Shown here piece by piece: positions 1 to 41,423 of a stretch of DNA of 41,423 nt; positions within the stretch are counted from its first letter, which is position 1; each line of letters begins with the position of its first letter. Source of the DNA: Natrinema pallidum DSM 3751 (GTDB taxonomy: Archaea > Halobacteriota > Halobacteria > Halobacteriales > Natrialbaceae); NCBI RefSeq assembly GCF_000337615.1, contig NZ_AOII01000014.1, forward strand, positions 1 through 41,423, read 5' to 3'. The notes beneath the pieces are model-generated. The model made no database searches and was not told the DNA's origin. It was given only the letters and a program-made list of their open reading frames with translations. The position numbers and the translations under genes are program-made.

Positions 1-2
1 AC

Positions 3-284
3 CCGCCGGAGCGGCAGGCTGCCCACGAGCGTTCCCACGTCGCCGGCGTGCAGGCGCTGCTCGGTAGCATCGAAACCGACGGCTCTGCGTTAGCGTACCG
101 AGACGACACGCGCGAACACTGCATGATCGAACGGCTCGCAGACCTCCGGTCGGAGCCGGGTGACGTCGTCGCCGTCGTCGGCGTCGATCACCTCGAGCGA
201 CTCGCGACGGCGCTGTCGGCGTCCGGCCGGCGCGTTCCGACCGGCGACGAACGCGCTCCCGCGATAGCGGAACCCGACCGGTAG
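3..284 (+). CDS. C-terminal end of a TraB-like protein (5' end outside window)
   Basis: The reading frame is open from the first bases of the window, so the true start lies upstream; a GTG at 48 is in frame but is probably internal. The visible 93 residues contain a stretch in which a residue run REHCMIERLADL is followed by VVAVVGVDHLERL. This resembles the end of TraB/PrgY-type domains, where a helix with an Arg/Glu is followed by a hydrophobic strand and a GxxH turn. The stop codon abuts the convergent HalOD1 gene with no spacer. The family call rests on a short fragment and is tentative; the coding call is firmer because of the acidic haloarchaeal composition. Confidence 0.55.
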   Translation, partial: PPERQAAHERSHVAGVQALLGSIETDGSALAYRDDTREHCMIERLADLRSEPGDVVAVVGVDHLERLATALSASGRRVPTGDERAPAIAEPDR

Positions 285-599
285 TTAGCGTCGCGCGGGC
301 GGTTCGATCAGGATCTCGCCCGTGTCCCTGATCGTGACGTGGTGGCCCGCGACGACGACGGTGAGCGTGCCGCCGGCCCGCGGCGTGCCGTCGTGGCGCG
401 GTCGGAAGAGTTGGTTCAGTGCGTCCGGATCGACGGCATCGTACAGCGAGAGACGGCTGTCGGTCACATCGACGCCCAGACAGTCGGCCAGCGCGTGGAC
501 GACGGTCGTACTGAGCGTCGCCGATCCGTTCGGGTCGTGCGTGGCGCGATACAGGGATGGAGAGCGGGACTGCGAGGGGGAGGGAGCGTATCCGTTCAT
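285..599 (-). CDS. HalOD1 output domain protein
   Basis: A 104-residue protein whose core matches the halobacterial output domain 1 family: a helix like LSTTVVHALADCLGVD, then SLYDAVDPDALNQLF, then a two-strand segment ending in VTIRDTGEILI. These small proteins are thought to act in haloarchaeal signal transduction, but no reaction is known. It stands alone, converges on the upstream TraB-like gene with zero spacing, and is preceded on its own strand by an AT-rich stretch (about 620-640) that could hold its promoter. Family assignment is from sequence pattern; function is unknown. Confidence 0.8.
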   Translation of the reverse strand: MNGYAPSPSQSRSPSLYRATHDPNGSATLSTTVVHALADCLGVDVTDSRLSLYDAVDPDALNQLFRPRHDGTPRAGGTLTVVVAGHHVTIRDTGEILIEPPARR

Positions 600-804
600 C
601 GTCGCATCCCACTCTCTTTTTGAAGACTAAAAGCTTAATCGTTCATTACTGGCAGAAAAAGGCTAGCCGAGCGCATGAATTGGTCATTTATGAAGAAATT
701 CACCGTGGTATGAACGGGGCGAAACGAACGGATGCATCACGTCGGTTCACTCAAAACCGGACGGCGACCCCGGTGGACCACGATCGCCGGCCGCTCGAGC
801 GAGG
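600..804. other. Intergenic region with HalOD1 promoter
   Basis: About 205 bp between the HalOD1 start and the end of the next minus-strand gene. The AT-rich piece around 620-645, read on the minus strand as a TTAAGCTTTTA-like box, is the likely TATA element for HalOD1. I see no further gene. Confidence 0.4.
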
Positions 805-1134
805 TCACTGCCGCAGTCCGGAGATGCAGTTCCAGCAGTAGGTGAACGTCTGGTCGGCCTCGTTTCGCGCGCCGCAGTGGGGACAACGGATCGTCTCCCC
901 GTCGAAATCGGGTTCGCGGTCCTCGTCAACCTGGTCGGCGTCGCCGATGTCGTCGGATGCGCGGGGGAACCGATCCGGACCGGCCGAGGACCGCATGCTC
1001 GCGCGGTTCGGATCGGCGAGCGACGGCGTCCGCTCGCCGTCCCCGTCGTCACGGCGGACGTACAGGTAGTACAGTAACAGGTGTAAGAGGGCGAATAAGA
1101 CGACGTAGCCGATGAGCCAGCCCCAGAGCTCCAT
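805..1134 (-). CDS. Small membrane protein with C-terminal zinc ribbon (DUF7577-like)
   Basis: A 109-residue protein. Residues 3-26 form one hydrophobic membrane segment, followed by a basic RR patch, a long acidic linker, and a zinc-ribbon-like C-terminus with Cys at about 84, 87, 100 and 103 (CPHC and CWNC pairs). I chose the ATG at 1134 rather than the GTG one codon upstream. This arrangement is common in haloarchaeal proteins of unknown function (DUF7577 type). The ribbon would face the cytoplasm if the N-terminus is outside. No partner can be inferred from neighbours. Confidence 0.75.
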   Translation of the reverse strand: MELWGWLIGYVVLFALLHLLLYYLYVRRDDGDGERTPSLADPNRASMRSSAGPDRFPRASDDIGDADQVDEDREPDFDGETIRCPHCGARNEADQTFTYCWNCISGLRQ

Positions 1135-1437
1135 CACTGTGTGCTACGTCCTCGAGCCACTTGGATATTCCTTGAGTTCCGAGCCGAAGAGAGTCAGGCG
1201 GACGGAACGGTTCGCCGTCGGCGCGCGGACCCGCCCGTTCGCTCGCCGCTCCTACCGGTCGAAGACGACCCCGGCGATTCGGTGATCGATTCGAGGGGTC
1301 CGACCATCGGGCCCAGCATGCGTAATGATGACACTACTATCGGTGTCCCGAACGTCTTCCTGCTCGAGCGCTCGAGGGTCAAAGATCCGTTTGAGCTTGG
1401 GATGGGTTTTTTTCATACCCTTTTGTATCGGTCACCT

Positions 1438-2205
1438 ATGGATCGAAGACAGTTCCTGACGGCATCGAGTGTCGGCGTCGCAGCGACGGTCGCGGGCTGT
1501 ATGGGAAGCCCGCTCAGTAGTACCGAGACCGATTCGACGAACCCAGGATCAGCAGCCGACGGGGACGGGGACGGCGACGACGGTGAAATCACGGTCAGCG
1601 CCAGCGGCGAAGTCGAGGCGGAACCGGATAAGGCGATCGTCGACATCGGCGTCGAAGCCTCCGGTGACACCGCCGACGAAGTGACCAGCGCGCTCTCGAC
1701 CGGTGCCGACCGGCTTCGCACCGCGTTCGACGACCTCGGCATTCCCGACGAGAACATCGAAGAGGGCCGGTACCGGGTCCATCCCAACCACACTCGTGAC
1801 GGCGAGACCGACGGGTTCGAGGGAGCTCACTCGTTCGAGGTGACGCTCACCGATACGAGCCGTGTCGGCGAAGTCATCGACGCGTCGGTCGAGGCCGGTG
1901 CCAACAATATCGGTCGAGTGAACTTCACCCTCCAGGAAGAGTCCAAGTCCGAACTCCGAAAGGATGCGATCGACGCCGCGTTGGCGAACGCCGACGAGGA
2001 GGCGAGCCACATCGCGGACAACCGCGAGGTCGAACTCGAGGGAACGACATCCGTCACAACCGGTGACGTACGGGTCCATACGGTTCGGTACGATAACATG
2101 TCCGCCGAGGACTCGGCGGGCAACGCAGCGCCGCCGACGGAGATCAATGCGGACCCCGTCACCGTCAGCGCCAGCGCGACGGTGACCTACGAGTTCGCCA
2201 CGTGA
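1438..2205 (+). CDS. SIMPL-domain (DUF541) Tat lipoprotein
   Basis: A 255-residue predicted lipoprotein. It begins with a twin-arginine signal (DRRQFL), a hydrophobic stretch and a lipobox ending in Cys21 (VAGC), then a low-complexity Gly/Asp linker. From about residue 45 the sequence fits the SIMPL/DUF541 family: an ITVSASGEVEAEPDKAIVDIGVE start, GIPDENIEEGRYRV in the middle and a C-terminal strand TVSASATVTYEF. A longer frame is open from 1141, but the ATG at 1438 starts exactly at the signal peptide and is preceded by a T-rich box (about 1409-1425). The role of the family is poorly known; it is cell-surface anchored here. Confidence 0.85.
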   Translation: MDRRQFLTASSVGVAATVAGCMGSPLSSTETDSTNPGSAADGDGDGDDGEITVSASGEVEAEPDKAIVDIGVEASGDTADEVTSALSTGADRLRTAFDDLGIPDENIEEGRYRVHPNHTRDGETDGFEGAHSFEVTLTDTSRVGEVIDASVEAGANNIGRVNFTLQEESKSELRKDAIDAALANADEEASHIADNREVELEGTTSVTTGDVRVHTVRYDNMSAEDSAGNAAPPTEINADPVTVSASATVTYEFAT

Positions 2206-2444
2206 GGCGGCGGGACGAGCGACGCCGCCGGCAGTGAACTGACCGCGGTGGAGAACGACCGGGTCCTCGCCAGCGGCATGCGATACCTGGGACCGATCAT
2301 GAACTTCTTCTAACTCGAGATGACGGCCAAACGGCTCTCTCGAGCGGTTCTGACGGTTTCGAGAACAGGGAACAGTGCACCTACGCAGTCAGCAGTCGTC
2401 CACGACGCGACGAAAGCGGGCGAGCCGCGATCAGTCGGTGGCCG
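2206..2444. other. Convergent intergenic region
   Basis: About 240 bp between the ends of the SIMPL gene and carA. No gene, repeat or convincing hairpin seen. Confidence 0.4.
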
Positions 2445-3524
2445 TCAGTCGTCGGCCGGAACGGCTCGCGTGTCCGCTCGCCCGGAAGCCATGGCGAGCA
2501 CGTCGTCGAAGAAGTCGAGGGTGTCCTCCGGGCCGGGGTTGGCCTCGGGGTGGTACTGGCGGGTGAGCACGTCGTACTCGATACCGTCGATTCCCTCGGG
2601 CGTGTCGTCGTTGACGTTGATCTGGGTGATCTCGAGGTGGTCGCCCGGGTCGGCGACGGTGTAGCCGTGATTCTGGGTCGTCATGACGACCTGCCCGGAC
2701 TCGAGGTCGAGAACGGGCTGGTTGACGCCGCGGTGGCCGAAGGTCATCTTCTCGGTCGACCCGCCGAGGGCCTCGGCGACGATCTGCTGGCCGAGACAGA
2801 TGCCGGCGACGGGCGTGTCCTCGACGAACGCCTCGACGAGCGTGATCGCCCCCTCGAAGTTGACCGGATCGCCGGGGCCGTTCGAGATGAAGAGGAGGTC
2901 GGGGTCGACGGCCTCGACGGTCTCGACGGCCGCGTCGTAGGGGAACACGTGGACGGTCGCATCGCGTGCGAGCAGCGAGTCGACGATCGAGCCCTTCGCG
3001 CCGCAGTCGATCAGGGCGACCGTCTCGCCGTCGTTGTCCGTGCCGTGGACGACCGGCTCGTCGACGCTGACCTGCGCGCCGATGTCGGTGTGGTCGCTCA
3101 TGGCCGTGCAGGCCTCGAGTTGCTCGAGCGCGTCTTCCTCGGTGACATCCTCGCCGACGGCGATGCCACACTTCATCGCGCCGCCGTCGCGGATGTCCGT
3201 GACGACATCGCGGGTGTCGAGGTGGTCGACCGCCGGGACTCCCTCGCGTTCGAACCAGTCGACGATCTCGTCGGTGAACTCCTTGGCGATCGCGGCGCGC
3301 GGATGGATGCGGTCGTCCTCGAACCGCTCCTCGCGGACGCCGTAGTTGCCGATCAGCGGGTAGGAGAACGTGAGAATCTGTTCCTCGTAAGAGGGGTCGG
3401 TCAGGCTCTCCTCGTAGCCAGTGTACGCTGTCGTGAACACGATTTCGCCGCGGGCCGTCCCGTCGGCACGACCACGCCCGTCGAGTACGTGGCCGCCTTC
3501 CAGTGCGACGTAGGCTTCCGTCAT
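2445..3524 (-). CDS. carA: Carbamoyl-phosphate synthase small subunit
   Basis: A 359-residue glutaminase subunit that hydrolyses glutamine and passes ammonia to CarB for carbamoyl phosphate, feeding pyrimidine and arginine synthesis. The N-terminal CPSase small-chain domain (about 1-140) is followed by a class I glutamine amidotransferase domain with SNGPGDP (214-220), the nucleophile elbow GICLGQQ with Cys243, and the His325/Glu327 pair in QYHPEANPGP. Length is normal. It is transcribed divergently from an Lrp/AsnC regulator; a TATA-like element (about 3550-3558 read on the minus strand) sits a suitable distance for a leaderless transcript. carB is not in the window. Confidence 0.97.
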   Translation of the reverse strand: MTEAYVALEGGHVLDGRGRADGTARGEIVFTTAYTGYEESLTDPSYEEQILTFSYPLIGNYGVREERFEDDRIHPRAAIAKEFTDEIVDWFEREGVPAVDHLDTRDVVTDIRDGGAMKCGIAVGEDVTEEDALEQLEACTAMSDHTDIGAQVSVDEPVVHGTDNDGETVALIDCGAKGSIVDSLLARDATVHVFPYDAAVETVEAVDPDLLFISNGPGDPVNFEGAITLVEAFVEDTPVAGICLGQQIVAEALGGSTEKMTFGHRGVNQPVLDLESGQVVMTTQNHGYTVADPGDHLEITQINVNDDTPEGIDGIEYDVLTRQYHPEANPGPEDTLDFFDDVLAMASGRADTRAVPADD

Positions 3525-3549
3525 TACGATCTACGTATCGGATGGACCA

Positions 3550-3558
3550 TCATAAGTG
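3550..3558 (-). promoter_or_regulatory. Candidate TATA box of carA
   Basis: Reads ACTTATGATG-like on the minus strand, about 26-34 nt before the carA ATG at 3524, consistent with a leaderless haloarchaeal promoter. Confidence 0.45.
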
Positions 3559-3575
3559 TTGTCTTCGAAGCTCAG

Positions 3576-3590
3576 TTACGATTTTCGTAA
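3576..3590. promoter_or_regulatory. Palindrome TTACGATTTTCGTAA, candidate Lrp operator
   Basis: Perfect 6-bp arms TTACGA/TCGTAA around a 3-nt centre, lying in the 102-bp divergent spacer between carA and the Lrp/AsnC gene. It sits just upstream of the carA TATA box and near -37 relative to the regulator start. A related half site (TTACGATCTACGTATCGG-like) overlaps the carA start near 3524-3541. Palindrome is seen; binding by the adjacent regulator is inference. Confidence 0.5.
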
Positions 3591-3626
3591 TCGGTAAGTG
3601 CAGGTCACACGTAGGTTCGCATCTCC

Positions 3627-4040
3627 ATGGACGACCTGGACCGACAGATACTCGATATACTCCGGCGGGACAGTCGCACGCCGTACACCGAAATCGCCGA
3701 CGAGGTCGGCACGAGCGAGGGCACCGTCCGCAACCGCGTCGAGCGCATGCTGGACGACGACGTAATCGAACGCTTCACGATTTCGACCCGGACCGGCAAC
3801 GTGCAGGCGATGCTCGAGATCAGCGTCGCGGTCGATGTCGATACCAAAGGGGTCTCCGAGCGGATGGCCGAGTGGGACGAGGTCGACTTCGTCTGGATGG
3901 TCTCCGGCGAGCAAGACGTCGTGCTCGTGGTCGACGCCGCCGACACGCGCGGGGTCAACGATCTCATTACGAAAGCCCGCGATCAGGAGGAGGTCGTGAG
4001 CACGAAAACGCGATTGATTCTGGACGAGGAACTCGGCTAA
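3627..4040 (+). CDS. Lrp/AsnC family transcriptional regulator
   Basis: A 137-residue regulator. The N-terminus (about 1-50, DDLDRQILDILRRDSR then TEIADEVGTSEGTVRNRVERM) is the standard AsnC helix-turn-helix, and residues about 60-135 form the RAM/ligand-binding ferredoxin-like domain (VSGEQDVVLVVDA). It is divergent from carA, with a palindrome between the two starts. Such proteins typically sense amino acids; control of carbamoyl-phosphate synthesis and its own gene is the natural inference but is not shown. Confidence 0.93.
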   Translation: MDDLDRQILDILRRDSRTPYTEIADEVGTSEGTVRNRVERMLDDDVIERFTISTRTGNVQAMLEISVAVDVDTKGVSERMAEWDEVDFVWMVSGEQDVVLVVDAADTRGVNDLITKARDQEEVVSTKTRLILDEELG

Positions 4041-4172
4041 CGATCGACACCGAGAGTCCGCCTCGTCACGGTGTCGGTGGTGTAGTCGCGCGTTCCGTCC
4101 GAGTGCCCGTCATCGACCTGCTCTCGTGGGTCATCCCCGACGGCTCGACGGGCGGCCGCAACGGCGGTGACC

Positions 4173-4895
4173 CTACCGGTCGGCGGTCTCTTCCTCGCCC
4201 GGCGGGGTTCCCACGCCGGGCGTCGGCCGGTCGATCGCGTCGATCACTCCCTTGCGATCGTGGATCATGCGGTACGCCCGCCGCAGCAGGCTATCGAACC
4301 CGGTCCGCGACACGGTCGCGCTCACCCGGCCGTCGCGGATCGCGTCGACGACGGACGCGGGCGTGAGTCGGTCGGCTTCGACGATCGTGTACGCTCGCCC
4401 CACCTCGAAGGGGTAGTGCGCATCGCTGCCGCCGACCAGCGGGAGGTCCCGTTCGTCGGCCAACTCCTCGACCAGCGGCTGCGAACGCGGGTGTTTGCCG
4501 TTGACTTCGATCGCGTCGAAGGGAACCTCCTCGAGTTCCCGGACCGTGCTGTTTCGGAAGGGGTGGGCGACGATCGCGGCGCAGTCCCGATCGCGTGCCA
4601 GCGCGACCGCCTCCGCGGGGGAGAGCGCGCCGGGTTTCGTCGCATGGGGCGGATCGGGGCCGACGACGAGGACGTGACCGCGGTCGGTCGTGATCTCGAT
4701 GCCCGGCAGCGTCTCGATGTCGGGAGATGGGTCGAACGCCGTGTAGTAGTCGTGGTTGGTCGTCGCGACGCCGTCGAGGTCCCGTCGCTTGGCCATCTCG
4801 GCGAGCAAGCGGACGCCCAGCGGGTCGTACCGATCGCCGAGCGAGCGCCGCCCATGGAAGAACCGCGTGTGCGCGTGGAGATCGATCGCGTACAT
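4173..4895 (-). CDS. PHP-domain phosphoesterase
   Basis: A 240-residue protein starting at an ATG that opens directly into the PHP motif: DLHAHTRFFHGRR with His7 and His9, later TTNHDYYTAFD, GIEITT, IVAHPFRN and GGSDAHYPFEVGRAYT, which carry the expected His and Asp metal ligands. The frame stays open far upstream (to 5441), but that part overlaps the divergent kinase gene and is its shadow. PHP proteins are metal-dependent phosphoesterases; the substrate is unknown. It is 54 bp from the divergent diacylglycerol-kinase-family gene, so the two may share control. Confidence 0.9.
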   Translation of the reverse strand: MYAIDLHAHTRFFHGRRSLGDRYDPLGVRLLAEMAKRRDLDGVATTNHDYYTAFDPSPDIETLPGIEITTDRGHVLVVGPDPPHATKPGALSPAEAVALARDRDCAAIVAHPFRNSTVRELEEVPFDAIEVNGKHPRSQPLVEELADERDLPLVGGSDAHYPFEVGRAYTIVEADRLTPASVVDAIRDGRVSATVSRTGFDSLLRRAYRMIHDRKGVIDAIDRPTPGVGTPPGEEETADR

Positions 4896-4949
4896 GGGAG
4901 AGCAAACGCCGGGCAGACCCTTTTGCGTGCGGCCGGCATGGACGGCAGT

Positions 4950-5909
4950 ATGACACCCGGAAAGGGGAGCGACCGCGTGCTCATTCTCAACCCCGTCAGC
5001 GGGAGTGGCGACCACGTCGACGATGTCGTCGAACTCGCGGCCGACCACGGGTTCGAGATTCGACGGACCGAGCAGGGCGGCGACGCAAAGCAGTTCGCCC
5101 GCGAGGCCGCACCCGAGGCCACCCTCGTTGCCGCGGCCGGGGGCGACGGCACGCTCAACGCCGTCGTCAACGGCGTCGCCGCCGCGGACGCCCTCGAGAC
5201 GACGACCGTCGCCGTCGTCCCCGCGGGAACGGGCAACAACTTCGCGACCAACGTCGGAATTCGCGGCCTCGAGCACGCGTTTACCGTGATCGAGGACGGC
5301 CGACGGCGGACGGTCGACATCGCGACGGCGAACGATCGGTGCTTCGTCAACTCCTGTGTCGGCGGGATCACCGCCGAGGCGAGCAGCGAAACGACCACGG
5401 AGAGCAAGGCAGCCCTCGGCGTGCTCGCGTACGTGAAACACACTATCGAGACGGTCGGGGAGTTCGACTCACTTCCCCTGCGAGTGGAGACGGCCGCGGG
5501 TCCGAACGGCGAGACGGCCCGGTCCTGGGAGGGCGAGGCCCTGTTCGTCCTCATCGGGAACTGCCGACGGTTCACCGGCGCGCGGACGGCACAGGCGAAC
5601 GTCGAGGACGGCCTGCTCGAGGTCACGATCGTCGAGGACGCCGCGACGACCGACCTGCTCGAGGGTGCGGCCCTCGAAGGGCTGTTCGGGCGGGACAGTA
5701 CCCACATCGTCCGCCGGCGCACGCCCTCGCTGGCGATCGACAGTCGCGCGGACTCGATCGAGTACAGCCTCGACGGCGAGATCCTCGAGACCGAGACCGT
5801 TCGGATCGAGACGGACCCCGGCGCGCTCACGCTCCCCGTCGGCGACGATTACCGGCCCGACCCCGACGACGAGGAGCGATGGCCCATCGGAACGCCCGCG
5901 AATCAGTAG
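4950..5909 (+). CDS. Diacylglycerol kinase / YegS / sphingosine-kinase-like lipid kinase
   Basis: A 319-residue protein with the DAGK catalytic signature: LNPVSGSG near residue 13, AAAGGDGTLNAVVNG with GGDGT at 64-68, and VPAGTGNNFA at 90-99. The C-terminal lobe contains NCRRFTGART and the DGLLEVTIV and SLDGE elements of YegS-like kinases. I chose the ATG at 4950; an ATG four codons upstream (4938) is possible, but a T-rich box at 4920-4925 fits a leaderless start at 4950. It likely phosphorylates a membrane lipid, perhaps an archaeal isoprenoid alcohol. Substrate is inferred from family only. Confidence 0.88.
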   Translation: MTPGKGSDRVLILNPVSGSGDHVDDVVELAADHGFEIRRTEQGGDAKQFAREAAPEATLVAAAGGDGTLNAVVNGVAAADALETTTVAVVPAGTGNNFATNVGIRGLEHAFTVIEDGRRRTVDIATANDRCFVNSCVGGITAEASSETTTESKAALGVLAYVKHTIETVGEFDSLPLRVETAAGPNGETARSWEGEALFVLIGNCRRFTGARTAQANVEDGLLEVTIVEDAATTDLLEGAALEGLFGRDSTHIVRRRTPSLAIDSRADSIEYSLDGEILETETVRIETDPGALTLPVGDDYRPDPDDEERWPIGTPANQ

Positions 5910-5984
5910 CTCACCCTCCCTATCGATTCGAAACGGCCGCGACGAGACGATACTGGTTTCAAGAGTCGCCGTAATTGTGCGGGT

Positions 5985-6545
5985 ATGAGCACGCCGGAGG
6001 AGGACCTCGAACACGAGAACGCGGGGCAAGACGTCATCGCCGTCGATGCCGACGACACCGAACTCGAACTGGTCAACCGACTCGACGCCCACACCGGCGA
6101 CGGGATCCGCCATCGGGCCTTCACGTCGCTGGTCTTCGACGGCGAGGGGAACGTCCTGCTCGCCCAGCGCGCGCCGGACAAGCGCCTGTGGGGGACCTAC
6201 TGGGACGGCACCGTCGCCTCCCACCCCGTCGAGGGCCAGAGCCAGAAGGAGGCGACCCGCCAGCGACTCGAGGAGGAGCTGGGGATCACCCCCGATCAGT
6301 ACGACGACCTGGAACTGACCGACCGCTTCGAGTACAAGCGCTACTTCGAGAACGCTGGCGTCGAACACGAGGTCTGTGCCGTCCTACAGCTAACGCTGAC
6401 CGACCGCAGCCTCGATCCCAACGAGGAGGAGGTCGCCGGCCTGCTGTGGGTCCCCTACGAACGCCTCCACTCGAACCCGGAGTGGTACCGACAGCTGCGA
6501 CTCTGTCCGTGGTTCGAGATCGCGATGCGTCGGGACGTTCGGTAG
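5985..6545 (+). CDS. Nudix protein of the type 1 IPP isomerase family, catalytic Cys replaced
   Basis: A 186-residue protein aligning with type 1 isopentenyl-diphosphate delta-isomerase throughout: DAHTGDGIRHRAF (His36 and His43, equal to E. coli Idi His25 and His32), a motif GTVASHPV with His80, a Nudix-like helix EATRQRLEEELG, then VEHEVCAV with Glu127 and Glu129, and a C-terminal PWF. All metal ligands known for Idi have equivalents, but the catalytic Cys of NSVCGHP (Cys67 in E. coli) is Ala78 here. It could be an isomerase with altered chemistry or a hydrolase of a diphosphate. It stands alone between the kinase and the glycosyltransferase operon. Confidence 0.85.
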   Translation: MSTPEEDLEHENAGQDVIAVDADDTELELVNRLDAHTGDGIRHRAFTSLVFDGEGNVLLAQRAPDKRLWGTYWDGTVASHPVEGQSQKEATRQRLEEELGITPDQYDDLELTDRFEYKRYFENAGVEHEVCAVLQLTLTDRSLDPNEEEVAGLLWVPYERLHSNPEWYRQLRLCPWFEIAMRRDVR

Positions 6546-6738
6546 GACGGCGACCGAACAAGTACGCCGCGTGGCACGCCTCCGAACGCCTCGTCGCGAG
6601 TACCGCTTCCGTCCGAGACGACGCCGATCGAACCGGCCCGTTCGGGTCCTGAACCGGCGGCTTCAAGCTTCTCGCCGCGCTCGAGCAAGGTCCCTCTCGC
6701 GACCACACACTGTCCGGAAACAGTACACGAGCGGGAGG

Positions 6739-6746
6739 TTTATGAG
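6739..6746 (+). promoter_or_regulatory. Candidate TATA box of the GT4 operon
   Basis: TTTATGAG-like element about 31-38 nt before the ATG at 6777, giving a 5' leader of a few nucleotides at most. Confidence 0.4.
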
Positions 6747-6776
6747 GGAGTGCCCACACATGCAGGATAGACTGCG

Positions 6777-8144
6777 ATGGTCATGGGTACGCTGAGACGG
6801 CTGCTCCGGGGGAGTACGATCGCGTCGTCGGCGTCGGCGGGGTCGACTGCCGCGGGAGCGACGGCGGAGTCGGAGCCGTCGCCCGGTGGGGGGCGGCTCG
6901 CCGACGAGCCGCTCGAGATCTGTCTGTTGAGCTATCGATCGAACCCGTATTCGGGCGGCCAGGGCGTCTACGTCAAGTACCTGAGTCGGGCGCTGACCGA
7001 TCTCGGTCACTCCGTCGACGTCATCTCGGGGAAACCGTACCCCGACCTCGACGACGATGTCGGGCTGGTGAAACTGCCCGGCGAGAACGTCGTCGACGAA
7101 CTCGACCGGTTGGGCCAGTTCGAGCCGTCCTATCTGCGCGATCCGCTGGCTTTGTACGAGTGGCTGAGCGCGCTCACCGGCGGCTTTCCGGACCCGTACG
7201 CGTTCGGACGCCGCGTGATCGACTACTTCGAGACCCACCAGCCCGGCTACGACATCGTCCACGACAACCAGTCGCTCTGTCACGGGCTGTGTACCCTCCG
7301 CGAACGGGGCCACCCCGTCGTGGCGACCGTCCACCACCCGATCACCGTCGACCGCGACGCTGCGCTCGAGGCGGCCGACAGTTGGGGCGAGCGGCTGTTG
7401 ATCCGGCGCTGGTACCGATTCCTCCGGATGCAACGCGAGGTCGTCCAGGACCTGCCACACGTGTTGACAGTTTCCGAATCCGCCAAGCATCGCACCGTCA
7501 CCGACTTCGGGGCCGATCCGGAGTCCATCCGCGTCGTCCACAACGGCATCGACACCGACCTGTTCGAACCCGTCGAGCGCAGTCGCGACCGCCCGCGCGT
7601 GATGACGACCGTCAGCGCCGACGTGCCGCTGAAGGGAGCCCGGTACCTGCTCGAGGCGTTCGCGGCCATCCGCGAGGAGATCGACGCCGAACTCGTCGTC
7701 GTCGGCGAGTTCGACGAGGGCGGCGACTGCGACCGGCTGATCTCGGACCTGGGGATCGCGGACGCGATCGAGACCCACAGCGAGATCAGTTACGAGCGGA
7801 TGGTCGACCTCTACGGAACCGCCGATATCGCGGTCGTCCCCTCGGTCTACGAGGGGTTCGGGTTGCCGGCTGGCGAGGCGCTTGCCTGTGGCGTGCCGGT
7901 CGTCGCGACCACCGGCGGGGGGCTTCCCGAGGTGGTCGGCGACGCCGGCGTCCTCGTCGATCCGGGCGACGCCGACGCGCTGGCCGACGCGATCCGCAGC
8001 CTGCTCACGGACGGCGAGCGCCGGCGGCGACTCGGCGAGCGGGGGCGAGCGCGCATCGTCACGGAATTCGATTGGGAGCGGGCCGCCCGCGAGACGGTCC
8101 GGACGTATCGCGACGCCATCGAAACCCAGTCGCGGGGGCCCTGA
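6777..8144 (+). CDS. Family 4 glycosyltransferase
   Basis: A 455-residue GT-B fold glycosyltransferase. After an Ala/Ser-rich N-terminal tail (to about residue 45) comes ICLLSYRSNPYSGGQGVYVKYLSRAL, typical of the GT4 N-domain, then TVHHPIT and SESAKH. The C-domain has VVHNGIDTDLF, KGARYLLEAF and the EX7E element EGFGLPAGEALACGVPVV. It would move a sugar from a nucleotide donor to a lipid or polysaccharide acceptor in the cytoplasm. It heads a tight three-gene operon with a methyltransferase (1-nt gap) and a toroid protein (4-nt overlap). A second ATG two codons in is possible as start. Confidence 0.93.
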   Translation: MVMGTLRRLLRGSTIASSASAGSTAAGATAESEPSPGGGRLADEPLEICLLSYRSNPYSGGQGVYVKYLSRALTDLGHSVDVISGKPYPDLDDDVGLVKLPGENVVDELDRLGQFEPSYLRDPLALYEWLSALTGGFPDPYAFGRRVIDYFETHQPGYDIVHDNQSLCHGLCTLRERGHPVVATVHHPITVDRDAALEAADSWGERLLIRRWYRFLRMQREVVQDLPHVLTVSESAKHRTVTDFGADPESIRVVHNGIDTDLFEPVERSRDRPRVMTTVSADVPLKGARYLLEAFAAIREEIDAELVVVGEFDEGGDCDRLISDLGIADAIETHSEISYERMVDLYGTADIAVVPSVYEGFGLPAGEALACGVPVVATTGGGLPEVVGDAGVLVDPGDADALADAIRSLLTDGERRRRLGERGRARIVTEFDWERAARETVRTYRDAIETQSRGP

Positions 8145-8145
8145 C

Positions 8146-8868
8146 ATGGAGACGATCGATTTCGACCGGCTGGCGCTGACGCCGGGCGAACGCGTCCTCG
8201 ATGTCGGCTGTGGCGAGGGTCGGCACGTCCACGCCGCCGCCCTCGAGAACGTCGCGGCAGTCGTCGGGCTGGACCTCGAGCGTGCGAACCTGGCAGCGGC
8301 TCGCGAGGATCACGAGGCGTATATCGCTCCCGAATCGGACGTGCCCGTCACCTTCCTTTCGGGGGACGCACTGCGGCTCCCGTTCGAGGACGGCGCGTTC
8401 GATGTCGTCTGCTGTACCGAGGTGCTCGAGCACATCCCCGACTACGAGGCGGCGCTGGACGAACTCCGTCGGGTCTGTGCGCCGGGCGGAACCCTCGCAG
8501 TGAGCGTCCCGCGGGCGGGCCCCGAACGGGTTTGCTGGGCCCTCTCGGACGAGTACCACGAGGTCGAGGGGGGACACGTCCGCATCTTCGATCGCGAGGA
8601 GTTACGGGCCGCCATCGAGCGCCGCGGGTTCGAACGGGTCGATAGCCACTTCGCCCACGCCCTGCACGCGCCCTACTGGTGGCTGAAGTGTCTCTGGTGG
8701 GACCGCGACGAGCGCGGTGACGCGCCGCTGCCACTCCGGGCGTACGACCGCTTTTTGGAGTGGGACGTGCTGGAATCCCCGCGGCCCGTGCGGTTGCTCG
8801 AGCGGGCGCTCGATCCCGTCGTGGGCAAGAGCGTCGTCTACTACTTCGAGTTGGAGGCGGGAGCGTGA
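8146..8868 (+). CDS. Class I SAM-dependent methyltransferase (Methyltransf_11 type)
   Basis: A 240-residue methyltransferase with motif I VLDVGCGEG (17-25), acidic end of strand 2 in VVGLDLERAN, FLSGDALRLPF, and DVVCCTEVLEHIPDYEAALDELRRVCAPGG as motifs II and III. The Trp-rich C-terminus (PYWWLKCLWW) is unusual and could contact membrane or a lipid-linked substrate. I chose the ATG at 8146, one base after the glycosyltransferase stop, although the frame is open further upstream. The operon context suggests methylation of a glycan or isoprenoid intermediate; the substrate is unknown. Confidence 0.92.
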   Translation: METIDFDRLALTPGERVLDVGCGEGRHVHAAALENVAAVVGLDLERANLAAAREDHEAYIAPESDVPVTFLSGDALRLPFEDGAFDVVCCTEVLEHIPDYEAALDELRRVCAPGGTLAVSVPRAGPERVCWALSDEYHEVEGGHVRIFDREELRAAIERRGFERVDSHFAHALHAPYWWLKCLWWDRDERGDAPLPLRAYDRFLEWDVLESPRPVRLLERALDPVVGKSVVYYFELEAGA

Positions 8869-9917
8869 GCAACGTGTCGTCGGGGCGGACGCTGTCCGAG
8901 TGGGGGCTCGAGCCCGCGGTCGACTACATCGAACGCGTCCAGCGATCGGACGGGCTCATCCCCTGGTACCCCGACGGCCCCGCCGATCCCTGGGATCACG
9001 TCGAGAGTGCGATGGGGCTATCGGTCGCCGGTCGCCACGAAGCGGCCCGGCGCGCGTATCGCTGGGTGGCCGACGCCCAGCACGACGACGGGGCGCTGTG
9101 GGCGACCTACGGCGAGGCCGACGCGGACGAGGGGGCACATGCCGGTGACGAGCCGCGCAAGGAGACCCACCGCAGCGCCTACGTCGCGGTCGGCGTCTGG
9201 CATTACTATCGCTGTACCGACGACCGGGATTTCCTCGCGGCGCTCTGGCCGACCGTCCGCGACGCCCTCGCGTTCGCCTGCCGCCAGCAGGCGTCGACCG
9301 GCGAGATTTACTGGACCGTCGGCGCTGACGGCGAGGCCTACGAGGACGCGCTGGTCGCCGGCTGTGCCTCGCTGTACAAGAGCCTGGCCTGTGGCGCAGC
9401 GATCGCGGGCGAACTCGGTCACGAAGACGCCCGCGAGCGCTGGCTCGAGGCCCGGGCCGCCCTCGGCGAGGCGATCCGAACGCGGCCCGACCGCTTCGAT
9501 CGAACGTGGGAGAGCAAGTCCCGCTACGCCATGGACTGGTTTTATCCCGTCCTCTGCGGCGTGCTGACCGGCGAGCCGGCGCGGGCGCGGCTCGAGGCGG
9601 ACATGGATCGGTTTCTCGAGGACGGCCTGGGCTGTCGGTGCGTGGCGGACGAGCCGTGGGTGACCGTCGCGGAGTCGTGCGAACTGGTGCTGTCGCTGGC
9701 GGCGGCCGGCGAGACGGAGCGCGCACGCGAAATATACGAGTGGTGTTTCCAGTGGACCGACGACGAGGGCGTCTTCTGGACGGGGTATCAGCTCGAGGAC
9801 GAGGAGTACTGGCCGGGCGACCGGCCGACGTGGACCGGCGGGGCGGCGGTGCTGGCTGCGGACGGACTGTCGGGGCTGTCGCCGGCCGCGAAATTGTTTA
9901 CTGACCGGCTCTGTTGA
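8865..9917 (+). CDS. Alpha/alpha-toroid protein (prenyltransferase- or six-hairpin-glycosidase-like)
   Basis: A 350-residue protein starting at GTG 8865, which overlaps the methyltransferase stop by 4 nt (GTGA). It is made of repeated helical hairpins with aromatic and acidic residues, for instance YIERVQRSDGLIPWYPDG, AYRWVADAQHDDGALWATYGEAD and a C-terminal FQWTDDEGVFWTGYQLEDEEYWPG. This pattern fits an alpha/alpha toroid as in terpene cyclase/prenyltransferase-like proteins or six-hairpin glycosidases. No DXDD cyclase motif or clear catalytic acid pair is obvious to me. It is translationally coupled to the two upstream genes and probably acts on the same glycolipid or glycan. Confidence 0.8.
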   Translation: MSNVSSGRTLSEWGLEPAVDYIERVQRSDGLIPWYPDGPADPWDHVESAMGLSVAGRHEAARRAYRWVADAQHDDGALWATYGEADADEGAHAGDEPRKETHRSAYVAVGVWHYYRCTDDRDFLAALWPTVRDALAFACRQQASTGEIYWTVGADGEAYEDALVAGCASLYKSLACGAAIAGELGHEDARERWLEARAALGEAIRTRPDRFDRTWESKSRYAMDWFYPVLCGVLTGEPARARLEADMDRFLEDGLGCRCVADEPWVTVAESCELVLSLAAAGETERAREIYEWCFQWTDDEGVFWTGYQLEDEEYWPGDRPTWTGGAAVLAADGLSGLSPAAKLFTDRLC

Positions 9918-9987
9918 AATCCTCTTACTTCGATAACTTTCCCGCTGAAACAGTCGTTAGGTAGCTGGACGATATGATCACTCAGCT

Positions 9988-10000
9988 CGACCACCTATAT
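9988..10000 (+). promoter_or_regulatory. Candidate TATA box before the lipoprotein gene
   Basis: CACCTATATAGCA in a marked AT-rich stretch after the toroid gene, about 50-60 nt upstream of the ATG at 10051. It marks the start of the lower-GC accessory patch. Confidence 0.4.
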
Positions 10001-10050
10001 AGCACTAATAGTAACCGTTTTCAGAAAACGAAATCGGATCGTAGGATGCA

Positions 10051-10509
10051 ATGCCCTCCTTTAGCCGACGCACACTTCTAGCGGGGACGGGTGCGGTACT
10101 CACCTCCTTCAGCGGCTGCGCTGCTTTAGATTCATCCTCCACTCAGAGCGAGGAAGGTTCTTCCCCACATTGGGTGAAGATGTATCTTGGTGACCGTGAT
10201 GAGACCCACAATGTTACGGTCACGATTACGAACGAGAGGAGTGATGTTCTCTTCGAGAAGAAATACCATCTTTCAGATGGTAACGAGGCTGACGAGGATG
10301 CGACGTTTCCAGCATCGACCGACCCCGGAACAATCGTTGTGACCGTTGACGGAACCCGCTTTGAACGTGACTGGCCGGGATTCGAGCAACCGGCACTTCC
10401 TTGCGATGGCCAGAATGAGGCCGGTATTGAAATATACGTAGAGAATGCTCAGGACGGGACACCCGACATTCGACTCGAAGCAGACTGTCAGTCAATTACT
10501 GGAGAGTAA
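10051..10509 (+). CDS. Small Tat lipoprotein of unknown function
   Basis: A 152-residue protein with a twin-arginine signal (SRRTLLAG), hydrophobic core and a lipobox-like SGCAALDS, so it is probably anchored outside the membrane. The rest looks like a small beta-sandwich: HNVTVTITNERSDVLFEKKYHL, then GTIVVTVDGTRFERDW, and a final acidic strand with two Cys (PCDGQ and ADCQS) that could form a disulfide. Its codon use is less GC-rich than the upstream genes. I recognise no family beyond the general type of haloarchaeal surface lipoproteins. Confidence 0.78.
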   Translation: MPSFSRRTLLAGTGAVLTSFSGCAALDSSSTQSEEGSSPHWVKMYLGDRDETHNVTVTITNERSDVLFEKKYHLSDGNEADEDATFPASTDPGTIVVTVDGTRFERDWPGFEQPALPCDGQNEAGIEIYVENAQDGTPDIRLEADCQSITGE

Positions 10510-10577
10510 CATCACACTGGCCAATGTTTGACCCTCTATCTAACGTTCAGATAAACTGCGCTAACTAGACGGTGCCC

Positions 10578-10951
10578 TCCAACCACTCATTTTGGGCATT
10601 CAGCACATTCTGCTGGTTGTGATCTGAAGTAGACCGTTTAGTAAGCCGGAAAGTACGCTTTCGAGTGTTGCAGGTGCGGGTCTGTTATGATGATTCGAGA
10701 TCGTCGCTCTCTAATTCGCCTTCGAGGTACGCGCGACCCCGATCCGTAATTCGGTAATAGCCTCGATTGTCGTCGACTTTCCGGAGGAGTCCGTGGTCTT
10801 CCAAGACCGGAAGGCGGCGTTTCACTGTTGGATGAGAAACGCCGTCGATGTTGTATGAAACTACCGCTGGTGGCATCGCTATTCCCGTTTCCTCGAAAAG
10901 CTCGAGCAGCACGGGATCGGATTTCGTCATCCACGATATCAGCGGGCGCAT
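10578..10951. repeat. Segmental duplication, copy 1 (winged-helix gene plus 3' flank)
   Basis: Matches 11702-12075 at a constant offset of 1124 bp. Identity is perfect over 10578-10720 (143 bp: non-coding 3' flank plus the last codons) and then falls off through the gene. The flank contains two short hairpins, CAGCAcattcTGCTG (10601-10615) and GAAAGtacgCTTTC (10649-10662). Confidence 0.95.
10685..10951 (-). CDS. phiH1-repressor-like winged-helix protein, paralog A
   Basis: An 88-residue DNA-binding protein. It opens MRPLISWMTKSD, has a helix-turn-helix (about 28-50, SYNIDGVSHPTVKRRLPVLEDHGLL) and a wing GYYRITDRGRAYLEGELESDD. This layout is that of the haloarchaeal virus phiH1 repressor family (SWM...RR...DHGLL...YLEGE). 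It is the last of three minus-strand paralogs with 29-bp and 29-bp gaps, and its twin lies at 11809-12075. Its C-terminal codons and 3' flank are identical to the twin's while the recognition helix differs. Confidence 0.88.
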   Translation of the reverse strand: MRPLISWMTKSDPVLLELFEETGIAMPPAVVSYNIDGVSHPTVKRRLPVLEDHGLLRKVDDNRGYYRITDRGRAYLEGELESDDLESS

Positions 10952-10980
10952 TCAGTGATCAGTTATCGTTCGGGTCGAAG

Positions 10981-11262
10981 TCATTCCTCGTTGACCTTCA
11001 ATTCCGCGGCGTCAAGCTCGCCCTCGAGATAGGCACGACCCCGCTCACTGATCCGGTACAGTCCACGATCTTCGTCGTAATATTCTACCAGCCCCCCATC
11101 CTGCAATGCTCGCAGTCTTCGCCTGACGTGCGAGATTTTGTACTCGATGTTGGCCTCGACGGTGGATGGATTCGAGACGAGGGGTCGGTTCCCCTCGTTG
11201 AGAAGGAACTCGAGGATCGCGTCATCCGCCCGCGTCATCCAGTCCACTCGTGGCCGTCGCAT
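10981..11262 (-). CDS. phiH1-repressor-like winged-helix protein, paralog B
   Basis: A 93-residue paralog. The ATG at 11262 gives MRRPRVDWMTRAD, which aligns with the start of paralog A; a GTG five codons upstream (11277) is less likely. The HTH spans roughly residues 30-55 (NIEYKISHVRRRLRALQDGGLVEYY) followed by the wing GLYRISERGRAYLEGELDAAE. It lies between paralogs A and C in the same orientation, with spacing that suggests one transcript. Likely a small sequence-specific repressor; target unknown. Confidence 0.85.
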   Translation of the reverse strand: MRRPRVDWMTRADDAILEFLLNEGNRPLVSNPSTVEANIEYKISHVRRRLRALQDGGLVEYYDEDRGLYRISERGRAYLEGELDAAELKVNEE

Positions 11263-11291
11263 TCTGCATCTAGTCACTGGATCAGTGGTGA

Positions 11292-11567
11292 TTACTCTTG
11301 GTTCAGTTCTACGTCGTTGGCGTCGAGTTCGCCCTCGAGATACGCGTGACCGCGGTCTGACATCTGGTAGCGGCCGTTCTCTCTCTTTTTGACGAGACCG
11401 TGCTCCGTGAACGCAGAAAGACGATTCGAGACGTGGGGGCGAGTCATATCCAAATTGTACGCGATTATCGCGGGCGACTGTACGACGAGAATCCCCGGAT
11501 CGGCTAATGCCTCGAGGATACGGAAATCTTCACGCGACATCCAACTTGGTCGTTCTCGAATCGACAC
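11292..11567 (-). CDS. phiH1-repressor-like winged-helix protein, paralog C
   Basis: A 91-residue paralog starting at GTG 11567, which keeps the same distance to the SWM motif as in the other paralogs; the internal ATG at 11540 would remove that motif. HTH about 30-55 (AYNLDMTRPHVSNRLSAFTEHGLVKK), then GRYQMSDRGHAYLEGELDAND. A TATA-like element near 11594-11605 on the minus strand makes it the likely first gene of the three-gene run. Function beyond DNA binding is unknown. Confidence 0.83.
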   Translation of the reverse strand: MSIRERPSWMSREDFRILEALADPGILVVQSPAIIAYNLDMTRPHVSNRLSAFTEHGLVKKRENGRYQMSDRGHAYLEGELDANDVELNQE

Positions 11568-11701
11568 GATTAGGCGCGAATACTCGTTCAGGGATCATTA
11601 TTATCACGAAATAAGAGAGTATATAATGAATCTGTGTTCAGTGTTTAGATAATCACTGGAGGAGTTTATGTGTGTTCTGTAGATACTATGATCAATGAAT
11701 A

Positions 11702-12075
11702 TCCAACCACTCATTTTGGGCATTCAGCACATTCTGCTGGTTGTGATCTGAAGTAGACCGTTTAGTAAGCCGGAAAGTACGCTTTCGAGTGTTGCAGGTG
11801 CGGGTCTGTTATGATGATTCGAGATCGTCGCTCTCTAATTCGCCCTCGAGGTACGCGCGACCCCGATCCGTAATTTGGTAATAGCCCCGGTCTTCGTCGA
11901 CGCGTTCCAATAGCCCGTGATCAACTAAAACTGGAAGGCGTCGACTTATCGTAGATTTCGAGACACCCATCAAATTGTATTCCGCAACCGCTGGCGGGAT
12001 CGCAATCCCCGCTTCCTCGAAAACCTCGAGAATTGCAGGATCAGACTTCGTCATCCACGAAACCAACGGACGCAT
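11702..12075. repeat. Segmental duplication, copy 2 (winged-helix gene plus 3' flank)
   Basis: Second copy of 10578-10951, offset 1124 bp. The first 143 bp are identical; differences then cluster in the part of the gene encoding the HTH. Confidence 0.95.
11809..12075 (-). CDS. phiH1-repressor-like winged-helix protein, paralog D (twin of A)
   Basis: An 88-residue protein the same length as paralog A. The N-terminus (MRPLVSWMTKSDP) and the last 25 residues are almost identical to A, while the recognition helix reads KSTISRR instead of HPTVKRR. That pattern suggests duplication followed by change of DNA specificity, or conversion of the 3' part. It has its own upstream region with a minus-strand TATA-like AGTTATCA near 12098-12106, and the two AT-rich boxes further up (12131-12175) may serve either side. 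Confidence 0.87.
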   Translation of the reverse strand: MRPLVSWMTKSDPAILEVFEEAGIAIPPAVAEYNLMGVSKSTISRRLPVLVDHGLLERVDEDRGYYQITDRGRAYLEGELESDDLESS

Positions 12076-12299
12076 TCAGTCGATGGTCACGCTTTCCAGT
12101 GATAACTTCGGGTGGCATGCAGTAGAATGGGGATCTATATATCCCATTTGAGCACATATGGCGTTAAATATAAACTATACCACACCATCAGATAGGACAA
12201 CGGAGGCCAGACGGACCAACGACTCCCCGACTCGGTCCCGGAAAATGCGGACCCGGTGTCACACCACCGGCCCGCGTGGCTTCCGCACCTCAGCAAGCC

Positions 12300-12770
12300 A
12301 TGTCAGACGACGATTCGCGGGACCATGAACGTCCCGCTCGAGCAGTTGCATCGTTCCCGGACGACACCCCCGACGGCCGCCGCGCGTGGGTCGAACTCAG
12401 CGGCTTCCAGCGCGACTGTCTCGAGGCCGTCGCCCGCCGCGCACGCGACGGCTACCCCTGCTACGCCTCGGGCATCGCCCGCACCCTCGAGCGACGGTAT
12501 CCGACCGTCAGCCGCGCCCGCGTCAAGCCGGGCCTGCGCATCCTCGCCGACCGCGGCTACATCACCTCGCGCGATGGCCTCACCGGCCACGTCCCCGCCT
12601 ACCGCCTCACCGACACCGGCCGCGCGCTGCTCATCCAGCGCGCCGAACGCCTCGCTACCCTCTGCGAACTCGGCCGCGAGCCCACCGACGCCGTGACCGC
12701 CGCCAGCGCTCGAGCGACAGACACCGACCGAGCGCCAGCGACGCGAGACGAGGACCGAAGTAGCCACTGA
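12300..12770 (+). CDS. Winged-helix transcriptional regulator
   Basis: A 156-residue protein. After an acidic N-terminal tail comes a helix-turn-helix core at about residues 40-105: WVELSGFQRDCLEAVARRARDG, then ASGIARTLERRYPTVSRARVKPGLRILADRGYI, and a wing ending AYRLTDTGRALLIQRAERLATL. It resembles PadR/phiH1-type haloarchaeal regulators. I chose ATG 12300 over the GTG at 12276. The C-terminal tail is Arg/Asp-rich and probably disordered. It returns to high GC compared with the winged-helix cluster just upstream, so it may not belong to the same acquisition. Confidence 0.78.
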   Translation: MSDDDSRDHERPARAVASFPDDTPDGRRAWVELSGFQRDCLEAVARRARDGYPCYASGIARTLERRYPTVSRARVKPGLRILADRGYITSRDGLTGHVPAYRLTDTGRALLIQRAERLATLCELGREPTDAVTAASARATDTDRAPATRDEDRSSH

Positions 12771-13468
12771 CAGGCGAGACACACCTGCTGACGACGGCCG
12801 CACCCTCGCGCTCGCGCCCGCGGCCGGCCGCCGCTCGAGCCCCCACACCGCGACCGGGGCCGCGATTCGATGTGCCTGTCGTGTCCCGGTTCCCCTCTGT
12901 GCCCGCTCACGCCGCGACCGGAGCCGCGATCCGGGATCGGTAACGTCGCCTGCCCGGCTCGAGTGGCCAGCAACCCGTCACGAACCGGTACAGGTACATT
13001 ATAAGTCATATACATGCCACGGAGATATTGCAAAAGTAGACCACTACACGTTGCTGGGCCGCCGCCGCTCCACGCCCGTCATCGACGGTGAACACCCACG
13101 CCGACCGCTGCCGGCCCGTACGTACGGCACTCGATCCGTGACGACTATACCTCCGCTAAAACGCCTCTAAAGCCAAATCTATCGGATGGGGCGATTCGGT
13201 CGCCCGCCTCGAGCGAGCCGTGATGACTCCCCCTCGAGAGGGGACGGTAGGAGACGACCCGGGGAACGCGGCGGTGGGGTCGCCGAATGGTATTTCGAGT
13301 ATAGATCACAACAAACTCCTTCGGTCTGTCGACAAGTCAGTTTTCACTCATTCCATAAAAGAATGCTGGTAACCCGGTCGCCGGTTACCATCGCGCGTCG
13401 AACGGATGGCGTCGCCGGGCGACGCGGCGGTGGCACGGTCGCTTGCGAGCGCCGACTCGGGCCGGTGC
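12771..13468. other. Long intergenic region
   Basis: About 700 bp without a gene I can support. It holds an 18-19 bp imperfect direct repeat (CGCGACCGG-GCCGCGAT at about 12848 and 12912), an AT-rich promoter-like piece around 12995-13015 with no gene following it, and a terminator-like hairpin near 13367-13390 for the minus-strand chitin-locus gene. Confidence 0.5.
13351..13390 (-). terminator. Hairpin plus T-rich tail after the last chitin-locus gene
   Basis: Read on the minus strand, TGGTAACC/GGTTACCA arms (13367-13390) form a stem of about 8 bp, followed by AGCATTCTTTTATGG. It lies about 80 nt beyond the stop of the 13469-15106 gene and could end its transcript. Confidence 0.45.
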
Positions 13469-15106
13469 TCAGTTCGCGACCCGGTTCGTGAGTTCGATCT
13501 CTTCGACGAGGTCGGTGTTGCGCTCGATATCGAGATCGTGTCTGAGTTCGACGTGACACGTATCGACCATCGTGTCCACGAGGCGCTGTCGTTCCGCGTC
13601 GCTTTGATGGCGGCCGTTCAGGTTATCGCCGGTACGGATCTCGAGCGACCAGTACTGGCCGGGGTAGGCGGTCCGGAACATGTACGGCGAATCGTGGAAC
13701 GCCAGCCGGATGGCAAACGCCGAGAGGTCGACGTCCATGCCCTCGTAGCGGTCGGGCATGTGCTCGTCGTCGAGCACGACCTCGATGATGTCACGCTGTG
13801 GGTGCCCGACGCCGGGCTCCGGGCGCTGTTCGTTGTTGTAGTGACCCGCGGACATCGTCTTGCCGTACTTCGACGGCCCGACCCACCAGATGACCGCGCC
13901 GTCGAGATGGTACGGGACCCGACCGGTATTTTTGAACAGGAGCACCTGGTGCCCGCTCCAGCCGTCGGAGTGGACCTCCGCGGTGACCGACATCGGCGCG
14001 TTCGCGGTGAAGCTGTCGCCGCCGAGCGACGCTCCCGTCAGGGGGTGGACGTCGTTCTTGATGGTGTCGAGCAGTTGGTTGTCGTGGTTGTACAGGATCT
14101 CGTCTGGGAGGGAGAAGTGCGAATCCCAGTCGTCGCGGTGCATCGGCTGGTTGTGGACGGCGTCGCGCTCGGCGACCTCGTCGTCCGCCTCGCCGACGGC
14201 GTCCGTGGGCCACTGCGGCTGGACGAACTGTGTCGGCTCGTTGCTGGCTGCGGTCGGGCCGGCCGTCTGGTCCCAGGCGACGCCGCGGCCACTGCCCTGA
14301 AACGTCGGCGGGTCCGGTTCCTCGGGCAGGACCAACAGCCAGGGGAGCAACTGCGAACTGGCGTGACGGGGCAGCCCCTCCTCGTCGAACTGCTGTACCC
14401 AGGGGAGCGCCTGCGTGCCCAGCGAGCCGAACTCGAGGGTGCCGTCGGCGGCGTTGTTCCGGATCGCGTCCGTGTCCACGCCGTACTCGGCCGCGTCGTC
14501 CGGCAGCCAGAGGTCGAACAGGTCGGGAACGTAGCGCTCGGCGTAGTTCGGGTAGAACTCGGCGAGCGTCGTCTCCGCCGTCACGTCGCCGGGCTCGGTG
14601 TCTCGCTCCTCGACGACGACCGCGTCGGTCGCGGTGTCCGTCTCGCCGTCGTCGTCGGTGACGGTCAGTTCGACCTCGTACTCGCCCGCCTCCTCGTAGG
14701 CGTGGGAGACGACGTCGCCGGTGGCCTCGGTGCCGTCGCCGAACGTCCACGCGTACGTCTCGAGCGCGCCCGTGGAGCCGCTCGCGTCGAACGTCACGGA
14801 GTCGCCAGGGGAGGGTGACTCCGGCGCGGCGGTGAACGCGGCCGTCGGTTGTTCGGGCGGCTCCGGATCGGGGTCGGCGTCGGTCTGCTCCCACGGCCCC
14901 CACTCGCTGGCTCCGGGTTCGTCGCCGCGGGTCCACCACTGGGCTTCCCAGACGGCACCGTCGTAGACGACGCGATCGCCGCTCGTGTAGACGGTGTCGG
15001 AGTCCCACTCGGGTGGGGCGTCGGCGGCCGAAACGGCGGGGACGCCTGCGAGTGCAGCAGTGACTAACGATGCATTGCGGATGACTGTTCTGCGTGTTCG
15101 TTTCAT
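13469..15106 (-). CDS. Secreted chitin-binding/PKD protein with unrecognised C-terminal domain
   Basis: A 545-residue Tat-exported protein (KRTRRTVIRN, cleavage near VSAADA). Residues about 32-75 are the same aromatic-rich module found in the adjacent chitinases (PEWDSDTVYTSGDRVVYDG, EAQWWTRGDEPG, WGPW), of CBM5/12 type. Residues about 88-168 are a PKD domain (YAWTFGDGTEATGDVVSHAY). Residues about 178-545 match no family I know. They are rich in His, Trp and Asp (HNQPMHRDDWDSHF, NHDNQLLDTI, HSDGWSGHQVLLF, VIWWVGPSKYGKTMSAGHYNN) and end in predicted beta strands. It is not GH18. By context it should act on chitin, as an enzyme or an accessory binding protein. Confidence 0.85.
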   Translation of the reverse strand: MKRTRRTVIRNASLVTAALAGVPAVSAADAPPEWDSDTVYTSGDRVVYDGAVWEAQWWTRGDEPGASEWGPWEQTDADPDPEPPEQPTAAFTAAPESPSPGDSVTFDASGSTGALETYAWTFGDGTEATGDVVSHAYEEAGEYEVELTVTDDDGETDTATDAVVVEERDTEPGDVTAETTLAEFYPNYAERYVPDLFDLWLPDDAAEYGVDTDAIRNNAADGTLEFGSLGTQALPWVQQFDEEGLPRHASSQLLPWLLVLPEEPDPPTFQGSGRGVAWDQTAGPTAASNEPTQFVQPQWPTDAVGEADDEVAERDAVHNQPMHRDDWDSHFSLPDEILYNHDNQLLDTIKNDVHPLTGASLGGDSFTANAPMSVTAEVHSDGWSGHQVLLFKNTGRVPYHLDGAVIWWVGPSKYGKTMSAGHYNNEQRPEPGVGHPQRDIIEVVLDDEHMPDRYEGMDVDLSAFAIRLAFHDSPYMFRTAYPGQYWSLEIRTGDNLNGRHQSDAERQRLVDTMVDTCHVELRHDLDIERNTDLVEEIELTNRVAN

Positions 15107-15202
15107 TGATTTCGGAATCGTCGGGTGGTATTTGTCGAACGAAACGACGAATACGCGTAGTCTACTCGAGGAGCCCCGCCTCGAGCAGGTGGGCGAACGC
15201 GA

Positions 15203-16882
15203 TCAGCAGTCCGTGATGTGTTCCCACCGCCAGCTATCGCGGCTCGGCGGGACCGTCATCACGTCTACCGTGGCCTCCCAGACGGCCCCGTCGTAGGCGA
15301 CGCGGTCGCCGGTCTCGTAGACCGTCGCGTTGTCGTACGCCGGGTAGTCGCCGCAGTCGCCCGGTTGCTCGCCGGTGCCGTCTTCGTCGACGGTGACGGT
15401 AACCGAGTCGCTGTCGCTCTCGCCGTCGCCGGTCACGGTCAACGTCGCGGTGTACTCTCCCTCGGCGTCGTAGCTGTGGGTCACTGACTGACCGGTCGCC
15501 GAGACACCGTCACCGAACTCCCACTCGTAGGAGTCGATCGGACCGGACGAGTCACCGCCGTCGAACGTGATGGTCTTTTCGGGTTCGACGGTCGTCGGTG
15601 ACGCGTCCGCGACGGCCGTGACTCCCTCCGGAGGCTCACCGCCGTTGCCGACGAGGGCAGCAGCATCGACCCGGCCTGCACCCTGGTCGGTACTCGGAAG
15701 TCCGACATCGACGGCCGACTCCTCGAGCGCGGAGCGCAGTTCGCTCGGCCCCCAGTCGGGGTTGGCCGCCAGTCCGAGCGCGGCGACGCCCGCAACGGCG
15801 GGCGACGCCATCGACGTGCCCGATAGCCGCTCGTAGCCGCCGTTCGGAACCGCCGAGAGGACGTCCACGCCCGGCCCAGCCACGTCGATCTTCGGTCCGG
15901 TGTTGCTGAAGCGCGCGAGGGACTCCGAAGAATCGAGTGCGGACACCGCGACGCAGTTGGAGTACGCCGCCGGGTAGGAGACACAATCCCGACACGGACC
16001 GTCGTTCCCCGCTGCAGCGATCGGCAGCGTTCCGTTGTTGTACGCATAGTTGATCGCGCTTTCGACCACGCCACTTTGCTGTGGCGCGCCGAGGCTCAGG
16101 TTGATGATGTCGGCACCGTTGTCCACGGCCCACTGGATACCGTCGGCGATGTCGCTCCAGGAACCGCCGCCGTCGCCGAGGACGCGCACCGAATAGAGGT
16201 GCGAGTTCGAGATTCCGGCGACCCCGCTGCCGTTGTCCGTCGTCGCCGACGCGATGCCGGAGACGTGGGTCCCGTGTTTCGCCCCTCGTGCGGCCGGATC
16301 GTCGGTGTCGCCGGCGGGGTCGGTCCCCGGATTCGAGCCGTACCGGTCCCGAAGATCGGGATGGGTGTAATCGGCACCCGTGTCGACGACGGCGATCGTC
16401 ACGTCGTCCGAGCCGAGCGTCGTTTCCCACGCCTCCGGCGCGTTCACCTGCTGAGGGGCGTACTGCTGGGAGAAGTCCGGATCGTCGGGGGTACGCTGCT
16501 CCGTCTCTACCGGGTCGAACGCGTAGTAGGTCCCGTTCTCCTCGACGAACTCCACGCCGTCGGTTCGCTCGAGGCTCCGAGCGACGGTCGATCCCGACTG
16601 GGCGCTTGCCTCCTCGGGAACCTCGACGGCGAAGTAGCCGAGCGTCTCGTTTCGGTGGACGACGTTCGCGTCTGCGGGGAGTTGATTCGCGACGGTGCGC
16701 TGTACGGAGACCGTACTCGTCGTCGGTGCCGTGCTGACCAGCAACTCGTTCGGTTTCGGTCCCGGATCGCGTCCGGGCTGTGCGGCCGTCAGACCGCCGA
16801 GCGCTGTGATACCGCCGATCGCTCCGACACTCCGAAGGATATCCCGTCTGCCGGGACCGTTTCGGTCGTTGTTATTTGCCAT
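15203..16882 (-). CDS. Subtilisin-like protease (S8) with PKD and chitin-binding-like C-terminus
   Basis: A 559-residue secreted protease. A Tat-like signal (GRRDILRSVGAIGG) and an I9-type propeptide region (about 45-125) precede the S8 domain with catalytic Asp167 (VVDTG), His203 (HGTHVSG), oxyanion Asn293 (AAGND) and Ser357 (GTSMASP); a Cys-rich loop (CRDC...NC, 297-310) recalls halolysins. Then come a PKD domain (about 422-500) and a C-terminal module from about 510 (DNATVYETGDRVAYDGAVWEATVD) like the chitinase binding module. I chose ATG 16882; the GTG ten codons upstream lies between the TATA box and the expected transcript start. Probably removes protein from chitin or matures the neighbouring enzymes. 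Confidence 0.94.
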   Translation of the reverse strand: MANNNDRNGPGRRDILRSVGAIGGITALGGLTAAQPGRDPGPKPNELLVSTAPTTSTVSVQRTVANQLPADANVVHRNETLGYFAVEVPEEASAQSGSTVARSLERTDGVEFVEENGTYYAFDPVETEQRTPDDPDFSQQYAPQQVNAPEAWETTLGSDDVTIAVVDTGADYTHPDLRDRYGSNPGTDPAGDTDDPAARGAKHGTHVSGIASATTDNGSGVAGISNSHLYSVRVLGDGGGSWSDIADGIQWAVDNGADIINLSLGAPQQSGVVESAINYAYNNGTLPIAAAGNDGPCRDCVSYPAAYSNCVAVSALDSSESLARFSNTGPKIDVAGPGVDVLSAVPNGGYERLSGTSMASPAVAGVAALGLAANPDWGPSELRSALEESAVDVGLPSTDQGAGRVDAAALVGNGGEPPEGVTAVADASPTTVEPEKTITFDGGDSSGPIDSYEWEFGDGVSATGQSVTHSYDAEGEYTATLTVTGDGESDSDSVTVTVDEDGTGEQPGDCGDYPAYDNATVYETGDRVAYDGAVWEATVDVMTVPPSRDSWRWEHITDC

Positions 16883-16912
16883 TTTGCAACCATATATATT
16901 TACTTGCTGCAC

Positions 16913-16921
16913 TTATATTTT
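16913..16921 (-). promoter_or_regulatory. Candidate TATA box of the S8 protease gene
   Basis: AAATATAAG-like on the minus strand, about 31-39 nt before ATG 16882, within a strongly AT-rich stretch (16885-16970). Supports the ATG start rather than the upstream GTG. Confidence 0.45.
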
Positions 16922-17155
16922 ATTAGTAAATTAGATACTAGTATTAATTTACATAATCTAAAGAAAATTGTGGAGGACGGCCCCGGTCAACGAACGGCAA
17001 CCGCTCGAGGACGGCGCTCGATGTCTCGACTGCTCGGCCGGCGACGCTGACGGCCACGCTGGCCGCCGGTCACGACTCGAGCAGGGTGACGGGAGTCGCT
17101 GCCCGTCACTGCACAGCCGACCGCCGGTTGCCGTGTGATCGGTGTGTGAATCTGT

Positions 17156-18526
17156 TCAGGCGGGGGGATCGGTCGATCCGCTCTCGAAGTCGCTATAGAT
17201 GTCCGAGAACGTTCCGTCGGGGTCGTTGTACAGCGCCCAGTAGGACACCAGTCCCATTCCGCGGTCCGCCGCGAAATCGACGATATTCCGGGCAACGTCG
17301 GGCGTAATCGACTCCTCGCTGACGTCCGGGGTGTTGCCGAGCATCGCCCAACACTCCGCGGTCGACTTGTCGGGATACGTCTCGTCGAGGAACGCGACGG
17401 TGCCCTCACACGCCGAGACGATCTTGTCGTACGTCGTCGGGCCCATCACCATCGTCATGATGTTGACGTACGCGAGGTCGACGCCCTTCTCGACGGCGTC
17501 GCGGACCCACGTTCTGGCCTGTGCGTGGCTCGAGTTCGCGATCCCGTTCTCGTCCGCCGGCACGGTGTAGCCCACCGTGACCTCGGGGCGCTCGTCCTGT
17601 AACAGCGCGAGAGCCTTGTTGCGCAGTTCGTAGATGGGCTGGTCGCGTCGGTGGGCGTTCTCGTCGTCGATGTCGATGTGCGTGACAGCGAGCGTATCGA
17701 GAACCGCCGCGTATGCGTCTTTCAGTTCCGTCGCGGAGTCGGCATCGCGGGCGATGGTTCGACCTTCCCAGCCGCCGATCGAGAGCCAGACCTCGATGCC
17801 TTCGTCCTGTAACGTCCGTATCTCCTGTTCGTACCTCGAGAGGGGCTGTTGATCACACGAGCCCTGATTACAGCCGGTCAGCCACCCGGGATTGATGTCG
17901 CCGTCGTCGGTCGCATCGCCGAGGAACGAGACGACGACGCGATCGGTATCGGCCGCGAGCGTGCCGTCGACGAGATCGCCCCAGGTGCCCTGGTACGGCG
18001 CGAACGCGCCGTCGACGGTGATCCCGTCCCGGCCGCCGACGTGGACCGTCGTCGCGGTCGAATCCGAGTCGCCGTCGGCAGTCTCGACGGCCAGTGTTAC
18101 CTCGTACTCGCCGTCGTCGTCGTAGGCGTGTGTCACGACGTCTCCCTCGGCGGTCGTGCCGTCGCCGAGGTCCCAGGTGTAGGCGGCGATTTCGCCGTCC
18201 GAGTCGGTGCCGTCGAACCGAACGTCCGCACCCGGATCGGGGGTGGCGTCGCTGACGGTGATCGACGCGGTCGGGCCGGGATCGTACGCTTTGATTTCAT
18301 CCCAGGGCCCCCATTCGCCGCCCTCGCCCGGTTCGTTGCCGCGGGTCCACCACTGGGCTTCCCAGACGGTGCTGTCGTGGACGACGCGGTCGCCGCTCGT
18401 GTACACGTCGTCGGGTTTCCATTCGGGGTACTCCTGTGCGGCCGCAGCGGTGCCGACCCCGACGCCCGCGACGATGGCGGACAGTGTCGATGCAGTACGC
18501 AGTACGTTTCGTCGTGATCGTTTCAT
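17156..18526 (-). CDS. GH18-type chitinase-like protein with CBM and PKD (atypical motif)
   Basis: A 456-residue Tat-exported protein (KRSRRNVLR, cleavage near AAAAQ). A CBM5/12-like module (about 32-77) and a PKD domain (about 84-164) precede a compact GH18-like domain (about 168-445) with SIGGWEG (249-255) and the active-site strand VTHIDIDDEN. Compared with DGIDIDWE, Asp285, Asp287 and the acid Glu289 are kept, but the first Asp is Thr282 and Trp is Asp288. SYWALYND near 428 matches the GH18 last strand. Only 9 bp separate it from the upstream chitinase, so they are co-transcribed. Likely a chitinase or chitobiosidase of a divergent GH18 group. Confidence 0.88.
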   Translation of the reverse strand: MKRSRRNVLRTASTLSAIVAGVGVGTAAAAQEYPEWKPDDVYTSGDRVVHDSTVWEAQWWTRGNEPGEGGEWGPWDEIKAYDPGPTASITVSDATPDPGADVRFDGTDSDGEIAAYTWDLGDGTTAEGDVVTHAYDDDGEYEVTLAVETADGDSDSTATTVHVGGRDGITVDGAFAPYQGTWGDLVDGTLAADTDRVVVSFLGDATDDGDINPGWLTGCNQGSCDQQPLSRYEQEIRTLQDEGIEVWLSIGGWEGRTIARDADSATELKDAYAAVLDTLAVTHIDIDDENAHRRDQPIYELRNKALALLQDERPEVTVGYTVPADENGIANSSHAQARTWVRDAVEKGVDLAYVNIMTMVMGPTTYDKIVSACEGTVAFLDETYPDKSTAECWAMLGNTPDVSEESITPDVARNIVDFAADRGMGLVSYWALYNDPDGTFSDIYSDFESGSTDPPA

Positions 18527-18535
18527 TGTCGTCGG

Positions 18536-20272
18536 TTAGATCGTCCGGAGGATCGTCTCCAGAAGCGTTTCGTTCCAGTCCTGGGAGAGTTCCCAGAACA
18601 TCACGCCACCCATGCCGCGCTCCTTGGCGAACTCGACTTTCGCCTCGATGGCTTGCTCGTCGTCGTAACTGATGAAAATCCCCTCCTCATCGTTGACGAG
18701 ATATGGAACGTCACCCATGTCGTGACGGCTGACCTCCCAGCCGGACTCGTCGCGCATGTTCTCCTCGATGTCGCCGAAGTCGAACGAGCCGGTCGGGTCC
18801 GCGCCGTCCTCGAGGAGGTGGTGCCAGGTTCCCTCGGGCAGTCCCGAGTACCGCGAGCCGAGTTCGGGCGACTGCCACTCGCCGACGGTAAAGCCGCGGC
18901 CGTAGAACGGCATCCCGAGCACGAGTTCGTCGTACTCGGCGGGGTCGGCGGGCGGATACTGCCACTGGTTGGGCCAGTAGCCCTCCTCGCCGTGATCGCC
19001 GGCCCACAGCTTGTCGACGGAGTACTCCGCCCAGTACTGTTCGCCGTCGGGGTAGACGTCGCGGTCGTTCGTCGGATGCGTGTCGGGACCGTACAGCGGC
19101 GCGTTCAGGCCGATCGTGGTCATCCACTCGCCGGTGAAGTCGTAGGCCATGACGTACACCGAGTCACAGACCTCGCCGATCCGATCGTGGCGAAGCCCGC
19201 CGGCGTTCCAGTCGGAGCCGCCGTTGGCGACCGACAGGTAGTAGTGCTGGCCGTCCTCCTCGCCCGCCTGATCGAGGTGGGTGCGCAGTTCCTCGAGCAA
19301 CAGGACGTGGTTCTCGTAGTCGTCGTCGTTGCCACACTGGCACTCGCCCTGTTGGGGACCGGGATGTTCCCAGTCGATGTCGATCCCGTCGAAGTTGTAC
19401 TGTCGCATCAGCTCGACGCAGTTCTCGGCGAAGGTCGTCCGCAGGTCGGGATCGGCCGCAACGATGTGGAAGTTCTCCGAGAGCGTCCAGCCCCCGATCG
19501 AGAGGTGGAACCGACAGTCGGCCTCGTCCGCCAGGTCGGCGAACTGCTCGAGGTTTTCCTCGTGTGTCTGGCGCGGTACGTCGAACTCCGTCTCGTCGTT
19601 TTCCGGCGGGAAGACGTTCCCGTTCTCATCGACCGCGATGAACGCGTACAGCATGTCGGTCACCTTGTCGAAGGGGACGTCGCTCGGGTAGTAGTCCTGC
19701 TCGGTGTTTGCCTTCCAGCCGGGGTAGTAGCCGACGACTTTGAACTCGTCGTCCGGCCCCTCGATCTCGTCCCGGACGGTGAGGTCCAGACGGGTGGTGT
19801 CGGTTTCGCCGTCGGCGTCGGTGACGGTCAGCTCGACGGTGTAGTCGCCCGTCTCGTCGTACGTGTGCGTGACGACCTCGCCGGTGGCTTCGGTCCCGTC
19901 GCCGAACGTCCACGCGTAGGAGTCGATCGCACCTGTCGACTCGCTCCCGTCGAACTCGACGGTCTCGCCGATCTCGATGCGGGACGCGCTCGCGGCGATG
20001 CGTGCGGACAGGGCCGGGGGCTCGGGCTCGGACGAGTCGACCTCGTCCCACGGTCCCCATTCGCCGCCGTCGCCCGGCTCGTCGCCGCGGGTCCACCACT
20101 GGGCTTCCCAGACGGAGCCGTCGTGGACGACTCGATCACCGCCCGTGTAGGCGGTGTCCGGGTCCCACTCCGGATACTCCTGGGCCGTCGCCACCGACCC
20201 CGCCCCGAGGCCGGCCAGTAGGGCGGATATTTTCGATGCTGTGCTCAGTACGTTTCGTCGTGATCGTTTCAT
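18536..20272 (-). CDS. GH18 chitinase with CBM and PKD domains
   Basis: A 578-residue secreted chitinase. Tat signal (KRSRRNVLS, cleavage near VATAQ), CBM5/12-like module at about 32-77, PKD at about 88-168, then a full GH18 barrel from about 177: VVGYYPGWKA, HLSIGGWTLS, FDGIDIDWEHPG with Asp295, Asp298, Asp300 and catalytic Glu302, VMAYDFTGEW, LGMPFYGRGF and GGVMFWELSQD. A chitinase insertion domain lies around 400-540. It hydrolyses chitin by the substrate-assisted retaining mechanism of the family. It is the middle gene of three in tandem (87 bp after the previous, 9 bp before the next). Confidence 0.96.
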   Translation of the reverse strand: MKRSRRNVLSTASKISALLAGLGAGSVATAQEYPEWDPDTAYTGGDRVVHDGSVWEAQWWTRGDEPGDGGEWGPWDEVDSSEPEPPALSARIAASASRIEIGETVEFDGSESTGAIDSYAWTFGDGTEATGEVVTHTYDETGDYTVELTVTDADGETDTTRLDLTVRDEIEGPDDEFKVVGYYPGWKANTEQDYYPSDVPFDKVTDMLYAFIAVDENGNVFPPENDETEFDVPRQTHEENLEQFADLADEADCRFHLSIGGWTLSENFHIVAADPDLRTTFAENCVELMRQYNFDGIDIDWEHPGPQQGECQCGNDDDYENHVLLLEELRTHLDQAGEEDGQHYYLSVANGGSDWNAGGLRHDRIGEVCDSVYVMAYDFTGEWMTTIGLNAPLYGPDTHPTNDRDVYPDGEQYWAEYSVDKLWAGDHGEEGYWPNQWQYPPADPAEYDELVLGMPFYGRGFTVGEWQSPELGSRYSGLPEGTWHHLLEDGADPTGSFDFGDIEENMRDESGWEVSRHDMGDVPYLVNDEEGIFISYDDEQAIEAKVEFAKERGMGGVMFWELSQDWNETLLETILRTI

Positions 20273-20359
20273 CGGTTGTGGGTATGTGTGTCGTTCGATC
20301 GGCAGTGCTGCTGCTCGAGCGGCTCCCCGGCCGTCGCGGCGCGGGCTCGCGACCGTCGG

Positions 20360-22162
20360 TTAGCCGTTGAGCGTCGTCCAGAGCGTCGTGATGAGATCGC
20401 CCTCGTAGGTGTCGCCGCTGATGGCCCATAGCATCGTCCCGCCGTAGGGTGAGTCCCTGAGCCAGTCCATCTTTGCTTCCATCGACTGCTCGGTTTCGTG
20501 GGAGATCATCGTCCGTTCCTCGGAGTTCCAGCTCCAGGCGGCGACCGCGTCCTCGTCGAAGTACGTCTCCCAGCCGGGGCCGTCGAGATCGACCGGGTTG
20601 CTCCCGCTCCGGCCGTCGGAGCCGAGGTCGAACCACTCCCAGACGCCCGCGTAGCTGGTCCCCATCGACGGGTCCCAGCTCGGGTACGATCCCTCGCCGC
20701 TGGCGTCTCGACCGTCGCCCTCGTACGTTTGGAAGAGACCGTCGTCCGTCCCGGTCCCGAAGTCACCCTCGGGCGGCTGGACGTCGGTCCAGCTCCGCCC
20801 GTAGAACGGGACCGCCATGTTGAGCTGATCGGGGTCCCAGCCCTGCTCGGCCCAGTACTCGAGGGCGAACTGGGCGTTCCAGCTGTCGGAGTCCGCGTAC
20901 GGGTCGTCGGGGTTCTCCTTCAGCGGCGCGTGATGGCCGGTCGTCTCGCTCCAGATACCCCGATAATCGAAGGTCATCACCTGGGCGAAATCGAGGATAT
21001 CCGAGAGTTCGTCGTGCTCGAGTCCGTCGTTGCCCGCGCTCTTCCCCTCAACGACTTCGGGGTTGGGGCTGACGGCGGCGGAGAGTTCGTAGGGCTCGTC
21101 GCGGTCGGGATCGCTTTCCGCAGCCGCGTCGAGTTGCTCGCGGACTTCCCGACACAGGAGCGTAAAGCGTTCCTGGTCGCCCTCGCGGACGCTGTTGTCG
21201 ACGTCACAGACGGGATCGTCCGCGGTACAGCCGCCGCCGCCGGGGAACTCCCAATCGATGTCGATCCCGTCGAGGTTCGCTTTCTCGACGAGATCGACAC
21301 AATTGCTGGCGAAGCGCTCTCGGTTCTCCTGGGTGAGCGCAGCGTCGGAGAAGTTCTCCGAGTCGCCCCAGCCACCGATCGAGAGGACGAACTTGGTGTC
21401 CTCCCGTTCGGCGGCGTATTCCGCGAACGTCTTGCCGCGGTCCGGCCCTTGCCAGTCCTTCTCGGCGTAGAACATCTGTTGCCCGTAGCTATCGCCCACG
21501 AGGTTAATGGAGCCGTCCGCCTCGGGCCGGGCGAACGCGTATTGGACGTGCGTGACCTTGTCGAAGGGGATGTCGCCCGGGACGTAGTCCCGGTCGTACT
21601 GGGCCCACTGCCGGTAGTACGCGATGACCCGGTTCTCGTCCGGGGACGGGCGGCCGGCGGTGATCGTGATCGAATGCGTGTCGGTCTTGCCGTCGGCGGT
21701 CTCGACCGTCAGCGTCACGTCGTACTGTCCCGTTTCGAACGCACGGGTGACGGTTTCGCCTGACGCGGTCGTGCCGTCGCCAAAGGCCCACTCGTAGGAC
21801 TCGATTTCACCCTCCGAATCGCTGGCGTCGAACGTGACTTCGGAGCCGGGATCGGGGAACTGCGTGCTGACCGAGAACTGCGCGGTCGGGCCGTCGTCGC
21901 CGCCATCGCCGTCGTCCCCGTCGTTTTCCTCGATCTGGTCCCACGGGCCCCACTCGTCGGCCCCGGGTTCGTCGCCGCGGGTCCACCACTGGGCCTCCCA
22001 GACGGAGCCGTCGTAAACGACCCGATCGCCGCTCGTGTAGACGGTCTCGGAGTCCCACTCGGGATGTTCTTGTGCCGCCGCCGCCGTGCTCGCACCGATG
22101 CTCGCCAGCAGCGCGGACAGTTTCGTCGCGTTCTTGAGTACGGTTCGTCGTGTTCGTTTCAT
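20360..22162 (-). CDS. GH18 chitinase with CBM and PKD domains
   Basis: A 600-residue secreted chitinase. I chose ATG 22162 because it gives MKRTRRTVL, like its paralogs; a start 12 codons upstream is unlikely. Tat signal with cleavage near AAAAQ, CBM5/12-like module about 33-76, PKD about 92-169, GH18 barrel from about 178 with VIAYYRQW, LSIGGWGDSENF, LDGIDIDWEFPGG (Asp298, Asp301, Asp303, catalytic Glu305), VMTFDYRGIW, VPFYGRSW and GTMLWAISGD. Two Cys (GCTADDPVCD, 311-319) next to the active site may form a disulfide. It is first in the minus-strand chitinase tandem. Confidence 0.96.
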   Translation of the reverse strand: MKRTRRTVLKNATKLSALLASIGASTAAAAQEHPEWDSETVYTSGDRVVYDGSVWEAQWWTRGDEPGADEWGPWDQIEENDGDDGDGGDDGPTAQFSVSTQFPDPGSEVTFDASDSEGEIESYEWAFGDGTTASGETVTRAFETGQYDVTLTVETADGKTDTHSITITAGRPSPDENRVIAYYRQWAQYDRDYVPGDIPFDKVTHVQYAFARPEADGSINLVGDSYGQQMFYAEKDWQGPDRGKTFAEYAAEREDTKFVLSIGGWGDSENFSDAALTQENRERFASNCVDLVEKANLDGIDIDWEFPGGGGCTADDPVCDVDNSVREGDQERFTLLCREVREQLDAAAESDPDRDEPYELSAAVSPNPEVVEGKSAGNDGLEHDELSDILDFAQVMTFDYRGIWSETTGHHAPLKENPDDPYADSDSWNAQFALEYWAEQGWDPDQLNMAVPFYGRSWTDVQPPEGDFGTGTDDGLFQTYEGDGRDASGEGSYPSWDPSMGTSYAGVWEWFDLGSDGRSGSNPVDLDGPGWETYFDEDAVAAWSWNSEERTMISHETEQSMEAKMDWLRDSPYGGTMLWAISGDTYEGDLITTLWTTLNG

Positions 22163-22379
22163 TGGTTTGGATTTCAGTATGGTCGTCGGACGTTGCAACT
22201 GGTCGCGATCCGTCGCGACCCGCCTAGTATTCTTTACTCGGCATATAAAATAATATCTTAATACTCGAGATAATATTTATCAGTTCACACTTTACAGTAC
22301 TATATATTTTACAGGAACGGATCGATTACAGGTCCCACTCTCGGGGCCACACGTTACCACGCTATAGTAGCGGCGACGG
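22163..22379. promoter_or_regulatory. AT-rich promoter region upstream of the chitinase tandem
   Basis: The stretch 22230-22312 is unusually AT-rich for this genome and has several TATA-like boxes on the minus strand. These are 65-150 nt from the chitinase ATG, so a longer leader than usual is possible. No gene seen. Confidence 0.45.
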
Positions 22380-23546
22380 TTACGCCGTCTCGACGTGGCT
22401 GTCGGCTTCGGAGAGCGAACTCGAGTCGATCGGTTCATCGCTGTGCTTGATCGACCGCCCGGACTCCGCGTCGAAGAGGTGCATCTTCGACGCCGGCACG
22501 TGCATGTGCAGGTGCCCGCCGGGATCGACGCCGACGTGACCGTCGACGGTAACCGTAATCGCCTCGCCACCGACGTCCAGATAGACGTTCGTGATGTCCC
22601 CCATCGGTTCGGTGACGGTCACATCCGTCTCGATCAACCGATTCGGTTCCGGGTGGGTCTCGGGGGTGTCGGTAAGCGACACGTGCTCCGGTCTGATACC
22701 GAGCACGAGGTCGGTGCTGTCGAGTTCGTCGGCCAGCGAGTCCGACAGCGGCAGCGTAAAGTCCGGATGGTCGAGCCTGCCGTCCTCGAGATCGGCGTCG
22801 ACGTCGAGGAAATTCATCGGTGGGGAGCCGATGAATCCCGCGACGAACTGGTTCGCCGGCCGGTGATAGCACTCGAGCGGCGTCCCCACCTGCTGTAACC
22901 GGCCGTCGTTGAGGATGACGATCCGGTCGCCCATCGTCATCGCCTCCGTCTGGTCGTGCGTGACGTACACCGTCGTTACGCCCAACTCGGTTTGCAGTTG
23001 CTGGAGTTCCGTCCGCATCTGTGCACGCAGTTTCGCGTCGAGGTTCGAGAGCGGTTCGTCCATCAAGAAGAGCTCCGGATCGCGGACGACCGCCCGCCCG
23101 AGCGCGACCCGCTGTTGTTGCCCGCCGGAGAGGTCGCCGGGTTTGTCGTCGAGGAGGTCGACAATATCCATCATTTCGGCGGCGGTTTCGACCTGGTCGT
23201 CGATTTCGGCGGCCGAGAGATCCGTCGACATCTTCAGCCCGAACGCGATGTTCTCCCGGGCGGTCATGTGCGGGTAGAGCGCGTAGTTCTGGAACACCAT
23301 CGCGATATCCCTGTCTTTGGGCTTTTCGTCCGTCACGGCGGTCCCGTCGAACCGTATCGCGCCGCTCGTGACCGTCTCGAGGCCGGCGATACAGCGGAGC
23401 GTCGTCGACTTACCACAGCCGGACGGCCCCACGAAGACGACGAACTCGCCGTCCTCGAGTTGGAGATCGAGCGACTCGACGGCTTGGATCGGTCCGTTCG
23501 GCGTACGGTACTCTTTGGTCAGACCATCTATGTCAATCCGGCCCAT
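22380..23546 (-). CDS. ABC sugar importer ATPase (MalK/UgpC/MsmK type)
   Basis: A 388-residue cytoplasmic ATPase. Walker A GPSGCGKST (40-48), Q-loop VFQNYALYPHM (84-94), signature LSGGQQQR (139-146), Walker B FLMDEP (160-165), H-loop His197, and a C-terminal TOBE/OB regulatory region (about 240-365) with LGIRPEH. This architecture is that of the carbohydrate importer family CUT1. It is separated from its permeases by the oppositely oriented GH3 gene and shares a 126-bp divergent promoter with it. A minus-strand TATA box at 23571-23580 fits a leaderless start. Substrate by context: chito-oligosaccharides. Confidence 0.95.
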   Translation of the reverse strand: MGRIDIDGLTKEYRTPNGPIQAVESLDLQLEDGEFVVFVGPSGCGKSTTLRCIAGLETVTSGAIRFDGTAVTDEKPKDRDIAMVFQNYALYPHMTARENIAFGLKMSTDLSAAEIDDQVETAAEMMDIVDLLDDKPGDLSGGQQQRVALGRAVVRDPELFLMDEPLSNLDAKLRAQMRTELQQLQTELGVTTVYVTHDQTEAMTMGDRIVILNDGRLQQVGTPLECYHRPANQFVAGFIGSPPMNFLDVDADLEDGRLDHPDFTLPLSDSLADELDSTDLVLGIRPEHVSLTDTPETHPEPNRLIETDVTVTEPMGDITNVYLDVGGEAITVTVDGHVGVDPGGHLHMHVPASKMHLFDAESGRSIKHSDEPIDSSSLSEADSHVETA

Positions 23547-23570
23547 TCGTTACGAATGCTATCGGCGAGG

Positions 23571-23580
23571 CATATATACT
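23571..23580 (-). promoter_or_regulatory. TATA box of the ABC ATPase gene
   Basis: AGTATATATG on the minus strand, 25-34 nt upstream of ATG 23546. Confidence 0.55.
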
Positions 23581-23593
23581 TATCTGCAGTCGA

Positions 23594-23645
23594 TAGTTCT
23601 ACCCACGAGCCGCTAGAACTAACGCCGGTCGCGACAGTAGAACTA
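23594..23645. promoter_or_regulatory. Three copies of TAGAACTA between ATPase and GH3 genes
   Basis: Exact octamers TAGTTCTA (23594-23601, inverted), TAGAACTA (23614-23621) and TAGAACTA (23638-23645) within 52 bp. The first lies just upstream of the ATPase TATA box; the third overlaps the expected GH3 core promoter (ACTACATA, 23642-23649). Copies are seen; operator function is inferred. Confidence 0.55.
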
Positions 23646-23672
23646 CATACGAGAACGACCAACTGACTCACG

Positions 23673-25256
23673 ATGCTGACAGCAGACGGACGCGAGATGG
23701 ATCTCGCGACGAAAGTCGGCCAACTGTTCGTCGTCGGGTTCGACGGGACGGAGCCGACCGACGACCTTCGAACGTTGATCACCGACCGACAGTGTGGCAA
23801 CGTCGTCTACTTCGGTCGGAATATCGAGTCCCCCGACCAGGTCGCGACGCTAACCGACCGCCTCCGCCGACTGATACTCGAGGAGGGGGCGGGGGTCCCG
23901 CCGTTCGTGATGGCCGACCAGGAAGGCGGGGTGGTGTCTCGCCTCGGCTGGGGGACGACACTGCCGAGTCAGATGTGTCTCGGTGCGAGCGCCGACCCCG
24001 AACTCGCGCGGGCCGCCGGCGAGGCCGTCGCCGCCGAACTGGCGACCCTCGGTATCAACGTCAACCTGGCTCCGGTACTCGACGTCAACAACAACAACCC
24101 GCGCAATCCGGTGATCGGCGTCCGCTCGTTCGGCGAGGACCCCGACCTGGTGGGCGACCTCGGGGCCGAACTGGCGATGGGGATGCAAGCCAACGGGGTT
24201 GTCGCCTGCGGGAAACACTTCCCGGGCCACGGCGACACGAGTACCGACTCCCATCACGAACTGCCGGTCGTCGAGCACGACCGCGATCGACTCGCGGCCG
24301 TGGAGTTCGCGCCGTTCCGGCGCGCGATCGAAGCCGGTATCGACGCGATCATGACGACACACGTGTCGTTCCCGGCGATCGCGGACTCCCCGTCCACCCC
24401 GGCGACGGTGTCGCCTGCCGTCCAGCGCCGACTGCTCCGCGACGAACTCGGCTTCGGCGGGCTCATCGTGACCGACGGGATGGAAATGCGTGCCATCGCG
24501 GATACGATCGGCACCCCGGCGGGTTGTGTCCGAGCGCTCGAGGCGGGCTGTGATCTACTGCTCGTCTGTCACACGCCCGAGACTCAGGCGGCCGCGATCG
24601 ACGCCGTGATCGATGCGGTCGAATCGGGCCGGCTCGACGAGGCGAGGATCGACGCAGCCGTCGAGCGGATTCTGCGGTTCAAACGCCGCCGACTGGGGGC
24701 CTCGCGTCCGCCGTCAGCCGCTCGCTGGGCGGAGACGGCCGACCGGTCACGCGAGGTCGGCCGCGCGATCGCCGCTCGCGGGATCACGCTCGTCCGGGAC
24801 CGCGACGACACGCTGCCGTTGACGACCGAGCGGCCGCTTCACCTGATCGGCTCGTCGAGTGGCCGGTCGTCGCCGGCGGAGGACGACGAGTTCGAGCCGA
24901 CGCTGCTCGCCGACTCGCTCGCGGCCGCCGGGTTCGATGTCACCTGTCACGAGGTCGCTGACCGGTCCGACCTGCCGTCGGTCGAAGCCGGGACACAGGT
25001 AATCGCCACCGTCGACGGCGCGATGGCCGACGAGTCGCGGGCGGCCGTAGTCCGGACGCTCGACGACCGCAGACAACGGTTCGCGGCGGTAGTCGTTCGC
25101 AACCCCTACGACCTGTCGGCGGTTCCCGACGTCTCGACCGCGGTGTCGATGTACGATTACACGCGGGCGACGCGCACCGCGCTCGGCGAGGTTCTGCTCG
25201 GCGAGACGACGGCGACCGGTCGGCTGCCGGTCACCGTCCCCGAACTCGCGGACTGA
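23673..25256 (+). CDS. GH3 beta-N-acetylhexosaminidase (NagZ-like)
   Basis: A 527-residue enzyme without signal peptide, so cytoplasmic. The GH3 barrel has FVMADQEGGVVSRL (78-91), NLAPVLDVNNN, and the NagZ-type loop KHFPGHGDTSTDSH (181-194) carrying the Asp/His acid-base dyad, followed by the nucleophile Asp268 in VTDGMEMRA. A C-terminal alpha/beta domain (about 350-525) completes a two-domain GH3. It should release GlcNAc from imported chitobiose or longer oligomers, by hydrolysis or phosphorolysis. It is inserted opposite to the importer genes and divergent from the ATPase. The ATG at 23697 is an alternative start. Confidence 0.94.
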   Translation: MLTADGREMDLATKVGQLFVVGFDGTEPTDDLRTLITDRQCGNVVYFGRNIESPDQVATLTDRLRRLILEEGAGVPPFVMADQEGGVVSRLGWGTTLPSQMCLGASADPELARAAGEAVAAELATLGINVNLAPVLDVNNNNPRNPVIGVRSFGEDPDLVGDLGAELAMGMQANGVVACGKHFPGHGDTSTDSHHELPVVEHDRDRLAAVEFAPFRRAIEAGIDAIMTTHVSFPAIADSPSTPATVSPAVQRRLLRDELGFGGLIVTDGMEMRAIADTIGTPAGCVRALEAGCDLLLVCHTPETQAAAIDAVIDAVESGRLDEARIDAAVERILRFKRRRLGASRPPSAARWAETADRSREVGRAIAARGITLVRDRDDTLPLTTERPLHLIGSSSGRSSPAEDDEFEPTLLADSLAAAGFDVTCHEVADRSDLPSVEAGTQVIATVDGAMADESRAAVVRTLDDRRQRFAAVVVRNPYDLSAVPDVSTAVSMYDYTRATRTALGEVLLGETTATGRLPVTVPELAD

Positions 25257-25350
25257 CGGGACCGTGCTGAACCGTCTCCATCCCTCATCGATCGCTTGCA
25301 GCGAACGGAGACGGGCGCGATGTCGCTGCCGGTGTGTCGGCAAAGGTCGG

Positions 25351-26226
25351 CTATTGTTTCACACCGCCTTCCGTCAGCCCCTTCACGATCGGCTTCTGGA
25401 ATAGCACGAACAGCAGCAGAATCGGGACCGTCGCGACCGTCGATGCGGCCATCATCTCGCCCCAGTAGTTCTGGTCGCGTTCCATGAACTGCTGCATCCC
25501 GATCGAGAGCGGCGTCACGTCGCCTCTCGCCATGACCGACGCGAACAACACCTCGTTGAACGCGACCAGGAACACGAACATCCCCGTCGCGGCGATACCC
25601 GGCGCTGCAAGGGGTAAGACGATCCGGACCAGCGCCTGGAACCGAGTACAGCCGTCGACGCGGGCCGCTTCCTCGAGCGACGCGGGGATCGTGTCGAAAA
25701 AGCCCCGTAGCATCCAGATCGCGAACGGGACGGCGAACGTGGTGTAGACGAAGATGATCCCCTGATAGGTGTTGATAAGCTGGACCCCGACGGTGTCGTG
25801 GAACGTCCGGAACAGCATAAACATCGGCAACAGGATCAGGATTCCGGGGATCAGCTGCGTCCCGATGAGCGATGCGCCGACGTACCGCCGGCCCGGGAAC
25901 CGGTATCGCGAGAACGCGTATCCGCCGAGGCAGGCGATACAGAGCGCGATGACCGTCGTCACGCTCGCGATGATGAGGCTGTTCATGAAGTACTCGATCA
26001 GATCGACGCGAGACCACATGTCGATGTAGTTCTGGTAGTGAAGCGACGTCTCGGTGAAGCTCGGATCGCCACCGACGATCTCGAACCGGGTCCGGAAGCT
26101 GTTGAACACCATCCAGTAGATGGGGAACAGCGCCCAGATCAGGATCGTCAGTAAGAGCCCCTTGGAGGCGAGCGCGAACAGTCGGTCCGTGGTCGCTTCG
26201 GAGAGCGGCCACTCGTCGGGTATCAT
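25351..26226 (-). CDS. ABC sugar importer permease (MalG-like)
   Basis: A 291-residue inner permease with six predicted membrane segments (starting about 22, 83, 118, 153, 205 and 258) and the cytoplasmic EAA loop EEAARVDGCTRFQALVRIVLPLAAPG that docks to the ATPase. Its ATG overlaps the stop of the other permease by 4 nt (ATGA) and is preceded by a GGAGG at 26234-26238, a Shine-Dalgarno site inside the operon. Family BPD_transp_1, CUT1 type. Substrate by context: chito-oligosaccharides. Confidence 0.95.
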   Translation of the reverse strand: MIPDEWPLSEATTDRLFALASKGLLLTILIWALFPIYWMVFNSFRTRFEIVGGDPSFTETSLHYQNYIDMWSRVDLIEYFMNSLIIASVTTVIALCIACLGGYAFSRYRFPGRRYVGASLIGTQLIPGILILLPMFMLFRTFHDTVGVQLINTYQGIIFVYTTFAVPFAIWMLRGFFDTIPASLEEAARVDGCTRFQALVRIVLPLAAPGIAATGMFVFLVAFNEVLFASVMARGDVTPLSIGMQQFMERDQNYWGEMMAASTVATVPILLLFVLFQKPIVKGLTEGGVKQ

Positions 26227-27209
26227 TGGTCTTCCTCCTCGAGATCGCTTCGAATGAATCGACGGTAGTAGATCGTCGCGAGCACCATCGCGACGACGAA
26301 CAGTCCGACGCTCATTGCGGCCCCGCGGCCGAACGCGAACGCCCTGAACGAGAAGTTATAGATGTACACCATCGTCACCTCGACCGACGACGGTGGACTC
26401 CCGCCGAACATCACGTACGGCGTCGTAAAGTCGATCATCGTCCAGAGCAACATGAGCAAGACGACCACCCCGGAGACGGGTTTGAGCTGTGGCAACGTGA
26501 CGTACCGAAACTTGCCCCAGCGGCCGGCCCCGTCGATCGCAGCGGCCTCGTAGAGTTGCTGGGGAATGGACTGGAGGCCGGCATAGAGCATGATCATCAC
26601 CCAGGGGAACTGCAGCCAGACGTGTGCGATGGTCATCGACCACAGTGCCTGATCGCCGAGTAACCAGAACACGGGCTCGTCGATGAGTCCGACGGACATG
26701 AGCGCGTGATTGATGATGCCGGATTCCGAGAGGAACATCATTCGCCAGACGTTCAACGTCACGATCGCCGGTGCGATCCACGGCAGCAACAACAGCGTTC
26801 GAACGAAGAACGATCCCTTGAACTCCTGATTGAGGAGCAGCGCCGCCGTCAGCCCCAACACGTAGGTCCCGACGAGCACGCCGACCGACCAGAGCACGGT
26901 CCGCGAGATCGAGTACCAGTACCGACTCCCGATGGTCGTCGTGGGGTCCATCACGAAGGCGTAGTGCTCGAGGCCGACGAACGGTGCACTCGTCCAATCG
27001 GCGATGTAGTTCGAGTTGACCCCCATGACGCTGATCGTCGCTCCCCATACGACGGGGATGACGTGGACGACGAACATCATCGCCAGCGCGGGAAACAGAA
27101 GTTTGTATGCGTATTGGTGCTTCTCGTCGAGTCGATTGTACAACGGGAGATACCGTCCGATCCCCCCGTCGGTCACTCGCTCGTGTAACCGGGTGAAAGC
27201 GCGTGCCAT
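26223..27209 (-). CDS. ABC sugar importer permease (MalF-like)
   Basis: A 328-residue permease. A cytoplasmic N-terminal tail of about 35 residues is followed by membrane segments beginning near 36, 103, 135, 190, 235 and 292, and the EAA loop YEAAAIDGAGRWGKFRYVTLPQLKP. It is 51 bp downstream of the binding-protein gene and overlaps the next permease by 4 nt, so the three form one operon. Pairs with the MalG-like subunit to form the transmembrane pore. Confidence 0.95.
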   Translation of the reverse strand: MARAFTRLHERVTDGGIGRYLPLYNRLDEKHQYAYKLLFPALAMMFVVHVIPVVWGATISVMGVNSNYIADWTSAPFVGLEHYAFVMDPTTTIGSRYWYSISRTVLWSVGVLVGTYVLGLTAALLLNQEFKGSFFVRTLLLLPWIAPAIVTLNVWRMMFLSESGIINHALMSVGLIDEPVFWLLGDQALWSMTIAHVWLQFPWVMIMLYAGLQSIPQQLYEAAAIDGAGRWGKFRYVTLPQLKPVSGVVVLLMLLWTMIDFTTPYVMFGGSPPSSVEVTMVYIYNFSFRAFAFGRGAAMSVGLFVVAMVLATIYYRRFIRSDLEEEDQ

Positions 27210-27260
27210 AATGTCTTAGGTTTGTGAACCGTGATAATTCCTTCTCCCGACCTGAGGCAA

Positions 27261-28568
27261 TCAACCCTGTTGTGCCTGGTCGACGAGATCCTGTGCAACG
27301 CCGGCAGCCTCGTCGAGGAGTTCCGCGGAGCGTCCGTCCTCCCACTCGCCCGTGACGACCTCCTCGAGCCACGTCCCGATCGTGTTGGTGAGTTCGCGCT
27401 CGACTTCGCTCAGACCGGGGATCATCGGATAATGCCGCGCGTCGGGGAGCACATCGTCGTGGAGCGTCTGACTGAGTTCATCGTCGAACGCGTCATGGTC
27501 GAACGCCTCTTCGACCGTCGGCAGGAGTCCGATCCGATCGGCGAACGTCGCGTTGGCGTCCGGCCGTGAGAGCCACGAGATCCACTTGGCGGCCTCCTCC
27601 TGTTTGTCCGACCACGGTCGAATACCGAGCCCCTCCATGCCGAAGAACGTCGACCGGTCGCCGGACGGCCCGGCCGGGAGTCGGCCGATCGTAAAGTCGC
27701 TCCGATCCGCCCCACCCTGTTCGACGAACGGATCGACGGGACTCAAATCCTGCATGATCGCCCCGACGTCCTCGTTGATCAACGCCCCGTCGAACTCGTC
27801 GACCCCCCACTCGGCGACCTGGCTCGGCATGACGTCCTCCTCGAGAATGAGATCCTTCCAGAAGTTCAAGGCCTCGACGCCGGCGTCCGAATCGAACAGG
27901 ATCTCGTTCGTGTCCTCGTCCGCTACCCGACCGCCGTTTTGCCAGAGGAACGTGACGAACGCGCGCGGGAGTTCCCAACTGACGCCCATCATCGCATAGA
28001 GGTGTTTGTCCGGAAACGCCTCGCGGAACGCCTGCCCCTGGTCGACGAGGGCGTCCCAGTCGTCGGGCTGGCCATCAATCCCCGCTTGCTCGATGAGCGG
28101 GTCGTACTCGAGATAGCCACGCGGTCCCCAGAACCACGGAATGCCGTGAATCTGCCCCTGATAGTCCATGATGTCGGTGACTTGATCGAAAAACGCGTTC
28201 TGATCGGGGAGCGACGCGTCCAACTCCGAGAGATCGACCCACCCACCGGCGTTTGCCTGTTGTGGCAGGAACGTCGACGCGATGTGGTCGACGTCCGGCC
28301 CGACGCCGGACTGAATATCGGTTACCTGTGAATCCGGGACGTCGGCCCAGGTCAGGAACTCGTGTTCGACTTCGATTCCGGTCTCCGCTTCGAAGGCATC
28401 GGACTGCTCCTCGAGCCAGTCCGACTGAGATTCCTGGCCGATATAGCGTGCCCGAACCGCATCTCCGGCACCGCCGGAACCGGTGAACCCGTCCAAACAC
28501 CCCGCGAGTCCGAGTGTCGTCGTTACGCCAGCAGACTGCAGTAGCTTGCGTCGGGAGCGGTCGTTCAT
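27261..28568 (-). CDS. ABC sugar importer substrate-binding lipoprotein
   Basis: A 435-residue extracellular binding protein (SBP_bac_1 fold). Signal SRRKLLQSAGVTTTLGLAGC with lipid-modified Cys24, then a typical start of the mature domain with a WLEEQSDAFEAETGIEVEHEF element, IPWFWGPRGYLEYDPLI and LPAGPSGDRSTFFGMEGLGI. I chose ATG 28568 rather than the ATG at 28595: a TATATATA box at about 28604-28612 predicts a transcript start near 28582, between the two ATGs. Trp-rich patches suggest oligosaccharide binding. First gene of the importer operon. Confidence 0.93.
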   Translation of the reverse strand: MNDRSRRKLLQSAGVTTTLGLAGCLDGFTGSGGAGDAVRARYIGQESQSDWLEEQSDAFEAETGIEVEHEFLTWADVPDSQVTDIQSGVGPDVDHIASTFLPQQANAGGWVDLSELDASLPDQNAFFDQVTDIMDYQGQIHGIPWFWGPRGYLEYDPLIEQAGIDGQPDDWDALVDQGQAFREAFPDKHLYAMMGVSWELPRAFVTFLWQNGGRVADEDTNEILFDSDAGVEALNFWKDLILEEDVMPSQVAEWGVDEFDGALINEDVGAIMQDLSPVDPFVEQGGADRSDFTIGRLPAGPSGDRSTFFGMEGLGIRPWSDKQEEAAKWISWLSRPDANATFADRIGLLPTVEEAFDHDAFDDELSQTLHDDVLPDARHYPMIPGLSEVERELTNTIGTWLEEVVTGEWEDGRSAELLDEAAGVAQDLVDQAQQG

Positions 28569-28603
28569 CTCATTCGTACCCGAACTAATATTCATGCTAA
28601 TTG

Positions 28604-28612
28604 TATATATAG
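28604..28612 (-). promoter_or_regulatory. TATA box of the binding-protein operon
   Basis: GCTATATATACAA on the minus strand. Its spacing argues that the real start codon is 28568. Confidence 0.5.
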
Positions 28613-28810
28613 CTTACTGTTGGCTGTGGTTGTGATGGGGCGTCGTACCGAGAGCAAGTGGTGCCGAACCGATCGATCACGGTCCGTTCGCCGGCCGATA
28701 CCACCTCGTCGTGCGAACCGACATGCAGCCCCTCGTCCCTCGATCGCGACCGCTCGGTCGCTGCGCCGTCACCCAGTTCGATGCCCGTCACGGTCGGTGG
28801 CCGAGTCGAA

Positions 28811-28821
28811 CGTTTATTACT
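28811..28821 (+). promoter_or_regulatory. TATA box of the enolase-superfamily gene
   Basis: GTTTATTACTA about 21-31 nt before ATG 28842, consistent with a leaderless transcript. Confidence 0.5.
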
Positions 28822-28841
28822 AACCGATTCGAACGGAACGT

Positions 28842-29993
28842 ATGAAACTGGTCGACTACGAACTGTTCCAAGTGCCGCCCCGATGGCTTTTCCTGAAACT
28901 CGAGACGGCGGACGGATCGATCGGTTGGGGCGAACCGATCGTCGAAGGGCGAGCGAAGACCGTCCGAACCGCCGTCGACGAGATCATGAACAGTTACCTC
29001 CTCGGAACGGACCCACACCGGATCGAGGACCACTGGCAAGCGATGTATCGGGGTAGTTTCTATCGCGGCGGACCCGTGTTGATGAGCGCCATCGCGGGCA
29101 TCGATCAAGCGCTGTGGGACCTCAAAGGGCGAACGTTCGACGCCCCGGTATACGAACTCCTGGGCGGGAAGTCACGCGACAGAATTCGGGTCTATCAGTG
29201 GATCGGCGGCGATCGAGCCGAGGAAATCGGTGCCGAAGCCGAGCAGTTGTGTGACGTCGGCTACACCGCGTTGAAGATGGACGCGGCGAACCAGATGCGA
29301 CACCTCGAGCCACCGGCCGTGGTAGACGAGGTCGTTTCGCGTGTCGAACACGTTCGTGAGACCGTGGGTCAAGGCGTCGATATCGTCGTCGACTTCCGGG
29401 GACGAATCTCCAAGTCGCTCGCGAAACGCATCGCGCCGAAACTCGAGCCGTTCGGTGTCACGTTCATCGAGGAACCGGTGTTGCCGGAGAACCTCGAGTG
29501 TTTGCCCACGCTCGCATCGCAGACCACGGTTCCGCTGGCGACGGGCGAACGGCTCTACTCGCGGTGGGATTTCAAGCCGCTGTTCGAACGAGGCGGGATC
29601 GATGTCGTCCAGCCGGACGTCTCCCATGCCGGCGGCATCTCCGAGATGGTTCGGATCGCGAACATGGCCGAGGCACACGACGTGGCAGTGGCCCCGAACT
29701 GTCCGCTCGGACCGATCGCGCTTGCGGCCTCGTTGCAAGTGAGCGCAACCGTTCCGAACCTCTTGTTCCAGGATCACGGGTTCGACATCTATCCCGCCCC
29801 GAAGAGCGCGGCCGACGACTACCTCGACGACGCCTCCGTCTTCGAGTTCACCGACGGCTATCTCGATCCGCTCGACGGACCCGGACTGGGTATCGAAATC
29901 GACGAGGACGCCGTTCGGGAGCGGTCCCAGCAGAACTTACACTGGCACAATCAGGTGTGGCGGCAGGCCGACGGGAGCATCACCGAGTGGTGA
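28842..29993 (+). CDS. Enolase-superfamily protein, galactonate-dehydratase-like, catalytic His replaced
   Basis: A 383-residue protein collinear with D-galactonate dehydratase (DgoD): VPPRWLFLKLET, WGEPIVEGRAKTV, MYRGSFYRGGPVLMSAIAGIDQALWDLKG, and a barrel with metal ligands Asp184, Glu210 (FIEEPV) and Glu236 (TGERL). The two catalytic His of DgoD are changed: DFHGR is DFRGR (Arg186) and APHCPLGP is APNCPLGP (Asn286). So it should bind Mg and a sugar acid, but its chemistry is likely different from DgoD. Candidates are a dehydratase for an amino-sugar acid or gluconate, or an epimerase. It lies between the chitin importer and the amino-sugar genes. Confidence 0.9.
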   Translation: MKLVDYELFQVPPRWLFLKLETADGSIGWGEPIVEGRAKTVRTAVDEIMNSYLLGTDPHRIEDHWQAMYRGSFYRGGPVLMSAIAGIDQALWDLKGRTFDAPVYELLGGKSRDRIRVYQWIGGDRAEEIGAEAEQLCDVGYTALKMDAANQMRHLEPPAVVDEVVSRVEHVRETVGQGVDIVVDFRGRISKSLAKRIAPKLEPFGVTFIEEPVLPENLECLPTLASQTTVPLATGERLYSRWDFKPLFERGGIDVVQPDVSHAGGISEMVRIANMAEAHDVAVAPNCPLGPIALAASLQVSATVPNLLFQDHGFDIYPAPKSAADDYLDDASVFEFTDGYLDPLDGPGLGIEIDEDAVRERSQQNLHWHNQVWRQADGSITEW

Positions 29994-30344
29994 CCCGAAG
30001 CGACCTGTTTTGTTTCGCTGTCGGAAACAAACGGGACCGATCCGGGACTGTTTGGTTGCTCGCCCCAGTAGCATCGATCTGCATTTACACACGTATGGTT
30101 GTAATTTCTTGAGTGGTCGCCGCCATGAGAGACTCGTCTCGATGGTCAGTAGCTCTCGTTTCGCACAGCGCAACAAATCGAGCACGGACCGCGCCTCAGG
30201 TGGGACGGACCGCAGGTCGACCACGAGACGAATAGCTCGAATCGGATACCGCACCCGCAGTCACGGTCGTCGCTCGTCGACAGTCCGACGTACCACCGGC
30301 CGGCACTCGGACGGCGGACCCGGTCTCGCTGTTTTCGTTGCCGG
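29994..30344. other. Convergent intergenic region
   Basis: 351 bp between the ends of the enolase-superfamily gene and the deacetylase gene. Apart from the hairpin at 30009-30031, I see no gene or repeat. Confidence 0.45.
30009..30031 (+). terminator. Hairpin just after the enolase-superfamily gene
   Basis: Perfect 8-bp arms TTTGTTTC/GAAACAAA with a 7-nt loop, 16 nt after the stop codon. It is the kind of structure expected at a transcript end between convergent genes. Confidence 0.5.
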
Positions 30345-31043
30345 TCACTCGAGATAGGCGCGCGTGGTTTCGTGAAACGGGCGGAATCCCTCGGCGCTGT
30401 CGACGCCGGTTTGTTTCCCTAGGACGGTGTTTTCGGCGGCTACGCCGTCCACGAGGTTGTCGAACTCCGCATCGATACCGCCGTGGGACTGGAGGAACTC
30501 CACCTGGGACTCGTGTTGTCTGATCGCATCGGCCTTGACCTCCTCGTAGCCGGTAATATCGACGTAGATCGACGGCTCGAATTCGGACGTGGGCTTCCCG
30601 AAGTAGTAGACGTTCTCCGGATCACAGGGGTCGGACGGCGTCTCGACGCGGGGCAACGACGCCATGTAGTAGGCGTCGGTGACGAGTCGCGACGTGACTC
30701 GGTGATCCGGGTGCATGTCGTCCCGATAGTGCGTGAGGATGACATCCGGCGCGAACGTTCGAATCGTCTCGACGATCGAGAGTCGGTTCTCGAGGGAGTA
30801 TTCGATGCGGCCGTCTTCGAACCCGAGGAACTCGACCTCGGCAGCACCGAGCGTCTCACCCGACCGACGCGCTTCGTCCTCGCGGACGGCGGCGATGTCG
30901 GTCGTCGACTCGAGTCCGCCGTACTCGCCGCTGGTAAGGTGGGCGATGGTAACCGTGTCGCCCCGGTCGGCGTGTTTCGCGAGCGTCCCACCGCAAAATA
31001 TGTCGGCATCGTCCGGATGCGCAACGATGGCTAATAGCTCCAT
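30345..31043 (-). CDS. PIG-L/LmbE family deacetylase (candidate GlcNAc or chitobiose deacetylase)
   Basis: A 232-residue zinc deacetylase with AHPDD (His9, Asp12) and HPDH (His114) as the metal site and GGTLAK after the first motif. In archaea this family includes Dac of Thermococcales, which removes the acetyl group from diacetylchitobiose and GlcNAc. Here it is flanked by an IclR regulator and by chitin and amino-sugar genes, and no NagA is present, so it is the likely deacetylation step. A minus-strand AATTATTATG near 31070-31079 is a suitable TATA box. Substrate (monomer or dimer) is open. Confidence 0.9.
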   Translation of the reverse strand: MELLAIVAHPDDADIFCGGTLAKHADRGDTVTIAHLTSGEYGGLESTTDIAAVREDEARRSGETLGAAEVEFLGFEDGRIEYSLENRLSIVETIRTFAPDVILTHYRDDMHPDHRVTSRLVTDAYYMASLPRVETPSDPCDPENVYYFGKPTSEFEPSIYVDITGYEEVKADAIRQHESQVEFLQSHGGIDAEFDNLVDGVAAENTVLGKQTGVDSAEGFRPFHETTRAYLE

Positions 31044-31122
31044 GGACGTGTCGACTGACGAATGGGAGCGTCATAATAATTCCGGCTCGGTCGGGTTCGG
31101 GTTAAATCGGGGTTCGCCGCCG

Positions 31123-31884
31123 CTACTGCTCGGCAGCCGTCTCAGCAGTGAGGCTCGACCGCAGCAATCGGCTCGCACTGAAGAGAATCCCGGGGACGTT
31201 TTCCTCGAATCGCTTGCCGGAGAGTTCGTCGGCCCAGCCCGAGACGAAGATCGCGCCGGTCAGCGATTCGGTCGAGAGACCGACGGCAACGCTGTTGACG
31301 CGCGAAAACTGTTCCTGTCGGTCGAACGCGACCCCACGATCGCGGATTCGATCCAGCTCGGCACGTAACTCGGATTCGTCCGTAATCGTGTACTCGGTCC
31401 GCGCCGGCCGCCGATCCTCGAGCAGTGCCTCGAGCGCGTCAGTCGACTGCTCGGCGAGGATCGCTTTTCCGGCGGCGCTACAGTGACGGAATCGCGTGTT
31501 GTACGCCGGGAACCCGTGCTCGGCGTGAGTCGTGGAGAGATAGACGTCGACGACCCGCCCGTCGTGCTCGATCGCGAGCCCGGCCACTTCGTTCGTCATC
31601 TCGGCGAGTTCGTCGACCGGATCGACGGCTGCGTGCCGCAACTCGGTTCGGGAGCCGGTACGTACCCCGTAGTCGAGGAACTGAACGGACGGCAGATAGC
31701 GTCCGTCGGAGCGGTCGACGTATCCGAGTTCGTGTAGCGTCGACAGGTGCTTGGAAACGGTGCTTTTGCTGAGGTCCGTTCGATCGGCGATGGCCGTCAC
31801 ACCGATCGGCTCCCGCGAGTCGGCAACGATCTCGAGAATCGTTATCGACCGAACGGTGGCGTCGATCGTGGTATCAGTCCGCAT
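31123..31884 (-). CDS. IclR family transcriptional regulator
   Basis: A 253-residue regulator: N-terminal winged HTH (about 8-65, GVTAIADRTDLSKSTVSKHLSTLHELGYVDRSDGRYLPS) and a C-terminal effector domain (about 80-240, HCSAAGKAILAEQS, IRDRGVAFDRQEQFSRVNSVAVGL). IclR proteins usually sense sugar acids or aromatic acids. It is divergent from the SelA-like gene with 112 bp between starts, in which an inverted repeat overlaps the SelA-like TATA box. It has its own TATATAG at 31906-31912. It probably controls the amino-sugar genes and perhaps the whole chitin locus. Confidence 0.93.
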   Translation of the reverse strand: MRTDTTIDATVRSITILEIVADSREPIGVTAIADRTDLSKSTVSKHLSTLHELGYVDRSDGRYLPSVQFLDYGVRTGSRTELRHAAVDPVDELAEMTNEVAGLAIEHDGRVVDVYLSTTHAEHGFPAYNTRFRHCSAAGKAILAEQSTDALEALLEDRRPARTEYTITDESELRAELDRIRDRGVAFDRQEQFSRVNSVAVGLSTESLTGAIFVSGWADELSGKRFEENVPGILFSASRLLRSSLTAETAAEQ

Positions 31885-31905
31885 GGGAATCGGTTCGTCT
31901 CGGCT

Positions 31906-31912
31906 CTATATA
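31906..31912 (-). promoter_or_regulatory. TATA box of the iclR gene
   Basis: CTATATAG about 22-28 nt before the start at 31884 on the minus strand. Confidence 0.5.
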
Positions 31913-31955
31913 GTCGTTTCCGTGTCCGAAACGCCCGAAACCAACGTTCAACGTA

Positions 31956-31985
31956 AATTACTTATATGAAGTAATTGAAGTAATT
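31956..31985. promoter_or_regulatory. Inverted plus direct repeat, candidate IclR operator
   Basis: AATTACTT (31956-31963) and AAGTAATT (31969-31976) are perfect inverted arms around ATATG; a second AAGTAATT (31978-31985) repeats in tandem. The element covers the TATA-like TTACTTATATG of the SelA-like gene (ATG 31997), so a protein bound here would block its transcription. Repeat is seen; the binding protein is inferred from adjacency. Confidence 0.6.
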
Positions 31986-31996
31986 GAACGCGATAG

Positions 31997-33211
31997 ATGA
32001 GTGATCAGACTGTCTACGACGAGTTAGGAGTGCCACGTGTAGTCAACGCCGCCGGGACGAAAACACGGATCGGTGGCAGCCGGATCCGGCCGGAAGCCGT
32101 CGAGGCGATGGGACGAGCAGCGACCGAGTTCGTCAGGCTCTCCGATCTCCAGGCGAAAGCGAGCGAGGTGATCGCCGACGCGACGGGAGCGGAGGCCGGC
32201 TACGTTACGTGCGGTGCGGATGCTGGACTGCTTCTCGCCGCGGCTGCGGCCCTGGCAGGGGACGATCCCGGAACGATGGACCGGTTACCGGATACCGACG
32301 GCATTCCGGACGAGATCATCATGCCACGGACACACAGAACCGGCTACGATCACGCGTTCCGGACGGCCGGGGCAACGATCGTCGATGTCGGCACGAACGA
32401 CCGCGTCCTCGGGACCGGATCGACCGCAGTCGAGCCCTGGGAGATCGAAGCCGCCATCTCCGAGCGGACGGCGGCGATCGGCTACGTCCAGAAACCGTAC
32501 ACCGAACCCGCCCTCCCGACGGTCACGGAAATCGCGTCCGCACACGACGTTCCGGTTATCGTCGACGCAGCTGCGGAACTGCCGCCGACGGAGAACCTCT
32601 CACGGTTCATCGAAGAGGGAGCGGATATCGTAGTCTTCAGCGGTGGGAAGGCGATTCGCGGCCCACAGACGACCGGCATCGTCGCCGGTCGGAGCGATCT
32701 CATCGAATCGATCGCGCTCCAACAGCTCGACATGCACGCTGCCGAGGAGGTCTGGCAACCGCCGTCACCGCTCGTCGACGGCGACCGTCTCGACGGCGTC
32801 CCACGACAGGGGATCGGCCGGCCGCTAAAAGTCGGCAAGGAGGAACTCGTCGGTCTTCTCGTCGCCCTCGAGTCGTTCCTCGAAGCCGATCACGACGCCA
32901 CGCGGGGCCGATGGCGGCGTGAGGCGGAGCGCATTATGGCCGCGCTCGAGTCCGTCGAGGGCATCGACCTGACGCTCGACGACGATGACGTGTCGGTCGC
33001 CCCGGAAGTCGTGGTCCACGTCGATACGACCGCGGCGGCGTGCTCCGCGACGCAACTCGTTCGAACGCTTCGGACGGACTCGCCGCGAGTGTTCGTCGGT
33101 GCGGACCGCCTCGACGAGGACATCGTCACGATCAACCCCATGTGTCTTACGGAGGCCGAACTGGACCACGTGATCGCTCGCATCCGGACGTCCCTGACTG
33201 CGACTCAGTAA
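31997..33211 (+). CDS. SelA/DgaE-like PLP enzyme, candidate D-glucosaminate ammonia-lyase
   Basis: A 404-residue fold-type I PLP enzyme. It has VVNAAGTKTRIGGS at the N-terminus, a PLP-binding Asp190 in VPVIVDAAAELPP, and the Schiff-base Lys218 in VVFSGGKAIRGPQTTG, a motif shared with the SelA family and especially the D-glucosaminate-6-phosphate ammonia-lyase group. No selenocysteine genes are nearby. Followed by RidA and a glucose-dehydrogenase-like enzyme, it is best read as removing ammonia and water from glucosaminate to give 2-keto-3-deoxygluconate. The unphosphorylated substrate is inferred from context; another amino acid lyase or racemase is possible. Confidence 0.85.
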   Translation: MSDQTVYDELGVPRVVNAAGTKTRIGGSRIRPEAVEAMGRAATEFVRLSDLQAKASEVIADATGAEAGYVTCGADAGLLLAAAAALAGDDPGTMDRLPDTDGIPDEIIMPRTHRTGYDHAFRTAGATIVDVGTNDRVLGTGSTAVEPWEIEAAISERTAAIGYVQKPYTEPALPTVTEIASAHDVPVIVDAAAELPPTENLSRFIEEGADIVVFSGGKAIRGPQTTGIVAGRSDLIESIALQQLDMHAAEEVWQPPSPLVDGDRLDGVPRQGIGRPLKVGKEELVGLLVALESFLEADHDATRGRWRREAERIMAALESVEGIDLTLDDDDVSVAPEVVVHVDTTAAACSATQLVRTLRTDSPRVFVGADRLDEDIVTINPMCLTEAELDHVIARIRTSLTATQ

Positions 33212-33232
33212 CCATGATACTAGTGACCGAAA

Positions 33233-33242
33233 CGCATATAAT
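33233..33242 (+). promoter_or_regulatory. TATA box of the ridA-gdh pair
   Basis: GCATATAATG about 28-37 nt before ATG 33270, so this pair may be transcribed separately from the PLP gene. Confidence 0.45.
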
Positions 33243-33269
33243 GGCCGTCAGACGTTATCGGAGTGGACG

Positions 33270-33650
33270 ATGAACGAAATTGCAACCGACGACGCACCCG
33301 CAAGTATCGGTCCGTTTTCCCAGGCGATCCGCGACGGCGACCGGCTGTACGTCTCCGGACAAGGGCCGGTCGATCCCGAATCGGGGGAGATCGTCGCCGA
33401 CGACATCGAGACACAGACGCATGCCGTCATGGAGAACCTCGAGACCGTTCTCGAGGCCGGACACAGCTCCCTCGACAACATCGTCAAATCGACGGTGTTC
33501 GTCACCGATATGGACGATTACGAGGCCGTCAACGCGGTGTACGAACAGTACGTAACCGACCCGTACCCCGCCCGGAGCGCCGTCGAGGTATCGGAGTTGC
33601 CGATCGATATCGGCGTCGAAATCGACGTGATCGCACGGGTCGACTCATGA
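33270..33650 (+). CDS. RidA family enamine/imine deaminase
   Basis: A 126-residue YjgF/YER057c/UK114-fold protein with GPFSQAI, LYVSGQGPVDPESGEI, the substrate-binding Arg102 in YPARSAVEVSELP and Glu117 in GVEIDVIA. RidA hydrolyses the reactive enamine or imine products of PLP lyases to keto acids and ammonia. It sits directly after a PLP lyase candidate and is coupled (ATGA, 4-nt overlap) to the dehydrogenase. That fits a dedicated role in finishing the ammonia-lyase reaction in this pathway. Confidence 0.93.
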   Translation: MNEIATDDAPASIGPFSQAIRDGDRLYVSGQGPVDPESGEIVADDIETQTHAVMENLETVLEAGHSSLDNIVKSTVFVTDMDDYEAVNAVYEQYVTDPYPARSAVEVSELPIDIGVEIDVIARVDS

Positions 33651-34708
33651 AAGCGATCGCCGTCGAACGCGGCGATTCCCGGCCGCGTCTGATAGACAAA
33701 CCACGTCCCGATCCCGACCCCGGCGACGCACTGGTCCGAACGCTCAGGGTCGGGATCGACGGAACCGATTTCGAGGTGATCGAGGGGACACACGGCGGGT
33801 TCCCCGCCGGGAGCGACCACCAGGTCCTCGGCCACGAAGCCGTCGGCGTCGTCGAAGACCCGAACGGGACCGATCTCGAGGCGGGGCAACTCGTCGTCCC
33901 GACCGTTCGCCGTCCACCGGGCGACGCGACCGAGTACTTCCGGCGCGGGGAGCCCGATATGGCACCGCCGGACGAGTGCCTCGAGCGAGGGATCGACGGC
34001 GCGCACGGGTACATGGCCGAGTACTTCACGAGTCCGGCGGCGTTCCTGGTCCCGATTCCCGACGCGTTCGCAACGACCGGGGTCCTAATCGAACCGATGA
34101 GCAATACGGAAAAGGCACTCGAGCACGCCTACGCATCGCGGTCGGCGTTCGATTGGCAGCGCGACGCGGCACTCGTGCTGGGGAACGGGCCACTCGGCCT
34201 GTTAACGCTGTCCAGATTGCAATCGGAGTTCGATCGGACGTATTGTCTCGGTCGACGCGACCGACCCGATCCGACGATCGACCTCATCGAACGATTGGGG
34301 GCGACCTACGTGGACTCGCGTGAGACTCCCGTCGCCGACGTTCCGGCGGTGTACGAGCCCATGGACCTCGTCTACGAGGCGACCGGATACGCGAGACACG
34401 CCTTCGATACGATCGATGCGCTCGACCAAAACGGCGTCGGCGTGTTGCTCGGGCTCCCGGGAGACGACGAGTTCGACGTTGCGGGCGGCCGACTCCACCG
34501 CAGGCTCGTCCTGGGGAACAGAGCGATCGTCGGCAGCGTCAACTCCCACATCGAACACTTCGAAGCCGCCTGTGAAACGCTCTCAGCGCTCCCCGACTGG
34601 TTCGGTGACGAACTGATCACGGACACGTTCGAACCGGCCGCGGTCGATGAGGCGTTCGAGGCGGCTCCGGATCGGATCAAGACCGTCATCGAGTTCGATT
34701 CACGCTGA
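33647..34708 (+). CDS. Glucose-dehydrogenase-type MDR enzyme (candidate glucosamine dehydrogenase)
   Basis: A 353-residue medium-chain dehydrogenase strikingly like haloarchaeal glucose dehydrogenase: RTLRVGIDGTDFEVIEGTHGGFP, VLGHEAVGVVEDPN, VVPTVRRPP, ALEHAYASRSAFDW and YCLGRRDRPDPTIDLIE. Zinc ligands Asp38, His63/Glu64 and Glu149 correspond to those known in the Haloferax enzyme; the nucleotide site has GNGPLG (179-184). It would oxidise an aldose at C1 to the lactone with NAD(P). Its position behind RidA and the PLP lyase suggests glucosamine rather than glucose as substrate. The frame is open upstream but the ATG overlapping the RidA stop is clear. Confidence 0.92.
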   Translation: MKAIAVERGDSRPRLIDKPRPDPDPGDALVRTLRVGIDGTDFEVIEGTHGGFPAGSDHQVLGHEAVGVVEDPNGTDLEAGQLVVPTVRRPPGDATEYFRRGEPDMAPPDECLERGIDGAHGYMAEYFTSPAAFLVPIPDAFATTGVLIEPMSNTEKALEHAYASRSAFDWQRDAALVLGNGPLGLLTLSRLQSEFDRTYCLGRRDRPDPTIDLIERLGATYVDSRETPVADVPAVYEPMDLVYEATGYARHAFDTIDALDQNGVGVLLGLPGDDEFDVAGGRLHRRLVLGNRAIVGSVNSHIEHFEAACETLSALPDWFGDELITDTFEPAAVDEAFEAAPDRIKTVIEFDSR

Positions 34709-35389
34709 CCGATTTCGAGTGCTGATCGAGCAGCGGTCGCCCAGCGACGCGACTCCGCCCGCGATCGAGCAGCCGGGACGGACGTCCCCGACGGTTCGGT
34801 CACGATCGCGAGGACTGTGATCACTGTCGCCGACGAAGCCGAGGGAACATGTCGATTCGATACCAATCGGAATAATAAGATTTTATACTAGACTTGTCCT
34901 CTGCACTTGTTCAATATTTTTGCAATACTGACACTCCTGTTTCCACCCGCTATGGCGATTTTATCGGAGTAGGTGCTGTCTGAACGGAGAGCTTTCCGCT
35001 CTATCACCGCCAGACGATACGATCGTGCGCCTATCTACTGTCGCATATGGATGAATAACTTTCGAGTTTTAAGCGAATCTGTCGCAATATATGTCTAACT
35101 GGGGCTCATAAGTGGTTCCAGTGTCCGGTCTCTCGAGAGAAGGGCGTGACTATCGTCGTGATTCACGGTTCGAACGCAGTATAGTGTTCTCCAGTCTTGC
35201 CTATATTTTGAATTACTAATCAAAACACCTATTTGGAATGGGTGTTCTACGGACTGGACCAACCCTCGTATCGTCCGTCTCCTCGATCGGTCTCCCGTAG
35301 GACGGGTTCGGCACGGCGATTTTCCCATCGCCTGGGGACTGGTAGCCCGCCTGTGGGCGGATCCCGATGTGCAGTGTTGCTCCCTGGGT
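34709..35389. other. Long intergenic region with a candidate structured RNA
   Basis: About 680 bp after the dehydrogenase. Its first half has AT-rich stretches (34870-34925) with T runs that may end the upstream transcript. The second half carries a TATA box and the folded element at 35250-35397. I see no protein gene. Confidence 0.5.
35202..35209 (+). promoter_or_regulatory. TATA box before the candidate RNA
   Basis: TATATTTT on the plus strand, placing a transcript start near 35230, about 20 nt before the closing helix. Confidence 0.4.
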
Positions 35390-35397
35390 TCAGTCCG
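35250..35397 (+). ncRNA. Candidate multi-branched structured RNA
   Basis: A closing helix joins CGGACTG (35250-35256) to CAGTCCG (35391-35397) and AACCC (35261-35265) to GGGTT (35386-35390). Inside are three hairpins: CCCGT-AGG-ACGGG near 35297-35309, GCGAT-TTTCCC-ATCGC near 35318-35333, and CCCGCC-TGT-GGGCGG (35346-35360), the last perhaps extended by GGGA/UCCC. A TATA box lies at 35202-35209. I recognise no known RNA family. The 3' end overlaps the last codons and stop of the methyltransferase gene on the other strand. The complementary strand would fold too, so strand is inferred from the TATA box. Confidence 0.45.
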
Positions 35398-36133
35398 GGC
35401 TTTCCCGCGGCGGAACGCCGGCGATGCCCGTATCACAGACGATGCAGGCGGGGAGGCCGTGTTCCGCCGTAAACTGGTCGAACAATTCGGAGAGTCGCAC
35501 GTCGTGACTCGCCAGAACCCCGCCGGGCGAAACCCGTGGTAGCGCCGTCTCGTACTCGAATTTCATATGTGGGAGTCGGTGATCCGAGTCGTGGAGGAAC
35601 AGATCGACGGGGCCGACGGCCGCGAGCAGGTTCGGCAAGACCTCGCGTGCGTCACCCAGATGTAGTTCCCACCGGTCGCGACAGCGATCCGGGATCAGGT
35701 GACCGTATTCGAACGGCCCCGGCGGGCCACCGGGCAGATCCAGCGAGTGGAGCGTTCCGCCACCGTTCTCGGCCATCGCGGCGAGGATGTGCGCATCGAA
35801 CGAACCGAACAGAACGCCGGTCTCGACGGCGGTTTCGATCTCGAGGGCGCGACAGACGACGTACAGCGTCACTCCGTCGCGCCAGTGGGTCGTGTCGGTC
35901 GCGACGCCGGCCTCGTGAATCGCATCGACGCGATCGGCATAGCGTTCGTGAAACCACTCGAGGTCGTCGTACTCGCGTTCGTACGCCCGCAGTTCGGCGG
36001 CCGACGCCGGGAGCACTGCCGCCAGTCGGTCGGCCCTGTCTCGCGTTTCGCGGCCGTAATCGAGGCGGCGGCGCTCGAGTCGCAGCCGCGCCTTCCGAAC
36101 GGCGTAGATTGCGTCGCGGAGCGCGCCCGTCAC
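35390..36133 (-). CDS. Class I SAM-dependent methyltransferase (Methyltransf_24 type)
   Basis: A 247-residue protein. The N-terminal third is a basic helical region (RKARLRLERRRLDYGRETRDRADRL), then AVETGVLFGSFDAHILAAMAENGGGTLHSLDLPGG as SAM-binding motif, LHLGDAREVLPNLL, and VDLFLHDSDHRLPHMKFEYETALPRVSPGGVLASHDV. This matches methyltransferases often found in glycan-synthesis loci. Start is GTG 36133, overlapping the sulfatase-like stop by 4 nt. Its 3' end overlaps the candidate structured RNA on the other strand. Confidence 0.88.
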   Translation of the reverse strand: MTGALRDAIYAVRKARLRLERRRLDYGRETRDRADRLAAVLPASAAELRAYEREYDDLEWFHERYADRVDAIHEAGVATDTTHWRDGVTLYVVCRALEIETAVETGVLFGSFDAHILAAMAENGGGTLHSLDLPGGPPGPFEYGHLIPDRCRDRWELHLGDAREVLPNLLAAVGPVDLFLHDSDHRLPHMKFEYETALPRVSPGGVLASHDVRLSELFDQFTAEHGLPACIVCDTGIAGVPPRESPD

Positions 36134-37203
36134 CGGTAGCCCAGCGCCTCGAGGCGCGATTCGATGTCGCCACCGTGGTCCTCCGTCCGCTCCGTGCCGT
36201 CCGCGCCGTGCTGGCGAAGCCCCGTCGGGAGGGCGGGATCGCAGGTCCCGCGATCCCGGCCCTCGCGGATCGCCCAGGGAACCCGGCGGAGGGCGGGGAC
36301 CGGCGTTCCGGGGGGATGCGACCAGACGCCGAACTCGCCGATCGCGTTGCCGTGGTCGCTGGTCATCGCGACCCGCCCGTCGCAGTTCGTGAGCAGACGC
36401 GTGAGATCGTCGAGCACCCACTCGAGGTTGTCCCGGTAGGCCGCCCAGACCGCCTCGTAGGAGAGGTCGCCGTCGCGCAGTCGCAGCCAGGGATCGTTCA
36501 TCGAGTCCGTCTCGTCGGCATCGTCCTCGGCGTCGGCCAGCGCCTCGAGCGCCTCGCGGTCCGCAGGGTCGAGGGCCTCGAGATCGACATCATCGTCGTC
36601 GTCCCCGTCGGTGAATTGGCCCCAGTGTTCGATGTCGGCCGAGCCGAAGAACCACCCCGGCTGCGACCGGAACGGGGCGTGGGGCTGCATGTAGTGGACG
36701 ACGATGCGGTCGATGCCCAATTCCCGGCGATGTCGCCAGATCGCGATCGCGGCGTCGGTCAGCGGCGCGGGCGGAATCGTCGAGATGTCGTCGTCGACCC
36801 ACCCGTCGCGCCAGGCCTCGTGGAAGACGCCGAAATCGTCGGCCGTGAGCGGCAGGACATCGTCGGAGGTGACGAGAATGTGTTCACAGGATTGGGACGA
36901 AAAGGGGTTCCCGGTCACGTAGGCGGTGCGGGCCATCTCCTCGCGGTGTTCGGGGGCAAAGGTCCGATCCATCCACTCGGCCGATTGGGACCCGACCGAC
37001 CACAGCGAACCCACCGCATCGGGGCTGGGGAGCGTCTCATGGCCGGCGGCGGCCGCCTCGCGCATGAGATCGAGCCGGCAGCCGTCGAGCACACAACAGA
37101 CGTCCCACTCGCGCTCCCAGATCGGCGTCGCGGGGACGAGCCGTGAGAGCGTGTCTCCGATGCATCCGGTCGCGATCTTTTCGGATAACGTCGCGAGGTC
37201 CAT
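36130..37203 (-). CDS. Sulfatase-like / alkaline-phosphatase-superfamily protein
   Basis: A 357-residue protein with CCVLDGCRLDLM (metal-binding Asp40 and an Arg/Asp pair), RTAYVTGNPFSSQS, IVVHYMQPHAPF and MTSDHGNAIGEFGVWSHP, as in the haloarchaeal sulfatase-like group. A highly acidic insertion (DGDDDDDVDLE, about 200-240) is a halophilic adaptation. The canonical CxPxR sulfatase site is absent, so it may be a phosphotransferase or phosphodiesterase on surface glycans. Translationally coupled to the downstream methyltransferase. Confidence 0.85.
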   Translation of the reverse strand: MDLATLSEKIATGCIGDTLSRLVPATPIWEREWDVCCVLDGCRLDLMREAAAAGHETLPSPDAVGSLWSVGSQSAEWMDRTFAPEHREEMARTAYVTGNPFSSQSCEHILVTSDDVLPLTADDFGVFHEAWRDGWVDDDISTIPPAPLTDAAIAIWRHRRELGIDRIVVHYMQPHAPFRSQPGWFFGSADIEHWGQFTDGDDDDDVDLEALDPADREALEALADAEDDADETDSMNDPWLRLRDGDLSYEAVWAAYRDNLEWVLDDLTRLLTNCDGRVAMTSDHGNAIGEFGVWSHPPGTPVPALRRVPWAIREGRDRGTCDPALPTGLRQHGADGTERTEDHGGDIESRLEALGYR

Positions 37204-37424
37204 CAGCGTCGGCTCCTGTGTGTGTATCGGCGCGATTCTGTTAGTAGCTTTTGATCGGCGACCGGACTGTCAGCAGCCGCGACACGATCGAGTGGCCGAG
37301 CGACCTGTCCCCGCCCGGTGTCGATCGATCGAAGGCAGCAACTATGGCATGGTGTGACAAGGCTTATTATGACGGTGTTCGTAGCGTTGATCGAGGACCG
37401 ACAATCCCGGTCCAGTCTGACGAA

Positions 37425-37742
37425 ATGAGCTCCTCACCACCGGATACCGAGACGTACGAAGTCACGCTCTCCAGAGACGAACGCTGGGTCGTCCACCACG
37501 TCCTCGCGACCCGCCTCGACGAGGCACTCGACGCGGACGAACGGCCGCCCGAATGGGTACTCGAGGCGATCGACACACTCGAGACCGACGGCGACACGGA
37601 CCGGCTCACTGCCACCCAGGCCGATCGCATCTATGACGCGCTCGCCGTGTACGTCGACCGCGAGGAGACGCCCGACCGGGACGTCGATCACGGCACGGCC
37701 GCCCTCGACCAACTCGAGGACGGACGGAACGCGCAGGCGTAG
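37425..37742 (+). CDS. Conserved small haloarchaeal protein
   Basis: A 105-residue acidic protein: TYEVTLSRDERWVVHHVLATRLDEALDADERPPEWVLEAIDTLE followed by LTATQADRIYDALAVYVD. The pattern of two helical halves is typical of short haloarchaeal proteins of unknown function. I chose ATG 37425; the frame is open to 37251. No motif for catalysis or DNA binding is clear. Confidence 0.75.
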   Translation: MSSSPPDTETYEVTLSRDERWVVHHVLATRLDEALDADERPPEWVLEAIDTLETDGDTDRLTATQADRIYDALAVYVDREETPDRDVDHGTAALDQLEDGRNAQA

Positions 37743-37810
37743 CCGACGCACCGCTCACCGGTTCGTTTTCGCCGACCGTATCGCGTCGCTCAGCTCGCCG
37801 TCGGCCGCGT

Positions 37811-38146
37811 TCAGGGTCGCGTCGTCGCCCAGACGGCGGTAATCGCGAGCAAGAGTGCGGGCACAAGCGGGAGAATCAACAGTGCGAAGCGATACCCCTC
37901 CGCACCCGGCGGGACGAGATAGATGGCCGCCGGAGCGACGAGGAAGGCAAAACACAGGACGCCGACGAGAACCCAGCCGCGCCAGTCGAACTCGCGGTCG
38001 ACCGTCGCGGGGTGGGGCGGTTCGTCCCCCCCGCCGTCGGCCGGCCCGTCGCCCTGTTCGCCGTCGGCATCGGTATCGAACGCCGCTGGATCGTGGACGT
38101 AGCCGCCGTCGTCGCTCGAGCTCACTATCGGATCGTTCGACCGCAT
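37811..38146 (-). CDS. Small two-helix membrane protein
   Basis: A 111-residue protein with an acidic, Gly-rich N-terminal half, probably cytoplasmic and disordered, followed by WRGWVLVGVLCFAFLVAPAAIYLV and FALLILPLVPALLLAITAVWA as two membrane segments. I chose ATG 38146 over the GTG at 38161. It resembles many unannotated haloarchaeal membrane proteins; function unknown. Convergent with the preceding small protein gene. Confidence 0.75.
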   Translation of the reverse strand: MRSNDPIVSSSDDGGYVHDPAAFDTDADGEQGDGPADGGGDEPPHPATVDREFDWRGWVLVGVLCFAFLVAPAAIYLVPPGAEGYRFALLILPLVPALLLAITAVWATTRP

Positions 38147-38237
38147 CGTCAAAGCCCTCACGGTTGGCCGACCTGACAGGTCCGTCCCCGAGCGGCGAGC
38201 GAGCGGGACGCGGTCGCGTCCGTGCGGCGGTCGTCGG

Positions 38238-39263
38238 TTAGCGTTCGCTGTCCGGGCGAACGACGACCTTGCCGAACCCTTCCCGGTTCTGGATGATCTC
38301 GTGGGCGCGTGCGGTCTCGCTCATCGGAAGGTCCTCGCGGATCGCGGGCTCGAACGTCCCGTCCCAGACGAGTTCCATCACGTCGTCGACCTGATCGGGC
38401 GTCGCCATCGTCGAGCCGATGATCTGGAGCTGGTTCCAGAAGATACGCGGGATGTCCGTCTCGGGATTGCCGCCGCCGGTGCCGCCGCAGGTGACGAGCC
38501 GGCCGCCCTTGGTCAGGCTCTTCAACGAGTTCTGCCAGGTGGGCGCGCCGACGTGTTCGACGACCACGTCCACGCCCCGGCCGTCCGTCTCCGAGAGAAC
38601 CCAGTCCGCGAAGTCCTCCTCCTCGTAGTTACAGACGTGATCCGCGCCGTGGGCCTCGGCGTAGTCGAGTTTTTCCTCGGTGCTGCCGGTCGCGTAGACC
38701 TCCGCGCCCGCGTAGTCGGCGATCTGCAGTGCGGCGTGGCCGACCCCGCCGCTTGCGCCAAGCACGAGAACCGTCTCGCCGGCCTCGAGGTCGGCACGCT
38801 CGATGAGCATCCGCCAGGCGGTCTGAAAGACCAGACAGCTCGAGCCGGCGACGTCCCAGTCGACGTGCTCGGGAACGGGGATCAGGTTGTCCTCGGGGAT
38901 CGCCGCGTATTCGGAGTGGACGCCGGTGACGTGTTCGCCGATGATGTGGTATCGCGGATCGAGCGTCGGGTCGTCCATTCGAAGGTCGCCACAGCCGGCC
39001 GAGAGCGCGACGCGATCGCCCTCCTCGAAGCGCGTGACGTCCGCGCCGATCTCCGTCACGACGCCGGCCCCGTCGCTGCCCGGAATGTGAGGCATCTCGA
39101 GGTCGATCCCCGGCATCCCCCGCCGGGTCCAGATGTCCAGGTGGTTGAGTGCGGCCGCCTTGATGTCGACCAGCACCTCGTCCCGGTCGATCTCGGGGTC
39201 GGGGTACTCCCCGTACTCGATGACGTCGGTGTCGCCGTGCTCCGCGAATTGAACTGCCTGCAT
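38238..39263 (-). CDS. Quinone-oxidoreductase-like MDR protein
   Basis: A 341-residue medium-chain reductase. N-domain MQAVQFAEHGDTDVIEYGEYPDPEI, IKAAALNHLDIWTRRGMPG and MPHIPGSDGAG; cofactor domain VLVLGASGGVGHAALQIADYAGAEV. The Cys and His usual for catalytic zinc in alcohol dehydrogenases are missing (NHLDIW, GSDGAG), so it is closer to the zeta-crystallin/quinone reductase type than to a zinc alcohol dehydrogenase. Cys90 (GCGDL) is not at the structural-zinc lobe pattern. Substrate unknown; single gene with its own promoter. Confidence 0.88.
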   Translation of the reverse strand: MQAVQFAEHGDTDVIEYGEYPDPEIDRDEVLVDIKAAALNHLDIWTRRGMPGIDLEMPHIPGSDGAGVVTEIGADVTRFEEGDRVALSAGCGDLRMDDPTLDPRYHIIGEHVTGVHSEYAAIPEDNLIPVPEHVDWDVAGSSCLVFQTAWRMLIERADLEAGETVLVLGASGGVGHAALQIADYAGAEVYATGSTEEKLDYAEAHGADHVCNYEEEDFADWVLSETDGRGVDVVVEHVGAPTWQNSLKSLTKGGRLVTCGGTGGGNPETDIPRIFWNQLQIIGSTMATPDQVDDVMELVWDGTFEPAIREDLPMSETARAHEIIQNREGFGKVVVRPDSER

Positions 39264-39370
39264 ATACGCAAGCCAACGGAAACGCCGCGCATAACAGTTT
39301 GGCTACCAGCAGCCGGCGGTTGCTGGCCACAGCCGTCCGATACAGCCAGCGGTGGACCACGACCTCCGCC

Positions 39371-39700
39371 GCTCTAAGCTGGCTGCCACGACCCGTGGGG
39401 TGAGAGCCTGCCGCTGAAACCGGCGGGCGATGACATCTCACGGGATGGGAGCGCCTGTGACAGCGCCAGGGCCCACCGAGAGACGAGCGACGACCCCCCG
39501 CGGATGTCCCTCTCGGCTTTCCACGGGTCGGAACCCGCTGCCAGCAAGAGCGAGAGTTATAGTAGCAACTGAAACGATTGACACACTGATCGCAACGCCG
39601 TCGTGCGATCAGGTGTGCATTGACGTTCAGTTGCTACTATCGCTGGCATTCCCATGCCGGGAAGCCGCGCCGTTTACGGCGCGGAGGACGTCACCCGAAG
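39371..39700 (+). mobile_element. IS200/IS605-type right-end remnant without transposase
   Basis: A chain of hairpins: GTGAGA/TCTCAC enclosing a GCCG/CGGC stem (about 39400-39443), GCGC-rich stem near 39451-39468, CGGGT-CGGA-ACCCG (39524-39537), and a terminal stem CCGCGCCGT/ACGGCGCGG (39665-39684) followed by AGGACGTCAC. The last element and its flank resemble right ends of haloarchaeal IS1341/TnpB elements, where the guide-like omega RNA is encoded. No tnpA or tnpB remains. Family call is from recall of such ends, so moderate. Confidence 0.5.
39559..39640. repeat. 82-bp near-perfect palindrome (MITE-like) nested in the remnant
   Basis: Starts ATAGTAGCAACTGAA and ends TTCAGTTGCTACTAT; the arms stay complementary through ACACNTGATCGCA to a centre near 39599, with a few small bulges. 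It could extrude as one long hairpin. It interrupts the IS605-type remnant, which suggests a later insertion. Confidence 0.75.
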
Positions 39701-39749
39701 CGGAGACGCGTGTGCGTAGTTTTTACCCGCCGGCTTTCGAAGGCGACGT

Positions 39750-40310
39750 ATGAACAAGCCGACCACCAGCGACGCCGACCCCGACGACGTGACGCTCTGT
39801 ACCGGCGTCGTCACGGTCTCCTCGAATCGGAGCCTCGCTACCGACGAGGCCGGCGAGGCGATCATCACGGCGCTCGAGGACGACGGCAACGAAGTCACGG
39901 TCCGAGAGCACGTCGGCGCGGACCACGACAAGGTCCAGTCGATCGTCTCGCGACTGATCGATCGCGACGACGTCGACATCGTGATTTCCGCCGGCGCGAC
40001 CAGCGTCGAACCGACCGACATCACGCTCGACGCCGTCGAGCCGCTCCTCGAGAAGGAACTGACCGCGTTCAGCGAACTGTTTACCTTCCTGGCGTACGAC
40101 CGAGTCGGAACGAAAACCGTCGCCGCGCGGACCCTCGCGGGCGTCGCCGACGGAACGCCGGTCTTCTGTCTCCCCGGCGACGCCGACGCGGTTCGCCTCG
40201 CGCTCGAGGAGATCATCCTGTCGGAAGCGCCCATGCTCGTCGGGCTCGCACGCGAGGAGCCGGACGAGGACGACTCGACCGACGCGGATGCGGCCGACGG
40301 AGGTGCCTGA
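39750..40310 (+). CDS. moaB: MoaB/MogA family molybdenum cofactor protein, divergent
   Basis: A 186-residue protein of the MoCF-binding fold: CTGVVTVSSNRSLATDEAGEAI, then IVISAGATSVEPTDITLDAVEPLLEKELTAFSELF and VFCLPGDADAVRLALEEIIL. MoaB/MogA adenylates molybdopterin before metal insertion. The pterin-binding signature, normally GGTG...RD.T, reads GATS...TDIT, and the usual PGFGE..R is TAFSELF, so this may be a specialised paralog. Leaderless promoter (TATA at 39717-39726). The downstream MTHFS-like gene starts one base later. Confidence 0.85.
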   Translation: MNKPTTSDADPDDVTLCTGVVTVSSNRSLATDEAGEAIITALEDDGNEVTVREHVGADHDKVQSIVSRLIDRDDVDIVISAGATSVEPTDITLDAVEPLLEKELTAFSELFTFLAYDRVGTKTVAARTLAGVADGTPVFCLPGDADAVRLALEEIILSEAPMLVGLAREEPDEDDSTDADAADGGA

Positions 40311-40311
40311 C

Positions 40312-41055
40312 GTGGGCGCTTCCGACCGTGATGGGGACGCGACCGACCGGCTCGACAAGGACGCCGTCCGCGAACGCGTCTGGGACGACCTGCAGGAACG
40401 CGGCGAAGCCCGCTTTCCGTTCCCGCCCCACGGCCGCATTCCGAACTTCGCCGGGGCGAGCGAGGCCGCCGACCGACTGGCCGACCAGCCCGAGTGGGCC
40501 GAAGCGACGACGATCAAAGCGAACCCCGACGCACCGCAACTCCCCGTCCGGCGGCGGGCGCTGCGCGAGGGCAAGACGGTCTACATGGCCGTGCCGCGGC
40601 TGGCCGACGAGCGGTGTTTCCTGAAGCTCGATCCGGACGACCTCGAGGACTACGACGCGGCGACCACTGTCTCCGGCTCGTCGACACACGGCGAACAGGT
40701 CGGCCCGGGCGCGATCGACCGCGTCGACCTGATCGTCTCCGGGAGCGTCGCGGTCACCGAGGAGGGCGGCCGGATCGGAAAGGGAGAGGGCTACAGCGAC
40801 CTCGAGTACGCCGTCCTCCGGGAACTCGGTCTCGTCGACGACGCGACGCCCGTTGCGACTACCGTCCACGAGCGACAACTGATCGCGGCGTCGGTCGCGA
40901 TCGAGGCCCACGACGTTGCGATGGATCTCGTCGTCACGCCCGAGCGCGCGTTCCGTCCGGAGGGGAGCGCGCAGCCGACCGGTATCGATTGGGACCTGCT
41001 CACGGACGACCGACTCGCGGAGATTCCGGTTCTGGAGCGGCTACGGACCTCGTAG
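40312..41055 (+). CDS. 5-formyltetrahydrofolate cyclo-ligase family (MTHFSD-like) protein
   Basis: A protein of about 247 residues from GTG 40312; an ATG at 40288 overlapping moaB would add eight residues. It has KAVRERVW-type start (DKDAVRERVWDDL), RIPNFAGASEAADRL, NPDAPQLPVRRRALREGKTVYMAVPRL, and IGKGEGYSDLEYAVL in place of the classical GYGGGYYDR nucleotide loop. That variant is typical of the MTHFSD subgroup. The classical reaction is ATP-dependent closure of 5-formyl-THF to methenyl-THF; whether this subgroup does it is uncertain. Probably co-transcribed with moaB. Confidence 0.87.
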   Translation: MGASDRDGDATDRLDKDAVRERVWDDLQERGEARFPFPPHGRIPNFAGASEAADRLADQPEWAEATTIKANPDAPQLPVRRRALREGKTVYMAVPRLADERCFLKLDPDDLEDYDAATTVSGSSTHGEQVGPGAIDRVDLIVSGSVAVTEEGGRIGKGEGYSDLEYAVLRELGLVDDATPVATTVHERQLIAASVAIEAHDVAMDLVVTPERAFRPEGSAQPTGIDWDLLTDDRLAEIPVLERLRTS

Positions 41056-41423
41056 CGCGATCCGGGTGACTGCGGGGCGGTCGCTGGTGATGGATCGACT
41101 GGAGCCGGCGGCGTCGACAGAAGGGGGTCCATCCCCGGGACGCGACGGAATCCGCCGCGTCCCGATGCCAGAATCGCAGGGTGTGACGCGAGCCGGTGGG
41201 GTGGGCCCGCGTCAGCGAAATCGGTTGGCAGTGGTGGGGGAAGGGTGCTGTGGTGGGGTTGCTGGAAGTCGCGGGAGCAGTGGTGGGTGCCATCGGTGGG
41301 GCCTGCCCGTCGACCTCCATCGCGACATAGCGGCGGCTATCACTTGAACGGGGGTGATGGTACACCGATTTTACGCCGAGTTCCGCCGAGTTCAATTCGA
41401 TTTTATTCGGTCGAAATCGGCGG
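41056..41423. other. Window end without recognised gene
   Basis: 368 bp. It includes a G-rich stretch (about 41230-41302) and an AT-rich end (41370-41410) that may be a promoter for something outside the window. No supported gene. Confidence 0.4.

Follow-up and report, generated by a model that had tools for sequence, protein, structure and literature searches.

The locus studied here raises the question of what a protein does that is named galactonate dehydratase by its sequence profile, but has lost both catalytic histidines of that enzyme and is encoded among genes for chitin breakdown. The window, the whole analysed stretch of 41,423 nucleotides from Natrinema pallidum DSM 3751 (contig NZ_AOII01000014.1), contains an open reading frame coding for this protein of 383 amino acids (Table 1). 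Two mandelate racemase-like domains, PF02746 and PF13378, were identified by Pfam, and together with the structural model and its Foldseek matches they revealed the architecture of the enolase superfamily, with an N-terminal capping domain and a (beta/alpha)7-beta barrel. The NCBIfam profile PRK14017 for galactonate dehydratase was matched with 567 bits (cut-off 311), with other families scoring far lower. The best solved relative is DgoD from Ralstonia pickettii (3rr1), which was aligned to residues 5-383 with 420 bits and about 49% identity over the full length, in agreement with the near end-to-end likeness to DgoD claimed in a previous sequence-only reading. An AlphaFold2 model (pLDDT 88.6, pTM 0.90) has 3rr1 as its top structural match in Foldseek, with a TM value of 0.91. 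The next nearest group of the superfamily, D-mannonate dehydratase (ManD/RspA), has the same Mg site and is likewise a sugar-acid dehydratase; however, its profile was matched with only 250 bits, far under the cut-off of 550. ManD retains both histidines and uses an Arg147/Tyr159 pair.

For E. coli DgoD, His185 is said to be the acid and His285 the base, with Asp258 as the partner of the latter and Glu310 assisting, while Mg is reportedly bound by Asp183, Glu209 and Glu235. Glu310 acts as a transition-state stabiliser. In the Natrinema protein the corresponding columns are Arg186, Asn286, Asp259, Asp311 and the triad D184/E210/E236. The motif DFHGR of 3rr1 was found as DFRGR (residues 184-188), and APHCPLGP as APNCPLGP (residues 284-291). 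Both replacements, noted before from the sequence, were seen in the alignment with 3rr1 and recur in each of the 39 distinct members of a clade described below, and they do fall on the acid and base positions of DgoD. The three acidic Mg ligands, placed where strands 3-5 end, were kept as well, being invariant across the clade. Arg186 and Asn286 are each present in 39/39 sequences, Asp259 is replaced in 6/39, and Asp311 occurs in 39/39 where the His/His relatives have Glu in 63/63. A recognised general base, either the Lys of a KxK motif or a His-Asp dyad on strands 6/7, is absent, the protein having KxD, Asn286 and the variable Asp259. As judged from the alignments, all recognised non-metal catalytic positions of DgoD (His185, His285, Asp258 and Glu310) are replaced or unconstrained, and by its catalytic residues the protein would not be counted as a D-galactonate dehydratase, although it passes the profile. 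The divergence goes beyond what had been noted previously, in that E311D, N147D, E151Q and the lost constraint on Asp259 accompany the histidine exchanges. A takeover of catalysis by another histidine was rejected: His279 is Tyr or Phe in some members of the clade, and His262 is invariant in every group. Chance or a sequencing error behind Arg186 and Asn286 was rejected on the basis of 39 distinct sequences from many assemblies.

Table 1. Features of the window, in order of position, with the basis of each assignment.
Feature	Coordinates	Strand	Basis
Two GH18 chitinases with CBM5/12 and PKD domains, intact DGIDIDWE	18536..22198	-	
ABC transporter ATPase (MalK/UgpC type)	22380..23546	-	Pfam, NCBIfam
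GH3, beta-N-acetylhexosaminidase type	23673..25256	+	Pfam, NCBIfam
Two sugar ABC permeases and substrate-binding protein	25351..28595	-	Pfam
DgoD-like protein of the Arg186/Asn286 (RN) clade, 383 aa	28842..29993	+	Pfam, NCBIfam, 3rr1 alignment, clade alignment
Asp147 codon, at the end of barrel strand 2; Asn in 63/63 His/His relatives	29280..29282	+	alignment, model
Asp184 codon, Mg ligand, retained	29391..29393	+	clade alignment
Arg186 codon, replaces DgoD acid His185	29397..29399	+	alignment with 3rr1
Glu210 codon, Mg ligand, retained	29469..29471	+	clade alignment
Glu236 codon, Mg ligand, retained	29547..29549	+	clade alignment
Asp259 codon, dyad partner of lost base; D/V/A/N across clade	29616..29618	+	clade alignment
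Asn286 codon, replaces DgoD base His285	29697..29699	+	alignment with 3rr1
Asp311 codon, at the end of barrel strand 8; Glu in 63/63 His/His relatives	29772..29774	+	alignment, model
PIG-L (CE14-type) deacetylase	30345..31043	-	Pfam
IclR-family regulator	31123..31884	-	Pfam
DgaE-like PLP ammonia-lyase, constant partner of RN gene	31997..33211	+	profiles, PDB relative, linkage
RidA (imine/enamine deaminase type) protein	33270..33650	+	
Glucose-dehydrogenase-type oxidoreductase (GDH)	33647..34708	+	

A search across the class, covering 391 haloarchaeal genomes, and a collection of 84,980 species genomes supplied the relatives. Sorted by the residues at positions 186 and 286, they make up three groups: 39 distinct Arg/Asn sequences (designated RN), 63 with His/His and 4 with Arg/His. 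Lys145, Asp147, Asp184, Arg186, Glu210, Glu236, Asn286, Ser297 and Asp311 are invariant in the RN group. Compared to the His/His group, the exchanges H186R, H286N, N147D, E151Q, Y279H, C297S, E311D, S313G and L314F are specific for RN, and segment 318-323 in the strand-8 loop is rewritten. Most of these changes map in the model to the catalytic face, on or shortly after the C-terminal ends of strands 2, 3, 7 and 8. Six RN sequences have V, A or N in place of Asp259, which is invariant in the His/His enzymes; this drift is attributed to the loss of the base histidine, after which its partner is no longer held. The N-terminal capping motifs PPRW, WGEP and YRG..RGGP are identical across all groups; in the enolase superfamily, the capping domain reads the tail of the substrate.

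In a tree calculated by a quick method with the signature columns removed, in which L045 sits on a long branch, the RN group was monophyletic with an SH-aLRT value of 95. Every RN member found is haloarchaeal, and the bacterial relatives in the scan of the genome collection, which was made by exact query peptides, were all His/His and none RN. Among the relatives sampled, Arg/Asn marks a haloarchaeal clade, a question raised by the sequence-only reading. The dN/dS values among its members are 0.06-0.13, which shows that the protein is under purifying selection, and with intact reading frames as well, a pseudogene was rejected. The nearest canonical relatives are the haloarchaeal DgoD proteins (for example, Haloferax HVO_A0331 and Hlac_2866), which are about 60-64% identical but have His/His in all 63 sampled sequences. 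Several genomes carry a His/His DgoD alongside the RN protein. One such paralogue, L002, from the same genome as the RN protein, also has the KxD motif with Asp147, which weakened Asp147 as a candidate for a new base unique to the clade.

The Arg/His group, from Halohasta and Halobellus (L092, L103, L106, L113, 10001-11149), formed a separate clade in the same signature-free tree (SH-aLRT 100). It shares the DgoD profile and Arg186 with RN, but differs by having His286, Ala311, no link to DgaE and, in three of four members, Gln in place of the Mg ligand Glu236. This clade gives the impression of an enzyme that has decayed or been repurposed.

The substrate context of the clade was approached by its neighbourhood. 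The PLP protein encoded downstream in the window scored 213 bits with TIGR01437 (cut-off 385) and 203 bits with NF047797 (cut-off 600), and its closest solved relative is DgaE (7lc0); with scores under the cut-offs and this relative, it was named DgaE-like. A DNA pattern for APNCP(L/V)GP matched 37 of 391 haloarchaeal genomes, from 13 of 86 genera, while the reversed control pattern gave no match in the 391 genomes. The DgaE-like protein is present in 88/391 genomes and in 37/37 with the RN motif, for which the hypergeometric values, about 1e-27 for genomes and 4e-7 for genera, include kinship and are not true probabilities. Two further RN genomes (G360 and G182) came from the reading of neighbourhoods and were added to the 37. 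Both genes lie on the same contig, 1.5-10.4 kb apart, in all 38 testable cases, the 39th being split by contig ends. Among loci retrieved with up to 10 kb of flanking sequence, a DgaE-like gene was nearby in 13/13 for RN, in contrast to 0/63 for His/His and 0/4 for Arg/His. Only a DgaE-like and an IclR gene of the cluster accompany the RN gene in L043 and L044 (Halostagnicola and Halomicrobium). Because of this linkage and of these reduced clusters, the RN and the DgaE-like proteins are a core pair.

The converse does not hold, as DgaE is present in other settings, with no RN protein, in about 50 haloarchaeal genomes; a general requirement of the RN enzyme wherever DgaE occurs was rejected on this ground. 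A replacement of DgaE by the RN enzyme was rejected as well, since the two co-occur. DgaE-like genes without RN adjoin genes for heparinase II/III-like proteins or for KxK-type enolase-superfamily and GATase1-like proteins (L192, L198, L199; L187, L188, L209), and several haloarchaeal amino-sugar routes seem to share the ammonia-lyase.

A similar gene order was identified in Natrinema, Halopiger, Natrarchaeobius, Natrialba and Halobiforma, and a rearranged one in other families; GH18, RidA, GDH and PIG-L are found in most RN loci. The canonical haloarchaeal DgoD, in contrast, is encoded close to genes for beta-galactosidase and KDG kinase/aldolase (PMC3102087). The RN clade is tied to amino-sugar catabolism and not to galactose. 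The gene appears to be a functionally diverged DgoD paralogue of haloarchaea using chitin or amino sugars. Compared to DgoD from E. coli and R. pickettii (3rr1/3rra; PRK14017), the fold, the Mg ligands, Lys145 and the capping motifs are shared, while Arg186, Asn286, Asp311, Asp147 instead of Asn, the freed dyad Asp and the amino-sugar gene setting are different.

The RN protein is probably not a galactonate dehydratase but an Mg-dependent enzyme for an acid derived from an amino sugar. Binding of Mg would persist, as would that of a hexonic acid by its carboxylate end, with a tail much like that of the DgoD substrate, while the chemistry near C2 and C3 would be altered for a 2-amino or 2-acetamido sugar acid, such as D-glucosaminate or N-acetyl-D-glucosaminate. 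A glucosamine-derived acid has a similar tail and a different C2, which fits changes confined to the C1-C3 end of the site. The acid may be made from chitin by hydrolysis, deacetylation and oxidation by GDH; the DgaE-like ammonia-lyase would then convert glucosaminate to 2-keto-3-deoxygluconate and ammonia, and RidA would clear the enamine or imine of this reaction. A changed reaction in the RN enzyme is likely. For its type, abstraction of the alpha-proton with beta-elimination or epimerisation at C2 may be guessed, with the invariant polar residues Lys145, Asp147, Arg186 and Asp311 round the metal perhaps replacing the two histidines. It is tempting to regard Asp147, beside Arg186, as the new base; this is not firm, because the genome's own His/His paralogue has KxD as well. 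As a tentative proposal, the clade may represent a new enolase-superfamily activity, Mg-dependent and directed to a chitin-derived amino- or acetamido-hexonate, in which neither a catalytic His nor a Lys base is used and these four residues carry the proton. The earlier suggestion of a new reaction or an altered proton route on a sugar acid from chitin stands in part: the fixed exchange of the acid/base pair and the amino-sugar gene setting support it, and the new reaction, its substrate and the activity of the protein are presumptive.

Several observations count against an enzyme for an amino sugar acid, namely the missing recognised base, the genomes with DgaE only, Asp147 in L002, and a complete route: the conversion of GlcNAc via glucosamine and glucosaminate to 2-keto-3-deoxygluconate by deacetylase, GDH, DgaE and RidA seems to be complete without it. 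Possible substrates of the RN enzyme are the N-acetylated acid, an epimer and the lactone, or it could have no catalytic role. In the last case it would be a conserved pseudoenzyme, binding Mg and the sugar acid without turnover and serving as a scaffold, sensor or DgaE-like partner. The joint loss of both histidines, the dyad and Glu310 would agree with this, as would the complete route, and a strict linkage to one enzyme suits a partner protein too. However, the Mg ligands and Lys145 have remained invariant in all 39 sequences, unlike Glu236 in the Arg/His clade, and new invariant polar residues were gained in addition to the losses, which makes a pseudoenzyme unlikely. An epimeric substrate, a 2S acid of the mannosaminate type that loses its proton to the strand-2 side (Lys145/Asp147) and not to the side of His286, may be considered in view of mannonate dehydratase, which uses the strand-2 side. 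The lost His286 serves a single face of C2, Lys145 and Asp147 on strand 2 are invariant, and one locus group contains a gene of the GlcNAc 2-epimerase family (L177); but Asp147 is found in the His/His paralogue too, the link to a 2-epimerase is limited to few genomes, and mannosamine is otherwise unsupported, so that this substrate is rated as quite unlikely. An ordinary galactonate or gluconate dehydratase with another proton route, which simply moved into the chitin cluster, would explain the high DgoD profile score, the kept capping motifs and the fold match to 3rr1, but is very unlikely given the simultaneous loss of acid, base, dyad and Glu310, the amino-sugar gene set in 39/39 and the His/His DgoD present besides RN in several genomes.

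If the new activity proposed for the RN enzyme is true, it would be a so far unrecognised step of archaeal GlcNAc catabolism. The breakdown of GlcNAc in chitin-using haloarchaea is unsettled, and the RN protein is an enzyme of a conserved cluster without a proposed role. In a 2025 description of Natrarchaeobius, the same cluster is drawn with the RN gene as 'GAD' (galactonate dehydratase), which is given no place in the predicted GlcNAc pathway, a scheme described there as hypothetical and in need of testing (PMC12343721). Two strains of Natrarchaeobius chitinivorans sampled here are RN members (L037, L039). The altered active site is not mentioned in the passages of PMC12343721 considered or in the open-access literature searched. 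The clade shows that a profile can confidently name a galactonate dehydratase after all non-metal catalytic residues have changed, and its site, in a protein about 60-65% identical to canonical enzymes that are often co-resident, is a testable case of a barrel changing its proton route.

Some further observations were made on the neighbourhoods. A family of proteins of about 350 amino acids adjoins DgaE-like genes (L183 8494-9555, L184 10032-11066, L187 8775-9905, L188 10644-11669, L190 10880-12022 and L045 20020-21015) and, in L183 and L184 from two genomes, separates the RN gene from DgaE; Pfam and NCBIfam gave no match to the members tested, nor did the PDB sequences to the one member compared with them. 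In some RN clusters an additional SIS-domain protein similar to GlmS/GlmD (L174 13012-14019, also L181 and L182) or a protein of the GlcNAc 2-epimerase family (L177 4381-5832, also L180 and L200) is encoded; these are possible additional steps on GlcNAc. Upstream of the RN gene in the window, the sequence TTTATTA is located about 23-29 bases before the ATG (within 28813-28841) and could plausibly serve a near-leaderless transcript as its archaeal TATA box. Two secreted CBM5/12-PKD proteins accompany the chitinases, one with a weak GH18 match and no DxxDxDxE in that region (17156-18526, minus strand) and one with no GH18 domain (13469-15106, minus strand). Among the chitinases, a protease of the subtilisin family (S8) is encoded that has PKD and weakly matches CBM5/12 (15203-16912, minus strand); it perhaps serves in the use of protein-coated chitin.
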